A stretch of DNA of 64,000 nt from Crossaster papposus (taxonomy: Eukaryota; Echinodermata; Asteroidea; Velatida; Solasteridae): the NCBI GenBank assembly GCA_037893245.1, contig JBAIAA010000787.1, positions 62,001-126,000 on the forward strand, read 5' to 3'. Made by a program: the position numbers and the translations under genes. Shown in pieces: positions 1 through 64,000 of this stretch (within the stretch, counting starts at the first letter, position 1; each line of letters opens with the position of its first letter). Under the pieces are notes generated by a model. That model was not told the origin of the DNA, did no database searches, and worked only from the letters and a program-made list of their open reading frames with translations.

Positions 1-629
1 TTTCAGTTTGCATTGCATAATCTCATGGAATCCAATTAGAAATTGATAAAAAATTTGATTTGTTATTGATTTATTGATTTTTTATTGATTTGAAAAAAAG
101 AAAAGAATTTAAAAACAAAAAAAAATTTTGAACATGTTTTTTTGTTTAGATATTTTTAACTTTCTATTGATTGTAAATTTGTATCTATTTGTATATAATA
201 ATCTTATTATATAATTTTATTTCATGAGATTTTATTTTATTAAAAAAAGGAGACTTATTTCAGTGGGAACACTACTACTTCATTACACTACAACTACTTC
301 ATTTAATGAATGACCATATTTGACAGTCACGAAGGGTCTCGAGCATCCTGTGAAATCAGGGCACCTTGTGTGCTGTTCAGTTTTAACAAAACTGATATTG
401 TTTAGCAATTTCCAAATTTGGTTGGCCAACCGTCGTCCCCCAAAATACTAAACCGCGGATAAATCCGTTTGACCCCCCCCCCCCCCCCCCAAAAAAAAAA
501 AAAGAGCTAATGTTGTATACTACCCTTAAAAGAAAATGTGCCGTGAAATTAATAGTGTCCCGTTGACATTTCTGAATATTCAGGTGTAGATGGAATAAAG
601 CAAGCACCTCTTATAGCACGAGCCCACCG
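1..629. other. AT-rich non-coding flank
   Basis: The stretch is AT-rich at first and contains a mixed poly-C/poly-A run near 471-503. I see no gene, splice signal or terminal repeat in it. It probably includes the decayed left flank of the piggyBac element that follows. Confidence 0.5.
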
Positions 630-2144
630 ATGAAATTCAGTGAAGAGACCGACTGTACGGGATATTTCAGTCACCTGTCGCCCATGCAAATCTTTCAGCT
701 CTTCTGCCAAGCAGTGTGGGAGTTGATGGTGGATGAGACTAATCGGCGTTATGCTGACCAAACAATGTGTGCAGATGTAGCCAATCATCTGCCTGCCTGG
801 AATCCAACTACTGTTCCTGAAATTATGCCATTCGTGGTCTTGCTTCTGTGCATGGGTATCAACAAAAGGTCTCGCTACCGCATGCACTGGTTCAGGTCCG
901 AAGTTCTGCGAAGTCCCCTGTATTCGGCGACCATGTCTCGCATTCGATTCACTGCGATCCTTCGATTTTTCCATCTTGCCAACAACAGAGCTCAACTAGG
1001 TGATGCCTAGGTCTGCCCGCTGCTCGACATTGTACTGCCATCCTTTCTTCGCATTTACAAGTACTTGGAAGGTGTTCACCGGCTCTCAGCCCACATCAAA
1101 GGAATCTAGTCGACCTTCCGTTGGTTATGCTTCAACAGACCACGTGCACCAACCTAATATTACATCTGCTCGGCATGTAGTCCTCGACCTAATTACAGGA
1201 CTCGAACATAAGGGACATTTCATTTTTATGGACAATTGGTATACCAGCCCAGCTCTCATCTGCAAGTTGTCCCGGTTACAGTTTGGAGCTTGTGGAACTG
1301 CACGCTACACCACACTGGGAATTCTGCATTGTGCAAACCCAAAAAAGTTACACGTGATAAGAGGTGCTGACCCCTAGTTTTACACCAAAGCCGGCCAACT
1401 GTGCGTCGTTTGGCAGGATGCCAAACGTGTAACTCTTCTCACAACTGTTGAAAACTGCAATATCGACACGAAAGACATTCGAAGCAAAAACATTTTGAGT
1501 GGACTTCGCAGGCCCGTACGCAGAGGGGGTGCGACGGGTGCGTACGCACCCCCCCCCCCCCCCCCCCAAATTACCAAAAGGTCCACATTTTCCAGGGTGA
1601 ATAATACTATTTTGATGTAGAAATAACGGTACTGGCACACGAAAAGTGTTGGCCCCATTTTTGGTCCCATCAAGTACAAATTCGCACCCCCCCCCCCCAT
1701 AAAAAATCCTGCGTACGGGCCTGCTTCGTACGATCAAAAAACGTTCTGTCGTTAATGATTATAATAAATACATAAATACAAGTGATCTCGCAGCACAAAT
1801 GTGTCAGTACTACTCGCACCCTCACAAATCGATGAAATGGTGAAAAAGAGTTTTCGTGGCCATTCTTGACATCTGCTTGGTGAATGCTACTAATTCAGAG
1901 TCAAGGTGATAGAAGAGCTTATTTCCACTTGGAAGCACAACCCAGCTTAGCATGCCAGTCAAGTGTCACGTGGTTTCAGCCGCTTTCCACTCATCACTAT
2001 CCTGGGAGAATTTCTGCCGGCAAAAAGCGCAACTGTGTTGTTTGCAGTACCAGAGCCAAGCGGAAACAAACTCGCATGATTTGTAAACAGTGTGACAAAC
2101 CAATGTGTGTACTACCATGCTTTGAGAAGTTTCATAGTCTGTAA
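630..2144 (+). pseudogene. Decayed piggyBac-family transposase (PGBD-like)
   Basis: Several frames together resemble a piggyBac DDE transposase (DDE_Tnp_1_7 family), a nuclear cut-and-paste enzyme. An N-terminal block at 630-1010 has the family pattern of a long helical stretch ending in RIRFTAILRFFHLAN. A second block at about 1130-1310 contains FIFMDNWYTSPAL, which matches the family's DNxxTS motif holding a catalytic Asp. A third short piece near 1390-1440 reads QLCVVWQDAKRVTLL, typical of the RNase H-like core. A final piece at 2020-2144 is the C-terminal cysteine-rich finger (CVVC, CKQC). Stops and frameshifts separate the blocks, much of the region holding the first catalytic Asp appears deleted, and a MITE is inserted at 1509. 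No terminal TTAA or inverted repeat could be assigned. The copy is dead. Confidence 0.85.
1509..1723. mobile_element. 215-bp MITE with 15-bp TIRs and 5-bp target duplication
   Basis: CAGGCCCGTACGCAG at 1509 is perfectly inverted at 1709-1723. Both sides are flanked by CTTCG (1504-1508 and 1724-1728), a 5-bp target site duplication. The interior contains two long poly-C tracts. TIRs starting CAG with a 5-bp duplication would suit the hAT5-type group, but that class assignment is inference. It interrupts the piggyBac remnant and is therefore younger. Confidence 0.85.
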
Positions 2145-2718
2145 TGAGCATTCACCCGAGAAAGTTTATATTGTGGTTCCCCCCCCCCCCCCCCCCCCCA
2201 GTTCAATGTTGGAGTGATGGTGCACACACCGCCAACCAACAATGAGGTGGTTGTTTTGGTGTTTTTTTGTTTTTTTTTGGGGGGGGGGAGTGGCCGCCTT
2301 CATTTGAACTTTTAACTGCATCCACAGTGTACCCATTTTGTATGATTGTGCAATTACCTTCATAGTCCGGATTTTCTTCATTTTGAATAAAATCTAAGTA
2401 TCTCACTCCTAAATTAGTGTTTCTTCATCAGATTTACACTTCTTGGTAGTTGTCAAGTCATATTAAGGGCACAAAAGTGGGGGTGAGATATGGAATTCTT
2501 TCCACCCCTTCCAAAAAACTTCTCACAGGCCAATATTGTTGTTTTATTAATCTAATAGTCAGTGCTTTGGGGGTACTGTCAATCCATTATGATTCAACAC
2601 CATCAAAGAAGAGTGGCCTTTCATTACTTTGTCTTGCGAGGGCGCTATACACTAAAACTTGGCAAAAAAGTGGTCATATCATGCACATTACTCTGGTAAC
2701 CTAAGCACAGTGACAAAA

Positions 2719-3990
2719 TATGCCTTGGTACTGAAAGGGATAAAAAAGGGAGTCGCACTAATCCAACCAATTATAGGCCTATTTCTCTTACCTCAGTTTG
2801 CTGTAAAGTGATTGAATGTCATCTACAGCCATGCCATGCGCCATCTTGACCAGCATAAAGCACTCAACAACGCCCAACATGGCTTCCGTTCTAGACGTTC
2901 ATGCGAGACACAACTATTAACAACAGTCAATAAGATATGGGATGCAAATAAACACATCCACCTAGTTGACGCCATCATTTTAGACTTCGCTAAAGCATTT
3001 GACTCTGTTCCTTATCGTAGGTTATTGCACAAACTCCACCATGTTGGCATCGATGGTCCTCTTCACCAGTGGATTTCATCTTTCCTTGTTGGGAGACAGC
3101 AGTCAGTCAACATCCAGGGCGTTTCATCTAGACCCGTCGAAGTGATGTCCGGTGTACCTCAGTGACCCGTCCTGAACCCCTTCTTTTCCTCATTAAATAA
3201 ATGATCTACCCAATGACCTTGATTCAACTGTTTGCCTTTTTGCGGATGACTGGGTTGTCTACCGGCCAATTTCGTCAACATCCGACTGTGAAATGCTCTA
3301 AAGCGATCTTAAATGTCTAGAAAAATGGGAGAAAAGGTAGATGATGCCCTTTAAATCTGATAAATGTAACATCATACGCTTCTCCAAAAAAAAAATCAGA
3401 CTGAGTATTCCTATAAACTTTCTGGTCATTATCTCCAGGCAGTCATCCATCATAGGTACTTGGGAGTCAATCTATCAGGGGATATGAGATGGAACACACA
3501 CATGTACAAGGCCGTCTCCGAAGCGAGTTTAGTTCGTCCCAACATTAAATACTGCAGTTCAGTCTGGGATCCACACACGAATCGTAACAAAGTCGAAGCT
3601 GTCCAATGCCAATCTGCGCGAGTCATTATGCGCGACTATGGGATAGAGGGAAATCTCAGTAACCGCCGTGTTGAGTGAACTCCAACTTCAAAAACTCCAA
3701 GAGCAGCACCAAATTTAGCGGCTGGTCACATTGCACAATATAGACCTCCAGTTGGAAGAGCATCTTGAATTTAACAAAAGGGGTCTATCAGCACCAACTA
3801 CCAGAAACTACAACTCAATCTCGCTCCAAATACCGTCATCCAAGACCAACTGCCACCAGAAGTCATTTTTTCAAACATTGCAAGAGATAGACTGGAACCA
3901 GCTACCATACTCCACCATCAGTATCCCAGACTCCACTAAGTTTTGTGGAGCCCTTACACCTGTTGCGCCCGAAACACACGACTAATTCCC
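2719..3990 (+). pseudogene. 5'-truncated non-LTR retrotransposon (CR1/jockey-like reverse transcriptase)
   Basis: The region starts inside a reverse transcriptase at the NYRPISLTSVCCKVIE motif (about 2762-2809). It continues through HGFRSRRSCETQLLT, the catalytic block LDFAKAFDSVP and SGVPQ (to 3165). After a nonsense/frameshift the frame-shifted continuation keeps a recognisable FADD box near 3237. The post-RT segment follows at 3460-3985, with the typical YCSSVWDPHT motif. Compared with the family, the segment between SEAS and LVRP at about 3520-3535 looks internally deleted. No endonuclease domain is present, as expected for 5' truncation. The motif order fits CR1/jockey-group LINEs; an exact clade cannot be named by eye. 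It is non-functional. Confidence 0.88.
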
Positions 3991-4437
3991 ATTCAATCTC
4001 TATTCTCGCAAGTGTTGCTCTAGTTGGAGCTTATTAATTATAAAATCAATATCAAGATCACATAATACTCCAATGAGGATTTATATAGATTCAAAGGTGA
4101 AAAAATGTCTTACACTCGTGGCTGATTTGGACCCCTTGTAACAGATCAGGAAATGATGGAAAATAAGCAAGTGGAGGTAACAAGAACTTGTATTTTTCAA
4201 AATTTGGCTTAGCTCTCAGAAACTCATTTTGGTTTATTATTTTTAGCGTTTGGTGCATCTTAGCGCAGTAGTCATTATTCTGTGTTCAAAGTATACCTCA
4301 GCCTTAAGTTCTAGTTGTTAAACCCTGAACGGTTTCATTATCGCATGTCAAACCAGACTCGGAACAAAATTTATGTCTGTTCTGTTTTACTGCCGTTCTT
4401 GCCACACGGGTATACAACCGGACAGCATGGGCGAGTT

Positions 4438-5028
4438 AAGGCCCAGTCACATCGGGGTTGCGACCAGGTTACGACCTAGCTGCGACCGAAAAATGTTGCA
4501 ATCCTAGGCAAATCGTACAAAGAGCTTGCGACTGGTCACAGAGGTCGTGGGTCATCGCCACAGAAAAACCAGTCGCAGCAAGGTGGATGGTCTTGTTGAA
4601 AACAGACCTCCAAATTGTAAGAGGTTGCAGACAGGTCTTACATGGTCGTACCACCAGTCGTGCATGCTCGCATTACCAGTCGTGGATAATCGCGGGTCCC
4701 ACAGTCGCACGATTAGTCGTGCAACTGGTTGTAGGTATACACGACTGATCGTGCGAGTGCCGAGTGGTCGCAGGTATACACGATCAATCGTGAGTACCTG
4801 GGACTAGTCGCACGATTACCTACGACTGATGTTGCGATCAATATTCTCCAATCGCTTGTAATCGCACGACCAAGCGTGCCACCAATCGTACGTACCAGTT
4901 CTAAGAGCAATCACAGCATATCAACGCTATGCGGAGATCGTCGCAAACATTGGCGATTGGTCGTATCTCTGCAAAATCGCACCAATCGCATGATCCAGAA
5001 ATCATACGATCCGGTTTGACTGGGCCTT
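4438..5028. mobile_element. 591-bp non-autonomous TIR element with subterminal GTCGCACGA repeats
   Basis: AAGGCCCAGTCA at 4438 is inverted as TGACTGGGCCTT ending at 5028. The interior is packed with short words such as GTCGCACGATTAGTCGTGC in both orientations, typical of subterminal transposase-binding repeats. If the ends are taken two bases further out, the flanks are GCGAG (4431-4435) and GCGAA (5031-5035), a plausible 5-bp duplication with one mismatch. There is no coding capacity: the open frames here are repeat artefacts. A hAT-like origin is likely but not proven. Confidence 0.75.
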
Positions 5029-5379
5029 TAGCGAATGTAAAGTACGTGTATGTGTAGTATGTTTACCAGCCATTTTAAAATTGTGCATAGTCGAGTACTT
5101 TGTAGGACCTTCGAAAGTATGATCTAACTTTGGCCTATATCCGTCGAAAATAATGCCCATTTACAGGAAATCCGTGTACATATTTTAATGTACATATTTT
5201 AAATCGCAAACCATCGTTTGGACTTTGCTGCAGGTTGGCGCTTCCATTTTACTTGATTTTTGTTTTTGTTTATATCCGAGGTTGTAGCAAATTTGTGCAA
5301 CAAGGCTTAATTTCAAGGCTTTTGGACAAACCACTCCAAACGAGCGTCGGGAGCATCTACAATGGTAAAATTGAATCAA

Positions 5380-5600
5380 ATTTACCCAACGTTGATTAAA
5401 TGTAACCAAATTTAACCCACTTTGTGTAAATGAACTCATTTTAATCAACTGTTGGTTACCAGGTGGACGACGCAACAGTTGGTTAAAACATTGGTTAAAG
5501 ATTTTGACCAACGTTGGATAAAATGTACTCAACATTGGTCAAATTGAGAGAAAACATGTACCCATTGTTGGTTAAAATTTTAACCAACTATTTTAACTAA
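5380..5600. repeat. Degenerate CCAACGTTGG-type short repeat cluster
   Basis: Variants of the words CCAACGTTG, AACTGTTGGTTA and TTGGTTAAA recur in both orientations at irregular 20-40 bp spacing. The composition resembles the subterminal repeat zone of a non-autonomous DNA element, but I could not find matching terminal repeats. Confidence 0.45.
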
Positions 5601-6646
5601 GCACATTTTAATACATTTTTTAAGAGTGAGCAACATTCGATTTCGCGCGATATAGAATGGCGCAGTGATTTAATTGGCTGCTCATTCGCCGAAAATTGAC
5701 CGGGAAAACCTATAAATGTATGCCATTTTCAAGGAAAAGGCCCTCATCAGTATTTCACCAGCCACGTTGAGTTCTCAATTCAAATTTTAATGGAGACTTT
5801 TCTCTAATATTATTCTACCGTAATTGAAGCTCATTAAATAATTCGTAGCCTAAGACTACAATATTGCTGGTACATGTTATGTCCAACCTTTTTTAAAGAT
5901 TAACCTTTCAGTAGGTCTGGTGGCTTGCACCCTAGAACAGATTGGTTAAAAATACCTAATAGATTTGTGTCTAACTAATATATTGGGCTTTTTACACGGG
6001 GGTGCCCTTAGTCTTGCTGTAATGATTTTGACTGATTGATTTCTAAGCGTATTTTTCCCTCGAAAATTTTTCATGTTTTAATTTTATTTTGGCATTCCAC
6101 ACACAAAAATAAAGATGAAAATCCGTTTAAAATAAGGTTAAACGAATTTTATTTATGACCTTCCCGTCCGGATTTTTCTTCTAGGTCTCCTTGTTCGCTC
6201 TCTTTTGTTTTTACATCGCGAACTTAGCGCGAGAACGAAAATAAACACGGCGTGAAATTTACGTACCTACTTCCGATGGATTTTAGATTTTATTCATGCT
6301 CGTTTGGATGACTCTTTTAACAATTGTTTTTAACGGTCATTTTTTAGATTTGTCTGTAAATGAAAATAAGTCTTTTAAGTTTATTTTTAATAAGTGTGTG
6401 TGCCAAAAAAAACATTTTAGTCTTCTATTAAGCAATTGAAAACAAATTTACCGATTGACCGCCCCAATATTATTTTATAATGTTCATCTTTGTACGAGCG
6501 CCTCGGTTTCACTAATCCACAGGTATTTTAGATTTTTGAAAGTGAAAGGTCACGTTTTGGGTAATTAAAAGGGTTAATTTTTTTAAGAAATCAATGTACC
6601 AACAATTATTTCAAAACGCTGACTTTTACACGCTAAATTTCCTCAC
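5601..6646. other. Non-coding DNA 3' of the BHMT-like exon (probable intron)
   Basis: No open frame, terminal repeat or splice-flanked coding block is visible. On the minus strand it lies directly downstream of the exon donor at 6646-6645, so it is presumably intron. The next BHMT exon was looked for by eye and not found. Confidence 0.45.
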
Positions 6647-6779
6647 CTGCTTCGGGATATTTGACTACTGCTTCCGGTGTCCATTTCCCAGCAGTCACAT
6701 AGCCTCTTCTCTCCAGACAGACCACGTAGCTACCGTCCCCTATCACAACGCCTTCCTCTAGAAGCTTCAGTATGTTTCT
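6647..6779 (-). CDS. BHMT: Internal exon of a betaine-homocysteine S-methyltransferase-like gene
   Basis: Read on the minus strand, a pyrimidine-rich acceptor (TTTTTCCTTAG) precedes a 133-base open block followed by a consensus donor (G|GTGAGG). The 44 complete codons include LEEGVVIGDGSYV and LERRGYVTAGKWTPEAVV and end in YPEA. This closely matches the second coding exon of animal BHMT, where the human protein has VIGDGGFV, LEKRGYVKAGPWTPEAAV and HPEA followed by an exon boundary. BHMT moves a methyl group from betaine to homocysteine in the cytosol, making methionine and dimethylglycine. The Asp of IGDG corresponds to Asp26 of the human enzyme, a substrate-contact residue. The zinc-binding cysteines lie in later exons that are not in view. 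The exon is open and splice sites are intact, so a living gene is plausible. The first exon and the later exons were not found within the window. Confidence 0.82.
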
Positions 6780-7359
6780 CTAAGGAAAAATAATTAAAGA
6801 AAAAGAATTCAAGATGGTACGTTGTGTCTTATTTCTTTGGGTAGGGGCAAAATCCCACAAATTTATTGGAACATTGAATTTAGATTTATTTGTGCAGTAT
6901 ATGTGTAACAAGCCATGTTGACCAATTTTCCATTATTCATGTTTCAATATCCATAATATTCCATTTACATTGTAAAATACAGGGTGATACAAAACCGCAA
7001 CCTGGTATTTCCCAAATGGGCTGGTGGGCCTATTGATCAAGCAACTTGGGTCGAAGTACTATACTTAAGTGGAATTCTCCAAGCTACTTATCTAAACTAT
7101 CCTACTCAAATCCACTCCTAAATCTAGGACACCTCTCGGGGTTGTCCTAATTAAGTCCAAGTGTGTTGGCTTTTTGAACATAAATTATAATCATTTTGTA
7201 ATGGCGCAACTTGGAAATGAGGGTGTTAATGCCGTTTGCGAAAAGTGGACATGAATCAGCGGCGGGAACGGGATGCAACAGAAAGCTGGGAACGATACTA
7301 ACAGAACTCGCGTGCATTGCCATGTGAGAAAAGTTTGGTTTCCCGTTCAGCTTGTCCAT
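6780..7359. other. Non-coding DNA 5' of the BHMT-like exon
   Basis: This is the probable upstream intron of the BHMT-like gene on the minus strand, beginning with the acceptor at 6781-6780. No first exon, repeat boundary or other gene was recognised. Confidence 0.4.
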
Positions 7360-8068
7360 CCCTTACGAAAATGTCCCGTGGTATTACCACAAAAAATACC
7401 ACAGGATAGTACCACAGGAAATGTCCTGTCATTTTTTGGAGCATTACCACAGGACAAATTCCTTTGGTATTCCTGTGGTACTTTTCCTGCGGTACTTTTC
7501 CTGCGGTACTATTCCTGCGGTACTATTCCTGCGGTACTATTCCTGCGGTACTATTCCTGCGGTACTATTCCTGCGGTACTATTCCTGTGGTACCTGTGGT
7601 ACTACATTCCTGTGGTACCATTTCTGTGGTAACATGTTCCTGTGATACATGTTCCTGTGATACATGTTCCCAGTACTTGTTCCTGTGGTATCGATCATGT
7701 GGTATTTCCCTTTCATTGAGTACCACTTTCTGTTGTATATTCCTGTAAAAAAATGGCACTTTGAAATTAAAGTGATGCACTAAAACCCTTTAAATAGGCC
7801 TATGCTCTTTCAGATTGTTGTTTATTGAAAGCCCTTCCACCACCACCACCACCAATCCTACATGTACTTGTGTCGATTTTTAAGATGTACAGCAAACAAA
7901 GTAGATTCAGGTTACATTCAAATTTTGGATTCAAGGAGCAACTGTTTGCATTCACACATTTCTTTGCAATATATAACCCTTACGAAAATGTCCTGTGGTA
8001 TTTAATACCACAGGATATTTACCACACAGATTCCTGTGGTTTTTTGGGACATTTACCACAAGTTTAAT
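7360..8068. repeat. TACCACAGGAAT-type repeat with 14-bp minisatellite
   Basis: Two direct copies of CCCTTACGAAAATGTCCYGT (7361 and 7977) open short segments made of CCTGTGGTA and its complement TACCACAGG. Between them, about 7470-7600, is a tight tandem array of CCTGYGGTACTWTT, period 14, roughly nine copies. Because 14 is not a multiple of three, all frames stay open and give a false repetitive protein. The arrangement looks like two copies of a palindromic short element, one with an expanded core. Confidence 0.75.
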
Positions 8069-9499
8069 GTCCTTAAACTATAATGACGGTAATAACAGCA
8101 AGTCAGCAAGTTATTTTATATATATTTCTGAGTCAACTTGTGGAAGGGTTTATTGGGTTTTTTAAACAAATGAATATAGGTTCTGTCACATATGATTTAC
8201 ATGTGATGATACAAAAGTCATAGAACAGTCTCTTCGCTTGATATGTGCAAATTGTACTGATTCAAGAAGAGGAAAGAAACTACTGATTGCTTAGTTTCAA
8301 ACCTAATGTATTTGACTTACAAATACAATTATGTTCAAGTATAATTAGCTGTTAAAATCTTTGTGATGCGAATGCGAAAAGTATAATTGAATAATGAACA
8401 TGTATACACAAAAAAGTCCTTCAACATTTCTTAGTGTCCAGAGTTTACCCTTATAATGCACAAGTTTGTTCGATCGCATCAACAATTAAGACTTCATTTA
8501 TAAAGTCTCTGTACGTAGGCCTATGCTCCTCTCGGTGTTCGCTGAATTCCCCCATCTACATCTGTTTCAACCAGCCACAAATTTGATCTCTTCACTAGTA
8601 GTAGTACGGTTGAACTGATCTTCAATCTTGACCAACTACCTGGCATGATTGAGAACAAACCCAAATAAAAATTACGAAAAGGAAAAATCATTAACAAAGT
8701 TCAAAACCAAGGGAAAAAACAAAGACTATAATCTGAAAGAATCAAACGTAGTTTAAGACGTATACCTTAAAGAATGGCACCAATCACAAACCTAGCCTTT
8801 TCAGCCTTCAATATTTTCAGTCATTACATTGACATTGTTTGTAGTTGTTTAAGCACCCATGATGATGTTTTAATATTCCATTACATTGGTTTTTAATAAA
8901 GTCCTCTTATTATCCCTAAAGTACATATGTAATGTGATTAAAAATGTGTTGATCGTATGTTGCATATTGGAATAACTAACATTACAGGGTCACAACAAGT
9001 ATATACAAGATTAATTGACACGATATATATGTTAAACATTGAAGTCAATACAACAAACTTCCCACACCGGCAACCGAGTCAACCGACAGCCATGACAGCA
9101 GGACTATATCTGTTAATGCAATGAAGTTCTGTCCAAATGAAAGCCTTATGTTTTTTAACCCAAACATACATAAACTCAAGTCATTTTGTCATGATATCTT
9201 GACGTCAGGCATGTGAGATACATTTTGGCAGTTCTGGGGCACCATTAGGCCTATACTATGAATAGTTGCAGTTTTCTAGCAAACATTTATGTACATATAG
9301 CACTGATAAACTGCTCTTTCCACAACCCAATTCAAAATATGCAGCATGTGCAGTGGAGTATAGCCAAGCCTAGAGTTAATGCAAGGTCATTATATTGGAC
9401 CTTGAGACTCGCATGCACTGTATATATAGGGGTCACTCAAAGAGCATTCATGTGTCCTTGCAAGACAACCATGCAGTTGTTTCCAGTACAAGAAGGAAG
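8069..9499. other. Non-coding DNA, nothing recognised
   Basis: The stretch is AT-rich single-copy-looking sequence without coding blocks, terminal repeats or tandem repeats that I can detect. It could be intron or intergenic DNA of the BHMT-like gene. Confidence 0.35.
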
Positions 9500-9832
9500 C
9501 CTAAGCTCCCCTCACACTGTGCCGGTTTATAGTCCCGGATTTAACCCGGTCCTGGAAACCGGAAACAACCTTGGACAACCCTGAAAAACCGTAGCAAGTC
9601 CGTTGTCAAATCGTACCGTGGTGAACCGTATAGGTCGCCCCTGTAGTTTTGAAATGTTCCAAACTATCGGGGTACACGTACCGTGGCCGTATATCCGTAT
9701 CCGTATAGGAACAGGGCGTTCTAGAGCCAAGGTGAGTGACGCCAGTACTACGGTTTGGTAAACCTTGACAAACCTGCACATGATGAAACCGTACTATAGT
9801 CTCCCCTTGACAAACCATGGGGATATACCTTA
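9500..9832. repeat. Subterminal-repeat-rich fragment (CCGTA / CCGGTTT words)
   Basis: Short words such as AACCGTA, GTACCGTGG, CCGGAAAC and TATCCGTAT recur in both orientations. Similar CCGTAG-type words resume at 21374-21950 and 24545-24690. This suggests one older non-autonomous element split by the insertions between. No matching ends were found, so the element boundaries are unknown. Confidence 0.45.
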
Positions 9833-10044
9833 CATGGGCGGATCCAGGATTTTTTTAAAGGGGGGGTCCACCCAAGGTCTTAGGCAGGATTTTGTGAATT
9901 GGGTGTGTACCCCAAAAATGTGGGTGTGTAACAATTTGAGTACATGTAACTGGGAAGCATGTACGCGAAGCGCACATCACGAGCGCGTAGCGCGAAGTCC
10001 CTGCGGCCGGGGTTCAGGGCCCGCTTAACCCCATAGAAAATTGT

Positions 10045-10395
10045 ACCGGGATCCCGGCGGGATCCCGGCGGGATCCCGCCGGGATGGAAAAATCCCGGCG
10101 GGATCCCGGCTTCTTACCGGGATCCCGTTTTAGTCGGAACCGGGATCCCGGCGGGATAATGTTTACAACCGGGATCCCGGCGGGATAATTTTCACAACCG
10201 GGATCCCGGTTTTAGTCGGGACCGGGATCCCGGCGGGATAATTTTCACAACCGGGATCCCGGCGGGATAATATTCACAACCGGGATCCCGGTTTCTTACC
10301 AGGATCCCGGTTTTAGTCAGAACCGGGATCCCGGTGGAAAAATTGTTCACAACCGGGATCCCGGTATAATCAACCGGGATCCCGGCGGGATTTTA
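10045..10395. repeat. Left array of CCGGGATCCCGG palindromes
   Basis: About seventeen copies of GGGATCCC, mostly extended to CCGGGATCCCGG or CCGGGATCCCGGCGGG, are separated by short AT-rich spacers such as ATAATTTTCACAA. Each unit is a perfect palindrome centred on a GGATCC site. Confidence 0.9.
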
Positions 10396-10504
10396 TATTT
10401 ATATGTTTTTCCACCGGGAATTTTCTTTGAAAGGTTTAAAAATTTTATATTTCTAAAACACTTAATATCGTGGCTGTTTTTTTTGTACTTTAAGTAATTT
10501 TGTT

Positions 10505-10790
10505 GCCTATTTTGTTTCTATTTTCTGGGACTTAGAGATTTTACAGAAAATCCAAGGCTATTTTGTTTCTATTTTCTGGGACTTAGACATTTTTCTGAAA
10601 TTCGAAGCCTATTTTGTTTCTATTTTCTAGGACTTTAAATTTTTTTCTGAAATTCAAAGACTATTTTGGTTTCTATTTCCTGGACTTTGAATTTTTTTCT
10701 GAAAATCAATGCTTATTTTTTTCTTTTTCTGGGACTTAGAGATTTTTCTGAAAATCCAAGACTATTTTGTGTCTATTTATTATGTTTCTA
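10505..10790. repeat. Degenerate tandem repeat, about 55-bp unit
   Basis: The core TATTTTGTTTCTATTTTCTG followed by GGACTTAGAGATTTTTCTGA recurs about five times with 10-20% divergence and slight length variation. It is non-coding and lies between the GGGATCCC array and the LINE 3' end. Confidence 0.8.
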
Positions 10791-11105
10791 TTATCTAGGA
10801 ATTTGCGCAAGATAATGCCAAAATGTTAAACAAGTGATAACTATAGAGGCCAGTAACTCGATAATAATATGGAGAGAAAAATCAGAAAAGGCAATTCGCG
10901 TCCGTAATCTGGGCCGCGGAGCAGTAAATGTTAACGTTTGATAAATCATGTAAATGTATGCCTATAGTTCAGTGTCGTCACACATTTGTTCAGGCGACTC
11001 TTTTTATCTTATCTCTCAATCTGTTGTTGTTGTTGTAGTAATTTGTGGTTGGCACTTTTGGCAGCTTATGTGCCCTGTGTGCCATTAACGCATAATTTAG
11101 CAGAT

Positions 11106-11139
11106 AGCGCCGCGAAGCGGCGCTATAACTATAGTCTAG
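11106..11139 (+). other. Helitron-type 3' terminus (hairpin plus CTAG)
   Basis: The stem AGCGCCGC, loop GAA, stem GCGGCGCT (11106-11124) is followed 11 bases later by CTAG (11136-11139) and then T. This is the canonical 3' end of a Helitron. It resembles, but is not the same as, the ends of the tandem array at 28-40 kb. The matching TC-starting 5' end was not located. Confidence 0.5.
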
Positions 11140-11418
11140 TCTCTATCTACGGCTCTGAGTCTAGTTAGGTATGTGGGGAGGTTAGGCGCGAGAAACCCGC
11201 GAGATATACACAGCGCCACCATGAGGCTCCCGCAAGGTCGGCCGTATCCCAGCAAACTAGGGAGCCCGGGCTCCCCAACCTGCCGGTAATGTTCTCAGGT
11301 CCGCATACCTCCGAGTGATGAAAAGGCAGCCCTGCAACATCCAGCGAGCCACCCGCACCCCTCCCCCCACATATAAGCAACACCAGTAAATCAGGAGGGT
11401 TCTAAATTAAATAGAAAA
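11140..11418 (-). other. Probable 3' untranslated region of the I-type LINE
   Basis: GC-rich non-coding sequence lies directly downstream (minus strand) of the ORF2 stop. I cannot place the exact 3' end of the LINE; no simple-repeat or poly-A tail is obvious between here and the Helitron-type end at 11139. Confidence 0.4.
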
Positions 11419-13148
11419 TTAAACGGACATATTACAATCATTTATATATTGTAGAGTTGCAAGGCAGTTTTTATGTTGACAGATATGATTAACGGTCATT
11501 TCTGTTGGAGATAATTTAAGAGTTCTCTGAAGTTTATGTCGTTGGGTGATATATTTTGTACAGACCAATAAAAAATGTTCGATGTTATCAGGGGAAAGAC
11601 ATGTATCGCATAACCCATTTGGATGATGGCCAAACTTATATAAAAAGTCATTAAGACCTCTACATGTTCCAAACCTTAATCTATGGAAGGTTACTTCTTG
11701 TTTACGTTTAAGGCCCCAGCATTGAAACGAGAAGGAGGGGGTTAGTTTTGTGTGTTTTTTGGGGTCCAGTTTTGGGAGCATAGTCGTCCAAATTTCTTTT
11801 AGTTGTTCTTTAAGGACATGTTTAATTTCTGAGTGGGACAGTGGAATGCAGCAGTCACTTTCAGCTCGTTGTGTCGCCAATTTGGCAACTTTGTCTACAG
11901 TTTCATTACCGGGAATGCCACAGTGGCCGGGAACCCATTCAAATGTGACAGCGTTCCCTTGCCTGTGAATATTTAGAAGAGCAAACCGAATATCACATAC
12001 AATTTTATTTTCAGGAAAATGCTGGGATATGCTTTGAATGGCACTTTGACAATCACTAAAGATACAGGAATGCATAGGTTTCACATCTTCAATCCATTCC
12101 AAGGCAAGGAGAATCGCAAAAAGTTCCGCAGAAAAAATAGATACACCGTTATTAAGTCGGTAACCTTTGGAGTATTTTAGTTGTGGTATATGAAGACCAC
12201 AACCAACATGATTAGATGTGGGATTATGTGATCCGTCAGTATAAATATGAAGAGAGTTTTGCCAGACTGTGTTAATTATTTCAACGCTTCTGTTTCGTTT
12301 GTCGGTTTCATTTGTAATATTCGAAACTTGAGAGAAGATAGCATTGGAGATAACAGGAGTATTATAATGCCAATAAGGAAACGGATTAAAAATTGGAAAA
12401 ATGTCGAAAGTTTGGGCAGAGATCCGGGATTCGAAAGGGGTTTTATGAGACGATTGCCATTTGATAGCAAAGTACTGTTTTTGCCAGTTATCTCGTTGGA
12501 GGGAGTGGTTAATGTGCTCATGATGTTGATTTATTTTAACTCCGTATAAGTTACAGAGAAGTTTACGGCGGAGGTCAAGAGGGGGGTCACCGCATTCAGC
12601 TTGCAGTTTAGATGCGGAAGTGCCACAAAGACACCCAGTACATATTTTTAAAGCCTGGTACTGTATGCTGTCAAGTTTGTGTTTCAAGGATGAAGAGGCA
12701 GAATCAAAGGCTTCACAGCCATATTCTAGTATCGGTTTGATTAGAGCAGTATATATTTGAAATAAGGTTTTACAATCAGCTCCCCAAGTACTGCCACTTA
12801 TACACCGAAGGAGATTGAGTCTCTTTTTACATCGATCGAGGATAAGATTTACATGTGGTTTCCAAGTTAATTTGTCATCGAAAACCACTCCTAAAAATGT
12901 AACAGATGGTCGGGTTGTAATTGCATGATTTCGTAATTGAAGCGAAATAGGCTTAGGGATACGTAGCTTATTTGTAAAAAGAACCGCTGTTGTTTTCAGT
13001 ACGGATAGTTTAAAACCCCATTTGTCACACCAGTTATTAATATTGTCAAGATTTTGTTGAATTTTCTTTTCTACAAAAGCAACATTTCTGTTTGATTTCC
13101 AGATGGCAATATCATCCGCGTACTGGGCAACATGAACGCCAGTTATGG
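11419..13148 (-). CDS. LINE ORF2, C-terminal part: YADD box, thumb and RNase H
   Basis: This is the continuation of ORF2 beyond the insertion. It begins with GVHVAQYADDIAIW, whose two Asp residues complete the polymerase site. After the thumb region comes an RNase H domain with all four acidic positions visible: IYTDGSHN, FSAELFAILLALEW, IFSDCQSAI and GNETVDKVAKLA. It also has the WVPGHCGIPGN motif. The C-terminus has a Cys/His cluster (CRGLNDF, HHPNGLCDTC, HFLLVC) typical of I-superfamily ends. The first codons of the uninterrupted open frame (13149-13227) come from the inserted element. No stops occur up to 11419. Confidence 0.92.
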
Positions 13149-13923
13149 TACAGTCACACGGCCACTTACGGTAGCTGCGGATGCTTACGGATAAAAGTCC
13201 GTAAGCATCCGCAAGGATCCGTATCATCCGTAAGCATCCGTATCCATCCGTAATTCAATCCGCAGGATCCGCAGACATACGCAGATCCGCAGCGGAATTT
13301 TGAAAATCTCAAAATTTTGCTGCGGATGAAATATACGTAAGCATCCGTAACTCATACGTAAGATACGTAAACTCATCCGCAGGATACGTTAGATACGTAA
13401 CTGATCCGCACACTTTGTCGGGTGTGCAGTTGCCTGCGGATACATAGGGGTACGTAAACATCAAAAAGATGGAGAAGAAACTGTTGAATAACTGGAACTA
13501 GATCTCAGACTTGATGAAATGCGACTGAAGCAAGCTCCAATCCACGTGGGTTTATTTGCGGATGGTGCGGACGCCAGAGGAAGCCGACATGCGCAGACAC
13601 GAGCGTAACTTATCCGTATCGTCCGTAACTTATCCGTATCGTCCGTAAGTCATCCGTATCGTCCGTAAGTCATCCGTAAAATCCGTAAGTCATCCGTAAG
13701 TCGTCAGTAACATGTGCCAGCGGGTTGGCAGCGGATGGGTTCATCCGCAGGTTTTACCCGTAACATCCGTAATTCATACGTAACATCCGTAACTAATCCG
13801 TATCGTCCGCAGAATATAGGTAACTTTTGCTCAAATTTCCGTATTGGGGTTAAAAATTACGCATTTTCATTATCCAAATATACGCAGGCATCCGCAGGTC
13901 CGTAACATGGCCGTGTGACTGTA
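13149..13923. mobile_element. 775-bp non-autonomous TIR element inside LINE ORF2, dense CATCCGTAAG repeats
   Basis: TACAGTCACACGGCCA at 13149 is inverted as TGGCCGTGTGACTGTA ending at 13923. The interior is almost wholly made of GCATCCGTAAG, GATCCGTA and GTCCGTAAGTCATCCGTA words in both orientations. No coding capacity is seen. No convincing target duplication was found with any boundary. The LINE frame is restored by skipping exactly 775 bases, which implies a duplication of zero or a multiple of three, or later editing. hAT-like ends (CAG..CTG) are suggested but unproven. It is younger than the LINE. Confidence 0.82.
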
Positions 13924-15946
13924 GCATTAGGTGAGATGATAAGTCATTAACGGCAATGTTGAATAGGAGTGGGCTGATGACACTACCTTGCGGAACTCCA
14001 TTTTCTAAAGTTTTATTGTTTGAAAGGACATTGTTGACTTTAGTTTGAATTTTCCTATCGCTTAGGAAATTGTCAATCCAGCGGGTTATTTTACCGTAGA
14101 CGCCTAGATTTTGTAATTTTGTGACCACTCCTTTACACCAGAGCATATCATACGCCTTTTCGATGTCGAGAAATAGAACTAACGTGCTCTCTTTATTTGC
14201 ACGGGCTTTATTGATGCAGGATTCAAGGAGGATTATATGGTCTTTTGTGCTTCGACCTTTACGGAAGCCGCTTTGATGATTTACAAGAGTATTTTTAGAT
14301 TCAAGAAACCACAGGAGACGAGAATTTACCATCCGTTCCATTAATTTACAAAAAGTAGAGGTAAGCGCAATAGGTCTGTATGAGAGAGGGTTAGAGGGGT
14401 CTTTTCCAGCTTTGAGAAAAGGAATAAGTATTGCGTTTTTCCAGTTTATGGGACATTGAGAGACTGACCAAATCTTATTAAAGATTGTAAGCAGATGTTT
14501 TCTTGATGTTGGAGGAAGATGTTTAATTACTTCATTTCTAATGCCGTCTTTGCCCGGCGCTGAACATTTAGCAGAGGCAATGGCATGGTTTAGTTCCTGC
14601 ATTGTGAAGGGTTCATTTATAACATTATCATTGTCGTCGTGAAAGTAGAAATCACGTTCAACTTGTGTTTTGGTCTTCAGAAATTGAGTGGTATAATTTG
14701 TAGTACTGCTTACTTTTGAGAAACTGTTAGCTAGAGTTTCAGCCTTATCTTTATCGGTCAGCGCGTCACTTCCATCATGCTGTAAAATAGGAATAACTGA
14801 TTTGGTGTTGGTGTGTGCAATTCGTTTGATCTTATTCCATACCGTACTAACATTGGTTTTTAAATTAAGTTCTGAACAGAATTTTTTCCAGTCCTCCTTT
14901 TTTGCACATTTTATCGTTCTTCGGGCAATAGCGCATGCTCGTTTGTATTCCATAAGGTCCGAAGGTAGGCTAGTTTTACGTAGGGTTTTTAAGGCGTTCT
15001 TTTTGGCGTATATAGTTTTTTGACAAGCATCATTCCACCAGGAGGAGGGATTTTTTCGACACTGGGGTTTGGTGAATGGTATGTTTTTCCTCATTACTTG
15101 CTCTAATTGAATAATAAAAACATCATAAATTTGATCAATTGATTGGGTTAAGTTAGGTTCTATTATGTGTTCCTCACAGTCGTCTTGGAATTTTGGCCAA
15201 TTAGCTTTCTTTAGCGACCAATGGGGTGGTGATTGAAATTCAGACCAGTGACACGGTTGGCGTAGTTCTATGTATATGGGGCAGTGATCGCTGCTCCACG
15301 TGTCATGTTTAACATTCCATGTACATTTGGCAGCTATGTTGGCAGATACAAGAGTTAGACCAACACGGGACAAAAGGCCCCGGAAAGTATCAACTCTTGT
15401 GCCCTCGCCGGTGTTAAGGCACACCATGTTATATTTTATAATAGCATCTTCAATGACTTCGCCATTCTTATCCAGTTTTACGCTACCCCATAAGGGGTTA
15501 TGACTGTTAAAATCACCGCAAATAACATACATTTTGTTAAGTTTATCAAAAATTGTATTAAGAATATCATTTGTGAGGGTGGAACAAGGATTATAGATGT
15601 TAACAATACTGATTTTAGAATTATTAGAATCATAGAGTTCACCAATCTGGTACTCAACAGTTGTATCGACTGAGTAGGAAATATATTTGAAAGGGAGGCT
15701 TTGTTTTACGAGCATAGCACATCCACCACCTCCTTTCTTTGATCCAGAAAGGTTTCTGTCATTTCTATATATACTATATCCAGATAGGTTAAACGTTTTA
15801 TTTGCCTTAAACCAGGTTTCTTGTACACATATTATATCCGGTTTGGGGTTTTGGGACATGACCCCACGTTTAAATTCTGTACCATGGGCTGAAAGTGACT
15901 GTGCGTTCCACTGCAATATTAAGACCATTAAAATTATTACATTCAT
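13924..15946 (-). CDS. LINE ORF2, N-terminal part: AP endonuclease and reverse transcriptase up to the insertion
   Basis: This is the catalytic polyprotein of the LINE. It nicks target DNA and copies the element RNA in place. The endonuclease spans about residues 10-230 with LQWNAQSL (catalytic Asn), VQETW (Glu), GDFNSHNPLWG (Asp/Asn) and SDHCPI (His). The reverse transcriptase follows with SYRPIALTSTFCKLMER, HQSGFRKGRSTKDHI, the first catalytic Asp in LFLDIEKAYD, and NGVPQGSVISPLLFN. The frame runs into the 775-bp TIR element just before the second catalytic block. About 25 residues past 13924 in the open frame are translated from that insertion and are not LINE sequence. The codon register continues correctly on the other side if exactly 775 bases are skipped. 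Confidence 0.92.
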
Positions 15947-17541
15947 TACGTTTTATTTGGTTTCGCTTTAGATGTTGTAGGTAGGGCAGCTGTGATTGGC
16001 GGCCCCATTTGGGAAGAGACGGAGGAGGGATTGTTTCCCTTTGTTTGGGAGTTTGACTTGCGGGTAGACCGGGTAGAAGCAGTTGGTGATTGTGATTGGC
16101 CACGATGTTTCCCCTGTTTCTCTTTAGGTTTTGGAGTGTCACTTTTATTTAGGGCGTGATGGACTAAGGATTTGATAGCGGTCATCCTTTCATCTTTATT
16201 TTTAACAGTTTCCATGATCTGTATTGTGCCAGATAATAGTTCGATTAGGTTTTGTTCAGAGTAGAGACATTTCTGTTGAGGTTCTGTTTGTGTGTCTACA
16301 GTACAATCAGTCTGCGTTGATGCATTTGAAGTAACGATCTTGACTAGAGGGGGAAGTGTTACAGTAGTTGGCTTCGAGTCGGTGTGTGTTGGACGGCGTG
16401 GTTTGTTTTCTTGGATTGGATGATAAGATCGAGCGACAGTGACGATAGGTTGTGTCTGCGGTTGAGATTGGTTGGGCGGTGGTGTATTGGGGCTAATTAC
16501 GATGTCAGTTTTTACAGCTTTGGCAGCATCAGCATACGAAATGTTGTGAGAAATTCGGATGTATTGGATTTTTCTTTCTTTTTTCATTGTGGAACAGCCG
16601 CTATATGCAGATGAGTGATTTTCACCGCATCTGCAACATTTAGTATTTTCTCTTTGAGTGCATTGATCGTAGGTATGCGGACCGCCACAGCGGACGCATC
16701 GTGTACGGCTTCTGCAGTTATTAGCTGTGTGTCCAAGGCGTTGGCAATTGAAACAGCGCAAAACAGGGGGAATAAATGGTTTAATTTCGAATTGTTCATA
16801 CCCTAATTGAATCCGTGTCGGTAGTGCAGGAGTATTGAAAGTTAAGCATATGCTGAGACTTTTTTCCAATCTACCATCCCATCTACGCATCAATCGTCGT
16901 ACAGCAGTCACTCCAGATTTTTTGCAAGCCGATAAAATTTCTTCATCCGATAATTCAATGGGAATTCCTGATATTACTCCCTTGCTTTGTATTTCTGATT
17001 TTGCGAATTCTGCGTTTACGGTCCATTGATCCAATTGAGTGGTTAATTGTAGTTTGCGCGCTTGTGCTGGAGTGAAGCACCGAATTGTTATGCCACCTTG
17101 ATTATTTTTGGATACATTCTTGATGAGATTATTGCCTACTTTATTCAGCGCTTTTGCTATTTTGATGGGGCTTATTTGGGCTAGTTTTACATCAGGTGAT
17201 GTGAAAATCACAAGAGTTGGTTGGCTATGATTGTAAGTTGATTGTGTGTTGGGGCGTTTTGCTTGGTGTAGAGAGGCCGCGTCGTCTGAATCGCTGTACA
17301 CGTCCTCATAACTGACGTTAGATTTAGTTCGTTTTCTACTGGGTATTTGGTATTTGTCAGTGTTATCGTCTTGGGCCTGGCTAATTAGTTTCTCTAGTGT
17401 TGAACGGTGATCAGTATTTTTGCTTTGGCTAGAATCTACAGATACTTGAGATTGTTGGTCCCAGTTACACGTACCATCGTCCATGTCTTCGAGCTCGCAG
17501 TCTGCCATATCGGTCAGACTTTGAGGGGGAAGAGGGGACAA
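15946..17541 (-). CDS. LINE ORF1, gag-like RNA-binding protein with three zinc knuckles
   Basis: The 531-residue ORF encodes the nucleic-acid-binding partner of the LINE reverse transcriptase. In this family it coats the element RNA to form the ribonucleoprotein used in retrotransposition. An acidic, Ser/Thr-rich N-terminus carries a basic patch (SRKRTK, about residues 68-73). A folded segment follows (about 105-260). Three cysteine-rich knuckles sit at residues 263-276 (CFNCQRLGHTANNC), 282-294 (CVRCGGPHTYDQC) and about 302-316 (CRCGENHSSAYSGC). The C-terminal half is low-complexity and basic. The ATG at 17541 gives an open frame throughout. The stop shares one base with the ORF2 start (TAATG), so ORF2 is probably made by termination-reinitiation. 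The ORF is intact. Confidence 0.92.
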   Translation of the reverse strand: MSPLPPQSLTDMADCELEDMDDGTCNWDQQSQVSVDSSQSKNTDHRSTLEKLISQAQDDNTDKYQIPSRKRTKSNVSYEDVYSDSDDAASLHQAKRPNTQSTYNHSQPTLVIFTSPDVKLAQISPIKIAKALNKVGNNLIKNVSKNNQGGITIRCFTPAQARKLQLTTQLDQWTVNAEFAKSEIQSKGVISGIPIELSDEEILSACKKSGVTAVRRLMRRWDGRLEKSLSICLTFNTPALPTRIQLGYEQFEIKPFIPPVLRCFNCQRLGHTANNCRSRTRCVRCGGPHTYDQCTQRENTKCCRCGENHSSAYSGCSTMKKERKIQYIRISHNISYADAAKAVKTDIVISPNTPPPNQSQPQTQPIVTVARSYHPIQENKPRRPTHTDSKPTTVTLPPLVKIVTSNASTQTDCTVDTQTEPQQKCLYSEQNLIELLSGTIQIMETVKNKDERMTAIKSLVHHALNKSDTPKPKEKQGKHRGQSQSPTASTRSTRKSNSQTKGNNPSSVSSQMGPPITAALPTTSKAKPNKT

Positions 17542-17829
17542 ATTATTATTACTATGCCTATCCTCCTGATAGTTTACTGGCGTTGCTTACCTTCCTATAC
17601 TATAGGGTGTGTGAAAGCCGGTAGCGCAGAGCATACGCAGAAAGAAATCCAAATTTTGGCGCGAGTTTTGTCACGTGGAAACACGTCCGACCACGACGGC
17701 GGCTCCGAGAGATCCCTCTCAATCTGTGAAAGTTTCAATCTATTATAAGCATAATTATTAACGACGTTACAGAGGGAAAAAAATCACCAAATTCTGTGCG
17801 GCTGTTGTTTTCCGAGCGAGAAGAAACTT

Positions 17830-18087
17830 GGTCCCAGTCAACTCGGTCCCAAATCAACTTAGCCAAAAGTCGAGACAACTCGACCGTCCAGACAACCCAA
17901 AGTCGATGTGTACATGTACATGCAGCGCGTGTAGAGCGTACTATTGGTGCGCCGTTCGCTCGGTCCCCCTATATCCCACCAATATTTTTGGTGGGAAAAG
18001 TTAAATTGTCCCGACGGTCGAGCTGTCTCGGCTTCGGGCCGAGTTAACTTAAGGCCGATTCGACTTGGGGCCGAGTTGACCTAAACC
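17830..18087. repeat. 258-bp fold-back element (GTCAACTCGG arms)
   Basis: The left arm (GTCAACTCGGTCCCAAATC and onward, 17838-17905) is inverted with moderate divergence at about 18005-18087 (GGGCCGAGTTGAC). The arms are rich in CGAGACAACTCGACCG-type words. It is non-coding and lies just upstream of LINE ORF1, outside the recognised coding region. No clear target duplication is seen. Confidence 0.65.
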
Positions 18088-19413
18088 TTAACCAGGTATG
18101 GTTTAATTGCTCTAAGGGGTCGTATAAGTCTACCATTGGGAAAATACAATTGGTCAAATGAAAAAGACCGCCCAAGGATTGCGAAAATGGCAACAAAAAT
18201 AATAATTCATTGGCATATTTAATTATATCCATCCAATATTTTCTGCTTAGTTGCGTTTTAATATTAAAAAGTGATTTTTGGGGTGATTTTCTGTTAAAGA
18301 AAGTCATGCGTACACCCCTTAAAAAAATGGTATGCTCCGAGCCGATCGTGTAATTTTTTTTTTACAGCGATTCTTGGTCAAGTTCCCAGCCCTAATTTGC
18401 GCTGAGTAAATACGCGTTTCCGTATTAGGTACCTGACTAAAAATGTGTTCACTTTTTGAAATCGAAGTTCGTAACGGTTTTCATCAGGCAAGAAGCGAGC
18501 CCATAGTCTGGATGAATAAGAAGAGGGTTTTGTAACTTAATTTTCTTACTTACTAACTTACTTTTGTTACTCATCTGCTCATAATGGTTTGGAAAGAATC
18601 TTTTCGAGATTGGGAGACATCGAGAAGTTTGACTTTGACGACGGCTGCACCGCAATTAGTTCTGGCCGGGGCCGGGCAACCAAGACAGTGCCAAGGGACA
18701 CACACGTGTGTAACGTACGTTACGGTCGTAATAGTTTTGCTGTTCTGGATATCGGGATCGCAACAAATATTTAGGCTGCTTTCGGATCGGCTACCTAGGC
18801 CAATTATCCTCGAAAATCAAGTGAAATGGGTTTGAGTGATAACACATAAAATAGACATGAAGTGGCCAAAAAAAACTGGCATGATTGATGAACTTGTTCA
18901 CTGGAGAGTAGGCACTAAATTTGTTTTCCATAAAAATAAAAAAAGCTTCTCTATAAAGTAAAAAGTTCTACTTCTATTTTTGAAAATACATGTTGGCCTA
19001 GGCCAGGGCGCCTCGACGAACTGACATCGCTTTTCATGCTTTTCCTGTTCCGGATCGCTTGAAAAACTGCTTTGTACAGTGTACTCTACTAGTACTAAGG
19101 CCCTAATTTAGGTTGTTTATAAAAAAATAATATTTACAGCGGGAACTAACCGAATCAAGCAGCCTTTCTGATAAAATATTTAGGCTACATCCATTTAGCC
19201 ATAGGCCTAACCGAATGCCTACAGTTTAAAACAAAAATTGCACAAGAATATGTTTTGGAAATGTTTGTCTTCAGCGCGCAACGTGGCCATGCATGGTGCA
19301 GCAAATCGATAAACTTTGACCCACAGAACACGTCACTTAAAATCGCTTGTGCGTGTATACTCTACATACTTTACTCATTATCCGGAACTAGGAAACATTA
19401 TGATATAGGATAT
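18088..19413. other. Non-coding DNA with one weak exon-like block
   Basis: Mostly featureless. A block at about 18589-18715 (+) reads FSRLGDIEKFDFDDGC and onward in one frame and could be an exon, but it lacks a good nearby acceptor and matches no family I can name. Confidence 0.3.
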
Positions 19414-19545
19414 AGTCCGAGTTACTGGAATCTAGTTATCGCTTTTTTAAACATTTGGACATTATCTGGTGCTAGTAGTACTATCGCCAGATAATTGTCC
19501 AAATGTAAAAAAAACGATAACTACTAGAGTCCAGTAACTCAGACT
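19414..19545. repeat. 132-bp perfect-stem hairpin element
   Basis: GAGTTACTGGAATCTAGTTA at 19419 pairs with the inverted copy ending near 19541. ACATTTGGACA pairs with TGTCCAAATGT, and the loop is GTGCTAGTAGTACTATC. A related word pair occurs at about 10846-10872. It looks like a tiny fold-back MITE. Confidence 0.75.
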
Positions 19546-19709
19546 AGTAATAGGCCTACGTTTAGTCTTTGTCTGATTTTTTTTGTATTTGTTTTTAACT
19601 TTTAAAATTGTTTTTAATAATGATACTTTTTGTTTTAACAATTTTATTACAAGTAATACTGCAAGCTTTCTAATATTTTTGTAAGGGGCTGGCATGCATT
19701 AATTATGTG

Positions 19710-20305
19710 AACCCGGGATCCCGGTTGACTGAACCGGGATCCCGGTTGATTGAACCCGGGATTCCGGTTGAGTGGAACCACTCAACCGGGATCACAGTTG
19801 AGTGAACCCGGGATCCCGGTTAGATGAACCGGGATCCCGGTTGGATTTAACCGGGATCCCGGGTGGATTTAACCGGGATCCCGGTTGGATTTGGATTTAA
19901 CCGGGATCCCGGTTGGATTTAACCGGGATCCCGGTTGGATTTCCGGCGGGAAAAACTTGCGGGATTTTTTGGCGGGATTATCCGGGATCCCGGTTAAATC
20001 CAACCGGGATCCCGGTTAAATCCAACCGGGATCCCGGTTAAATCCAACCGGGATCCCGGTTAAATCCAACCGGGATCCCGGTTAAATCCAACCGGGATCC
20101 CGGTTAAATCCAACCGGGATCCCGGTTAAATCCAACCGGGATCCCGGTTAAATCCAACCGGGATCCCGGTTAAATCCAACCGGGATCCCGGTTAAATCCA
20201 ACCGGGATCCCGGATAATCCCGCCAAAAAATCCCGCAAGTTTTTCCCGCCGGGATCCCGGCGGGATTCCCGGCGGGATCCCGGCGGAATCCCGGCGGGAA
20301 TCCCG
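19710..20305. repeat. Right GGGATCCC array with internal palindromic cassette
   Basis: About 26 copies of CCGGGATCCCGG are present. From 19980 to about 20215 they form a near-perfect 22-bp tandem, GGGATCCCGGTTAAATCCAA plus CC. That run is bracketed by inverted 50-bp segments (19942-19992 and 20203-20253) containing GCGGGATTTTTTGGCGGGA and its complement, so 19942-20253 is a self-contained palindromic cassette. The neighbouring array 19840-19940 has the unit in the opposite orientation. Confidence 0.9.
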
Positions 20306-20323
20306 GTTGTTTTTTCTATAGGG

Positions 20324-21330
20324 AAGGGCCCTGAATTTTTTTGGTTTAATTAGGTGCTCTCTGGCGCAATCTGAGGCCAATTTCTACCAATTTTTTGTTA
20401 ATGTTGTGGCAATATGAAGCCTGATTTTTATACCATTTTTTTTAAAAATCTAATATTTACCATTTTTAGCTGGAATGATAACTTGAAATAAATTTTGACC
20501 AGAGGAGTATATTATGGATACCGGTATTGGAAGTTTGGATTTAAAAACAGCGCACACTGACTCACACTACGTGTAAAATGAGGTAACGGTTAATTGGTCA
20601 TAAACCTTAGGCATACTTAACATAGGCAGGATTTGGCTGGGAGCGACCGGCAGTGACTCCATTTAAAATAATAAACAAATTACAAGCCCTAATAGTTATT
20701 AAGTAAGTTTAATTTAAAGTTGTATGTTAAAATAAAATGTTACAAGTTGTGTTTAATCTTTAAAAAAACTACACGCCAAACGCCCGCTTGTGCTAGCGGG
20801 GTTTATTCCGACCGTCTCTACAAACGGTGGAAAAAGCGGCGTGTTTGTTCCAATTTAGTGTTTAGTAATTTACATAAATTTAGCTTAAATTTAGGTCACG
20901 TGACAAATATATAAACACTGTGGTTAGCGCCTATTGCACTCGTTCTGCTGGGGCTACTCAACCGTCACTTCAAACGGTGAAATTCCAGTGTTTTTATTGG
21001 CAAGTCTGCCAAGTAAATGGGCCCAGTGGTGAGCCAAGCATGGCATTTGGGGCAAGCCTGCCCCGTTCAAGCTTATGAAAGCGTTAAAAAAATTAAAATA
21101 TGTAATTGCCTGAAATGCAATAAGAAGGAATAAACAAACTGGCGGCTCGAAAAACTAAGCCAAAAAAGTCAAAACATAGTCTATATGGTTGTTATTTTGT
21201 GTGTGTGGTTTGAGAATAATACACGTATGTATGCATGTACATGTATGTACGTTGCTTGTTAGGTGAAATACATTTTCTTTTTTTTTCTCGTTTTTTTCGT
21301 TTTTTTTTTTTTTTCACTCAAGAAAAAAGG
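20324..21330. other. Right part of the outer 9833-21373 element and unassigned DNA
   Basis: No coding block was recognised. It ends in a T-rich tract (21280-21315) and the G-rich subterminal DNA of the outer element. Short words AACGGTGGAAAA and AACGGTGAAATT near 20824 and 20975 repeat once. Confidence 0.35.
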
Positions 21331-22130
21331 GGGGGTCCGGACCCCTTGGACCCCCCCCCTGTATCCGCCCATGCCTTATAGCAGTACATGGATGAACCTC
21401 GGCATATCGTGATGATCCGTAGTCATTCCTTGGTAAAGCGGTGGTCACATCTTACGGTCATGAACGTAGTTGAACGTAGTTCATTTGACCGTCATCAGTA
21501 GACTGTAGTTGACCGTACCTCTTCCGTAGTGCCGTGGTTACTACGGTCAACTACGGTCCACATTACGGTCAAGTAGGGTCAAATAGGGTCAACTAGGGTT
21601 AACTACGTATATAATAGGCTCACAGTACGGTACAGGCATCCAAGGTGACCGTAGAAATATTGTTAACATGTTGAAAACTGTTGGGCTAACTACCTCCAAA
21701 TCATCGCTTTCCTCAAGGTCTATACGTTCAGAACTACGGTCCACTACGTTTAACTACGTTTATTTACGTTTAACTAGTGTTCATGCGTTTTGCACGTACG
21801 TAAGACGGTCATTAAGTTATTGGCCAATGAAAAGCCCTGCTTTGCTGACTCCGCCCCGAACTCCAACCCCATCCGACCGTCGACGCTATAGAAGTTCTTG
21901 TTCAATTTCTTTTCACTCGTGGATTTGCAACAATGGGGATTAACAAATCACTGCCTTCTATTACTTCAATGGTTGTTCGGCAATAAGAACTATTATAGTC
22001 TAGGTGATATTTAAAAAAAGGGTCTCATCAAGGGCAAGAAGAGGCATTTTTTGAGTAGAAGTTTGTAACATAGCTATTTTGGGGTGCTGAATCCGAAAAT
22101 AATGGTCACCAAGCTGGATTTTTAGTGGAA

Positions 22131-23098
22131 ATATGCCTTACTTGCATAAATCTTTAATACCTGTCGTGTAATATATTTGTTCCCATATTTAGATATATAT
22201 ATATATATTTTTATTTTGTTTGCAAATTTATTTTGGTGATTTTACTTACAGTTCCCTTACTTCAATAACATTTTGTAAAGCATATAATTGACTGAATAAT
22301 TATGAGAACATAGTAACGATCGAAATGGCTAAAAATCATACCCTTAAGTTGCGCGCATTTACCTTGTCTCCGGTTATCATCAAGTAGTCTTGCCAAACCT
22401 CAGTATTGATAAGCTTCAAATTCACCAAGTTGCATACTGGCACAGTTACCATATTAAAACCTTATTGAAAATCATATGAACAATGACAACATTGTAATAT
22501 TTAGCCCAGCAAACAAAAATGGAAAAAAATTAGTGTCCGTAAATTGGGCTTAAAGTGGTCAAAGTTCAAAGAAATCACTAAAATTATGTGTAAGAAACCA
22601 TTTGACGTTGACATAATTATAAGCAATGATACTCTTATTTGAGGGATTTCCTTGAACTTGCTTAAGTCTCCCACGTTAGACAACCCTTCACCGACATTTT
22701 AGCCCAATTTACAGCCATCTCATTTTGCCGGTTTTTGTTCGCTGGGCTAAATATCAAAATGTTATCATTGTTCATAAGATTTTCCATAAGGGTTTAATAC
22801 TTGGTGATTTTAAAGCTCATCAAGACTGAAGTTTGGCAAGACTACTTGATGATATACGTCATTGTATGGAAACAAGGTAAATGCGCGCAACTTTAGGATA
22901 TAATAATTAGCCATTGTGTATCGTTACTATGTTCTCATAATTGTTCAGTCATTTCAGAAAATGTTATTGAAGTAAAAATTTGTAAGTAGATTCACCAAAA
23001 CATACTTTTTAACAAATAAAATCTTTAAAATAAATACCCCAATATGTGAACAAAATGTTACACAACAGGTATTAACAATTTATGCAAATTGGGCATAA
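22131..23098. repeat. Large fold-back repeat, arms about 370 bp
   Basis: The left arm 22131-22510 and right arm 22735-23098 are inverted copies. Matching landmarks are ACTTGCATAAATC / AATTTATGCAAAT, TAGTCTTGCCAAAC / GTTTGGCAAGACTA and TTTAGCCCAGC / GCTGGGCTAAA. Divergence is modest. The loop (22515-22735) shows nothing coding. Confidence 0.85.
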
Positions 23099-23102
23099 TA
23101 TA

Positions 23103-24541
23103 GGGCGATTGCAAAACTATTACGGACGGGTACGTAAATGACCTACAGAACTACGTATCCTCCCAAAATCACTGTAATGAATATTTATTGGCTATCGGTA
23201 GCGTATCCGAGTATGCAATTGGTCGGTGATGGTTTCGCTTTTTACAAGTAGGAGCGCTTGGCAATTACCATAATAATGAGAGGCACACGTAATTACTGAC
23301 AAAAGAAATAAAGATAGAGAGGTCCCCAAGTCTCGCTAGCTCCCTGAAAATTTCCATAATAATACTCTTGTGATGGTGTATGGAAGGATAACTTCATCAT
23401 TGTTATCCCTGGAAATGATTTTCACCGCGTCTATTCCTTTTAATCTTTTACAAGCCAGATGTATCGCCAATATACCCAGCACGATATGTGGCAGAGGGGT
23501 ACCCCCTCTTATCCCTATACTTTATACGCACTCAACACTGTTGTAACCTAACCCATCCCCCCTTGAAACCTAAAAGGAATTCCTGAGATTCCGGGAACAC
23601 AATGGTCAACACAAAAGAGGGTGGGGGGGGGGGGGGGGGGGGGGGGTTTCTCTGCCACATATCGTGCTTCATATGATCGCCAAGTACAGTAAACTTTGAC
23701 TGTATCGCCACGATGGCAGACAGAGCAGTTGCAAGGGGTCGCTTTGTAATGAATGACCAAGAGAAGAGAGTAATTCGTAGAGGATGGCTGGTACACAGAA
23801 ATAACTATTTCCGCTTGTTGGCTTATGTTAGGGAGCACATACCACAGCACCTGCAGCACATTATGTGACCCAGCACGAGTAAATGAGACACTTTGAGGCA
23901 AAAATGAAAATTGAGATTTTGATTTCATCGTTTAAAGCTAAACAAGCTTTAAATGATGAAATCAAAATGTCAATTTGAGATAATGTGCTGTAGGTGCTGT
24001 GGTATGTGCTCCCTATTACATAAGCCAACAAGCGGACATAGTTATTTCTGTGTACCAGCCATCCTCTACAAATTACTCTCTTCTCTTGGTCATTCATTAC
24101 AAAGCGACCCCTTGCAACTGCTCTGTCTGCCATCGTGGCGATACAGTCAAAGTTTACTGTACTTGGCGATACTCAATCACATCTGGCTTGTAAAAGATTA
24201 AAAGGAATGGACGCGGTGAAAACCATTTCCAGGGATAACAATGATGAAGTTATCCTTCCATACACTATCACAAGAGTATTATTATGGAAATTTTCAGGGA
24301 GCTAGCGAGACTTGGGGACCTCTCTATCTTTATTTCTTTTGTCAGTAATTACGTGTGCCTCTCATTATTATGGTAATTGCCAAGCGCTCCTACTTGTAAA
24401 AAGCAGGACAATAACCGACCAATAAATGCATACTCGGATACGCTACCGATAGCCAATAATTATTCATTACAGTGATTTTGGGAGGATACGTAGTTCTGTA
24501 GGTCATTTACGTATCCGTCCGTAATAGTTTTGCAATCGCCC
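23103..24541. mobile_element. 1.44-kb fold-back transposon, arms about 700 bp, TA flanks
   Basis: GGGCGATTGCAAAACTATTA at 23103 is perfectly inverted at the right end (24541), and TA flanks both sides. The arms match almost throughout and meet at about 23945 (AAAGCTAAACAAGCTTT). The left arm is lengthened by the 191-bp MITE at 23478 and by a short non-matching stretch near 23870. Both arms can be read as a basic stretch beginning MADRAVARGRF, which may be a remnant of a transposase exon, but I cannot assign it. Confidence 0.85.
23478..23668. mobile_element. 191-bp MITE inside the left fold-back arm
   Basis: AGCACGATATGTGGCAGAG at 23478 is inverted perfectly at 23650-23668. The opposite arm of the host fold-back lacks it, so the empty site is visible in the same molecule. 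A long poly-G tract (about 23626-23646) lies inside. No exact target duplication was resolved. Confidence 0.82.
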
Positions 24542-24616
24542 TAGTACTACATGTACGTTCACACCATACTACCGCTACGTTCAACTATACGTTCGTGACC
24601 GTATGCGACCACCGCT

Positions 24617-25170
24617 CAAAACAGTAGTATCATCAGCACCCACCGTGGCGACATATACCGTAGCAGCGCCGTTTTTGTAACACCGTTGTAAAACTAAAAT
24701 CGCATCCTGCGGAGGATCGTGTCTGTTTTAAATGCAAAATCACATAATACTCTTTCCTATAGTGTCAGGCAAGGGCTATAAAACGGGTAGAATGCACCAT
24801 TTAACTCTCATACCTTAGCCATAGTGGTTGAATACTTCAGTTGTAGATTTCTTCGTGTATCAGGCGCAGCTTGCCCCGAGTGTGCAGCGGGTCGGTTAAT
24901 AACACCAACACGGTACCTGTGTATGCAGCATGCGCCACACCGTATTTGACTGGTTGCTCCAGAGTATTGTTACCTATATAATAGCTATAACACAGGGTCC
25001 ACTATGTGTGTCCAAAGGTGTATTGACCGGCAGGATCGATAGTCCGAACACACAATATTAAACAAATATTATTATAAAGCGCGATGAAGAAACCAACACC
25101 TATAGGATACGGACGTTGGCCTAAATCAACCTTGCAAAATTAAATCTTTACAAGAAAAGAAAAAAACGCA
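24617..25170. other. Non-coding DNA between TIR element and Polinton remnant
   Basis: CCGTAG words up to about 24690 belong to older subterminal repeat DNA. After that I see nothing recognisable. Confidence 0.35.
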
Positions 25171-25179
25171 AAAAATACG

Positions 25180-26850
25180 AGTCAAGGATCGGCTGGAAAC
25201 TCGTTAGAATTAATACTCGCGTTTTTTTTTTATCAACATCGACCGTTATAGGCCTATGAGCGGAAAATCTTATATAAAACTACCGTTTTTTTTGGAAAAC
25301 AAAAAAGCTTTTATTAACTTAAGAAACTAAGACAACGAATGATTACGGTGGTGTTTGAGAGCCGCTCTCGGTATAGTTTATACCGACAAACTAAAACAAC
25401 GAGTAAAAGACAAACCCGATTATAAAATCCACGAAGACAGACCTTCAATTTACGATAAAAACGATGGATTAAATTTTAAAGACGTACACTTTCCCACTCA
25501 ATCAATAAAATATAAAAGCTAGAGAGACAAAACAATCTGAGTATAAATGTGTTTTCATATACGAAGCGGCTAAAGAAGTACGACCATTATATTTATCTAA
25601 GAACGCCAACGACCCCGCAGCCATCTGTAGTTGTTTTCCTCGGGTGACACAAATCACTATTGTTGGATAAAACATATATCTAGATTATTTTATAACCAAA
25701 CAAAACACCAGCATAATAAAATACGTCTGTCTCAGATGTTTGGCACACTACAATTTGTTTACAAAAAAAGTTAGACAGACATACGCAAGATTGTGAGGGA
25801 ATAGATATGCCGCCCTCTAAGGACGTCTTTCCAAAAGGTTTTAACAACGACCCTCTGATATTAAAATTTAAAAATCTTAGGTTTATGCAAGACGCGCCAT
25901 TTGTAATTTACGCCGACCTTGAATCGGTTTAAAAAAAAAAAAAAAAAAGAGAAAAACACGCAGGAGACTCAAGTTCACAAAGCTTGCGGTTATTCGTTGA
26001 TCGCTTTAAGGCAGAGATGTAGTCGAGTCCACCACAAGTCCTTTCAAGTCCCTGTAAGTCACTGCAAGTCCCTGCAAGTCCATCACAAGTCCTTCAGTTC
26101 TAATTCGTATCACAAGCTATTCAAATCAGCTTTGACAAAAGCTTTCCTTTGTCATTGTTCATCCAGTTACTTGTGACTGCCTTTATGAAGGGACTTGTGA
26201 CTGACTTTGCGAAAGGACTTGTGAACGGACTTGCAGGGACTCGACTACAACCCTGCTTTAAGGTGCGATGGTAAACGTGAATTTTAAGAGACCTATATAG
26301 AGGAAACGACACCGTGACTTAAGGCAACTCCAAACCCATAGACTTTACCTCTCAAGACACTGATAATTACTAAAACACTGGCACGTATTGGATTTGCGAA
26401 AAAAAATATATATCCCAATCGCGATACAAACTGCCAATGTAAAATTCCCGAAGTCCCCGAGACGAAAGAAGATAGGCCTAAATCTGGTTACCAAAGCGCA
26501 AACGACAACGGAGAGCTTGTAGAAAAATGTCTCGAGTGCAAAGAGCGGGTGAAAAAATTGTAAGTTCGACCAAACCAAATATCCCACGACGGAAGAAGAT
26601 AAACACGGTCACCAATTCATCAACCAAAAAGGATACAGAGAAAACAAATGTCTAACGTGTAAAAAGCAGATTAACAAATTTAGAAAGGTGAGAGATCACT
26701 GCCACATCACGGGTAGATACGTACAGAGGAGCCGCGCACGCTTTCTTGCAATTTAAAACTGCGGGTGGTACCGGATAAAACTCCAATACCCGTCATCTTT
26801 CATGATTTACAAAATTACGACGCTCATTTAATAAGTTATTTAAACATTAC
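25180..26850 (+). pseudogene. Decayed Polinton/Maverick protein-primed DNA polymerase B
   Basis: Short in-frame pieces in all three frames line up in the order of a Polinton family-B DNA polymerase, the enzyme that replicates these large virus-like transposons. Landmarks are an LRWCLRAALG block near 25347-25376, then HEDRPSIYDKNDG and FKDVHFPTQSIKY near 25430-25515. HYCWIKHISRLFYNQ and VCLRCLAHYNLF follow near 25651-25762. FVIYADLESV at about 25900-25929 is the exonuclease-domain Asp/Glu motif. KVRDHCHITGRY (about 26685-26722), a Cys/His element specific to this family, comes next, and IPVIFHDLQNYDAHLI near 26788-26835 is split by a frameshift. There are at least six stops or frameshifts and a hAT MITE insertion at 26012. 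The C-terminal catalytic half is absent. No terminal repeats, integrase or capsid genes are visible in the window. It is an inactive fragment. Confidence 0.85.
26012..26255. mobile_element. 244-bp hAT MITE with perfect 8-bp target duplication
   Basis: TIRs are CAGAGATGTAGTCGAGTCC (left) and GGACTCGACTACAACCCTG-type (right, ending 26255). CTTTAAGG flanks both ends (26004-26011 and 26256-26263), the 8-bp signature of the hAT superfamily. The interior carries repeated CAAGTCCCTG / GGGACTTG words. It sits inside the Polinton polymerase remnant and so is younger than it. Confidence 0.92.
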
Positions 26851-28050
26851 AACAAACTGAAGCTTACCCTACAGTCGGCGTTAATATTTTAATTATACCA
26901 TCATGATTGGGGTAAGTTTATTGGGCAGTAAAATTAGTCTAATGTTGGTGTACATTAACCACAGGACGCGCCGATGGCCAAAGTGGTGACTATAGACACT
27001 ATCGGACAATCGATAGTGCTCGTCATTATGAACACAGAGCCTTGTGGGTGCAATGTTTGTTTTTTCAAGAACAATTAAATTTTCGCCAAATTTTTATTGA
27101 AATGCAAGGCTAACCCCTTTTTCCCATTACAATTGTTCGTTTTTCAAAAAGAAAAGTTAATTAATTTTGGGCCAATTTTGATAACCCCTGGCAACTTTCA
27201 ATTTCACCTAAAAGACCATTTCTGGCGAAATGTAATTAAAATAAATTATAAGACTAACCCCTTACAATGTTTTTATTTCTCCAAAAAGTCATTTTTGGGC
27301 CAATTTGGAAACAAATGCAAGGTTAAACCCTTGCATTTTTTTATTTTCTTCAAAAAGTCAGTTTTCGGGCTAATTTTAATTTAAACGCGAACCTAACCCC
27401 TTACAATTCTTTTATTTCTTGGCCAATTTTCAATAAAACCCAAGGCTAACTCCTGACAATTGGTCAATTTTCGCAAACAAATCATTTTTTTTAGACAATT
27501 TCATATAAAACGCAAGGCTAACTCCTTACAATTATTTAATTTCAAGTAAATAACACATACATTGCCACCCTACTCCTGAGCGTCAAGAGTCAACGATGTC
27601 TGTCTGATTTTCCCTTGTTTCCTATGAGCGCGTATTTTGTGCAGTGCACCCCTATGGGTGCACTAGCCTCATTCAAGCCCTATTGAAACCAGTGTAAAAA
27701 TCCATCTCGAAATAGGGCACTTCCAACCCGAGAGTACTTGTAATAAGTCACCAAGGAGGATACCGTTTCGTGAACATTTAGTCGGCCGTAGAGCTAGGAG
27801 CACAGGCTGCACTTAACCATCAAAGATCGCATCCCGAAATTGTCTCCCGAAGCTTGTTCAGCTACGACTAACGTAAACAACATAAACCATCTATAAATCC
27901 CCGCCCCGCCAGCGATAATTTTTTTCTGCAGGTAGGTTGGTACATTAGCCAATCAGAACACAGATGATGTTGACGTCATCGATAATGTTAGAGTTGTCTG
28001 GGACAAATTAACCCTAACCCCTAACCCTATAACCATTCTATCTATCTATC
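26829..28050. repeat. Dispersed non-coding repeat family, copy A
   Basis: The sequence starting TTAATAAGTTATTTAAACAT recurs at 61536. The segment 27440-27900 recurs at 52375-52850 in the same orientation, and 27900-28030 recurs inverted at 51950-52090. Within it, 27090-27545 is a degenerate tandem of a 60-80 bp unit built on CGCAAGGCTAACCCCTTACA followed by ATTTTTTTATTTC. It follows straight on from the Polinton polymerase fragment, so it may be Polinton-derived sequence amplified later. Confidence 0.75.
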
Positions 28051-28070
28051 TTCTATCTATCTATCTATCT
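28011..28070. repeat. Telomere-like CCCTAACCCCTAACCCTA and (TATC)n microsatellite
   Basis: Two and a half TTAGGG-like units at 28011-28028 are followed by a TATC/TTCTATC microsatellite at about 28037-28070, which abuts the first Helitron copy. The same CCCTAACCCCTAACCCTA word occurs at 51957-51974. Confidence 0.8.
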
Positions 28071-29958
28071 TCTATACTACAAAAGATGACAAATGCGCCA
28101 TCTTGTCCCTGGGCGCCGCCATCTTGGAACACAGGGCCGCGCCATCTTGGAACACAGGGCCGCGCCATCTTGGCGCATGGTTGGCGCCATGTTGGCTTTT
28201 AGTCGGGCGACTCGTCGCCGCGCGCGTGTGCCGCCGGCGTCGGTGGGGCGGGGTGCCGGATCGTTCGCGACGGGGAATCCCCCGGGGAATAAGATTTAAA
28301 AGTGAGATTTAAAAGAAACGGACGTTACCGATAAACGCGTAATCGCTTTTCGATTGCCTGTCGATGTCTGCGGGCCTTTTTGCGTGAACTATTGCGTTAT
28401 TTTTGCATTGTCCTTGCCCGGAGTTCGGGCCGAAGCCTTCCCGAAATCGTACTACCGTAACTCGGTTGCCGAATTGTTGGCTGTTTGCGATTAAGCGGCG
28501 GCTACATGCGTTACGCGAAGCCTTCGCAAATTGATTGTATCCGCCTTGCTTGCGCGGTGGCCGAGTTGGTGCCGAGTTTGTTTTTTCGCGATTGGGCGGC
28601 CCCGTCACGTGTTATTTGAGCTGGTGCCCCGATTTATACTTCCTTGGTTATTGCGGAGTAAACATAGTACCAGTTGAGCGCCGGCTTCGAATTCGTGCGC
28701 GTCTACCACGTTTCAGTCACAGCTTGGGAACGTTAAAAAATGATTTATTCCTTTCGTGTTGCCTTTTGGGCAAATTTCTTTACTTCACATTGTCGATACT
28801 TAAATATTACAACATTATGTGTCTAAAAACACTCCGAAACATATCGCTATTGCCTCAATTTCAACTTTGATCCCGCAAAAATGTCGCGAAATTGTAAGGC
28901 GATGGTGGATATGAATATGCAAATTTAGAAACGTGACTGCATTACGTCAGTTGAGGGCGCACTGTCAGATGGCCGGCCTGTTGGGTTTTTTAATCAGGAT
29001 TTTCACGATGATGTAAACTCAGAAATCCCGAAGTGGTTCGTATTGTTTCCCGTACGATTCCTGTTAAAAAATAACGAGACGCAGGCAGCATGCAAGCGAA
29101 GATGGACTGCCTATTGAGTATTATTAGTTCGAAAGTCGGGAAGTGTTTTTACAAAGATTGTTTGTTATTCAGACTCGATGGTATTCTACGGAGCCCCTAA
29201 AGGGACATATGACGAATAAAAATCACCGTTACGAAATAATTTGAGTATTTTATTTCGTGCACTCAAAATAACTTATTTCGTGAGCTCGAAATGTTGTCGT
29301 GGCCACGAAATGACTTCTTGCGCTCCAAGAATATCTGTTCGTGAGCTCGAAATAATTTCGTGCGCTCGAAATACTTTCTAGCTGGTACTCTACTCGCTAA
29401 GTTTCGCGATTTGTTTGTCATACAATCCATTATGTTTTTAAGACGTCAACAAGGGGTGCGTTCCACTTACGCGAACTGTTTGCGCGAACGTTCGCCAACG
29501 TTTTGAGTTGGCGTTAGGGGGAGTGGAACGATATTTTAAAAACTACGTTTTCAAAATGGCGGCGCCCGGTGAAAGTGACATCGTTTGGTTCGCTGCTTTT
29601 TGTCCAACTCATTATTTTTCTTTAAAAGATCCCTGTGACTGCTCAAAACAATCCACCGTTTATAACGAAAAGTATAAAACGTAAATAAAAACCGTGAAAA
29701 GAACCCTGCCGTCTGCTAACCGCTTCGCCATCATTAAAATACGTCACTGGCCAACAGCGAACAGCTCGGAATGTCGTTCGCCGTTTTCGCTAACGTTGGC
29801 CAACATAATTGGCGCACATTGCGTTCCACTCACGCGAACAACGCTAACGTTGGCCAACGTTGGCAACGTTCGCTGGAGTGGAACGCACCCCAGGTGTATC
29901 TATAAGTTACGATTTCACCCAGCTAGCAGGTGCCGCGCGAAGCGCGGCATCCTGCTAG
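28071..29958 (+). mobile_element. Helitron unit 1 (short form, with MITE)
   Basis: The unit is 1888 bp, including the 440-bp insertion at 29451-29893. It lacks the internal 276-bp duplication of the long form. The 5' end is CpG-rich and holds three CCATCTTGG boxes within GGGCCGCGCCATCTTGG repeats. It is the most diverged unit together with unit 3. Confidence 0.85.
29454..29890. mobile_element. 437-bp TIR element in Helitron unit 1
   Basis: GGGTGCGTTCCACT at 29454 is inverted at the right end (29890). The flanks are AAG (29451-29453) and CAG (29891-29893), while units 3-7 show the empty site ACAAGGTGTATC with a single AAG. So there is a 3-bp target duplication, one copy mutated. The interior has CGCTAACGTTGGCC-type words. 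A 3-bp duplication would suit PIF/Harbinger or CACTA; the class is inference. Confidence 0.85.
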
Positions 29959-32130
29959 TCTATACTATAAAAGATGTTAAATTCGCCATCTTGTCCCTGG
30001 GCGCCGCCATCTTGGAACGCAGGGCCGCGCCATCTTGGAAACACAGGGCCGCGCCATCTTGGCGCGTGGTTGGCGCCATGTTGGCTTTTGGTCGGGCGAC
30101 TTGTCGCCGCGCGCGCGTGCCGCCGGCGTCGGTGCGGCGGGGTGCCGGACCGTTCGCGACGGGGAATCCCCCGGGGAATCCCCCGGGGAATAAGATTTAA
30201 AAAAAATCGTATTCGTCCGTGGTGAGATTTAAAAGAAACGGACGTTACCGATAAACGCGTAATCGCTTTTCGATTGCCTGTCGATGTCTGCGGGCCTTTT
30301 TGCGCGAACTATTGCGTTATTTTTGCATTGTCCTTGACCGGAGTTCGGGCCGAAGCCTTCCCGAAATCGTACTGCCGTAACTCGGTTGCCGAATTGTTGG
30401 CCGTTTGCGATTAAGCGGCGGCTACATGCGTTACGCGAAGCCTTCGCAAATTAATTGTATCCGCCTTGCTTGCGCGGTGGCCGAGTTGGTGCCGAGTTTG
30501 TTGTTCGCGATTGGGCGGCCCGTCCCGTGTTATTTGACCTTTATACTCCATTGGTTATTGCGGAGTTTGAGCGCCAGCTTCGTTTTCGGCTTTGAATTTC
30601 GTGCGCGTCGACCACATTGCAGTCACAGGCTTGGAACGTTAAAAAATGATTTATTCCTTTCGTGTTGCCTTTTTGGCAAATTTCGTTGCTTCACATTGTC
30701 GATACTTAAATATTACAACATTATCTGTCTCAAAACACTCCGAAACATATCGCTATTGCCTCAATTTCAACTTTGATCGTGCAAAAATGTCGCGAAATTG
30801 TATGGCGATGGTGGATATGAATATGCAATTTAGAAACGTGACTACGTTTCGGCTTCGGCTTTGCCTCCGAATTCCTGCGCGTCGACCATTTTGTAGTCAC
30901 AGTTTTGGAACGTAAAAACAATGATTTATTCCTTTCGTGTTGCCTTCTGGCAAAATTGCTTCCTTTCACATTGTCAATACTTAAATATTACAACATTATC
31001 TCTCTAAAAACACTCCGAAACGTATCGCTATTGCCTCAATTTTAACTTTTATCGTTGAAAAATGTCGCGAAATTGTAAGGCCTATCGTGGATATGAATAT
31101 TCAATTTAGAAACGGGACTGCCTTACGTCAGTTGAGGGCGCACTGTCAGACGGCCGGTCTGTTGGTTTTTTTCAATCGTAACGACGTAAATCAGAAACCC
31201 CGAAGTGGTTCGTATTGTTTCCCGTACGATTCATGTTAAAAAATCACGAGACGCAGGCAGCATGCAAGCAAAGATGAACTGCCTATTGAGTATTATTAGT
31301 TCGGAAGTCGGGAAGTATTTTTACAAAGATTGTTTGTTATTCAGAGTCGATGGTATTCTACGGAGCCCCTAAAGGGACATATGACGAATACAAATCACCG
31401 TTACGAAATAATTTGAGTATTTTATTTCGTGCACTCAAAATAACTTATTTCGTGAGCTCGAAATGTTGTCGTGGCCACGAAATGACTTCGTGCGCTCCAA
31501 GAATATCTGTTCGTGAGCTCGAAATAATTTCGTGCGCTCGAAATACTTTCTAGCTGGTACTCTACTCGCTAAGTTTCGCGATTTGTTTGTCATACAATCC
31601 ATTATGTTTTTAAGACGTCAACAAGGGGTGCGTTCCACTTACGCGAACTGTTTGCGCGAACGTTCGCCAACGTTTTGAGTTGGCGTTAGGGGGAGTGGAA
31701 CGATATTTTAAAAACTACGTTTTCAAAATGGCGGCGCCCGGTGAAAGTGACATCGTTTGGTTCGCTGCTTTTTGTCCAACTCATTATTTTTCTTTAAAAG
31801 ATCCCTGTGACTGCTCAAAACAATCCACCGTTTATAACGAAAAGTATAAAACGTAAATAAAAACCGTGAAAAGAACCCTGCCGTCTGCTAACCGCTTCGC
31901 CATCATTAAAATACGTCACTGGCCAACAGCGAACAGCTCGGAATGTCGTTCGCCGTTTTCGCTAACGTTGGCCAACATAATTGGCGCACATTGCGTTCCA
32001 CTCACGCGAACAACGCTAACGTTGGCCAACGTTGGCAACGTTCGCTGGAGTGGAACGCACCCCAGGTGTATCTATAAGTTACGATTTCACCCAGCTAGCA
32101 GGTGCCGCGCGAAGCGCGGCATCCTGCTAG
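29959..32130 (+). mobile_element. Helitron unit 2 (long form, with MITE)
   Basis: The unit is 2172 bp, i.e. 1732 plus the 440-bp insertion. It contains the internal direct duplication (30643-30842 and 30919-31119, period 276) and the TTTCGTGAGCTCGAAAT-type degenerate repeat near 31425-31550. No protein-coding capacity is credible. Confidence 0.87.
31626..32062. mobile_element. 437-bp TIR element in Helitron unit 2
   Basis: This is the same element at the same unit position as 29454-29890, with the same AAG/CAG flanks including the same mutated base. It was therefore copied along with the unit rather than inserted twice. Confidence 0.87.
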
Positions 32131-33593
32131 TCTATACTATAAAAGATGTTAAATTCGCCATCTTGTCCCTGGGCGCCGCCATCTTGGAAACACAGGGCCG
32201 CGCCATCTTGGCGCGTGGTTGGCGCCATGTTGGCTTTTGGTCGGGCGACTCGTCGCCGCGCGCGCGTGCCGCCGGCGTCGGTGCGGCGGGGTGCCGGACC
32301 GTTCGCGACGGGGAATCCCCCGGGGAATCCCCCGGGGAATAAGATTTTAAAAAAAATCGTATTCGTCCCGTGGTGAGATTTAAAAGAAACGGACGTTACC
32401 GATAAACGCGTAATCGCTTTTCGATTGCCTGTCGATGTCTGTGGGCCTTTTTGCGTGAACTATTGCGTTATTTTTGCATTGTCCTTGCCCGGAGTTCGGG
32501 CCGAAGCCTTCCCGAAATCGTACTACAGTAACTCGGTTGCCGAATTGTTGGCTGTTTGCGATTAAGCGGCGGCTGCATGCGTTACGCGAAGCCTTCGCAA
32601 ATTGATTGTATCCGCCTTGCTTGCGCGGTGGCCGAGTTGGTGCCGAGTTTGTTTTTCGCGATTAGGCGACCCCGTCACGTGTTATTTGAGCTGGTGCCCC
32701 GATTTATACTTCCTTGGTTTACTGCGGAGTAAACATAGTACCAGTTGAGCTCCGGCTTCGAATTCGTGCGCGTCTACCACGTTTCAGTCACAGGTTGGGA
32801 ACGTTAACAAATGATTTATTCCTTTCGTGTTGCCTTTTGGGCAAATGTCTTTGCTTCACATCGTCGATACCTAAATATTACAACATTATCTGTCTCGAAA
32901 CACTCCGAAACATATCGCTATTGCCTCAATTTCAACTTTGATCGCGCAAAAATGTCGCGAAATTGTATGGCGATGGTGGATATGAATATGCAAATTTAGA
33001 AACGTGACTGCATTACGTCAGTTGAGGGCGCACTGTCAGATGGCCGGCCTGTTGGGTTTTTTAATCACGATTTTCACGATGATGTAAATCAGAAATCCCG
33101 AAGTGGTTCGTATTGTTTCCCGTACGATTCCTGTTAAAAAATCACGAGACGCAGGCAGCATGCAAGCGAAGATGGACTGCCTATTGAGTATTATTAGTTC
33201 GGAAGTCGGGAAGTATTTTTACAAAGATTGTTTGTTATTCAGAGTCGATGGTCTTCTACGGAGCCCCTAAAGGGACATAATGACGAATAAAAATCACCGT
33301 TACAAATAAATTTGAGTATTTTATTTCGTGCACTCAAAATAACTTATTTCGTGAGCTCGAAATGTTGTCGTGGCCACGAAATGACTTCTTGCGCTCCAAG
33401 AATATCTGTTCGTGAACTCGAAATAATTTCGTGCGCTCGAAATACTTTCTAGCTGGTACTCTACTCGCTAAGTTTCGCGATTTGTTTGTCATACAATCCA
33501 TTATGTTTTTAAGACGTCAACAAGGTGTATCTATTATTAAGTTACGATTTCACCCAGCTAGCAGGTGCCGCGCGAAGCGCGGCATCCTGCTAG
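32131..33593 (+). mobile_element. Helitron unit 3 (short form)
   Basis: The unit is 1463 bp, without the 437-bp insertion and without the 276-bp internal duplication. It has one fewer CCATCTTGG box than unit 1. Its sequence is closest to unit 1. Confidence 0.86.
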
Positions 33594-35325
33594 TCTATAC
33601 TATAAAAGATGTTAAATGCGCCATCTTGTCCCTGGGCGCCGCCATCTTGGAAACACAGGGCCGCGCCATCTTGGAAACACAGGGCCGCGCCATCTTGGCG
33701 CGTGGTTGGCGCCATCTTGGCTTTTGGTCGGGCGACTCGTCGCCGCGCGCGTGTGCGGCCGGCGTCGGTGCGGCGGGGTGCCGGACCGTTCGCGACGGGG
33801 AATCCCCCGGGGAATCCCCCGGGGAATAAGATTTTAAAAAAATCGTATTCGTCCGTGGTGAGATTTAAAAGAAACGGACGTTACCGATAAACGCGTAATC
33901 GCTTTTCGATTGCCTGTCGATGTCTGCGGGCCTTTTTGCGCGAACTATTGCGTTATTTTTGCATTGTCCTTGACCGGAGTTCGGGCCGAAGCCTTCCCGA
34001 AATCGTACTGCCGTAACTCGGTTGCCGAATTGTTGGCCGTTTGCGATTAAGCGGCGGCTACATGCGTTACGCGAAGCCTTCGCAAATTAATTGTATCCGC
34101 CTTGCTTGCGCGGTGGCCGAGTTGGTGCCGAGTTTGTTGTTCGCGATTGGGCGGCCCGTCCCGTGTTATTTGACCTTTATACTCCATTGGTTATTGCGGA
34201 GTTTGAGCGCCAGCTTCGTTTTCGGCTTTGAATTTCGTGCGCGTCGACCACATTGCAGTCACAGGCTTGGAACGTTAAAAAATGATTTATTCCTTTCGTG
34301 TTGCCTTTTGGGCAAATTTCGTTGCTTCACATTGTCGATACTTAAATATTACAACATTATCTGTCTCAAAACACTCCGAAACATATCGCTATTGCCTCAA
34401 TTTCAACTTTGATCGTGCAAAAATGTCGCGAAATTGTATGGCGATGGTGGATATGAATAGGCAAATTAGAAACGTGACTACGTTTCGGCTTCGGCTTTGC
34501 CTCCGAATTCCTGCGCGTCGACCATTTTGTAGTCACAGTTTTGGAACGTAAAAACAATGATTTATTCCTTTCGTGTTGCCTTCTGGCAAAATTTCTTCCT
34601 TTCACATTGTCAATACTTAAATATTACAACATTATCTCTCTAAAAACACTCCGAAACGTATCGCTATTGCCTCAATTTTAACTTTTATCGTGGAAAAATG
34701 TCGCGAAATTGTATGGCCTATCGTGGATATGAATATTCAATTTAGAAACGGGACTGCCTTACGTCAGTTGAGGGCGCACTGTCAGACGGCCGGTCTGTTG
34801 GTTTTTTCAATCGTAACGACGTAAATCAGAAACCCCGAAGTGGTTCGTATTGTTTCCCGTACGATTCATGTTAAAAAATCACGAGACGCAGGCAGCATGC
34901 AAGCAAAGATGAACTGCCTATTGAGTATTATTAGTTCGGAAGTCGGGAAGTATTTTTACAAAGATTGTTTGTTATTCAGAGTCGATGGTATTCTACGGAG
35001 CCCCTAAAGGGACATATGACGAATACAAATCACCGTTACGAAATAATTTGAGTATTTTATTTCGTGCACTCAAAATAACTTATTTCGTGAGCTCGAAATG
35101 TTGTCGTGGCCACGAAATGACTTCGTGCGCTCCAAGAATATCTGTTCGTGAGCTCGAAATAATTTCGTGCGCTCGAAATACTTTCTAGCTGGTACTCTAC
35201 TCGCTAAGTTTCGCGATTTGTTTGTCATACAATCCATTATGTTTTTAAGACGTCAACAAGGTGTATCTATAAGTTACGATTTCACCCAGCTAGCAGGTGC
35301 CGCGCGAAGCGCGGCATCCTGCTAG
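33594..35325 (+). mobile_element. Helitron unit 4 (long form, 1732 bp)
   Basis: A complete long-form unit with an empty site for the 437-bp insertion at about 35264. It differs from units 5-7 by scattered single substitutions. Non-coding. Confidence 0.87.
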
Positions 35326-37057
35326 TCTATACTATAAAAGATGTTAAATTCGCCATCTTGTCCCTGGGCGCCGCCATCTTGGAACGCAGGGCCGCGCCAT
35401 CTTGGAAACACAGGGCCGCGCCATCTTGGCGCGTGGTTGGCGCCATGTTGGCTTTTGGTCGGGCGACTTGTCGCCGCGCGCGTGTGCCGCCGGCGTCGGT
35501 GCGGCGGGGTGCCGGACCGTTCGCGACGGGGAATCCCCCGGGGAATCCCCCGGGGAATAAGATTTAAAAAAAATCGTATTCGTCCGTGGTGAGATTTAAA
35601 AGAAACGGACGTTACCGATAAACGCGTAATCGCTTTTCGATTGCCTGTCGATGTCTGCGGGCCTTTTTGCGCGAACTATTGCGTTATTTTTGCATTGTCC
35701 TTGACCGGAGTTCGGGCCGAAGCCTTCCCGAAATCGTACTGCCGTAACTCGGTTGCCGAATTGTTGGCCGTTTGCGATTAAGCGGCGGCTACATGCGTTA
35801 CGCGAAGCCTTCGCAAATTAATTGTATCCGCCTTGCTTGCGCGGTGGCCGAGTTGGTGCCGAGTTTGTTGTTCGCGATTAGGCGGCCCCGTCCCGTGTTA
35901 TTTGACCTTTATAATCCATTGGTTATTGCGGAGTTTGAGCGCCAGCTTCGTTTTCGGCTTTGAATTTCGTGCGCGTCGACCACATTGCAGTCACAGGCTT
36001 GGAACGTTAAAAAATGATTTATTCCTTTCGTGTTGCCTTTTGGGCAAATTTCGTTGCTTCACATTGTCGATACTTAAATATTACAACATTATCTGTCTCA
36101 AAACACTCCGAAACATATCGCTATTGCCTCAATTTCAACTTTGATCGTGCAAAAATGTCGCGAAATTGTATGGCGATGGTGGATATGAATATGCAATTTA
36201 GAAACGTGACTACGTTTCGGCTTCGGCTTTGCCTCCGAATTCCTGGGCGTCGACCATTTTGTAGTCACAGTTTTGGAACGTAAAAACAATGATTTATTCC
36301 TTTCGTGTTGCCTTCTGGCAAAATTTTTCCTTTCACATTGTCAATACTTAAATATTACAACATTATCTCTCTAAAAACACTCCGAAACGTATCGCTATTG
36401 CCTCAATTTTAACTTTTATCGTTGAAAAATGTCGCGAAATTGTAAGGCCTATCGTGGATATGAATATTCAATTTAGAAACGGGACTGCCTTACGTCAGTT
36501 GAGGGCGCACTGTCAGACGGCCGGTCTGTTGGTTTTTTTCAATCGTAACGACGTAAATCAGAAACCCCGAAGTGGTTCGTATTGTTTCCCGTACGATTCA
36601 TGTTAAAAAATCACGAGACGCAGGCAGCATGCAAGCAAAGATGAACTGCCTATTGAGTATTATTAGTTCGGAAGTCGGGAAGTATTTTTACAAAGATTGT
36701 TTGTTATTCAGAGTCGATGGTATTCTACGGAGCCCCTAAAGGGACATATGACGAATACAAATCACCGTTACGAAATAATTTGAGTATTTTATTTCGTGCA
36801 CTCAAAATAACTTATTTCGTGAGCTCGAAATGTTGTCGTGGCCACGAAATGACTTCGTGCGCTCCAAGAATATCTGTTCGTGAGCTCGAAATAATTTCGT
36901 GCGCTCGAAATACTTTCTAGCTGGTACTCTACTCGCTAAGTTTCGCGATTTGTTTGTCATACAATCCATTGTGTTTTTAAGACGTCAACAAGGTGTATCT
37001 ATAAGTTACGATTTCACCCAGCTAGCAGGTGCCGCGCGAAGCGCGGCATCCTGCTAG
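35326..37057 (+). mobile_element. Helitron unit 5 (long form, 1732 bp)
   Basis: A complete long-form unit, nearly identical to units 6 and 7. The internal duplication and the 3' hairpin are intact. Confidence 0.87.
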
Positions 37058-38789
37058 TCTATACTATAAAAGATGTTAAATTCGCCATCTTGTCCCTGGG
37101 CGCCGCCATCTTGGAACGCAGGGCCGCGCCATCTTGGAAACACAGGGCCGCGCCATCTTGGCGCGTGGTTGGCGCCATGTTGGCTTTTGGTCGGGCGACT
37201 TGTCGCCGCGCGCGTGTGCCGCCGGCGTCGGTGCGGCGGGGTGCCGGACCGTTCGCGACGGGGAATCCCCCGGGGAATCCCCCGGGGAATAAGATTTTAA
37301 AAAAATCGTATTCGTCCGTGGTGAGATTTAAAAGAAACGGACGTTACCGATAAACGCGTAATCGCTTTTCGATTGCCTGTCGATGTCTGCGGGCCTTTTT
37401 GCGCGAACTATTGCGTTATTTTTGCATTGTCCTTGACCGGAGTTCGGGCCGAAGCCTTCCCGAAATCGTACTGCCGTAACTCGGTTGCCGAATTGTTGGC
37501 CGTTTGCGATTAAGCGGCGGCTGCATGCGTTACGCGAAGCCTTCGCAAATTAATTGTATCCGCCTTGCTTGCGCGGTGGCCGAGTTGGTGCCGAGTTTGT
37601 TGTTCGCGATTGGGCGGCCCGTCCCGTGTTATTTGACCTTTATACTCCATTGGTTATTGCGGAGTTTGAGCGCCAGCTTCGTTTTCGGCTTTGAATTTCG
37701 TGCGCGTCGACCACATTGCAGTCACAGGCTTGGAACGTTAAAAAATGATTTATTCCTTTCGTGTTGCCTTTTGGGCAAATTTCGTTGCTTCACATTGTCG
37801 ATACTTAAATATTACAACATTATCTGTCTCAAAACACTCCGAAACATATCGCTATTGCCTCAATTTCAACTTTGATCGTGCAAAAATGTCGCGAAATTGT
37901 ATGGCGATGGTGGATATGAATATGCAATTTAGAAACGTGACTACGTTTCGGCTTCGGCTTTGCCTCCGAATTCCTGCGCGTCGACCATTTTGTAGTTACA
38001 GTTTTGGAACGTAAAAAAATGATTTATTCCTTTCGTGTTGCCTTCTGGCAAAATTTCTTCCTTTCACATTGTCAATACTTAAATATTACAACATTATCTC
38101 TCTAAAAACACTCCGAAACGTATCGCTATTGCCTCAATTTTAACTTTTATCGTTGAAAAATGTCGCGAAATTGTAAGGCCTATCGTGGATATGAATATTC
38201 AATTTAGAAACGGGACTGCCTTACGTCAGTTGAGGGCGCACTGTCAGACGGCCGGTCTGTTGGGTTTTTTCAATCGTAACGACGTAAATCAGAAACCCCG
38301 AAGTGGTTCGTATTGTTTCCCGTACGATTCATGTTAAAAAATCACGAGACGCAGGCAGCATGCAAGCAAAGATGAACTGCCTTATTGAGTATTATTAGTT
38401 CGGAAGTCGGGAAGTATTTTTACAAAGATTGTTTGTTATTCAGAGTCGATGGTATTCTACGGAGCCCCTAAAGGGACATATGACGAATACAAATCACCGT
38501 TACGAAATAATTTGAGTATTTTATTTCGTGCACTCAAAATAACTTATTTCGTGAGCTCGAAATGTTGTCGTGGCCACGAAATGACTTCGTGCGCTCCAAG
38601 AATATCTGTTCGTGAGCTCGAAATAATTTCGTGCGCTCGAAATACTTTCTAGCTGGTACTCTACTCGCTAAGTTTCGCGATTTGTTTGTCATACAATCCA
38701 TTGTGTTTTTAAGACGTCAACAAGGTGTATCTATAAGTTACGATTTCACCCAGCTAGCAGGTGCCGCGCGAAGCGCGGCATCCTGCTAG
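37058..38789 (+). mobile_element. Helitron unit 6 (long form, 1732 bp)
   Basis: A complete long-form unit. It shares the ATCCATTGTG variant near its 3' end with units 5 and 7, while earlier units read ATCCATTATG. Confidence 0.87.
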
Positions 38790-40521
38790 TCTATACTATA
38801 AAAGATGTTAAATTCGCCATCTTGTCCCTGGGCGCCGCCATCTTGGAACGCAGGGCCGCGCCATCTTGGAAACACAGGGCCGCGCCATCTTGGCGCGTGG
38901 TTGGCGCCATGTTGGCTTTTGGTCGGGCGACTCGTCGCCGCGCGCGCGTGCCGCCGGCGTCGGTGCGGCGGGGTGCCGGACCGTTCGCGACGGGGAATCC
39001 CCCGGGGAATCCCCCGGGGAATAAGATTTTAAAAAAATCGTATTCGTCCGTGGTGAGATTTAAAAGAAACGGACGTTACCGATAAACGCGTAATCGCTTT
39101 TCGATTGCCTGTCGATGTCTGCGGGCCTTTTTGCGCGAACTATTGCGTTATTTTTGCAGTGTCCTTGACCGGAGTTCGGGCCGAAGCCTTCCCGAAATCG
39201 TACTGCCGTAACTCGGTTGCCGAATTGTTGGCCGTTTGCGATTAAGCGGCGGCTACATGCGTTACGCGAAGCCTTCGCAAATTAATTGTATCCGCCTTGC
39301 TTGCGCGGTGGCCGAGTTGGTGCCGAGTTTGTTGTTCGCGATTGGGCGGCCCGTCCCGTGTTATTTGACCTTTATACTCCATTGGTTATTGCGGAGTTTG
39401 AGCGCCAGCTTCGTTTTCGGCTTTGAATTTCGTGCGCGTCGACCACATTGCAGTCACAGGCTTGGAACGTTAAAAAATGATTTATTCCTTTCGTGTTGCC
39501 TTTTGGGCAAATTTCGTTGCTTCACATTGTCGATACTTAAATATTACAACATTATCTGTCTCAAAACACTCCGAAACATATCGCTATTGCCTCAATTTCA
39601 ACTTTGATCGTGCAAAAATGTCGCGAAATTGTATGGCGATGGTGGATATGAATATGCAATTTGGAAACGTGACTACGTTTCGGCTTCGGCTTTGCCTCCG
39701 AATTCCTGCGCGTCGACCATTTTGTAGTCACAGTTTTGGAACGTAAAAACAATGATTTATTCCTTTCGTGTTGCCTTCTGGCAAAATTTCTTCCTTTCAC
39801 ATTGTCAATACTTAAATATTACAACATTATCTCTCTAAAAACACTCCGAAACGTATCGCTATTGCCTCAATTTTAACTTTTATCGTTGAAAAATGTCGCG
39901 AAATTGTAAGGCCTATCGTGGATATGAATATTCAATTTAGAAACGGGACTGCCTTACGTCAGTTGAGGGCGCACTGTCAGACGGCCGGTCTGTTGGTTTT
40001 TTTCAATCGTAACGACGTAAATCAGAAACCCCGAAGTGGTTCGTATTGTTTCCCGTACGATTCATGTTAAAAAATCACGAGACGCAGGCAGCATGCAAGC
40101 AAAGATGAACTGCCTATTGAGTATTATTAGTTCGGAAGTCGGGAAGTATTTTTACAAAGATTGTTTGTTATTCAGAGTCGATGGTATTCTACGGAGCCCC
40201 TAAAGGGACATATGACGAATACAAATCACCGTTACGAAATAATTTGAGTATTTTATTTCGTGCACTCAAAATAACTTATTTCGTGAGCTCGAAATGTTGT
40301 CGTGGCCACGAAATGACTTCGTGCGCTCCAAGAATATCTGTTCGTGAGCTCGAAATAATTTCGTGCGCTCGAAATACTTTCTAGCTGGTACTCTACTCGC
40401 TAAGTTTCGCGATTTGTTTGTCATACAATCCATTGTGTTTTTAAGACGTCAACAAGGTGTATCTATAAGTTACGATTTCACCCAGCTAGCAGGTGCCGCG
40501 CGAAGCGCGGCATCCTGCTAG
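38790..40521 (+). mobile_element. Helitron unit 7 (long form, 1732 bp)
   Basis: The last complete unit. Its CTAG end (40518-40521) is followed by TCTATACTAT and then by unrelated-looking but compositionally similar sequence. Confidence 0.87.
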
Positions 40522-40859
40522 TCTATACTATTAATCCTGAAGATGGGGTATGGTTGGCGCCATCTTGTGGACGGTTCCCCGTGTGCCGTGTACCTGTTTG
40601 CGCGCGGAGGGTGGGAGGGAGCCCGTCTATCTGGCCGCGCCATTTTGGGTCTGGTGTCCTGTTTGCCCGCCGCGGTATAGTGTGGGGTAGCGGATGTGGG
40701 GGCCCGTCTTTTGCACGGGCCTCCCGTCGGAATTGCGCGGTGGCTGCGCCGGTCCCGCGTGAAGTTTGCGGTGGCGACGCAGAGTATGGAAAGGAGCCTG
40801 TCTACTGTCGTGCTGGATGATATCGCGTTCGTGTACGTACTCTATAAACACCAAACACG
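40522..40859 (+). mobile_element. Possible 5' end of a divergent Helitron
   Basis: It starts TCTATACTAT immediately after unit 7 and keeps the CpG-rich character and a TGGTTGGCGCCATCTTG box found near the start of every unit, but otherwise differs. This could be an eighth, diverged unit truncated by the TIR element starting at 40860. Confidence 0.5.
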
Positions 40860-40899
40860 TGCATGCTATGGAACGCCAAAGAGGCATTAAATGTGATCA

Positions 40900-41350
40900 T
40901 CAAATCGGTGATGGACTTTCACGATCGGTGATGGACTTTTGTAATCGAGTGATGGTCTTTTGTTCGCGATCGGTGATCAACCTTTGCGAGCGGTGATGAA
41001 CTTTTGCGAGCGGTGATCAACTTTGCGATCGGTGATGAATTTTGCGATCGGTGATCAACTTTTGCGAGCGGTGATCAACTTTTGCGAGCGGTGATGAACT
41101 TTGCGATCGGTGATGAATTTTGCGATCGGTGATGAATTTTGCGATCGGTGATCAACTTTTGCGAGTGGTGATCAACTTTTGCGAGCGGTGATGAACTTTG
41201 CGAGCGGTGATCAACTTTGCGATCGGTGATGAATTTTGCGATCGGTGATCGAATTTTGCGATCGGTGATCAACTTTTGCGATCGGTGATCAACTTTTGCA
41301 AGCCGGTGATGACATTTTGCGAGCGGTGACGAACTTTTGCGATCGGTCAT
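40900..41350. repeat. Left GATCGGTGATGAACTTTTGC array
   Basis: About 20 units of 18-22 bp alternate between GATCGGTGAT and GAGCGGTGAT cores followed by GAACTTTTGC or CAACTTTTGC. All frames are open because of the repeat, producing a false SQKLITDRK-type protein. Confidence 0.9.
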
Positions 41351-41359
41351 TTCCTTCCC

Positions 41360-42102
41360 CAAAATCAGTACTGACAACTGCTTGTATTTTAATCCTAGAC
41401 AATCCATCTTCCATGTTCATACCTTTTCCTGCCTAACCACATATACAAAAGCTCCTATTTCATATTAGTATCATTGCTTCTCTTTTTTCAAGGTAGCCCC
41501 GACCCAACCTTAAAAAATTACGAGTAAATACTGCAAATCTAAATAGCATTTACTCATTTTTATTCATACCAAATGGAGCAAATACTAATATTCTAGCAAA
41601 TGCTGGAAATTAAAAAGTAAATACTTTCCAGTCAAACCTTTTGCTTCATTTTTATTCATACAGACAAAAGCTTGAAAATTGGTAGTAAAAGCAAATGCTA
41701 GTTTTTATTCATACGGCCCATTAAACTCGGTTATCTGCCAACTCAGGCTGGTCATGGCCAGGGTGCGCTGTAATTTTTGTAATTTTTTTGTATATATAGT
41801 AGCTCTTCTTGTATAGCCAGTTTCTAGAAAACTGTAGGGCTGACAACAGGTGTTTTGTACACCATAACAGATTTCGATGTTGCTTGTTATAGCCTTATAG
41901 CTAGCTATGCTACTGCCAAGTGTCTGTCTTTATTCAGAGTTGCCATATGTACATTGTTTATACGCAGTGTAAACTATAATAAGAACATAAAGAGAAAGTT
42001 AATGGCCTCACATTCCTGGGCAACTATCAAGGGATTATAAGTGGCAATAAACAAGAGTAACTGTAAAACCTAATGAATAATAATGAGTTGGGGGCAGTGA
42101 GT
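41360..42102. other. Non-coding interior of the 40860-44074 element
   Basis: AT-rich DNA with a few recurring words (AAATGCTAG, TTTTTATTCATAC near 41540-41715). No gene was recognised. Confidence 0.4.
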
Positions 42103-42110
42103 ATAATGGT

Positions 42111-42390
42111 ACGAAAGCCCAATCGTGCCACTGAAGTATATATTATTAGCGGGAACTAATCCGTAATAACGGATTAATAATTCGTAATAACGGATAAGTA
42201 ATTCGTAATAACGGATTAGTAATTCGTAATAACGGATAAGTAATTCGTAATAACGGATTAGTAATTCGTAATAACGGATTAGTAATTCGTAATAACGGAT
42301 TAGTAATTCGTAATAACGGATTAGTAATTCGTAATAACGGATTAGTTCCCGCTGATAATATATACTTCAGTGGCACGATTGGGCTTTCGT
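42111..42390. mobile_element. 280-bp hAT MITE with 8-bp target duplication and 21-bp tandem core
   Basis: ACGAAAGCCCAATCGTGCCA begins a TIR of over 50 bp at 42111, inverted at the right end (42390). ATAATGGT flanks both ends (42103-42110 and 42391-42398). The core (42165-42345) is a tandem array of TAATTCGTAATAACGGATTA plus G, about nine copies. It is non-coding and inserted within the larger TIR element. Confidence 0.92.
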
Positions 42391-42398
42391 ATAATGGT

Positions 42399-43635
42399 GA
42401 TTACTTTAGCAGAGGATTGGAATGTGGTTGACCCTGTCTCTAGTACTTGGTTGTATGTACATATACAATGTACATAACAATAAAGAAAATGTCAATTTAT
42501 ACTTTAATTGATCCAAAATATGTTTAAAAGCTATCCTGGCGACAGGAAATTGTAAAATGATCAAAAACACTAACCTACAGTTGTTCACTTAAATTTTAAA
42601 TAGATTAAAGATTGCTAAAAAATGTCATTGAAATATTTCACCGGTTACACTTCTAATACAATCAAACTAGGGTTTCGTTTTGAAGTTTCGTGTTTTCAGG
42701 TTAGTTTTAGCATGGAGGAATAATGGTTTTAGTCATTCTAATTCATGGATAGGTATTCAAGACTACATTTTCACCATTCTTCAGTTGAATTTCTGCTACA
42801 TTGATGAAACCGAATTAGGACGCATCGAAGCGCACATTAATTTGTTGCTAGGGTTTGTTTTCTTTTTCGTTTATAGGTAACGAATTCCAACTTCTTTGCG
42901 TTCAAATTAAACATAAGTTGCGGCTTGTTTATTCGAGGAAGCTGTATGGCAGTATACTGGCACTTTACTTTGTCGTGTCCGTACGTGTTGTTTACATTTC
43001 ATGTACATGTACGTCGTGTGTTTTGTTTTAATTGCAATATTGTTCCTTGTGCTTTGTTATCCCATGATTACAATTAAAGCTTGTACCCTGTATCTAAAAG
43101 AAGTTTGAAAAGTTATGGTGATAAAAGTTTGAAATGAAAACAAAATCTTTTGCTACAGCCTTGTGATCGTTTGCACTGGTCTTTATGTTTTCTTCTTTAT
43201 TTCTGCTAATGTTCGGACCATGTCAAATTAAAAACTAAACAAATGTTTTTTAAGAAACAAAAGCTCAAATTTATCAGTGGGTCGTTATAAAATTAACCAA
43301 AACAAAATAATGTTTTTTTCATGTATATTTTTTTCAGAGGTCCTTTTCTTTTTCTGTTTTGCATGTATATGTATTTTAATCGTTTTTTTATACATGTATA
43401 CCTGAAGTTTCTTTAATTTTCAATGTTTACTGACGTGCTAGGTATCTCGCCATGCACGTGTGGCTGTAGTTGTACCATTTCACGGCACACTTTTCAAGAG
43501 TTATTTGACCCGACATTCAGTCATACTGACTACGGGCAGCCACCGTTTTCGTTCAAATTCAAAATGCGTAATAAGCTACTATACCGTATACGATGAGTCC
43601 GATTTTCACACTACCCGAGGCACATTCTGTGCATC
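42399..43635. other. Non-coding interior of the 40860-44074 element, right part
   Basis: AT-rich sequence with no recognised gene, repeat or splice-flanked exon. Confidence 0.4.
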
Positions 43636-43639
43636 ATCT

Positions 43640-44045
43640 CATATAGCGAAAGACCATCACCGATCGTGAATAATGCAACACCGATCGCGCTCCGTCAACA
43701 TTCACGTAAGGTTCACCACTGGTAGCAAAAGTTGATCATCACGCGCCCCATCAACGATCGCGGGATAAATTCATTCACCCCTCGCAAAATGTCATCACCG
43801 CGCGCAAAATTCCATCACCGATCGCAAACTAAAGTTGATCACCGATAGCGAAAGTCCATCACCGATCGTGAATATGCAACACCTGTTACGCCCATCAGCG
43901 ATCACGTGGAAAAGTTGATCACCGCTCGCAAAATTCATCACCGCTCGCAAAGGTTGATCACCGATCGCGAACAAAAGACCATCACTCGATTACAAAAGTC
44001 CATCACCGATCGTGAAAGTACATCACCGATTCGATGATCACATTA
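43640..44045. repeat. Right (inverted) GATCGGTGAT array
   Basis: Reverse complement of the left array: AGTTGATCACCGATCGCAAA-type units, about 18 copies. The outermost units match the left array nearly base for base while inner units are scrambled. Confidence 0.9.
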
Positions 44046-44074
44046 AATGCCTCTTTGGCGTTCCATAGCATGCA

Positions 44075-44190
44075 GTATATATACCACACTCACGTGATGA
44101 CGGCCGTTTCTGACGCGTGGCTGTTTCTTTCGAACTTTGTGAATCGACCCTTCTGCTGCAGAATTACTGCTTAAGACTGACAAAAGTAAG
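44075..44190 (+). promoter_or_regulatory. Possible promoter and first exon donor
   Basis: TATATATA at 44077-44084 lies about 30 bases upstream of GC-richer sequence that ends in a consensus donor AAAA|GTAAGTAC at about 44186. Together with the putative exons at 44748 and 50128 this could mark a plus-strand transcript. The evidence is only motif-level. Confidence 0.25.
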
Positions 44191-44747
44191 TACATTTCCT
44201 ATAAACATTTTGCTGTTAGATTATATTTTGCTACAACATTAGACTTATAAACATTTTGCTACAACATTAGATTTATGAGAACAAACGGCAACTTAACAAA
44301 CGGCTGTGAGATTGTCCGTATTCCTTTTAATTCCCCTCCAGCGCAATATTTTCTTTTTGATTTTTTTTAAAGAAAGAAACATCTGAATCTAAGTAACCAT
44401 TTCGCTACAGTTTCCCCCTAAAAAACAATATTTTTAGGCCTTTCAGAAAACGAAGTACATTTTCTATAAACATTTTGCTGTTTCAGAAATGTTGTTGCCT
44501 TTCAGAAAACGAAGTTTATTTTTTTAAAGAAAGAAACATCTAATTAAAGTAACCATTTCGATGCACACACCACACATTTCTTTTATCAGATAGTGCAGAC
44601 AATAAAAAGCTTTAGACTGCTATGCATACACATTTTCTTTCTCTTTGTGCTTAAATGTTCCCCATGAAACGGGTTTTTTTGCAGTGCAATTTAATAGCAG
44701 TGAATTCTAAATAATTGTACATTTTGCTCTGTATGTTTCTTTCATAG

Positions 44748-44809
44748 ATCGTTCAGAGTCATTCTCACTTGAATCTGCCACATCAGAAATTCCTGCACCC
44801 CCGTAACAG
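44748..44809 (+). other. Putative 62-bp internal exon, copy 1
   Basis: The acceptor TTTCTTTCATAG ends at 44747 and a donor CAG|GTACAT follows 44809. One frame reads HSHLNLPHQKFLHP. It is duplicated at 50128-50188 with acceptor and donor conserved and with the upstream intron sequence (AATAATTGTACATTTTGCT) also duplicated. No family is recognised. It may be host exon or part of a repeat. Confidence 0.4.
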
Positions 44810-45279
44810 GTACATTCTGATTTATAAGCAGATAAATAAATGGTACACACACGGTCAGGATTTGTGTAGTACACGCCTAGCCTCAGCCAAACGATTTTTG
44901 CTACCGTTTCATGAGGGGCCACTGGGAATTGTGTAGAACCAAATGTATATAGAAGTTAGTGTTTTGATCATCGAGTGACCTGGTCTGTTGACCCCGTCAG
45001 GAGACCAGGTCAACATACCAATTGCACAATGATGTCTAACATCTGCAAGCCATTAAATTACACGTATATACAATCCTTTGACAGCTATGCATACAACTTT
45101 TTTCTTTCTCTTTGTTTTTCAATTTTCCCCATGAAACAGGTTTTTTTTGCAGTGAATTTAGCACTAGTAGTGCTGCAGATAGGTGAAAGTATTGTGGGTT
45201 TGATGAAACAAGCATGAAATTTTGCATGCAGGTAGACTAAACCCTTGTGATCATTTTTAGATGTAGGGCCATCTCAGAT

Positions 45280-45760
45280 TCGACCTGTGACAAAAAATGG
45301 CGGCCATTTTCAAAATGGCCGCCGGCGGCCATTTTGAAAAACATAACAATCCATATATCTGGCCCCAAGTAAGTTAAAATGACAAAAACGGTGTCCTTTT
45401 CACATAATATTTGCATGACTAATCCAATGGAATGCATATTGAACCATTTTGAGATTCCCAGGGTACCCAAATCCAAGATGGCTGCCATCCGCCATTTTGA
45501 AAAACATACAAATCCACATATCTCGCCCCAAATAAGTTAAAATGACAAAAAAGGTGTCCTTTTCACATAATATTTGCATGACTAATCCAATGGAATGCAT
45601 ATTGAACCATTGTGGGATTCCCAGGGTACCCAAATCCAAGATGGCTGCCATCCTCCATTTTGAAAAACATAAAAATCCATATATCTGGCCCCAAATAATT
45701 TAAAATTACAAATAAGGTGTCCATTTCACATAACATTTGCATGACTAATCCAATGGAATG
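45280..45760. repeat. 163-bp tandem repeats, left arm (three copies)
   Basis: Period 163: landmarks AATCCAATGGAATGCATATT and CCAAGATGGCTGCCATCC recur at 45420, 45583 and (partly) 45747. Frames inside stay open across units (MAAILDLGTLG), an artefact. Each unit contains AAGATGGCTGCC next to CGCCATTTTGAAAAACAT. Confidence 0.88.
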
Positions 45761-45762
45761 GC

Positions 45763-47631
45763 TCATTCAGAGCACTGCCCACCGCATTGACAAAGAGCTG
45801 TACACCAAAGAGCTGCCTTCTGGCATTTGCAGCGTCCTCTGCAGCCGGTCTTGCAGCCAAATCGCAAGAGTTTCCTGCAAACGTCTGATGCTTCTAGTAG
45901 GTTCGTCCAGGTTATACTCCATCCACTATCAGGTTTCTTGTTCCAGCCCCATTCACTTGGTGACGGAAACCGTGGAGCAGGGGTCATCATTTGGGCCCAA
46001 CAGTGACCAGCTTGGTAGGCAGCTCTCTTCGTGTGTTGGATGAGTGCAGCCTGTGTAGGAGGCAGACCATCAATAGCTCTGCCTTTCTTGCTGAACAGCT
46101 GTTTCCTCGCCTGATTCACACCCTCCTCTGTGCTGGTTCGATCGTATAGCAGCACCACGAATCGCTCCAGGGGTTTCATCCACTCGTCAATGGCACATGG
46201 GTCTGGCATGGCACCCAAGGCAGAGAATGCGGGTGTGACGTCTCCATAGGCGGTCCAGGTGCCCCATGCAGTCTTCTTGCCCCTGCCGCCAAAACAGGAC
46301 ACTGTGTCACAACCTGTGAAGGCGTGGAACATCGGCAAGGCCACACATCGGTCAGGACCAAGAACTTTGGCGATCTCATGAGCAGCGATGAACCTGAAGC
46401 TCTTCCCAACTCCAAAGGCAATCCACAGTTCAGAGATGTTGAGGCGATTGGCTGATGCTATGGCCAGGACTACCACGTCTGTATCAACTGTGCGTATTGA
46501 TACTTTGCTGTATCCCTGTTGTACGGCATCCTGTAGGTGCAGGAAGATTCGCGTGTCAGCCTCCTCATGTGTGCATGGCGCTAAAGCTGACACGTCCTGT
46601 CGATTAGAGCAAATAACTCCAGTGCCTTGTGTGGTGATGATATGTTTGTTGGTGTCAATGTCTGCTATGTTAGAGGCCAAGAAGGAGAACAGCTCCGTCT
46701 TGTTGTCGTCAAGGCGGAGAAACTCTTGCCAATTTCCAGGAACTGCACTTGTTGGTTCGACTCGTCTCCTAACTCCCTTTCCTCTCTTGCTGCGAGTGTC
46801 CGCCTTCAAGCTGTCTGCCATGTACAGATCCCACACAATGTCTAGTCTGTCGACATGCTGCAGCTGGGATGTGACATACGGCACGAAGACATCAGTGGCA
46901 TAACCTTGGAATGTCTTTGCAGTCCCTGATCGCAGCATGTTGATGATGGCAGCACCATCCAAGATGCTGACTTCTACTCGGGGGGTGGAGAGATCATCTA
47001 TCACCGGAACAAGGTTTTCCAGGCAGGGCATCAAGTCAGACTTGGTTCCAGTTCTCAGGCCACCCATCTGAGACAGAGATGGTGGACATGCCTGGTTTTC
47101 GTGCTGGAAGAACTCGTCCAAATCACCATGGCGTATCTAGGAGGCAATGTACAGCCTGAAGAAGAGCGAACAGTCGTTCTTCAGGGATGACATCTGTAGC
47201 TGTTTCCTTGACTTCTCTCTGACTGGTGGGCGGCTGAATAGATGGAGGTTGTTCCGCTTGATGGGATCTGTGATAGGCACTGTCTGGTTCACAAGCCTCT
47301 CTTCAACATATGTCTCATACTTCTCGAGCCCAAGTTTCTCCATCTGCCGTACCGTGTCTGCCACTGCTGTGTCCATAACATCTCTGCTGTTCAGGACAAG
47401 GAGATCATTGCTGCTTTCAGTGAATGGGTTCCCCATCTCTTCCATTACTCGGCTTAGTGATCGCACATCTTGTGCAAATGCCATTTGTGCATGTCTCTTC
47501 TGTTCGTGGTGACGTACATCTGTGTTTTGTCTCTTCTCGGTTGATCCCTCGAATTCCTGAATTAAACGAGCCATCTCGGGACCAGATACCATCCAGCGAC
47601 GAAGAGCGGCGGGGTTCTCCGTCAGGCCCAC
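45763..47631 (-). pseudogene. FEN1/XPG-like PIN nuclease with C-terminal cysteine domain, copy 1 (one nonsense codon)
   Basis: A single frame of about 620 codons runs from 47631 to 45763, broken only by a TAG at about 47136 where copy 2 has CAG. After the stop a 452-residue open part begins at 47121. Numbered from there, acidic motifs fall in FEN1/XPG order: D55 in SILDGAAI, D97 in IVWDLY followed by a Lys/Arg-rich stretch, E186/E187/D189 in HEEAD, D213/D215 in RTVDTDVVVL, and D272 in FTGCDT followed by GGRGKKTAW, which resembles the helix-hairpin segment. The end (about 420-452) is CX3CX3CXCX6CX3CXCX3C, similar to CXC/tesmin-type DNA-binding clusters. The N-terminal 160 residues are helical and unassigned. 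Nuclease identity is inference from the motif layout. Related uncharacterised proteins are, to my knowledge, common in marine invertebrates. Confidence 0.65.
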
Positions 47632-47745
47632 AGCCCCACCGTCTCCCTTTACAGAAGCATTGTTCTGCTCATGGGCCTGGTCAATAGCAACAGCAGAGAA
47701 TGCACGTCTGGACTTCTTGACATGCTGAGTTTATGAAGGGGAACT

Positions 47746-49465
47746 TTGTTGTCAAGAAGTCCAGACGTGCATTCTCTGCTGTTGCTATTGACTAGGCCCA
47801 TGAGCAGAACAATATGCTTCTGTAAAGATGGACGGTGGGGCTGTGGGCCTGACGGAGAACGGAGAATGGTTTCTGGTCCCGAGATGGCTCGTTTAATTCA
47901 GGAATTCGAGGGATCAACCGAGAAGAGACAATACACAGATGTACGTCACCACGAACAGAAGAGACAAGCACAAATGGCATTTGCACAAGATGTGCGATCA
48001 CTGAGCCGAGTAATGGAAGAGATGGGGAACCCGTTCACTGAAAGCAGCAGTGATCTCCTTGTCCTGAACAGCAGAGATGTTATGGACACAGCAGTGGCAG
48101 ACACGGTACGGCAGATGGAGAAACTTGGGCTCGAGAAGTATGAGACATATGTTGAAGAGAGGCTTGTGAACCAGACAGTGCCTATCACAGATCTCATCAA
48201 GCGGAACAACCTCCATCTATTCAGCCGCCCACCAGTCAGAGAGAAGTCAAGGAAACAGCTACAGATGTCGTCCCTGAAGAACGACTGTTCGCTCTTCTCC
48301 AGGCTGTACATTGCCTCCCAGATACGCCATGGTGATTTGGACGAGTTCTTCCAGCCCGAAAACCAGGCATGTCCACCATCTCTGTCTCAGATGGGTGGCC
48401 TGAGAACTGGAACCAAGTCTGACTTGATGCCCTGCCTGGAAAACCTTGTTCCGGTGAAAGATGATCTCTCCACCCCCCGAGTAGAAGTCAGCATCTTGGA
48501 TGGTGCTGCCATCATCAACATGCTGCGACCAGAGACTGCTGTTCTCCTTCTTGGCCTCTAACATAGCAGACATTGACACCAACAAACATATCATCACCAC
48601 ACAAGGCACTAGAGTTATTTGCTCTAATCGTCAGGACGTGTCAGCTTTAGCGCCATGCACACATGAGGAGGCTGACACGCGTATCTTCCTGCACCTACAG
48701 GATGCCGTACAACAGGGCAGCAAAGTATCAATACGCACAGTTGATACAGACGTGGTAGTCCTGGCCATAGCATCAGCCAATCGCCTCAACAACTCTGAAC
48801 TGTGGATTGCCTTTGGAGTTGGGAAGAGCTTCAGGTTCATCGCTGCTCATGAGATCGCCAAAGTTCTTGGTCCTGACCGATGTGTGGCCTTGCCGATGTT
48901 CCACGCCTTCACAGGTTGTGACACAGTGTCCTGTTTTGGCGGCAGGGGCAAGAAGACTGCATGGGGCACCTGGACCGCCTATGGAGACGTCACACCCGCA
49001 TTCTCTGCCTTGAGTGCCATGCCAGACCCATGTGCCATTGACGAGTGGATGAAACCCCTGGAGCGATTCGTGGTGCTGCTATACGATCAAACCAGCACAG
49101 AGGAGGGTGTGAATCAGGCGAGGAAACAGCTGTTCAGCAAGAAAGGCAGAGCTATTGATGGTCTGCCTCCTACACAGGCTGCACTCATACAACACACGAA
49201 GAGAGCTGCCTACCAGGCTGGTTACTGTTGGGCCCAAATGATGACCCCTGCTCCACGGTTTCCGTCACCAAGTGAATGGGGCTGGAACAAGAAACCTGAT
49301 AGTGGATGGAGTATAACCTGGACGAACCTACCAGAAGCATCAGACGTTTGCAGGGAACTCTTGCAATGTGGCTGCAAGACCGGCTGCAGAGAACGCTGCA
49401 AATGCCAGAAGGCAGCTCTTCGGTGTACAGCTCTTTGTCAGTGCGGTGGACAGTGCTCTGAGTGA
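47746..49465 (+). pseudogene. FEN1/XPG-like PIN nuclease, copy 2 (internal deletion)
   Basis: This is the inverted duplicate of copy 1. The N-terminal half (to 48561) is open and reads through the position where copy 1 has a stop. Around 48527-48540 about 240 bases present in copy 1 are missing: the segment from just after NML to before SFLASN, which includes the second Asp motif and the basic stretch. The frame then changes. The remainder (to 49465) keeps HEEADTR, TVDTDVVVL, TGCDTVS and the C-terminal cysteine cluster. The two copies differ by scattered substitutions, so they carry different disabling lesions. Confidence 0.65.
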
Positions 49466-49474
49466 GCCATTCCA

Positions 49475-49935
49475 TTGAATTTATAGTCATGCAAATGTTA
49501 TGTGAAATGAACACCTTATTTGTAATTTTAACTTATTTGGGGCCAGATATATGGATTTTTATGTTTTTCAAAATGGCGGATGGCAGCCATCTTGGATTTG
49601 GGTACCCTGGGAATCCCAAAATGGTTCAATATGCATTCCATTGGATTAGTCATGCAAATATTATGTGAAAAAAAACACTTTTTTTGTCATTTTAACTTAT
49701 TTGGGGCGAGATATGTGGATTTGTATGTTTTTCAAAATGGCGGATGGCAGCCATCTTGGATTTGGGTACCCTGGGAATCCCAAAATGGTTCAATATGCAT
49801 TCCATTGGATTAGTCATGCAAATATTATGTGAAAAGGACACCTTTTTTGTCATTTTAACTTATTTGGGGCGAGATATCTGGATTTGTATGTTTTTCAAAA
49901 TGGCGGATGGCAGCCATTTTGAAAATGGCCGCCAT
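49475..49935. repeat. 163-bp tandem repeats, right arm (three copies)
   Basis: The inverted counterpart of the left-arm array, with the unit GCAGCCATCTTGGATTTGGG recurring at about 49583, 49747 and (diverged) 49911. Array sizes are equal in both arms, so the array predates the inverted duplication or has been kept homogeneous with it. Confidence 0.88.
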
Positions 49936-50127
49936 TTTTTTGTCACAGGTCGAATCTGAGATGGCCCTACATCTAAAAATGATCACAAGGGTTTAGTCTA
50001 CCTGCATGCAAAATTTCATGCTTGTTTCACCAAACCCACAATTCGTCCAACTATTTCACCTATCTGCAGTACTATAGCAGTGAATTCCAAATAATTGTAC
50101 ATTTTGCTTTTTATGTTTCTTTCTTAG

Positions 50128-50188
50128 TCAAAGTCGGTCATTCTCATTTGAAACTGCCACATCAGAAATTCCTGCACCCCTGTTACAG
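50128..50188 (+). other. Putative 61-bp internal exon, copy 2
   Basis: The acceptor TTTCTTTCTTAG ends at 50127 and the donor CAG|GTATGT follows 50188. It is similar to copy 1 at 44748 (HSHLKLPHQKFLHP in one frame) but one base shorter, so the two copies would put downstream exons in different frames. Mutually exclusive use is possible but speculative. Confidence 0.4.
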
Positions 50189-50420
50189 GTATGTGTCATG
50201 TATAGGAATCTGACAGTCAACATTGCATTTTTACCTACAAGAGGATTTTTCAACATTCTCCACGCATTCACCAAAACCCCATTTTTTTCAGCTTTCCCTC
50301 TTTCACCTATTTTGTTTCCAATCACAAGTCCACCTTTTTCAGTGCATCTCAACCTACCTATACCGTTTCCCTATAGAATCTTTACCTACCTATCCGTATT
50401 TTTCTTGACTCTTTGGACAG

Positions 50421-50690
50421 CACTACCAGACGCCACTTTTACCGATGAAGACAACGTTCCAACCCCCCCCCCCCCCCCCCCCCCCCACTACCAAACCTGA
50501 GGATGACATCTCTGCTGCTTCACAACTAGCCATTATCGAGGAATTTCCCAACCTTACACTTACCAGCCTTTTACATTCTCTTTCTGGATTGATTCAGCCT
50601 TTCAAATCAAATCTACACACAGTACATTACCGTTCTCCAGTATTAACCACACATACCACAAGGTTTTATTTTAAGTACATGTACTCTTAA
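50421..50690 (+). other. Possible coding exon after a pyrimidine-rich acceptor
   Basis: TTCTTGACTCTTTGGACAG precedes an open stretch reading ALPDATFTDEDNVPT, then a poly-C tract (50463-50486), then TKPEDDISAASQLAIIEEFP in a neighbouring frame. The acidic, Ser/Thr-rich composition is coding-like. The frame change across the poly-C tract could be a real indel or a sequencing error in the homopolymer. No family was recognised. Confidence 0.3.
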
Positions 50691-50699
50691 TTTCACACT

Positions 50700-51799
50700 A
50701 TTTTATTTTTATACTATTATTTTTGGTTCTCTTTATTACCTTTTTAGTACTCCAATTTTAATACTAGGTACATACTACGTGTATAAAACTCATAGACAGC
50801 ATAAATGCATCCTCTCATGGGATCTCACTGGTTTTTATTAAGGTACTCCATATGTGTGTATAAACTAATCATTTTCAATAGCTATCATGTAACACAGAGC
50901 CGTATTGTATAAATTTACTATTTATTTGGGGTTTATTTGCAATTTGTTTGGATGAATGAGGTTCCAGTAAATTTTAAACAAAATTGAAAATGTTTGGGTC
51001 AGGAGCCCAAAAATAGGGTCGGTCGGGAATGAGAACCACATAAAAAGGGCCGTCCTAATAAACCCACCCTGCGAGAGCTGAATAATTTTCCAAAGGCCTA
51101 TTCGATTTTATATCTAAATGATTTAACAACAAAGGACATAATGATCCTATAAAATTCCTATAAAATTGTCAATACCTTTCTAACCTAATTTGGTATTACA
51201 ATTTAATTACTAAAATCTGGAAAGTCATGCATGGTCGTGGTTAGTCATAACATTTATGCAACTCTTTTTATTTCCCATTTTGTAATAAAGGTCGTTTCAC
51301 AACATTTAATTTTAAATTGTCCCAGTTGTATCCTTTCCTTAGCTGTTATGAATACTGGTATTATTTTGTACCCGATAGCAGGCTATTCAATTTCAGATCC
51401 CATTTACAACTGCGTCGTCGGGGAACTACATATTTTCGCCATTTTCCAACTATATATTTTACAATAGGCCTAATGCATTCGCGAGTAGTAACATTTTTTT
51501 TCACTAAAGGTTTTTTTTTCGGCATCTATTGAAATATTATTGGTGTACATCCCGGAGGCTGCCTGTCGACATGGCTGCCTGTCCGGTCGGCATGACTTTG
51601 CACTGTATGCAGTGGCCCATGATCTATTTAAGGAAAATAGCAAGGTTTTTATTTGAGCAAGTAATACTTTTAATTGAAAACTTTCTGATTTAATGATGTA
51701 TAACTGAACTATTTGAAACATGAAACAAACCTTTACCACACATTTGAAAAGCATCATGGAATGACAAACAAGCAAGTTTATACACACACACCTAGCTGT
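50700..51799. other. Non-coding DNA, nothing recognised
   Basis: AT-rich sequence without coding blocks or terminal repeats that I can identify. It ends at the Helitron 3' fragment. Confidence 0.35.
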
Positions 51800-51932
51800 T
51801 AGTCTACTCCCTAAGTTTCGAGGTTTGTTTGTCATACAATCCATTATGTTTTTAGGACGTCAACAAGGTGTATCTATAAGTTACAATTCCACCCAGCTAG
51901 CGGGTGCCGCGCGAAGCGCGGCATCCCGCTAG
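51800..51932 (+). mobile_element. Solo 3' end of the arrayed Helitron family
   Basis: TCGAGGTTTGTTTGTCATAC through CTAGCGGG-hairpin-CCCGCTAG (ends 51932) matches the last about 130 bp of the array units, with compensating changes in the outer stem (CTAGCAGG to CTAGCGGG paired with CCCGCTAG). A 5'-truncated copy 11.4 kb downstream of the array. Confidence 0.85.
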
Positions 51933-52084
51933 TAGAGAAAATTCCTTTCTCTATGCCCTAACCCCTAACCCTAGTCAGATCCCAGACAACTCTAACATCA
52001 TCGATGACGTCAACAACATCTGTGTTCTGATTGGCTAATAAATGTACACTATATGTACCAACCTACCTGCAGATAAAATTATCG

Positions 52085-52265
52085 CGCCCCGCCCGCATGA
52101 CTGCAAGGAGGCGACCATTTTTTTAAATAAGGCGCACTAGCCTAATTCAAGCCCCATTCATACTAGTGTAAAATCAACAACGTTCGGGCCCAAGTGTCAT
52201 GCAAACCGACATATCACTGGGGTTTCTCAACCAACAATCAGATTATTGTTTTGGCCTTTATCTTT
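52085..52265. repeat. Direct repeat, copy 1 (about 180 bp)
   Basis: Begins CATGACTGCAAGGAGGCGAC and ends TTGGCCTTTATCTT. It is repeated in the same orientation at 52850-53027 with about 90% identity. The two copies bracket copy B of the dispersed repeat family. Confidence 0.8.
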
Positions 52266-52374
52266 TCATTTCGTTTCAATTTTTAGTAGGTTAAGCCAAT
52301 GACATGTTTTAATATTCACACCATAAGAAAATCACCTCCCGTAAAAAGTTATACTTCCCCAGCCTGCACGCAGG

Positions 52375-52855
52375 CATTTTACAAATGGCTAACTCCTGAC
52401 AATTGGTCAATTTTCGCAAACAAATCTTTTTGTTGTTGACAATTTCATATAAAACGCAAGGCTAACTCCTTACAAGTATTTAATTTTAAGTAAATAACAC
52501 ATACATTGCCACCCTACTTCTGAGCGTCACGAGGCAACGCTGTCTGTCTGATTTTCCCTTGTTTCCTATGAGCGCGTATTTTGTGCAGTGCACCCCTATG
52601 GGTGCACTAGCCTCATTCAATTAAGCCCTATTGAAACCAGTGTAAAAATCCAATCTCGAAATAGGGCACTTCCAATCCAAGAGTGTAACAAGTCACCAAG
52701 GAGGATACCGTTTTTTGAACATTTAGTCGGCCGTAGAGCTAGGAGCACAGGCTGACTTAACCATCAAAGATCGCATCCCGAAATTGTCTCCCGAAGCTTG
52801 TTCAGCTACGACTAACGTAAACAACATAAACCATTTATAAATCCCCGCCCCGCCC
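52375..52855. repeat. Dispersed repeat family, copy B
   Basis: Direct-orientation copy of 27440-27900, including GAGCGCGTATTTTGTGCAGT and GTCGGCCGTAGAGCTAGGAG, with about 93-95% identity by eye. It is flanked by a direct repeat pair. Confidence 0.8.
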
Positions 52856-53027
52856 ACATGACTGCAAGGAGGCGACCATTTAAAAAAAAATAAGGCGCAC
52901 TAGCCTAATCAAGCCCCATTCAAACCAGTGTAAAATCAACGAAGTTCGGGCCTAAGTGTCATGCAAACCGACATATCACTGGGGTTTCTCAAACAACAAT
53001 CAGATTATTGTCTTGGCCTTTATCTTC
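52850..53027. repeat. Direct repeat, copy 2 (about 180 bp)
   Basis: Partner of 52085-52265. It stops at TTATCTTCTATAT where the TIR element at 53033 begins. Confidence 0.8.
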
Positions 53028-53749
53028 TATATTGAGGTGGATTAAGGACAAAAAACACGAAGATCGTGACACGGTGGACAAAAGCACCAATTTTTTTTTA
53101 AAGACTCCTATGGGTATGTAGATTAATAAAATCCCATGCTCCAAAAAATTGCAATGACCTTGACCTAATTATGACGTAATATATTCAAAATGGCCGCCAT
53201 TTCCTTAAAACGGCATGTTTTTAGTTATGTAATGCCGAGGCAAGTGATTTTAGTAGCGAATTATATGTATCAAAGGCCAAGGAATCGCATGGCAACGTTT
53301 GTGTTGCGCTGAAACAAACAGTTTCATCATTTTTGTATTAAATTTGTCTATATTAGCATAATGGTATAAAATACATCATCATCATGTTTTTGTGTTTATT
53401 GGGAAGCAGCGTAATCATACATGTCACTCAAGGTTTTTTAATTTTTAGAGCGATTCTCAGTCACCTGGGAAGGACATTAACGTGAAGGACGTGTAATACT
53501 GGGTTTTGTGGAATTTTCTTTCTTTTTCTGTGAGGCTATTAGGTTTTTAAATTCTAATGGAGTGCTTTTGCAAGAAGGTATAGCACAGAGAAACCGGTTT
53601 ATGCAGGCATACTTCAAGGAATGATCAGTTAATTTTTTTTTTTTTTTTGGATCAATTACAGAGTTATCTGCAGTGAATCAGAACTCATTCTATGTGGGAA
53701 GGAGAGGGTGTTTTTTGGGAGTTGTCACAAGTCAGAACTTTTTCTCATC

Positions 53750-54400
53750 GTTTTCGTTATTTGTTTTGGAGATGCTGAAGCAGTTCTGCTGCGTAAGGTA
53801 TCATTGGATTTTAGGTAGTGGCTGGTCTACAGAGATAAATCTGCATGATTTATTGTGTGCTGGTATGCCAGCAGTGTGGTTGCGTAACTATCCCGCCCAG
53901 AGCGTAATTCCTAATTTAAGTTTTTTTTCCAGTGATATACGCTTCATGGGAGGTCAGTTCAGGCCACTTTTTTTCTGCGAGATTGCAGTCTGTAGGAATG
54001 GGGGGGAGGGGGGGGGGGGAGGGGGTGTTTCGTGTACAAGTTTCAACAGAACCCCTCCGTGCTTTTTGTTATTTTTTTGAGACGCGGAAGAGGTTCTGCT
54101 GACAAGTATCATATGGATTGTATTTGTGACTGTTCTGCCGAAGATAAATCTGTAATTGTACGTTAACTAGTGGGTATGCTAGAAAGTGGCTGTTTGACTG
54201 GTCTATCCAGAGCGTGATTTTTAACTCTTTTTTTCCTTTTTTTCCCGTAAGACACGCATCTGGGGGTCAGTTTTAGCCACCTTATCTCTGCTAGATGACA
54301 GTCCGTGGTTGGAGTTCGTGGACGGGCAAATACATCAAACGTCTGCAGGCCAATTGGGTTAGACATTCCCTAAAAGCGGGAGTTTCAAACCCTGTCTCTG
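53750..54400. repeat. Degenerate tandem repeat, about 320-bp unit
   Basis: A segment containing TCTGCTG..AAGTATCAT..GGAT, CAGAGCGTAATTCCTAATTT and GGTCAGTTCAGGCCAC near 53770-54000 recurs diverged at about 54085-54305, and perhaps partly again to 54470. It lies 3' of the Penelope-like fragment (minus-strand sense), so it may be that element's untranslated tail. Confidence 0.55.
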
Positions 54401-54639
54401 GTTTTGGCGACGCGATGACTGGTTTGTGTATTGCCACAGTGGTCCCTTTGATTTGATTTTTACCGGTGATAATATGCCGTCCCCTCTTTTTTCTCCTTTT
54501 TTGGAAGGGGAGCAGGGCATATTTTCTGTGCTATATCATGCACGTCATCAGCCACCTTCTTATAGTTCATTTTACTTTCCTTGTTTTTATTTGTGTGTCG
54601 GTTTATTACATGGAGGAATAAGAAGGATTATGACGCGTG

Positions 54640-54681
54640 GCAAGGACAAGGGGGGGTGGGGGGGGGGGTTGATGGGGGGGG

Positions 54682-54720
<39 letters not shown>

Positions 54721-54740
54721 GATGGGGGGGGGGGGGGGGT
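54640..54740. repeat. Long poly-G tract region
   Basis: G runs of 8 to over 40 bases are broken by TTGATG and a single A. Similar, shorter runs occur near 471, 1551, 1689, 2180, 23626, 50463, 54001 and 60349. These could form G-quadruplexes and are also common sites of assembly error. Confidence 0.85.
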
Positions 54741-54758
54741 TGACTTATTTATTTTGTT

Positions 54759-55407
54759 TTAGTCTTGAGATCCATTTCTTTGATCATTGTTTTGTTCTTT
54801 CAATAGTTCCAATAGAATTTGCAGATTCTCCTCATCAAGATTTTGTTCCTCCTGGTTGGATTGTGGAGACGCTTTAGTCCTAGATCGAACAAGTTCATCT
54901 TTTATGTTTTTGTGCCGTTTGTATGCCAGGATGGGTTGGGTATCAAATAGCCTATTCAGATATTCGTTTTCGCTAATCAAGGGCCAGTGTTTGAGGATAG
55001 CCCGTTTCAGGGCTGGGTGCGCGACATGTGGGTAGTATGGTAGGACGAACACCAGTGGGATATTGTTTTTGGTTTTTTCACGCTTAGGGTCCGCGGGAGT
55101 CTTTCCCCTTTGTGTATCCGCGCTTTTGAAGTTTGTCTTTAAAGAATTCAACCCTCTCCTCAAAGTCTTTTGAATGGGTACATATACGTTTGTATCTGGT
55201 CACTTCGCCCTTGATTAATCCGCCAAATACCGACTTAGGGTGTGCTGAATCTCGAGCTAGGTACTGAAATGTATCAGTTTTGTTGGTAGCGACTCGAGTA
55301 TCCAATATCCCTTCATGTATGAATCGTTCGCCTTTGTAGATAATAAGGTCGAGAAAATTGACTTGGAGGTGCGAGATCTGCACCGGCACCGATCTTTGCA
55401 GTTGCAA
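54759..55407 (-). pseudogene. Penelope-like element reverse transcriptase, C-terminal fragment
   Basis: Two overlapping frames (55407-55084 and 55163-54759) match the region after the polymerase site of Penelope-like reverse transcriptases. Visible motifs are FLDLIIYKGERF, ILDTRVATNKTDTFQYLA, HPKSVFGGLIKGEVTRYKRI, IPLVFVLPYYP and AYKRHKNIKDELVRSR. It ends in an acidic tail (ILLELLKEQ). It is 5'-truncated at 55407 and frameshifted near 55090-55160. No GIY-YIG endonuclease follows. It parallels the C-terminus of the larger copy at 57465-59484 but is clearly diverged from it. Confidence 0.78.
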
Positions 55408-56450
55408 CTGTCAAAAATAATCAGTTTGGGCATTGATAATTAATTCAGTCATCTGAAACGATACAGTAATTACGAAAGCTCTAAAATAATTGGAAGATGT
55501 GATGCTTGCTTCATCAAAACATTAATCTAAAATGTTTTAATACCAGAAATTGAGACTGTTCCTTATTGAACATTAACAAACTTTAAAATCAAAACGGACT
55601 TTAAAGGGGCAGGATTACTATGAGTTTAACAATAATTGAAGGAAGTATGTCCTAACTTGCCAAACAACATGTACATATCTTTGCAGTTCACTGGGTATAA
55701 ACGCTTTAGACTTAAACAGTTGTGACGTCAAACAAATGGACCAGCATTGATTGACTTGGGTACAGGTTTCCCGAGAACGCCAATGTTTTGAGCGACGATC
55801 CCGCTCCTTTAAGTAGGTGGTTAATAGTAATAAACTGGAAAAAAACCTAATAACTGTAACTGTAAGATGCAGTTAAATAAATGGTAACACACTATAATCC
55901 CTCGTCTACACAAACCAACTGTTATATGCGCTATTCAATATAATAAATATCCTGTCATAACCTATATCCGGTCAGAATCATTGTGTTTCATTGTGTTAAT
56001 GTGTTATTGTTTTGGTTGATAGTTATTGTTTATTATATCATTATGACATCATGGTATCTTGTAGATCAGTGCCACGGTAATTATACTGTTACCATTTTGA
56101 ACACACAAAAAATAGCATTTTGGTGAAAAAACGGCAATAAAATCAGTTTTTTTCAAATGTTGTGTTATTTGTGTAGTATTGACGATGATGACGTCATATT
56201 TACATCAATATACATGTAGTCACCATAAAGGATATTAATTTTTTACAAACTAATACCACCCTCATTGAATTCCTTGACCTCAGAAACATAATTTTGGCAT
56301 GTAGAAATCCCACCATGGCATTTGCGTTTGCTTTATTACATAACAAGAGGTTATGACGTCATAATGACGTAATTCAAGGTTAACAATTCTCAGATTTTTT
56401 GGAGCATGACTTTTTTGAAATCTATGGGTCAAACTGATACTTTGGTGAAA
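55408..56450. other. Non-coding interior of the 53033-56500 element
   Basis: No coding block is visible. AT-rich DNA including ATGACGTCATATTT-type words near 56190 and TGACGTCATAATGACGTAAT near 56350. Confidence 0.35.
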
Positions 56451-57464
56451 AAATGGTGCTTTTGTCCACCGTGTAACGATTTTTTCCTTAATCCACCTCA
56501 CTACTAATGGTGACCGCTATTTCAAATGAACATGGGCAGGGAAGGAAGTGTGGTAGACTGGTTTGATTTTGAGAAAATATGACTGCATGAGGCATTTTTG
56601 AGGAAAAGCAAACAAATAGGTGATTCTGAACGGTAATTTTGTGCTGAATCTGAATATCTTGTTTGTGTTTCTCAAAATTGTCTAATTAGGTCAGTAATTA
56701 AGGTCAAAGGTCAGTAAGTGCAAATTTCATTTTTTAACAAGAAATTGTTTACTTTACCTTTTGTATACAATGGTGTAAATAATTTTGCAATTTCTCTTAT
56801 AATAAATCACGCACAGCATATCAAAATATCTAAAATAATGGAAATTGTTAAAGAATTATTTACTTCTTTTGCGAATATCTCCGTAACCATTGGACTTTCT
56901 CTTTTTCTTCACGGGATGAGTTTGTACCTGCTTTTCACACCTAAATGCACTTTTGATCATTGTTCTCTGGCTGATTTACATTGTTTTGGTATTGAGAGAC
57001 AGGAATATGGTATTTGGTTTCATAAATTATTACAATTAGGACTGTAATTAGAGCCAAGGGTCAATTAGTGCAGAATACCCAATTTTAAGGGAATTCCTTT
57101 TATGTTCATTTTTGGTTTGGAGAGAGGGATGGCACTATCACATTCATTACTCTGTGACCTGTGTGGCTTAAACAAATGAATTTTAAGCATGACTTAGTCT
57201 TTGCCGGTTATGTCCGATTGAAATGTAGGTGGGCGGACATAAGAGATTGAGTGACTATGATAGGTTGAATAATCAAATGTGATTAGTGGTGCGAGCAGAG
57301 TATTATGTTCGCAAATCATCTTGTTAGCAATAGCATGCTTTCGTGCCTTGCTGTTTGGGCACTCTTCAGTTCCTGCTGACTCGCGGAAAAGTTGTGGCTG
57401 GGATTGGGTATATTCCAATCATGTAAGTTTGGTTTGAGCCATATGTATAGTTTTTTTAGTCGGT

Positions 57465-59484
57465 TTCAAATTGTTCGTCCAGTAGGGAGAGCAATATGTT
57501 GAGGGTTTCGTCTGGTTCAATTTGTTGTTCGAAAAAGCCAGAGTCTGCGTTGAGAGTGGTTCGAGCTTTTGATTTTGCTGTGGTAGTTTAGCTCTTATTA
57601 GTTTCTCCCGAATGTATTGGGCTTTTTTGAAGGCAATGAATGGAGGTTTCGGAAATAGTTCCGAAAGTATTTGATTGCCTTAGATTAAGTTCCAGTGTTT
57701 GTTTATTGCTAGATGTGTGCCACCGTGGTTTATGGCTGGGCTGTAGGTGGTTGTGAAGACAAGTGGAATTTGTTTTGTTTTTTCTCCATCTTTCGTGTTG
57801 TGTATCAGTCTCGTTCGGTCGGCATGTGAGACTTTGGTTGTCGCTGTTTTGGTCTCATTGGGATTGTAACCTCTTGTGGTTAGTTTCTCTGAGAATGTTT
57901 TGACTTTGTTGTGGAAGTCATCCGCGTTGTTGGTGTTTCTAACGTATAGCGGAGTGTTTCTCCGTATATGAACGCTTTGAAAATATGGGGTGGGTGGGAT
58001 GATGTTTTATGGAGATATTGGAAGGTTTACGTTGGTTTGGTGTAGACTTTGGTGTCTAGGATTCCTGTTTTATGGAAACGGTCTCCTTTGAATATAGTTA
58101 AGTCAAGGTATTTGATTGATGAGTCAGAGGCTTCGTATGTGAATTTTAGAGTTGGGTGCATCTTGTTTATCTCCGTAATGAGATTTGGGAATTCGTTCAG
58201 AGTTCCGTTGTAGATGACCAGTATATCGTCTCTATAGCGCCACCATGTGAGGATGTTATCCGCTTTTTCTAAGTCGTGCAATGTGATGTTACCAATTTCA
58301 GGGCTGGATGTAGAGCTCATTGCACAGCCAATTTTCTGGAGAAAGAACTTATTTCCGAATTGGAAACAGTTGCGGCCAAGAATGAGTTCCAGAAGTTTTG
58401 GGATGTAAGTCGAGGGTGGTTTTGTGATCGGATGGTTATGGTTTGTGTGTGTTTTCGAGGGCCTTGCAAACGCATTGGATTGCTTCCGTCTGTCGGACAT
58501 TTGTGTATATACATAGAAACAACATCGATGCTTGTAATTAAGACATCTTGTGGAAATTGTCTTTCTTCCAGTTTGCGGAAATTATGTCTGCTTTGTCGCG
58601 GACATATATGGGTTGTGCGGTTACGGTGGAAAGAAGAAAATAGTCTATGTAATCTGACATTTTGGCCGTAGGGCTGGTACATCCACTTATAATTGGTCGT
58701 CCAACAAAAGGTTCTCCCGGTGGCGGAGTTTTGGGTATTTTGGGGAGAAAAAAAATGGTTGGACAGTTTTGTGGAAGTGGGTCGAGGTATTTCAGAGTAT
58801 CGTTGTTGATGTGTTTGTTGTTTCTCATTTCAATTAGTGTGTTGTGAACCATCATAATAGTTTGTGGGGTAATGTCTTGGTCCAGTTTGGTATAATGATG
58901 GGACTCAGGGTGGTGGTAACCCACTTGTAGATAGTCTAAGTGGTTCATAATGCAGATGCCTCTGCCTTTGTCATATGGTTTGACTACGATGTCAGGATTG
59001 TTTTTAAGTTTGTTTATGGCGAAAAGTTCTTGTGTGGTCATGTTTTTCTGCCGATTCCTTAGCCTGATGTGGGCCAGTTCGAATTTTGTGGCTTCCAAAT
59101 ATTCTTCTAGTGTTGCACTAGGGGATGATTTTGGTTGCCATTTTGGTGGTGGTTTGAAAGGATGGTTTTTGGAACGTTTGTTACGCATTAAGAATGCAAT
59201 TCTTAGTCTTCGATTGAAGGTACTCACTTACAAGTGAAATGCGGTTTGGTTTCGCAGGAGTGCATGGGTACGAAGTTTAAACCTTTTCCTAAAGCAATTA
59301 TTTCAGTTTGCGATAGTGTTGCTTTGGATAGGTTCGTTATGAAAGATTGACATTGTTCTGCTAGTGAGCGCAAATAATTGGAGTTGACTCGTTTGGTTTT
59401 CGATTTGCATTTGTTAGAGAAATGGTTAGATTTCGATTGACTTATGGATCTCTTGGTTTCTTTGTTGAGTTTTCTTCTTGCCAT
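57465..59484 (-). pseudogene. Penelope-like element reverse transcriptase
   Basis: Consecutive frames on the minus strand (59484-59224, 59227-58538, 58682-58317, 58500-58027, then to 57465) give an almost complete Penelope-like reverse transcriptase. The N-terminal motif is LSQTEIIALGKGLNFVP, then FNRRLRIAFLMRN, then DIVVKPYDKGRGICIMNHLD and IFFLPKIPKTPPPGEPFVGR. The catalytic blocks are ITSIDVVSMYI and WWRYRDDILVIYNGT, followed by IKYLDLTIFKGDRF and, further down, IPLVFTTTYSP. The reading ends near 57465 in an acidic tail (LNILLSLLDEQFE) with no GIY-YIG endonuclease signature. At least four frameshifts and one stop make it inactive. In this family the enzyme copies element RNA into the genome. 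Confidence 0.85.
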
Positions 59485-59662
59485 GGTAGTTACAAGATTT
59501 GTAAATTGTAGTTTGAATATAACGGATAAGGTATGGAGTGGGTTATATTCAAGTTTATTTATTATAATTATTATATTATAGAGGCAAGATGACGGATTTA
59601 TCTCTTTTGAGAAGATGTGGTGGTCCTGAAAAGGACCCTTTGGTTTTGTGGTTAGAGATCGA

Positions 59663-60260
59663 CTAGTGTTGTCGGTTTCTTTTGATGCCTCTTGTAGGTT
59701 GGTAGGGTCTTGTGAAGAAGCTCAGGAGTTGTTGAGCGGTGGGATAATCTGGAACCTGGAAATATTGAGCAAGCTTTTCTTGGGCTGAGCGTCTGGCGTT
59801 GTTCAGCTGGGCCTCGGTAATTCCTGTGAAGTGCAGCGATGTTCTTCTCTGGAGATTGCTCCAGCGATCCTGGAATGACCCCTGGAATTTTAGGGCTCGG
59901 TGTGGACGTGGTGGCCGTATTTTTACCTCGATATAAGGTGGTGTTGTGCTAGTCTCGATTGACCGGGAAAGGGGTCGTATTTGGCGGGTGAAGTGCTCCT
60001 TGACAGATGTCAAAATGTTGACGTTGACTGCCAGGAGTTTCACCAGTCTGAAGTTTTCCTCGGATAATTTGTGTGAGACCGTGGTTGGTGTGGTTCTTGA
60101 TGTGGACGGGCCAGAGTCTAGTTCACATGATAGAAGAAGTGACTCATCGTCACTTGGAATGCTGTTTGGGGATGCTGGATGAAATGTAGCTGGATGAAGA
60201 TGGAGGAGGCTGGCTGGACTTGCTCTTCTTGCGTGAGTTGGACTTGCTAAACTTGATGCA
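59663..60260 (-). pseudogene. Unassigned open segment upstream of the Penelope-like RT
   Basis: The minus-strand frame is open from about 60260 to the stop near 59663 (about 200 codons), with no ATG near its start; a GTG lies at 60043. It contains a Ser/Thr-rich part (SGPSTSRTTPTTVS), then LVKLLAVNVNILTSVKEHFT and a basic C-terminus. A frameshifted basic segment (SRKKSKSSQ) overlaps upstream. Its position suggests a leader ORF of the Penelope-like element; no homology is recognised. Confidence 0.4.
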
Positions 60261-60496
60261 ACTGTGCAACAGGTTTATTAATCTGTTCCTGCGCCCTCTA
60301 CTTGATAGGAACTTCACAGAAATTGCCGATACAACCAAATTTGTAGGGGGGGGGGGGGGGGTGTCATAAATAAACCCGTTACATGTTCATTATGTAGGCC
60401 TATGCCTATCCATATCCACATAGGCCTACTATCATTATACAGTATACTACTGGGCTTTGTTTTGTATTCTAGTGCATTTATTAATACATTTCCATT

Positions 60497-60631
60497 GTCG
60501 GTCTCGGCACCGAGACCCGAGACCAGACATCCGAGACCAAGACCGAGTCATTAAGATTCGAGACCAAGACCGGCTAGCCGAGACCGAGACCAGGCCCCGA
60601 GACCGGTCTCGAGACTGAGACCGGTCTCGAG
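60497..60631. repeat. GAGACCGGTCTC palindrome cluster
   Basis: GTCTCGG, CCGAGACC, GAGACCGGTCTCGAGAC and related words fill 135 bp in both orientations. It looks like an isolated subterminal array of a non-autonomous element; a partner end was not found. Confidence 0.7.
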
Positions 60632-61270
60632 TATACTACATCACTGATTCAGACAGTGGGTAGGGATTCCCACCCTGTAGATTTAACAAAAGCATGTGAG
60701 GTATTGTATATAGGGGCCTACTACAGCACCAGCATTTTGTAGGGATGCACAAAAATGAAATTTCCTAATAATTGGTATTCTGCACTAATTGACATTTGGC
60801 TCTAATTACCGTCCTAATTATAACAATTTATGAAACCAAATACCATATTCCTGTCCCTCGGTACCCAAAATAATGTAAATCAGCCAGAGAACACCGATCA
60901 AACGTGCATATGTTTGAAAAACTGCCTGTAGAAACTCATCCCGTGGTGAAAAAGAAAAAGTCCAATGGTTAAGGAGATATTGTCAAAAGAAGTGAATAAT
61001 TCTTTACAAATTTCCATTCATTTCGATATTTTGACATGCTGTGTATGATTTATTTAAAAAGAAATTGCAAAATTATTAACATCATAGTATTTAGGAGGTA
61101 AAATAAACCATTTCTTGTGAAAAACTGAAATTTGCACTTAATGACCTTTGACCTTAATTACTGACCTAATTAGGCAATTTTGAGAAACACAAACAGGATA
61201 TTCATATTCAGCGCAAAATTATCTTTCAGAATCACCTATTTGTTTGCTTTTCCTCAAAAATGCCTCATGC

Positions 61271-61535
61271 AACTTAAATAGGCACATTTCTGGATTTTTT
61301 GCCTAGACTATGGTGGGCCGGGATCCTATAGCCCCGAAGAGTCCTACATGTATATGGGAACCGGTAATAGGCTCATTGAGTGAAGTCCGTGCACCTGAAT
61401 GCTTGGTCACAATCACCGCCAAATGCAACTGTACGTTCCATCCAATTTTCTCGATTCCTCATATATACACTTTGAGAAAAAAATAATAATCATAATAAAT
61501 AAATTAACAGAGAAAACAAAAAGAAAAGGGTTTCT
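61271..61535. other. Non-coding DNA
   Basis: Nothing recognised. An A-rich tract at about 61475-61530 precedes repeat copy C, which could be the tail of an older insertion. Confidence 0.35.
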
Positions 61536-61850
61536 TTAATAAGTTATTTAAACATTACAACAGACTGAAGCTTATTAGCCTACGATCGGCGTTAATATTT
61601 TAATTATACCATCACGGTTGGGGTAAGTTTATTGGGCAGTAAAATTGGCCTAATGTTGGTGTGTTGGTGTGAACACAGAGCCTTGTGTGTGCAATGTTTT
61701 TTTCAAGAACAATTAAATTTTCTCCAAAAAAAGGTCAATTAACCCCTGGCAACTTTAAATTTCTCCTAAAAGTCAATTTCTGGCGAATTGCAATTGAATT
61801 ATAAGCCTAACCCCTTACAATGTTTTTATTTTTCCAAAAAGTCAACACAG
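61536..61850. repeat. Dispersed repeat family, copy C
   Basis: Direct copy of 26829-27300, starting at the same TTAATAAGTTATTTAAACAT boundary and lacking the part equivalent to about 26960-27030. The shared sharp left boundary in copies A and C suggests a defined end of a mobile unit. Confidence 0.78.
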
Positions 61851-63174
61851 ATTTATTGTTTTCATTCAACTTTAACTTTGCCATGACTTTATCTTTATCT
61901 TCAGTACTTTGTGTTGTGAACGGAACACGATTTCTTCATTTTCTGAGTGTCTGTTGCATTTTTGTACACGTGTGTAAAGCATAAACCTGATCATTCAAAA
62001 CAATAATGCAAACCTGCTTCTATAGGGTTGATTGTCACCTTTGAAACTGGACCTACGACCATTGAAATGCGGACAATAACTTCGCTCCGCAACATCGTAT
62101 CTCAACAATCGAGGTGTCAAAATACGCAGAACAAAATTATGCACTGGGTTATTTGCTTCGATTAATCCATACCCTTTCGGGCCGTTAATTATTGGATATT
62201 TTTAATTGTCTCGATACTTTTTGTGATGAGTTTAGTTTCAAGACTGGTGGCGAGTGCGTATGCAAATTATCACAATCAATGTATGTGTATTTCTAAATGG
62301 CCAATCACAGATCACCGACTGTTGGTTTGCATCCTATACTCCTGATTTATCGCATTTCAGAATGTCCAATCAGCTTCTTAGAATTTGGAAATGCTATTCA
62401 ACGTGACAATGCAATCAAAGACCAATCATGTCCCGTGGTTCGAAAGCAGCGCATTCATTAACATAGCAACACCCGGAAGTATACTAACGCGTCAAGACTG
62501 TTGAACTGTCGAGAAGTAGACTCCACGTATACATGTAGGTGGGCTCATACTTATCACATGTACATTGTACATACGTTGTAGATACAGCACAGCCTTTGCA
62601 TTCAAGGCTAGTTCGAGTCCCGCCTTGCCAATTAACAAGATCAGTTTCCCTTGTGATTTATTTGTGTAATAGAATTGAAATAAAAAATAAATCATGCTAA
62701 GCAAATGTGTGTGTGCTTAGCCGCTTAGCCCCTGATAAATCTTTGAATGCTGTATATTCTCAGAAAACAATATTCTAAGATTAAATTTAAATTAAAAATT
62801 TGCCCAGTCACAATTTGAATTGGGGCCACAATCACCATTCAGGGCGCGACTGCAGGTCCGTGCATGCTGTCACGCATTAAAACCGACTATAGTGCCCATG
62901 TGCGTGCGTCGATCCAATGCTTGTGCGCACTATTCACGGATTACAAACCAACAACAATACAAATTTCTAAAAATACATCTCCGAGACGCATTCTTGGAAA
63001 TGGCCTTTAATTATTTTCTTTACAATGACAATAATGCCAAAAGGAACAATTTTACAGGGAGTTTAGAGTCCTTAACATCTTTACAACAAGTAAGTTTTTT
63101 TAAAGAGTATTTTGGTTAGTTACTTTTTGGATAGTTTCAATAAAAAGGTATACTCTAGCTTAAACTTTTTCATA
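61851..63174. other. Non-coding or unassigned DNA
   Basis: No convincing gene. A 99-codon open frame at 62820-63119 (+) ends in TGSLESLTSLQQVSFFKEYF but shows no family resemblance or splice context. A GTTCGAGTCCC word near 62608 resembles a tRNA B box, without a supporting fold. Confidence 0.3.
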
Positions 63175-63330
63175 GTTGTATGCAGTATACAAATAATACA
63201 AATGTGTGACTGCGATGGTTACGTAAGAATAATTTCATGAGGTGACAGATAGAATGTTCTATCTGTCACCTCGTGAGATTATTCTTTCCATCGCACGAAC
63301 GTGAAACATTCATTATTTGTTTTATACAAC
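63175..63330. repeat. 156-bp fold-back MITE
   Basis: The centre is GGTGACAGATAGAA-TG-TTCTATCTGTCACC (63241-63270). Arms extend outward with a few mismatches to GTTGTATGCAGTATAC on the left and TTTTATACAAC on the right. No target duplication was resolved. Confidence 0.8.
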
Positions 63331-64000
63331 CCTGAATATATATCCTTGTCTTCTGATTGGTTAGAGCGCGACCAACGGTGTGACCATGCTATGGAGGTTC
63401 TATTTACCATCGAGTAGAACTTTTATTTTTAAGGTGTGGGTGCGCGCGCCCCGTGCATTGCGACAAATAATTTAATGCACATAATCGACTATCCACCAAT
63501 TAGATGACGAGAATTTGTTCAGGGGCTTTTTATGTCTTTTTGTTTCAGGTGTTTATATATTTTAAGTAAATTTAAAATGTACATGTACATGAAGTTGCCT
63601 CGTTGCTTTTGCTTTATTTCAGTCAGCTTTTATCTGGATGATGACGGCTATGCTTGTCAATAATAGGCTTTTTGGCACAACAGGGATTTGCTACCAAATT
63701 ATTATGAAATATCGTACTCATTTGAAAGTAAATAATGATTGTAGGCATCCAGCAAAATGATTGTGCTAGATATCCTATAATTGTTCCAATTTTTTAAAAT
63801 TTTATAAAAGAAAATCGCGATCGCCATCGGAAACGATCCATAATGATGCCGGTTCAAAACGAAAACCGTTTTCCCTTGCTTTCCTCGGCATCCATGACTG
63901 TTAAACTTCGAACCAGTCAGTTAAACAATATTTACTATAAAATACAACCACCCAAATTCACCCATTCATGATAACTCCAGCAATTACCAATAATGTATCC
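63331..64000. other. Non-coding DNA at the right edge
   Basis: No gene or repeat boundary was recognised. Confidence 0.35.

Follow-up and report, generated by a model that had tools for sequence, protein, structure and literature searches.

We found that the 64,000-nucleotide stretch of Crossaster papposus DNA analyzed here (the window) carries a genuine palindromic (fold-back) structure, which we consider, with a probability of about 0.6, to be a dead derivative of a DNA transposon encoding both a transposase and a nuclease. The parent was most likely AcademX-like; its membership in AcademX is unproven. Both gene copies in the arms are pseudogenes, and alignment to an intact relative identifies them as truncated, each corresponding to the C-terminal half of a protein some 1400 aa long. 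The coordinates of all features are collected in Table 1.

Table 1 Features of the fold-back element and its surroundings, in positions of the window
Feature	Position	Strand	Details and basis
Whole palindromic (fold-back) element	45168..50074	.	Top-scoring combination of inverted termini, TAG at the flanks and junction in boundary scan; blastn self-match of the arms
Left terminal inverted repeat	45168..45187	+	20 bp, TAGTRCTGCAGATAGGTGAA; 19/20 identical to right end
Right terminal inverted repeat	50055..50074	-	20 bp; boundary scan
Candidate target duplication, left	45165..45167	.	3 bp, TAG; boundary scan
Candidate target duplication, right	50075..50077	.	3 bp, TAG; boundary scan
Subterminal repeat, left	45328..45760	+	163 bp, 2.7 tandem copies
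Subterminal repeat, right	49484..49921	+	164 bp, 2.7 tandem copies; inverted counterpart of 45328..45760
Paralogous empty site	44607..44815	+	Local flank duplicate without element; repeat matches in the window
Gene copy 1 (P0001)	45763..47718	-	651 codons, C-terminal half of transposon protein; aligned to P0002
Putative FEN/XPG-like domain of copy 1	46234..46986	-	P0001 about 245-495; acidic residues, motif chain, profile alignment around 435-485
C-terminal cysteine cluster of copy 1	45766..45861	-	CXC-like, weak; most cysteines invariant in alignment A1
Gene copy 2	47724..49465	+	Same C-terminal half as copy 1; translations, arm alignment
Palindrome centre	47723..47749	.	27 bp; readable as coding sequence upstream in copy 2

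The original prediction described two inverted gene copies around a 27-bp spacer, in an element spanning 45159-50077. The copies lie where they were placed, with arms 94-98 % alike, and the palindrome stands while its limits move to the best boundaries of the boundary scan. The main block pairs, all 98 % complementary, are 45747-46510/48718-49481 (764 nt), 46919-47592/47866-48539 (674 nt) and 46514-46693/48538-48717 (180 nt). The innermost pair, 47659-47722/47750-47813 (64 nt, 98 %), leaves 27 nt between its members. By blastn, identity is 94.1 % over 1640 columns for the inner palindrome (46919-48539) and 96.3 % over 1540 columns for the outer arms (45168-46693/48538-50074). Folding of 47300-48200 gives a z of -67.6, equalled by none of 20 dinucleotide shuffles, and the inverted repeat is far above chance expectation.

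Assembly or sequencing artefacts are known to take the form of inverted copies set head to head across a short spacer, and the arrangement in the window has this form. That the palindrome is a hairpin read of one single copy is nevertheless extremely improbable: the arms differ by 32 substitutions in 1596 compared coding bases, by separate small indels and by a deletion of about 225 bp present in one arm only.

The matching terminal sequences claimed for the element agree at 19 of 20 positions, and the nearby paralogous empty site is likewise genuine, with flank matches of 87-93 %. Its segment 44633-44680 resembles the left flank at 45100-45147 (90 %), 44685-44747 the right junction of the element at 50065-50127 (87 %) and 44758-44812 the right flank at 50137-50191 (93 %). 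The candidate TAG duplication is seen in one copy of the element, whose left flank here matches the empty site inexactly. An 8-bp target duplication, GCAGTGAA, is perfect on either side of 45157-50076; we rejected it as evidence for insertion because the empty site already holds GCAGTG twice.

Copy 1 lacks the N-terminal half of the protein and contains a single in-frame TAG stop. Copy 2 is disrupted by frameshifts, a TAG stop and the internal deletion, which is the counterpart of 46694-46918. Both start at nearly one internal point of the longer coding sequence, copy 2 extending about nine codons (AEFMKGNFV) farther upstream. The 21 non-synonymous and 11 synonymous changes between the arms give a pN/pS of 0.57, a value that we do not read as selection because so few changes cannot distinguish decay that followed formation from a union of two copies that were already older.

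The longer coding sequence comes from L002, a 6.5-kb contig encoding the intact relative P0002 (1445 aa). P0001 aligns to residues 760-1420 of P0002 with 29 % identity (E 2e-62), and for residues 1-759 the best window match (E 2.8) is not significant. The P0002 gene is single and uninterrupted, and in L002, where just 63 bp lie 5' of the ORF, no inverted repeat above 26 nt was found. This contig is filed in a bacterial MAG and is probably eukaryotic contamination. Among 392 genomes taken from that record's phylum, the relative occurs in that record only and once, which is consistent with contamination and is not proof of it; a search of the contig's own genome for XPG_I found none.

Other searches gave no further relative. 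The motif pattern matched four prokaryote contigs, of which L002 alone encodes one, the other three (L003-L005) having none at E 1 or better. Prokaryote genomes searched by protein yielded five stretches matching the pattern and no relative. A tblastn search with the 452-aa ORF found none in phages or plasmids, nor did searches of viral contigs by protein, alignment or DNA patterns. One viral pattern match (L007) was discarded: it is phage-like by its ORFs, and its tblastn matches (E 0.013 and 0.12) are chance.

P0002 bears directly on the most far-reaching part of the original prediction, a nuclease driving a palindromic element that has no transposase. The relative's gene is single, lies in a contig showing no such long inverted repeats and carries a 759-residue N-terminal part, and the proposal is not supported. 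Such a native palindrome would be moved by a FEN-like nuclease acting on the element's own hairpin or cruciform junctions. Its appeal is that two nuclease halves and zero N-terminal halves lie between matching termini at an apparent insertion site; against it, both copies are broken, both begin midway through a longer coding sequence and the single gene of the relative is twice as long. We regard it as highly unlikely. A defective derivative is a better reading of the palindrome than a native element design, and the idea that FEN activity is connected with the junctions of palindromes is conjecture.

The retained half is probably FEN/XPG-like, judging from its residues and motifs. In P0001 numbering the acidic residues are D254, D297, E385, E386, D388, D412, D414 and D471, and they follow the order and spacing of the acidic active-site residues of the FEN/XPG (Rad2) family. 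All eight were found where the original prediction put them, except that its D97 is D98 of the 452-aa ORF (D297 of P0001). They were named before P0002 was known, and all eight are identical there, while acidic identity between the two proteins is 26/74 overall (hypergeometric 1e-4) and 12/27 inside P0001 245-495 (2e-4). K305, R309 and R312, which belong to the basic stretch following the second Asp, are also kept. A FEN motif chain, with spacing ranges chosen knowing the window protein, is found in 8 of 9 FEN/XPG segments and in both transposon proteins, versus 1 in 300,000 shuffles.

We aligned P0001 370-505 together with P0002 to nine FEN/EXO1/GEN1/XPG segments using hhalign and obtained a score of 28.2 (single-comparison E 2.9e-4, probability 40 %). 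The alignment covers 50 columns at 22 % identity and places the GCD...GxGK motif in register, as expected. Column shuffles did not reach this score in 300 trials (best 21.8) or in 2000 (best 24.1), and the reversed comparison scored 10.6. The alignment spans P0001 at about 435-485, so that of the acidic residues it includes D471 only, the EAD and DxD motifs falling outside. Longer queries gave the same score with the probability down to 28 % and 14 %. Single sequences were marginal, both for P0001 (18.9 versus a best shuffle of 18.7, n = 300) and for P0002 (17.5, exceeded by 3 of 300 shuffles).

It is conceivable that the retained half is not FEN/XPG and that the acidic residues come from another fold, for example part of a transposase. 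The profile alignment is confined to the GCD...GxGK part, a profile of archaeal FEN-1 alone gave no signal (11.9) and library matches were not significant: Pfam had none for the retained half, and the PDB sequence search, PHROGs and NCBIfam returned nothing relevant. A home-made FEN HMM scored P0001 at -0.7 bits, beneath more than 100 of the listed shuffles and other window frames, and P0002 at 6.3 bits. Two AlphaFold models were unusable (mean pLDDT 35 and 33), and Foldseek with these low-confidence models showed no PIN/FEN fold among 13 of 13 matches and the best 50 of 314. The order and spacing of the eight residues, their identity in P0002 and the profile-profile alignment with its shuffle controls argue against another fold, which we consider improbable. 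The FEN1/XPG-like nuclease originally proposed is supported, short of proof, by the acidic pattern and its conservation, the motif chain and the GCD...GxGK alignment; Pfam gave no significant match. The match of the cysteine cluster to PF03638 (E 1.1) is seen in P0002 only.

About 200 residues in the N-terminal half of P0002 match DUF6589 (PF20231) weakly, below Pfam's curated cut-off (E 0.003, 0.0017 and 0.0008 with P0002 cut in three ways), and no DDE triad was identified. This half is probably the transposase that is absent from the window. The combination of DUF6589 and an XPG nuclease is presumably linked to Academ, and we take the AcademX nuclease to be of XPG type. The same palindromic derivative could instead descend from a parent in a different superfamily or in an undescribed transposase-nuclease lineage. 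The superfamily call leans on the weak DUF6589 match, on the Academ link that we presume and, separately, on PMC10045372, and the lack of an identified triad likewise speaks for such another parent. However, the nuclease half and the candidate 3-bp duplication match AcademX as reported, and a non-AcademX parent is a serious but rather unlikely alternative.

We hypothesize that the parent, of the AcademX sort with a DDD/E transposase plus a nuclease, encoded a protein of about 1400 aa combining a probable transposase N-terminal half, a FEN/XPG-like 5' structure-specific nuclease domain and a cysteine-rich C-terminus. In the parent the transposase would cut the ends, the FEN-like domain would trim 5' flaps or junctions remaining after excision or integration, and the cysteine domain would bind DNA, perhaps the 163-bp subterminal repeats. 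A fold-back or template switch may then have placed two 3' halves head to head with the 27-bp loop between them, the same event removing the N-terminal half from both copies. The palindromic unit may subsequently have been inserted with an intact copy helping in trans; alternatively the rearrangement may have occurred in situ, during repair following excision. A further idea, that the FEN-like domain acts on fold-back intermediates by hairpin cutting and flap trimming, so that palindromic derivatives would be regular, transmissible and mobilized in trans by intact copies, is in our view very unlikely.

As a dead derivative of such a transposon, an apparently transposase-free mobile system becomes an understandable transposon fragment. 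It also draws attention to a poorly annotated arrangement in which a probable transposase is joined to a FEN/XPG-like nuclease half, the latter recognized here neither by Pfam nor by sequence searches of the PDB. Should the FEN activity prove real, these elements would bring their own junction-processing enzyme, and how a nuclease-for-helicase swap goes with target duplication length could be tested in the contrast between AcademX and AcademH (PMC10045372).

AcademX reportedly encodes a nuclease and has target duplications of 3 or 4 bp, and AcademX and AcademH differ in carrying a nuclease versus a helicase and in target duplication length (PMC10045372). The window element resembles AcademX in its FEN/XPG-like half and candidate 3-bp TAG, and in having a longer relative, P0002, with a probable transposase half; it differs in being palindromic and in having lost the N-terminal half, the comparison being by reported description. 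With FEN1, EXO1, GEN1 and XPG (Rad2; Pfam XPG_I) it shares the order and spacing of acidic residues and a GxD...GxG helix-hairpin motif, whereas the window protein is missed by Pfam and reaches 22 % identity in 50 columns. The likeness to DUF6589 (PF20231) is weak and lies in the N-terminal half of P0002, for which the window has no significant match. Among DNA transposons, fold-back or palindromic derivatives include double-Ds, inverted-duplicate P elements, Galileo and FB. Like these, as judged from their descriptions, the window element has long inverted arms made from one part of a transposon with little or no functional coding; unlike them, its arms are the nuclease half.

The long palindrome comprises main inverted blocks of 764, 674, 180, 64 and 47 nt with a complementarity of 94-98 %, separated at the centre by 27 nt. 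In blastn alignments, identity is 94.1 % for the inner palindrome (1640 columns) and 96.3 % for the outer arms (1540 columns). A 163-164-bp repeat is present in each outer arm, in 2.7 tandem copies. In a boundary-pair scan the element ends (Table) fell at 20-bp terminal inverted repeats, which agree in 19 of 20 positions. TAG flanks both ends and is the candidate target duplication; the left junction of the element is not an exact match to the empty site. The flanks are duplicated close by in an element-free form, and the empty site of the original prediction is therefore real, as is the palindrome it described. The window itself reads as animal-like DNA, with a LINE and a piggyBac-type fragment in it; these and other features are listed alongside.

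Table. Coordinates of features in the window and in the contig encoding the intact relative
Feature	Sequence	Position	Strand	Remark
Palindromic element	window	45168-50074
Element-free duplicate of flanks	window	44607-44815
Segment whose counterpart is missing from copy 2	window	46694-46918		deletion of ~225 bp
Transposon gene	L002 (JAJRVU010000273.1)	2115-6449	minus	uninterrupted ORF, 1445 codons
Tandem array	window	28071-40534		~1.73-kb units, copies up to 99.5 % identical
Lone piece of the ~1.73-kb unit	window	51792-51933		142 bp, 90-93 % identical
LINE	window	11419-17586	minus	zinc-knuckle ORF, endonuclease, reverse transcriptase, RNase H; frame interrupted between 13254 and 13850
piggyBac-type transposase fragment	window	579-1007		DDE_Tnp_1_7, E 3e-17
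Histone 3' UTR stem-loop match	window	59596-59642	minus	Rfam RF00032, 34.6 bits (gathering score 34); between the ORFs of the next row
ORFs	window	58027-60274	minus	no Pfam match at E 0.01 in the three scanned
Short-unit arrays	window	10047-10391; 19708-20306		with palindrome CCGGGATCCCGG

Copy 1 of the gene (minus strand) has 651 codons, encoding the protein P0001, and one in-frame TAG. Besides its deletion, the inverted copy 2 has an in-frame TAG of its own and several small indels. At the centre junction AEFMKGNFVVKKSRRAFSAVAID is read in copy 2 and copy 1 is joined at VKKSRRAFSAVAIDQ; judged by these sequences, the two copies start at nearly one point, internal to a longer coding sequence. 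Coding changes between the arms number 21 non-synonymous and 11 synonymous (pN/pS of 0.57 over three blocks, 1596 bases). The palindrome encodes no complete protein and we take it to be inert unless served in trans.

When a prokaryote genome collection was searched with TGCDxxSxFxGxGK as a degenerate DNA pattern, four contigs matched, including L002, which is filed under a Planctomycetota MAG and encodes an intact 1445-aa relative (P0002). Because the gene is present in only 1 of the 392 Planctomycetota genomes searched, namely the contig's own record, L002 is probably eukaryotic contamination. Residues 760-1420 of P0002 align with copy 1 (29 % identity, E 2e-62) and residues 1158-1420 with copy 2; residues 1-759 have no significant match in the window (best E 2.8). 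A search of L002 for inverted repeats gave none above 26 nt; upstream of the ORF the contig has just 63 bp. Within the N-terminal half of the relative, some 200 residues match Pfam DUF6589 with E values of 0.003, 0.0017 and 0.0008 for three protein cuts, all below the curated cut-off. Proteins with DUF6589 are common in fungal genomes and presumably resemble Academ-type transposases. Since this half of the relative has no significant match in the window, truncation probably accounts for the absence of a transposase. The proposed palindromic mobile system free of transposase is unsupported.

The retained half is likely a FEN/XPG nuclease, with a probability of about 0.8 as judged from sequence comparison. 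When P0001 is aligned with P0002, 26 of its 74 acidic residues prove identical, including all eight named in the original prediction, which in P0001 are D254, D297, E385, E386, D388, D412, D414 and D471 (hypergeometric 1e-4); within P0001 245-495 the count is 12 of 27 (2e-4). A motif chain derived from FEN sequences, its spacing ranges chosen with the window protein known, matches eight of nine FEN/XPG segments (the exception being XPG) and both transposon proteins. It occurs in 1 of 300,000 shuffles of P0001 and in 2 of 74 window frames of at least 100 aa, which are the two gene copies; a bacterial-type phage FEN gave no match. We also used hhalign to compare nine FEN/EXO1/GEN1/XPG segments with a profile built from the two sequences P0001 and P0002 and limited to P0001 370-505. 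The score was 28.2 (E 2.9e-4 for a single comparison, probability 40 %), with 50 columns aligned in the expected register, running from ahead of the helix through GCD...GxGK. None of 300 or 2000 column shuffles reached this score (best 21.8 and 24.1), and the reversed profile scored 10.6. Eight sliding windows of the protein scored 28.1 where the aligned stretch was complete, 23.6 where the GCD...GxGK part was included and 9.6-13.5 in the other six.

Against these signals, the aligned stretch (approximately P0001 435-485) includes D471 as the sole one of the eight named acidic residues, with the EAD and DxD motifs outside it, and copy 1 has no significant Pfam match. Whole-domain and whole-protein queries scored 28.8, with hhalign probability down to 28 % and 14 % respectively. 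Single-sequence profiles were marginal, at 18.9 for P0001 (best of 300 shuffles 18.7) and 17.5 for P0002 (exceeded by 3 of 300). Of the nine segments, the five from archaeal FEN-1 gave no signal when used alone (11.9), and the four human ones did give a signal (26.0). An HMM of the nine segments gave P0002 6.3 bits in unchanged register and P0001 -0.7 bits, a score beaten by more than 100 among the matches listed from 1000 shuffles and 345 window frames. AlphaFold models had a mean pLDDT of 35 (one sequence) and 33 (two sequences), and their Foldseek lists were given no weight. The nuclease guess was probably a good one.

The element is most likely a defective fold-back derivative of a DNA transposon encoding a transposase-nuclease protein. 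Two 3' halves may have been joined via template switch or hairpin-primed synthesis, leaving the 27-nt loop; the joined unit could then have moved in trans or been formed in place, either of which may give the same flanks. In the parent, the transposase half would cut and join the ends and the FEN-like domain would act at excision or integration, trimming 5' flaps or resolving branched intermediates. The cysteine-rich C-terminus, whose cysteines in P0001 are mostly invariant in P0002 and which in P0002 has a faint CXC-type match (PF03638, E 1.1), may bind DNA.

The closest known group is AcademX, of which the element is a putative member. PMC10045372 gives target duplications of 9 or 10 bp for AcademH, which has a helicase, and of 3 or 4 bp for the nuclease-bearing AcademX, the latter in agreement with the candidate TAG of the window element.
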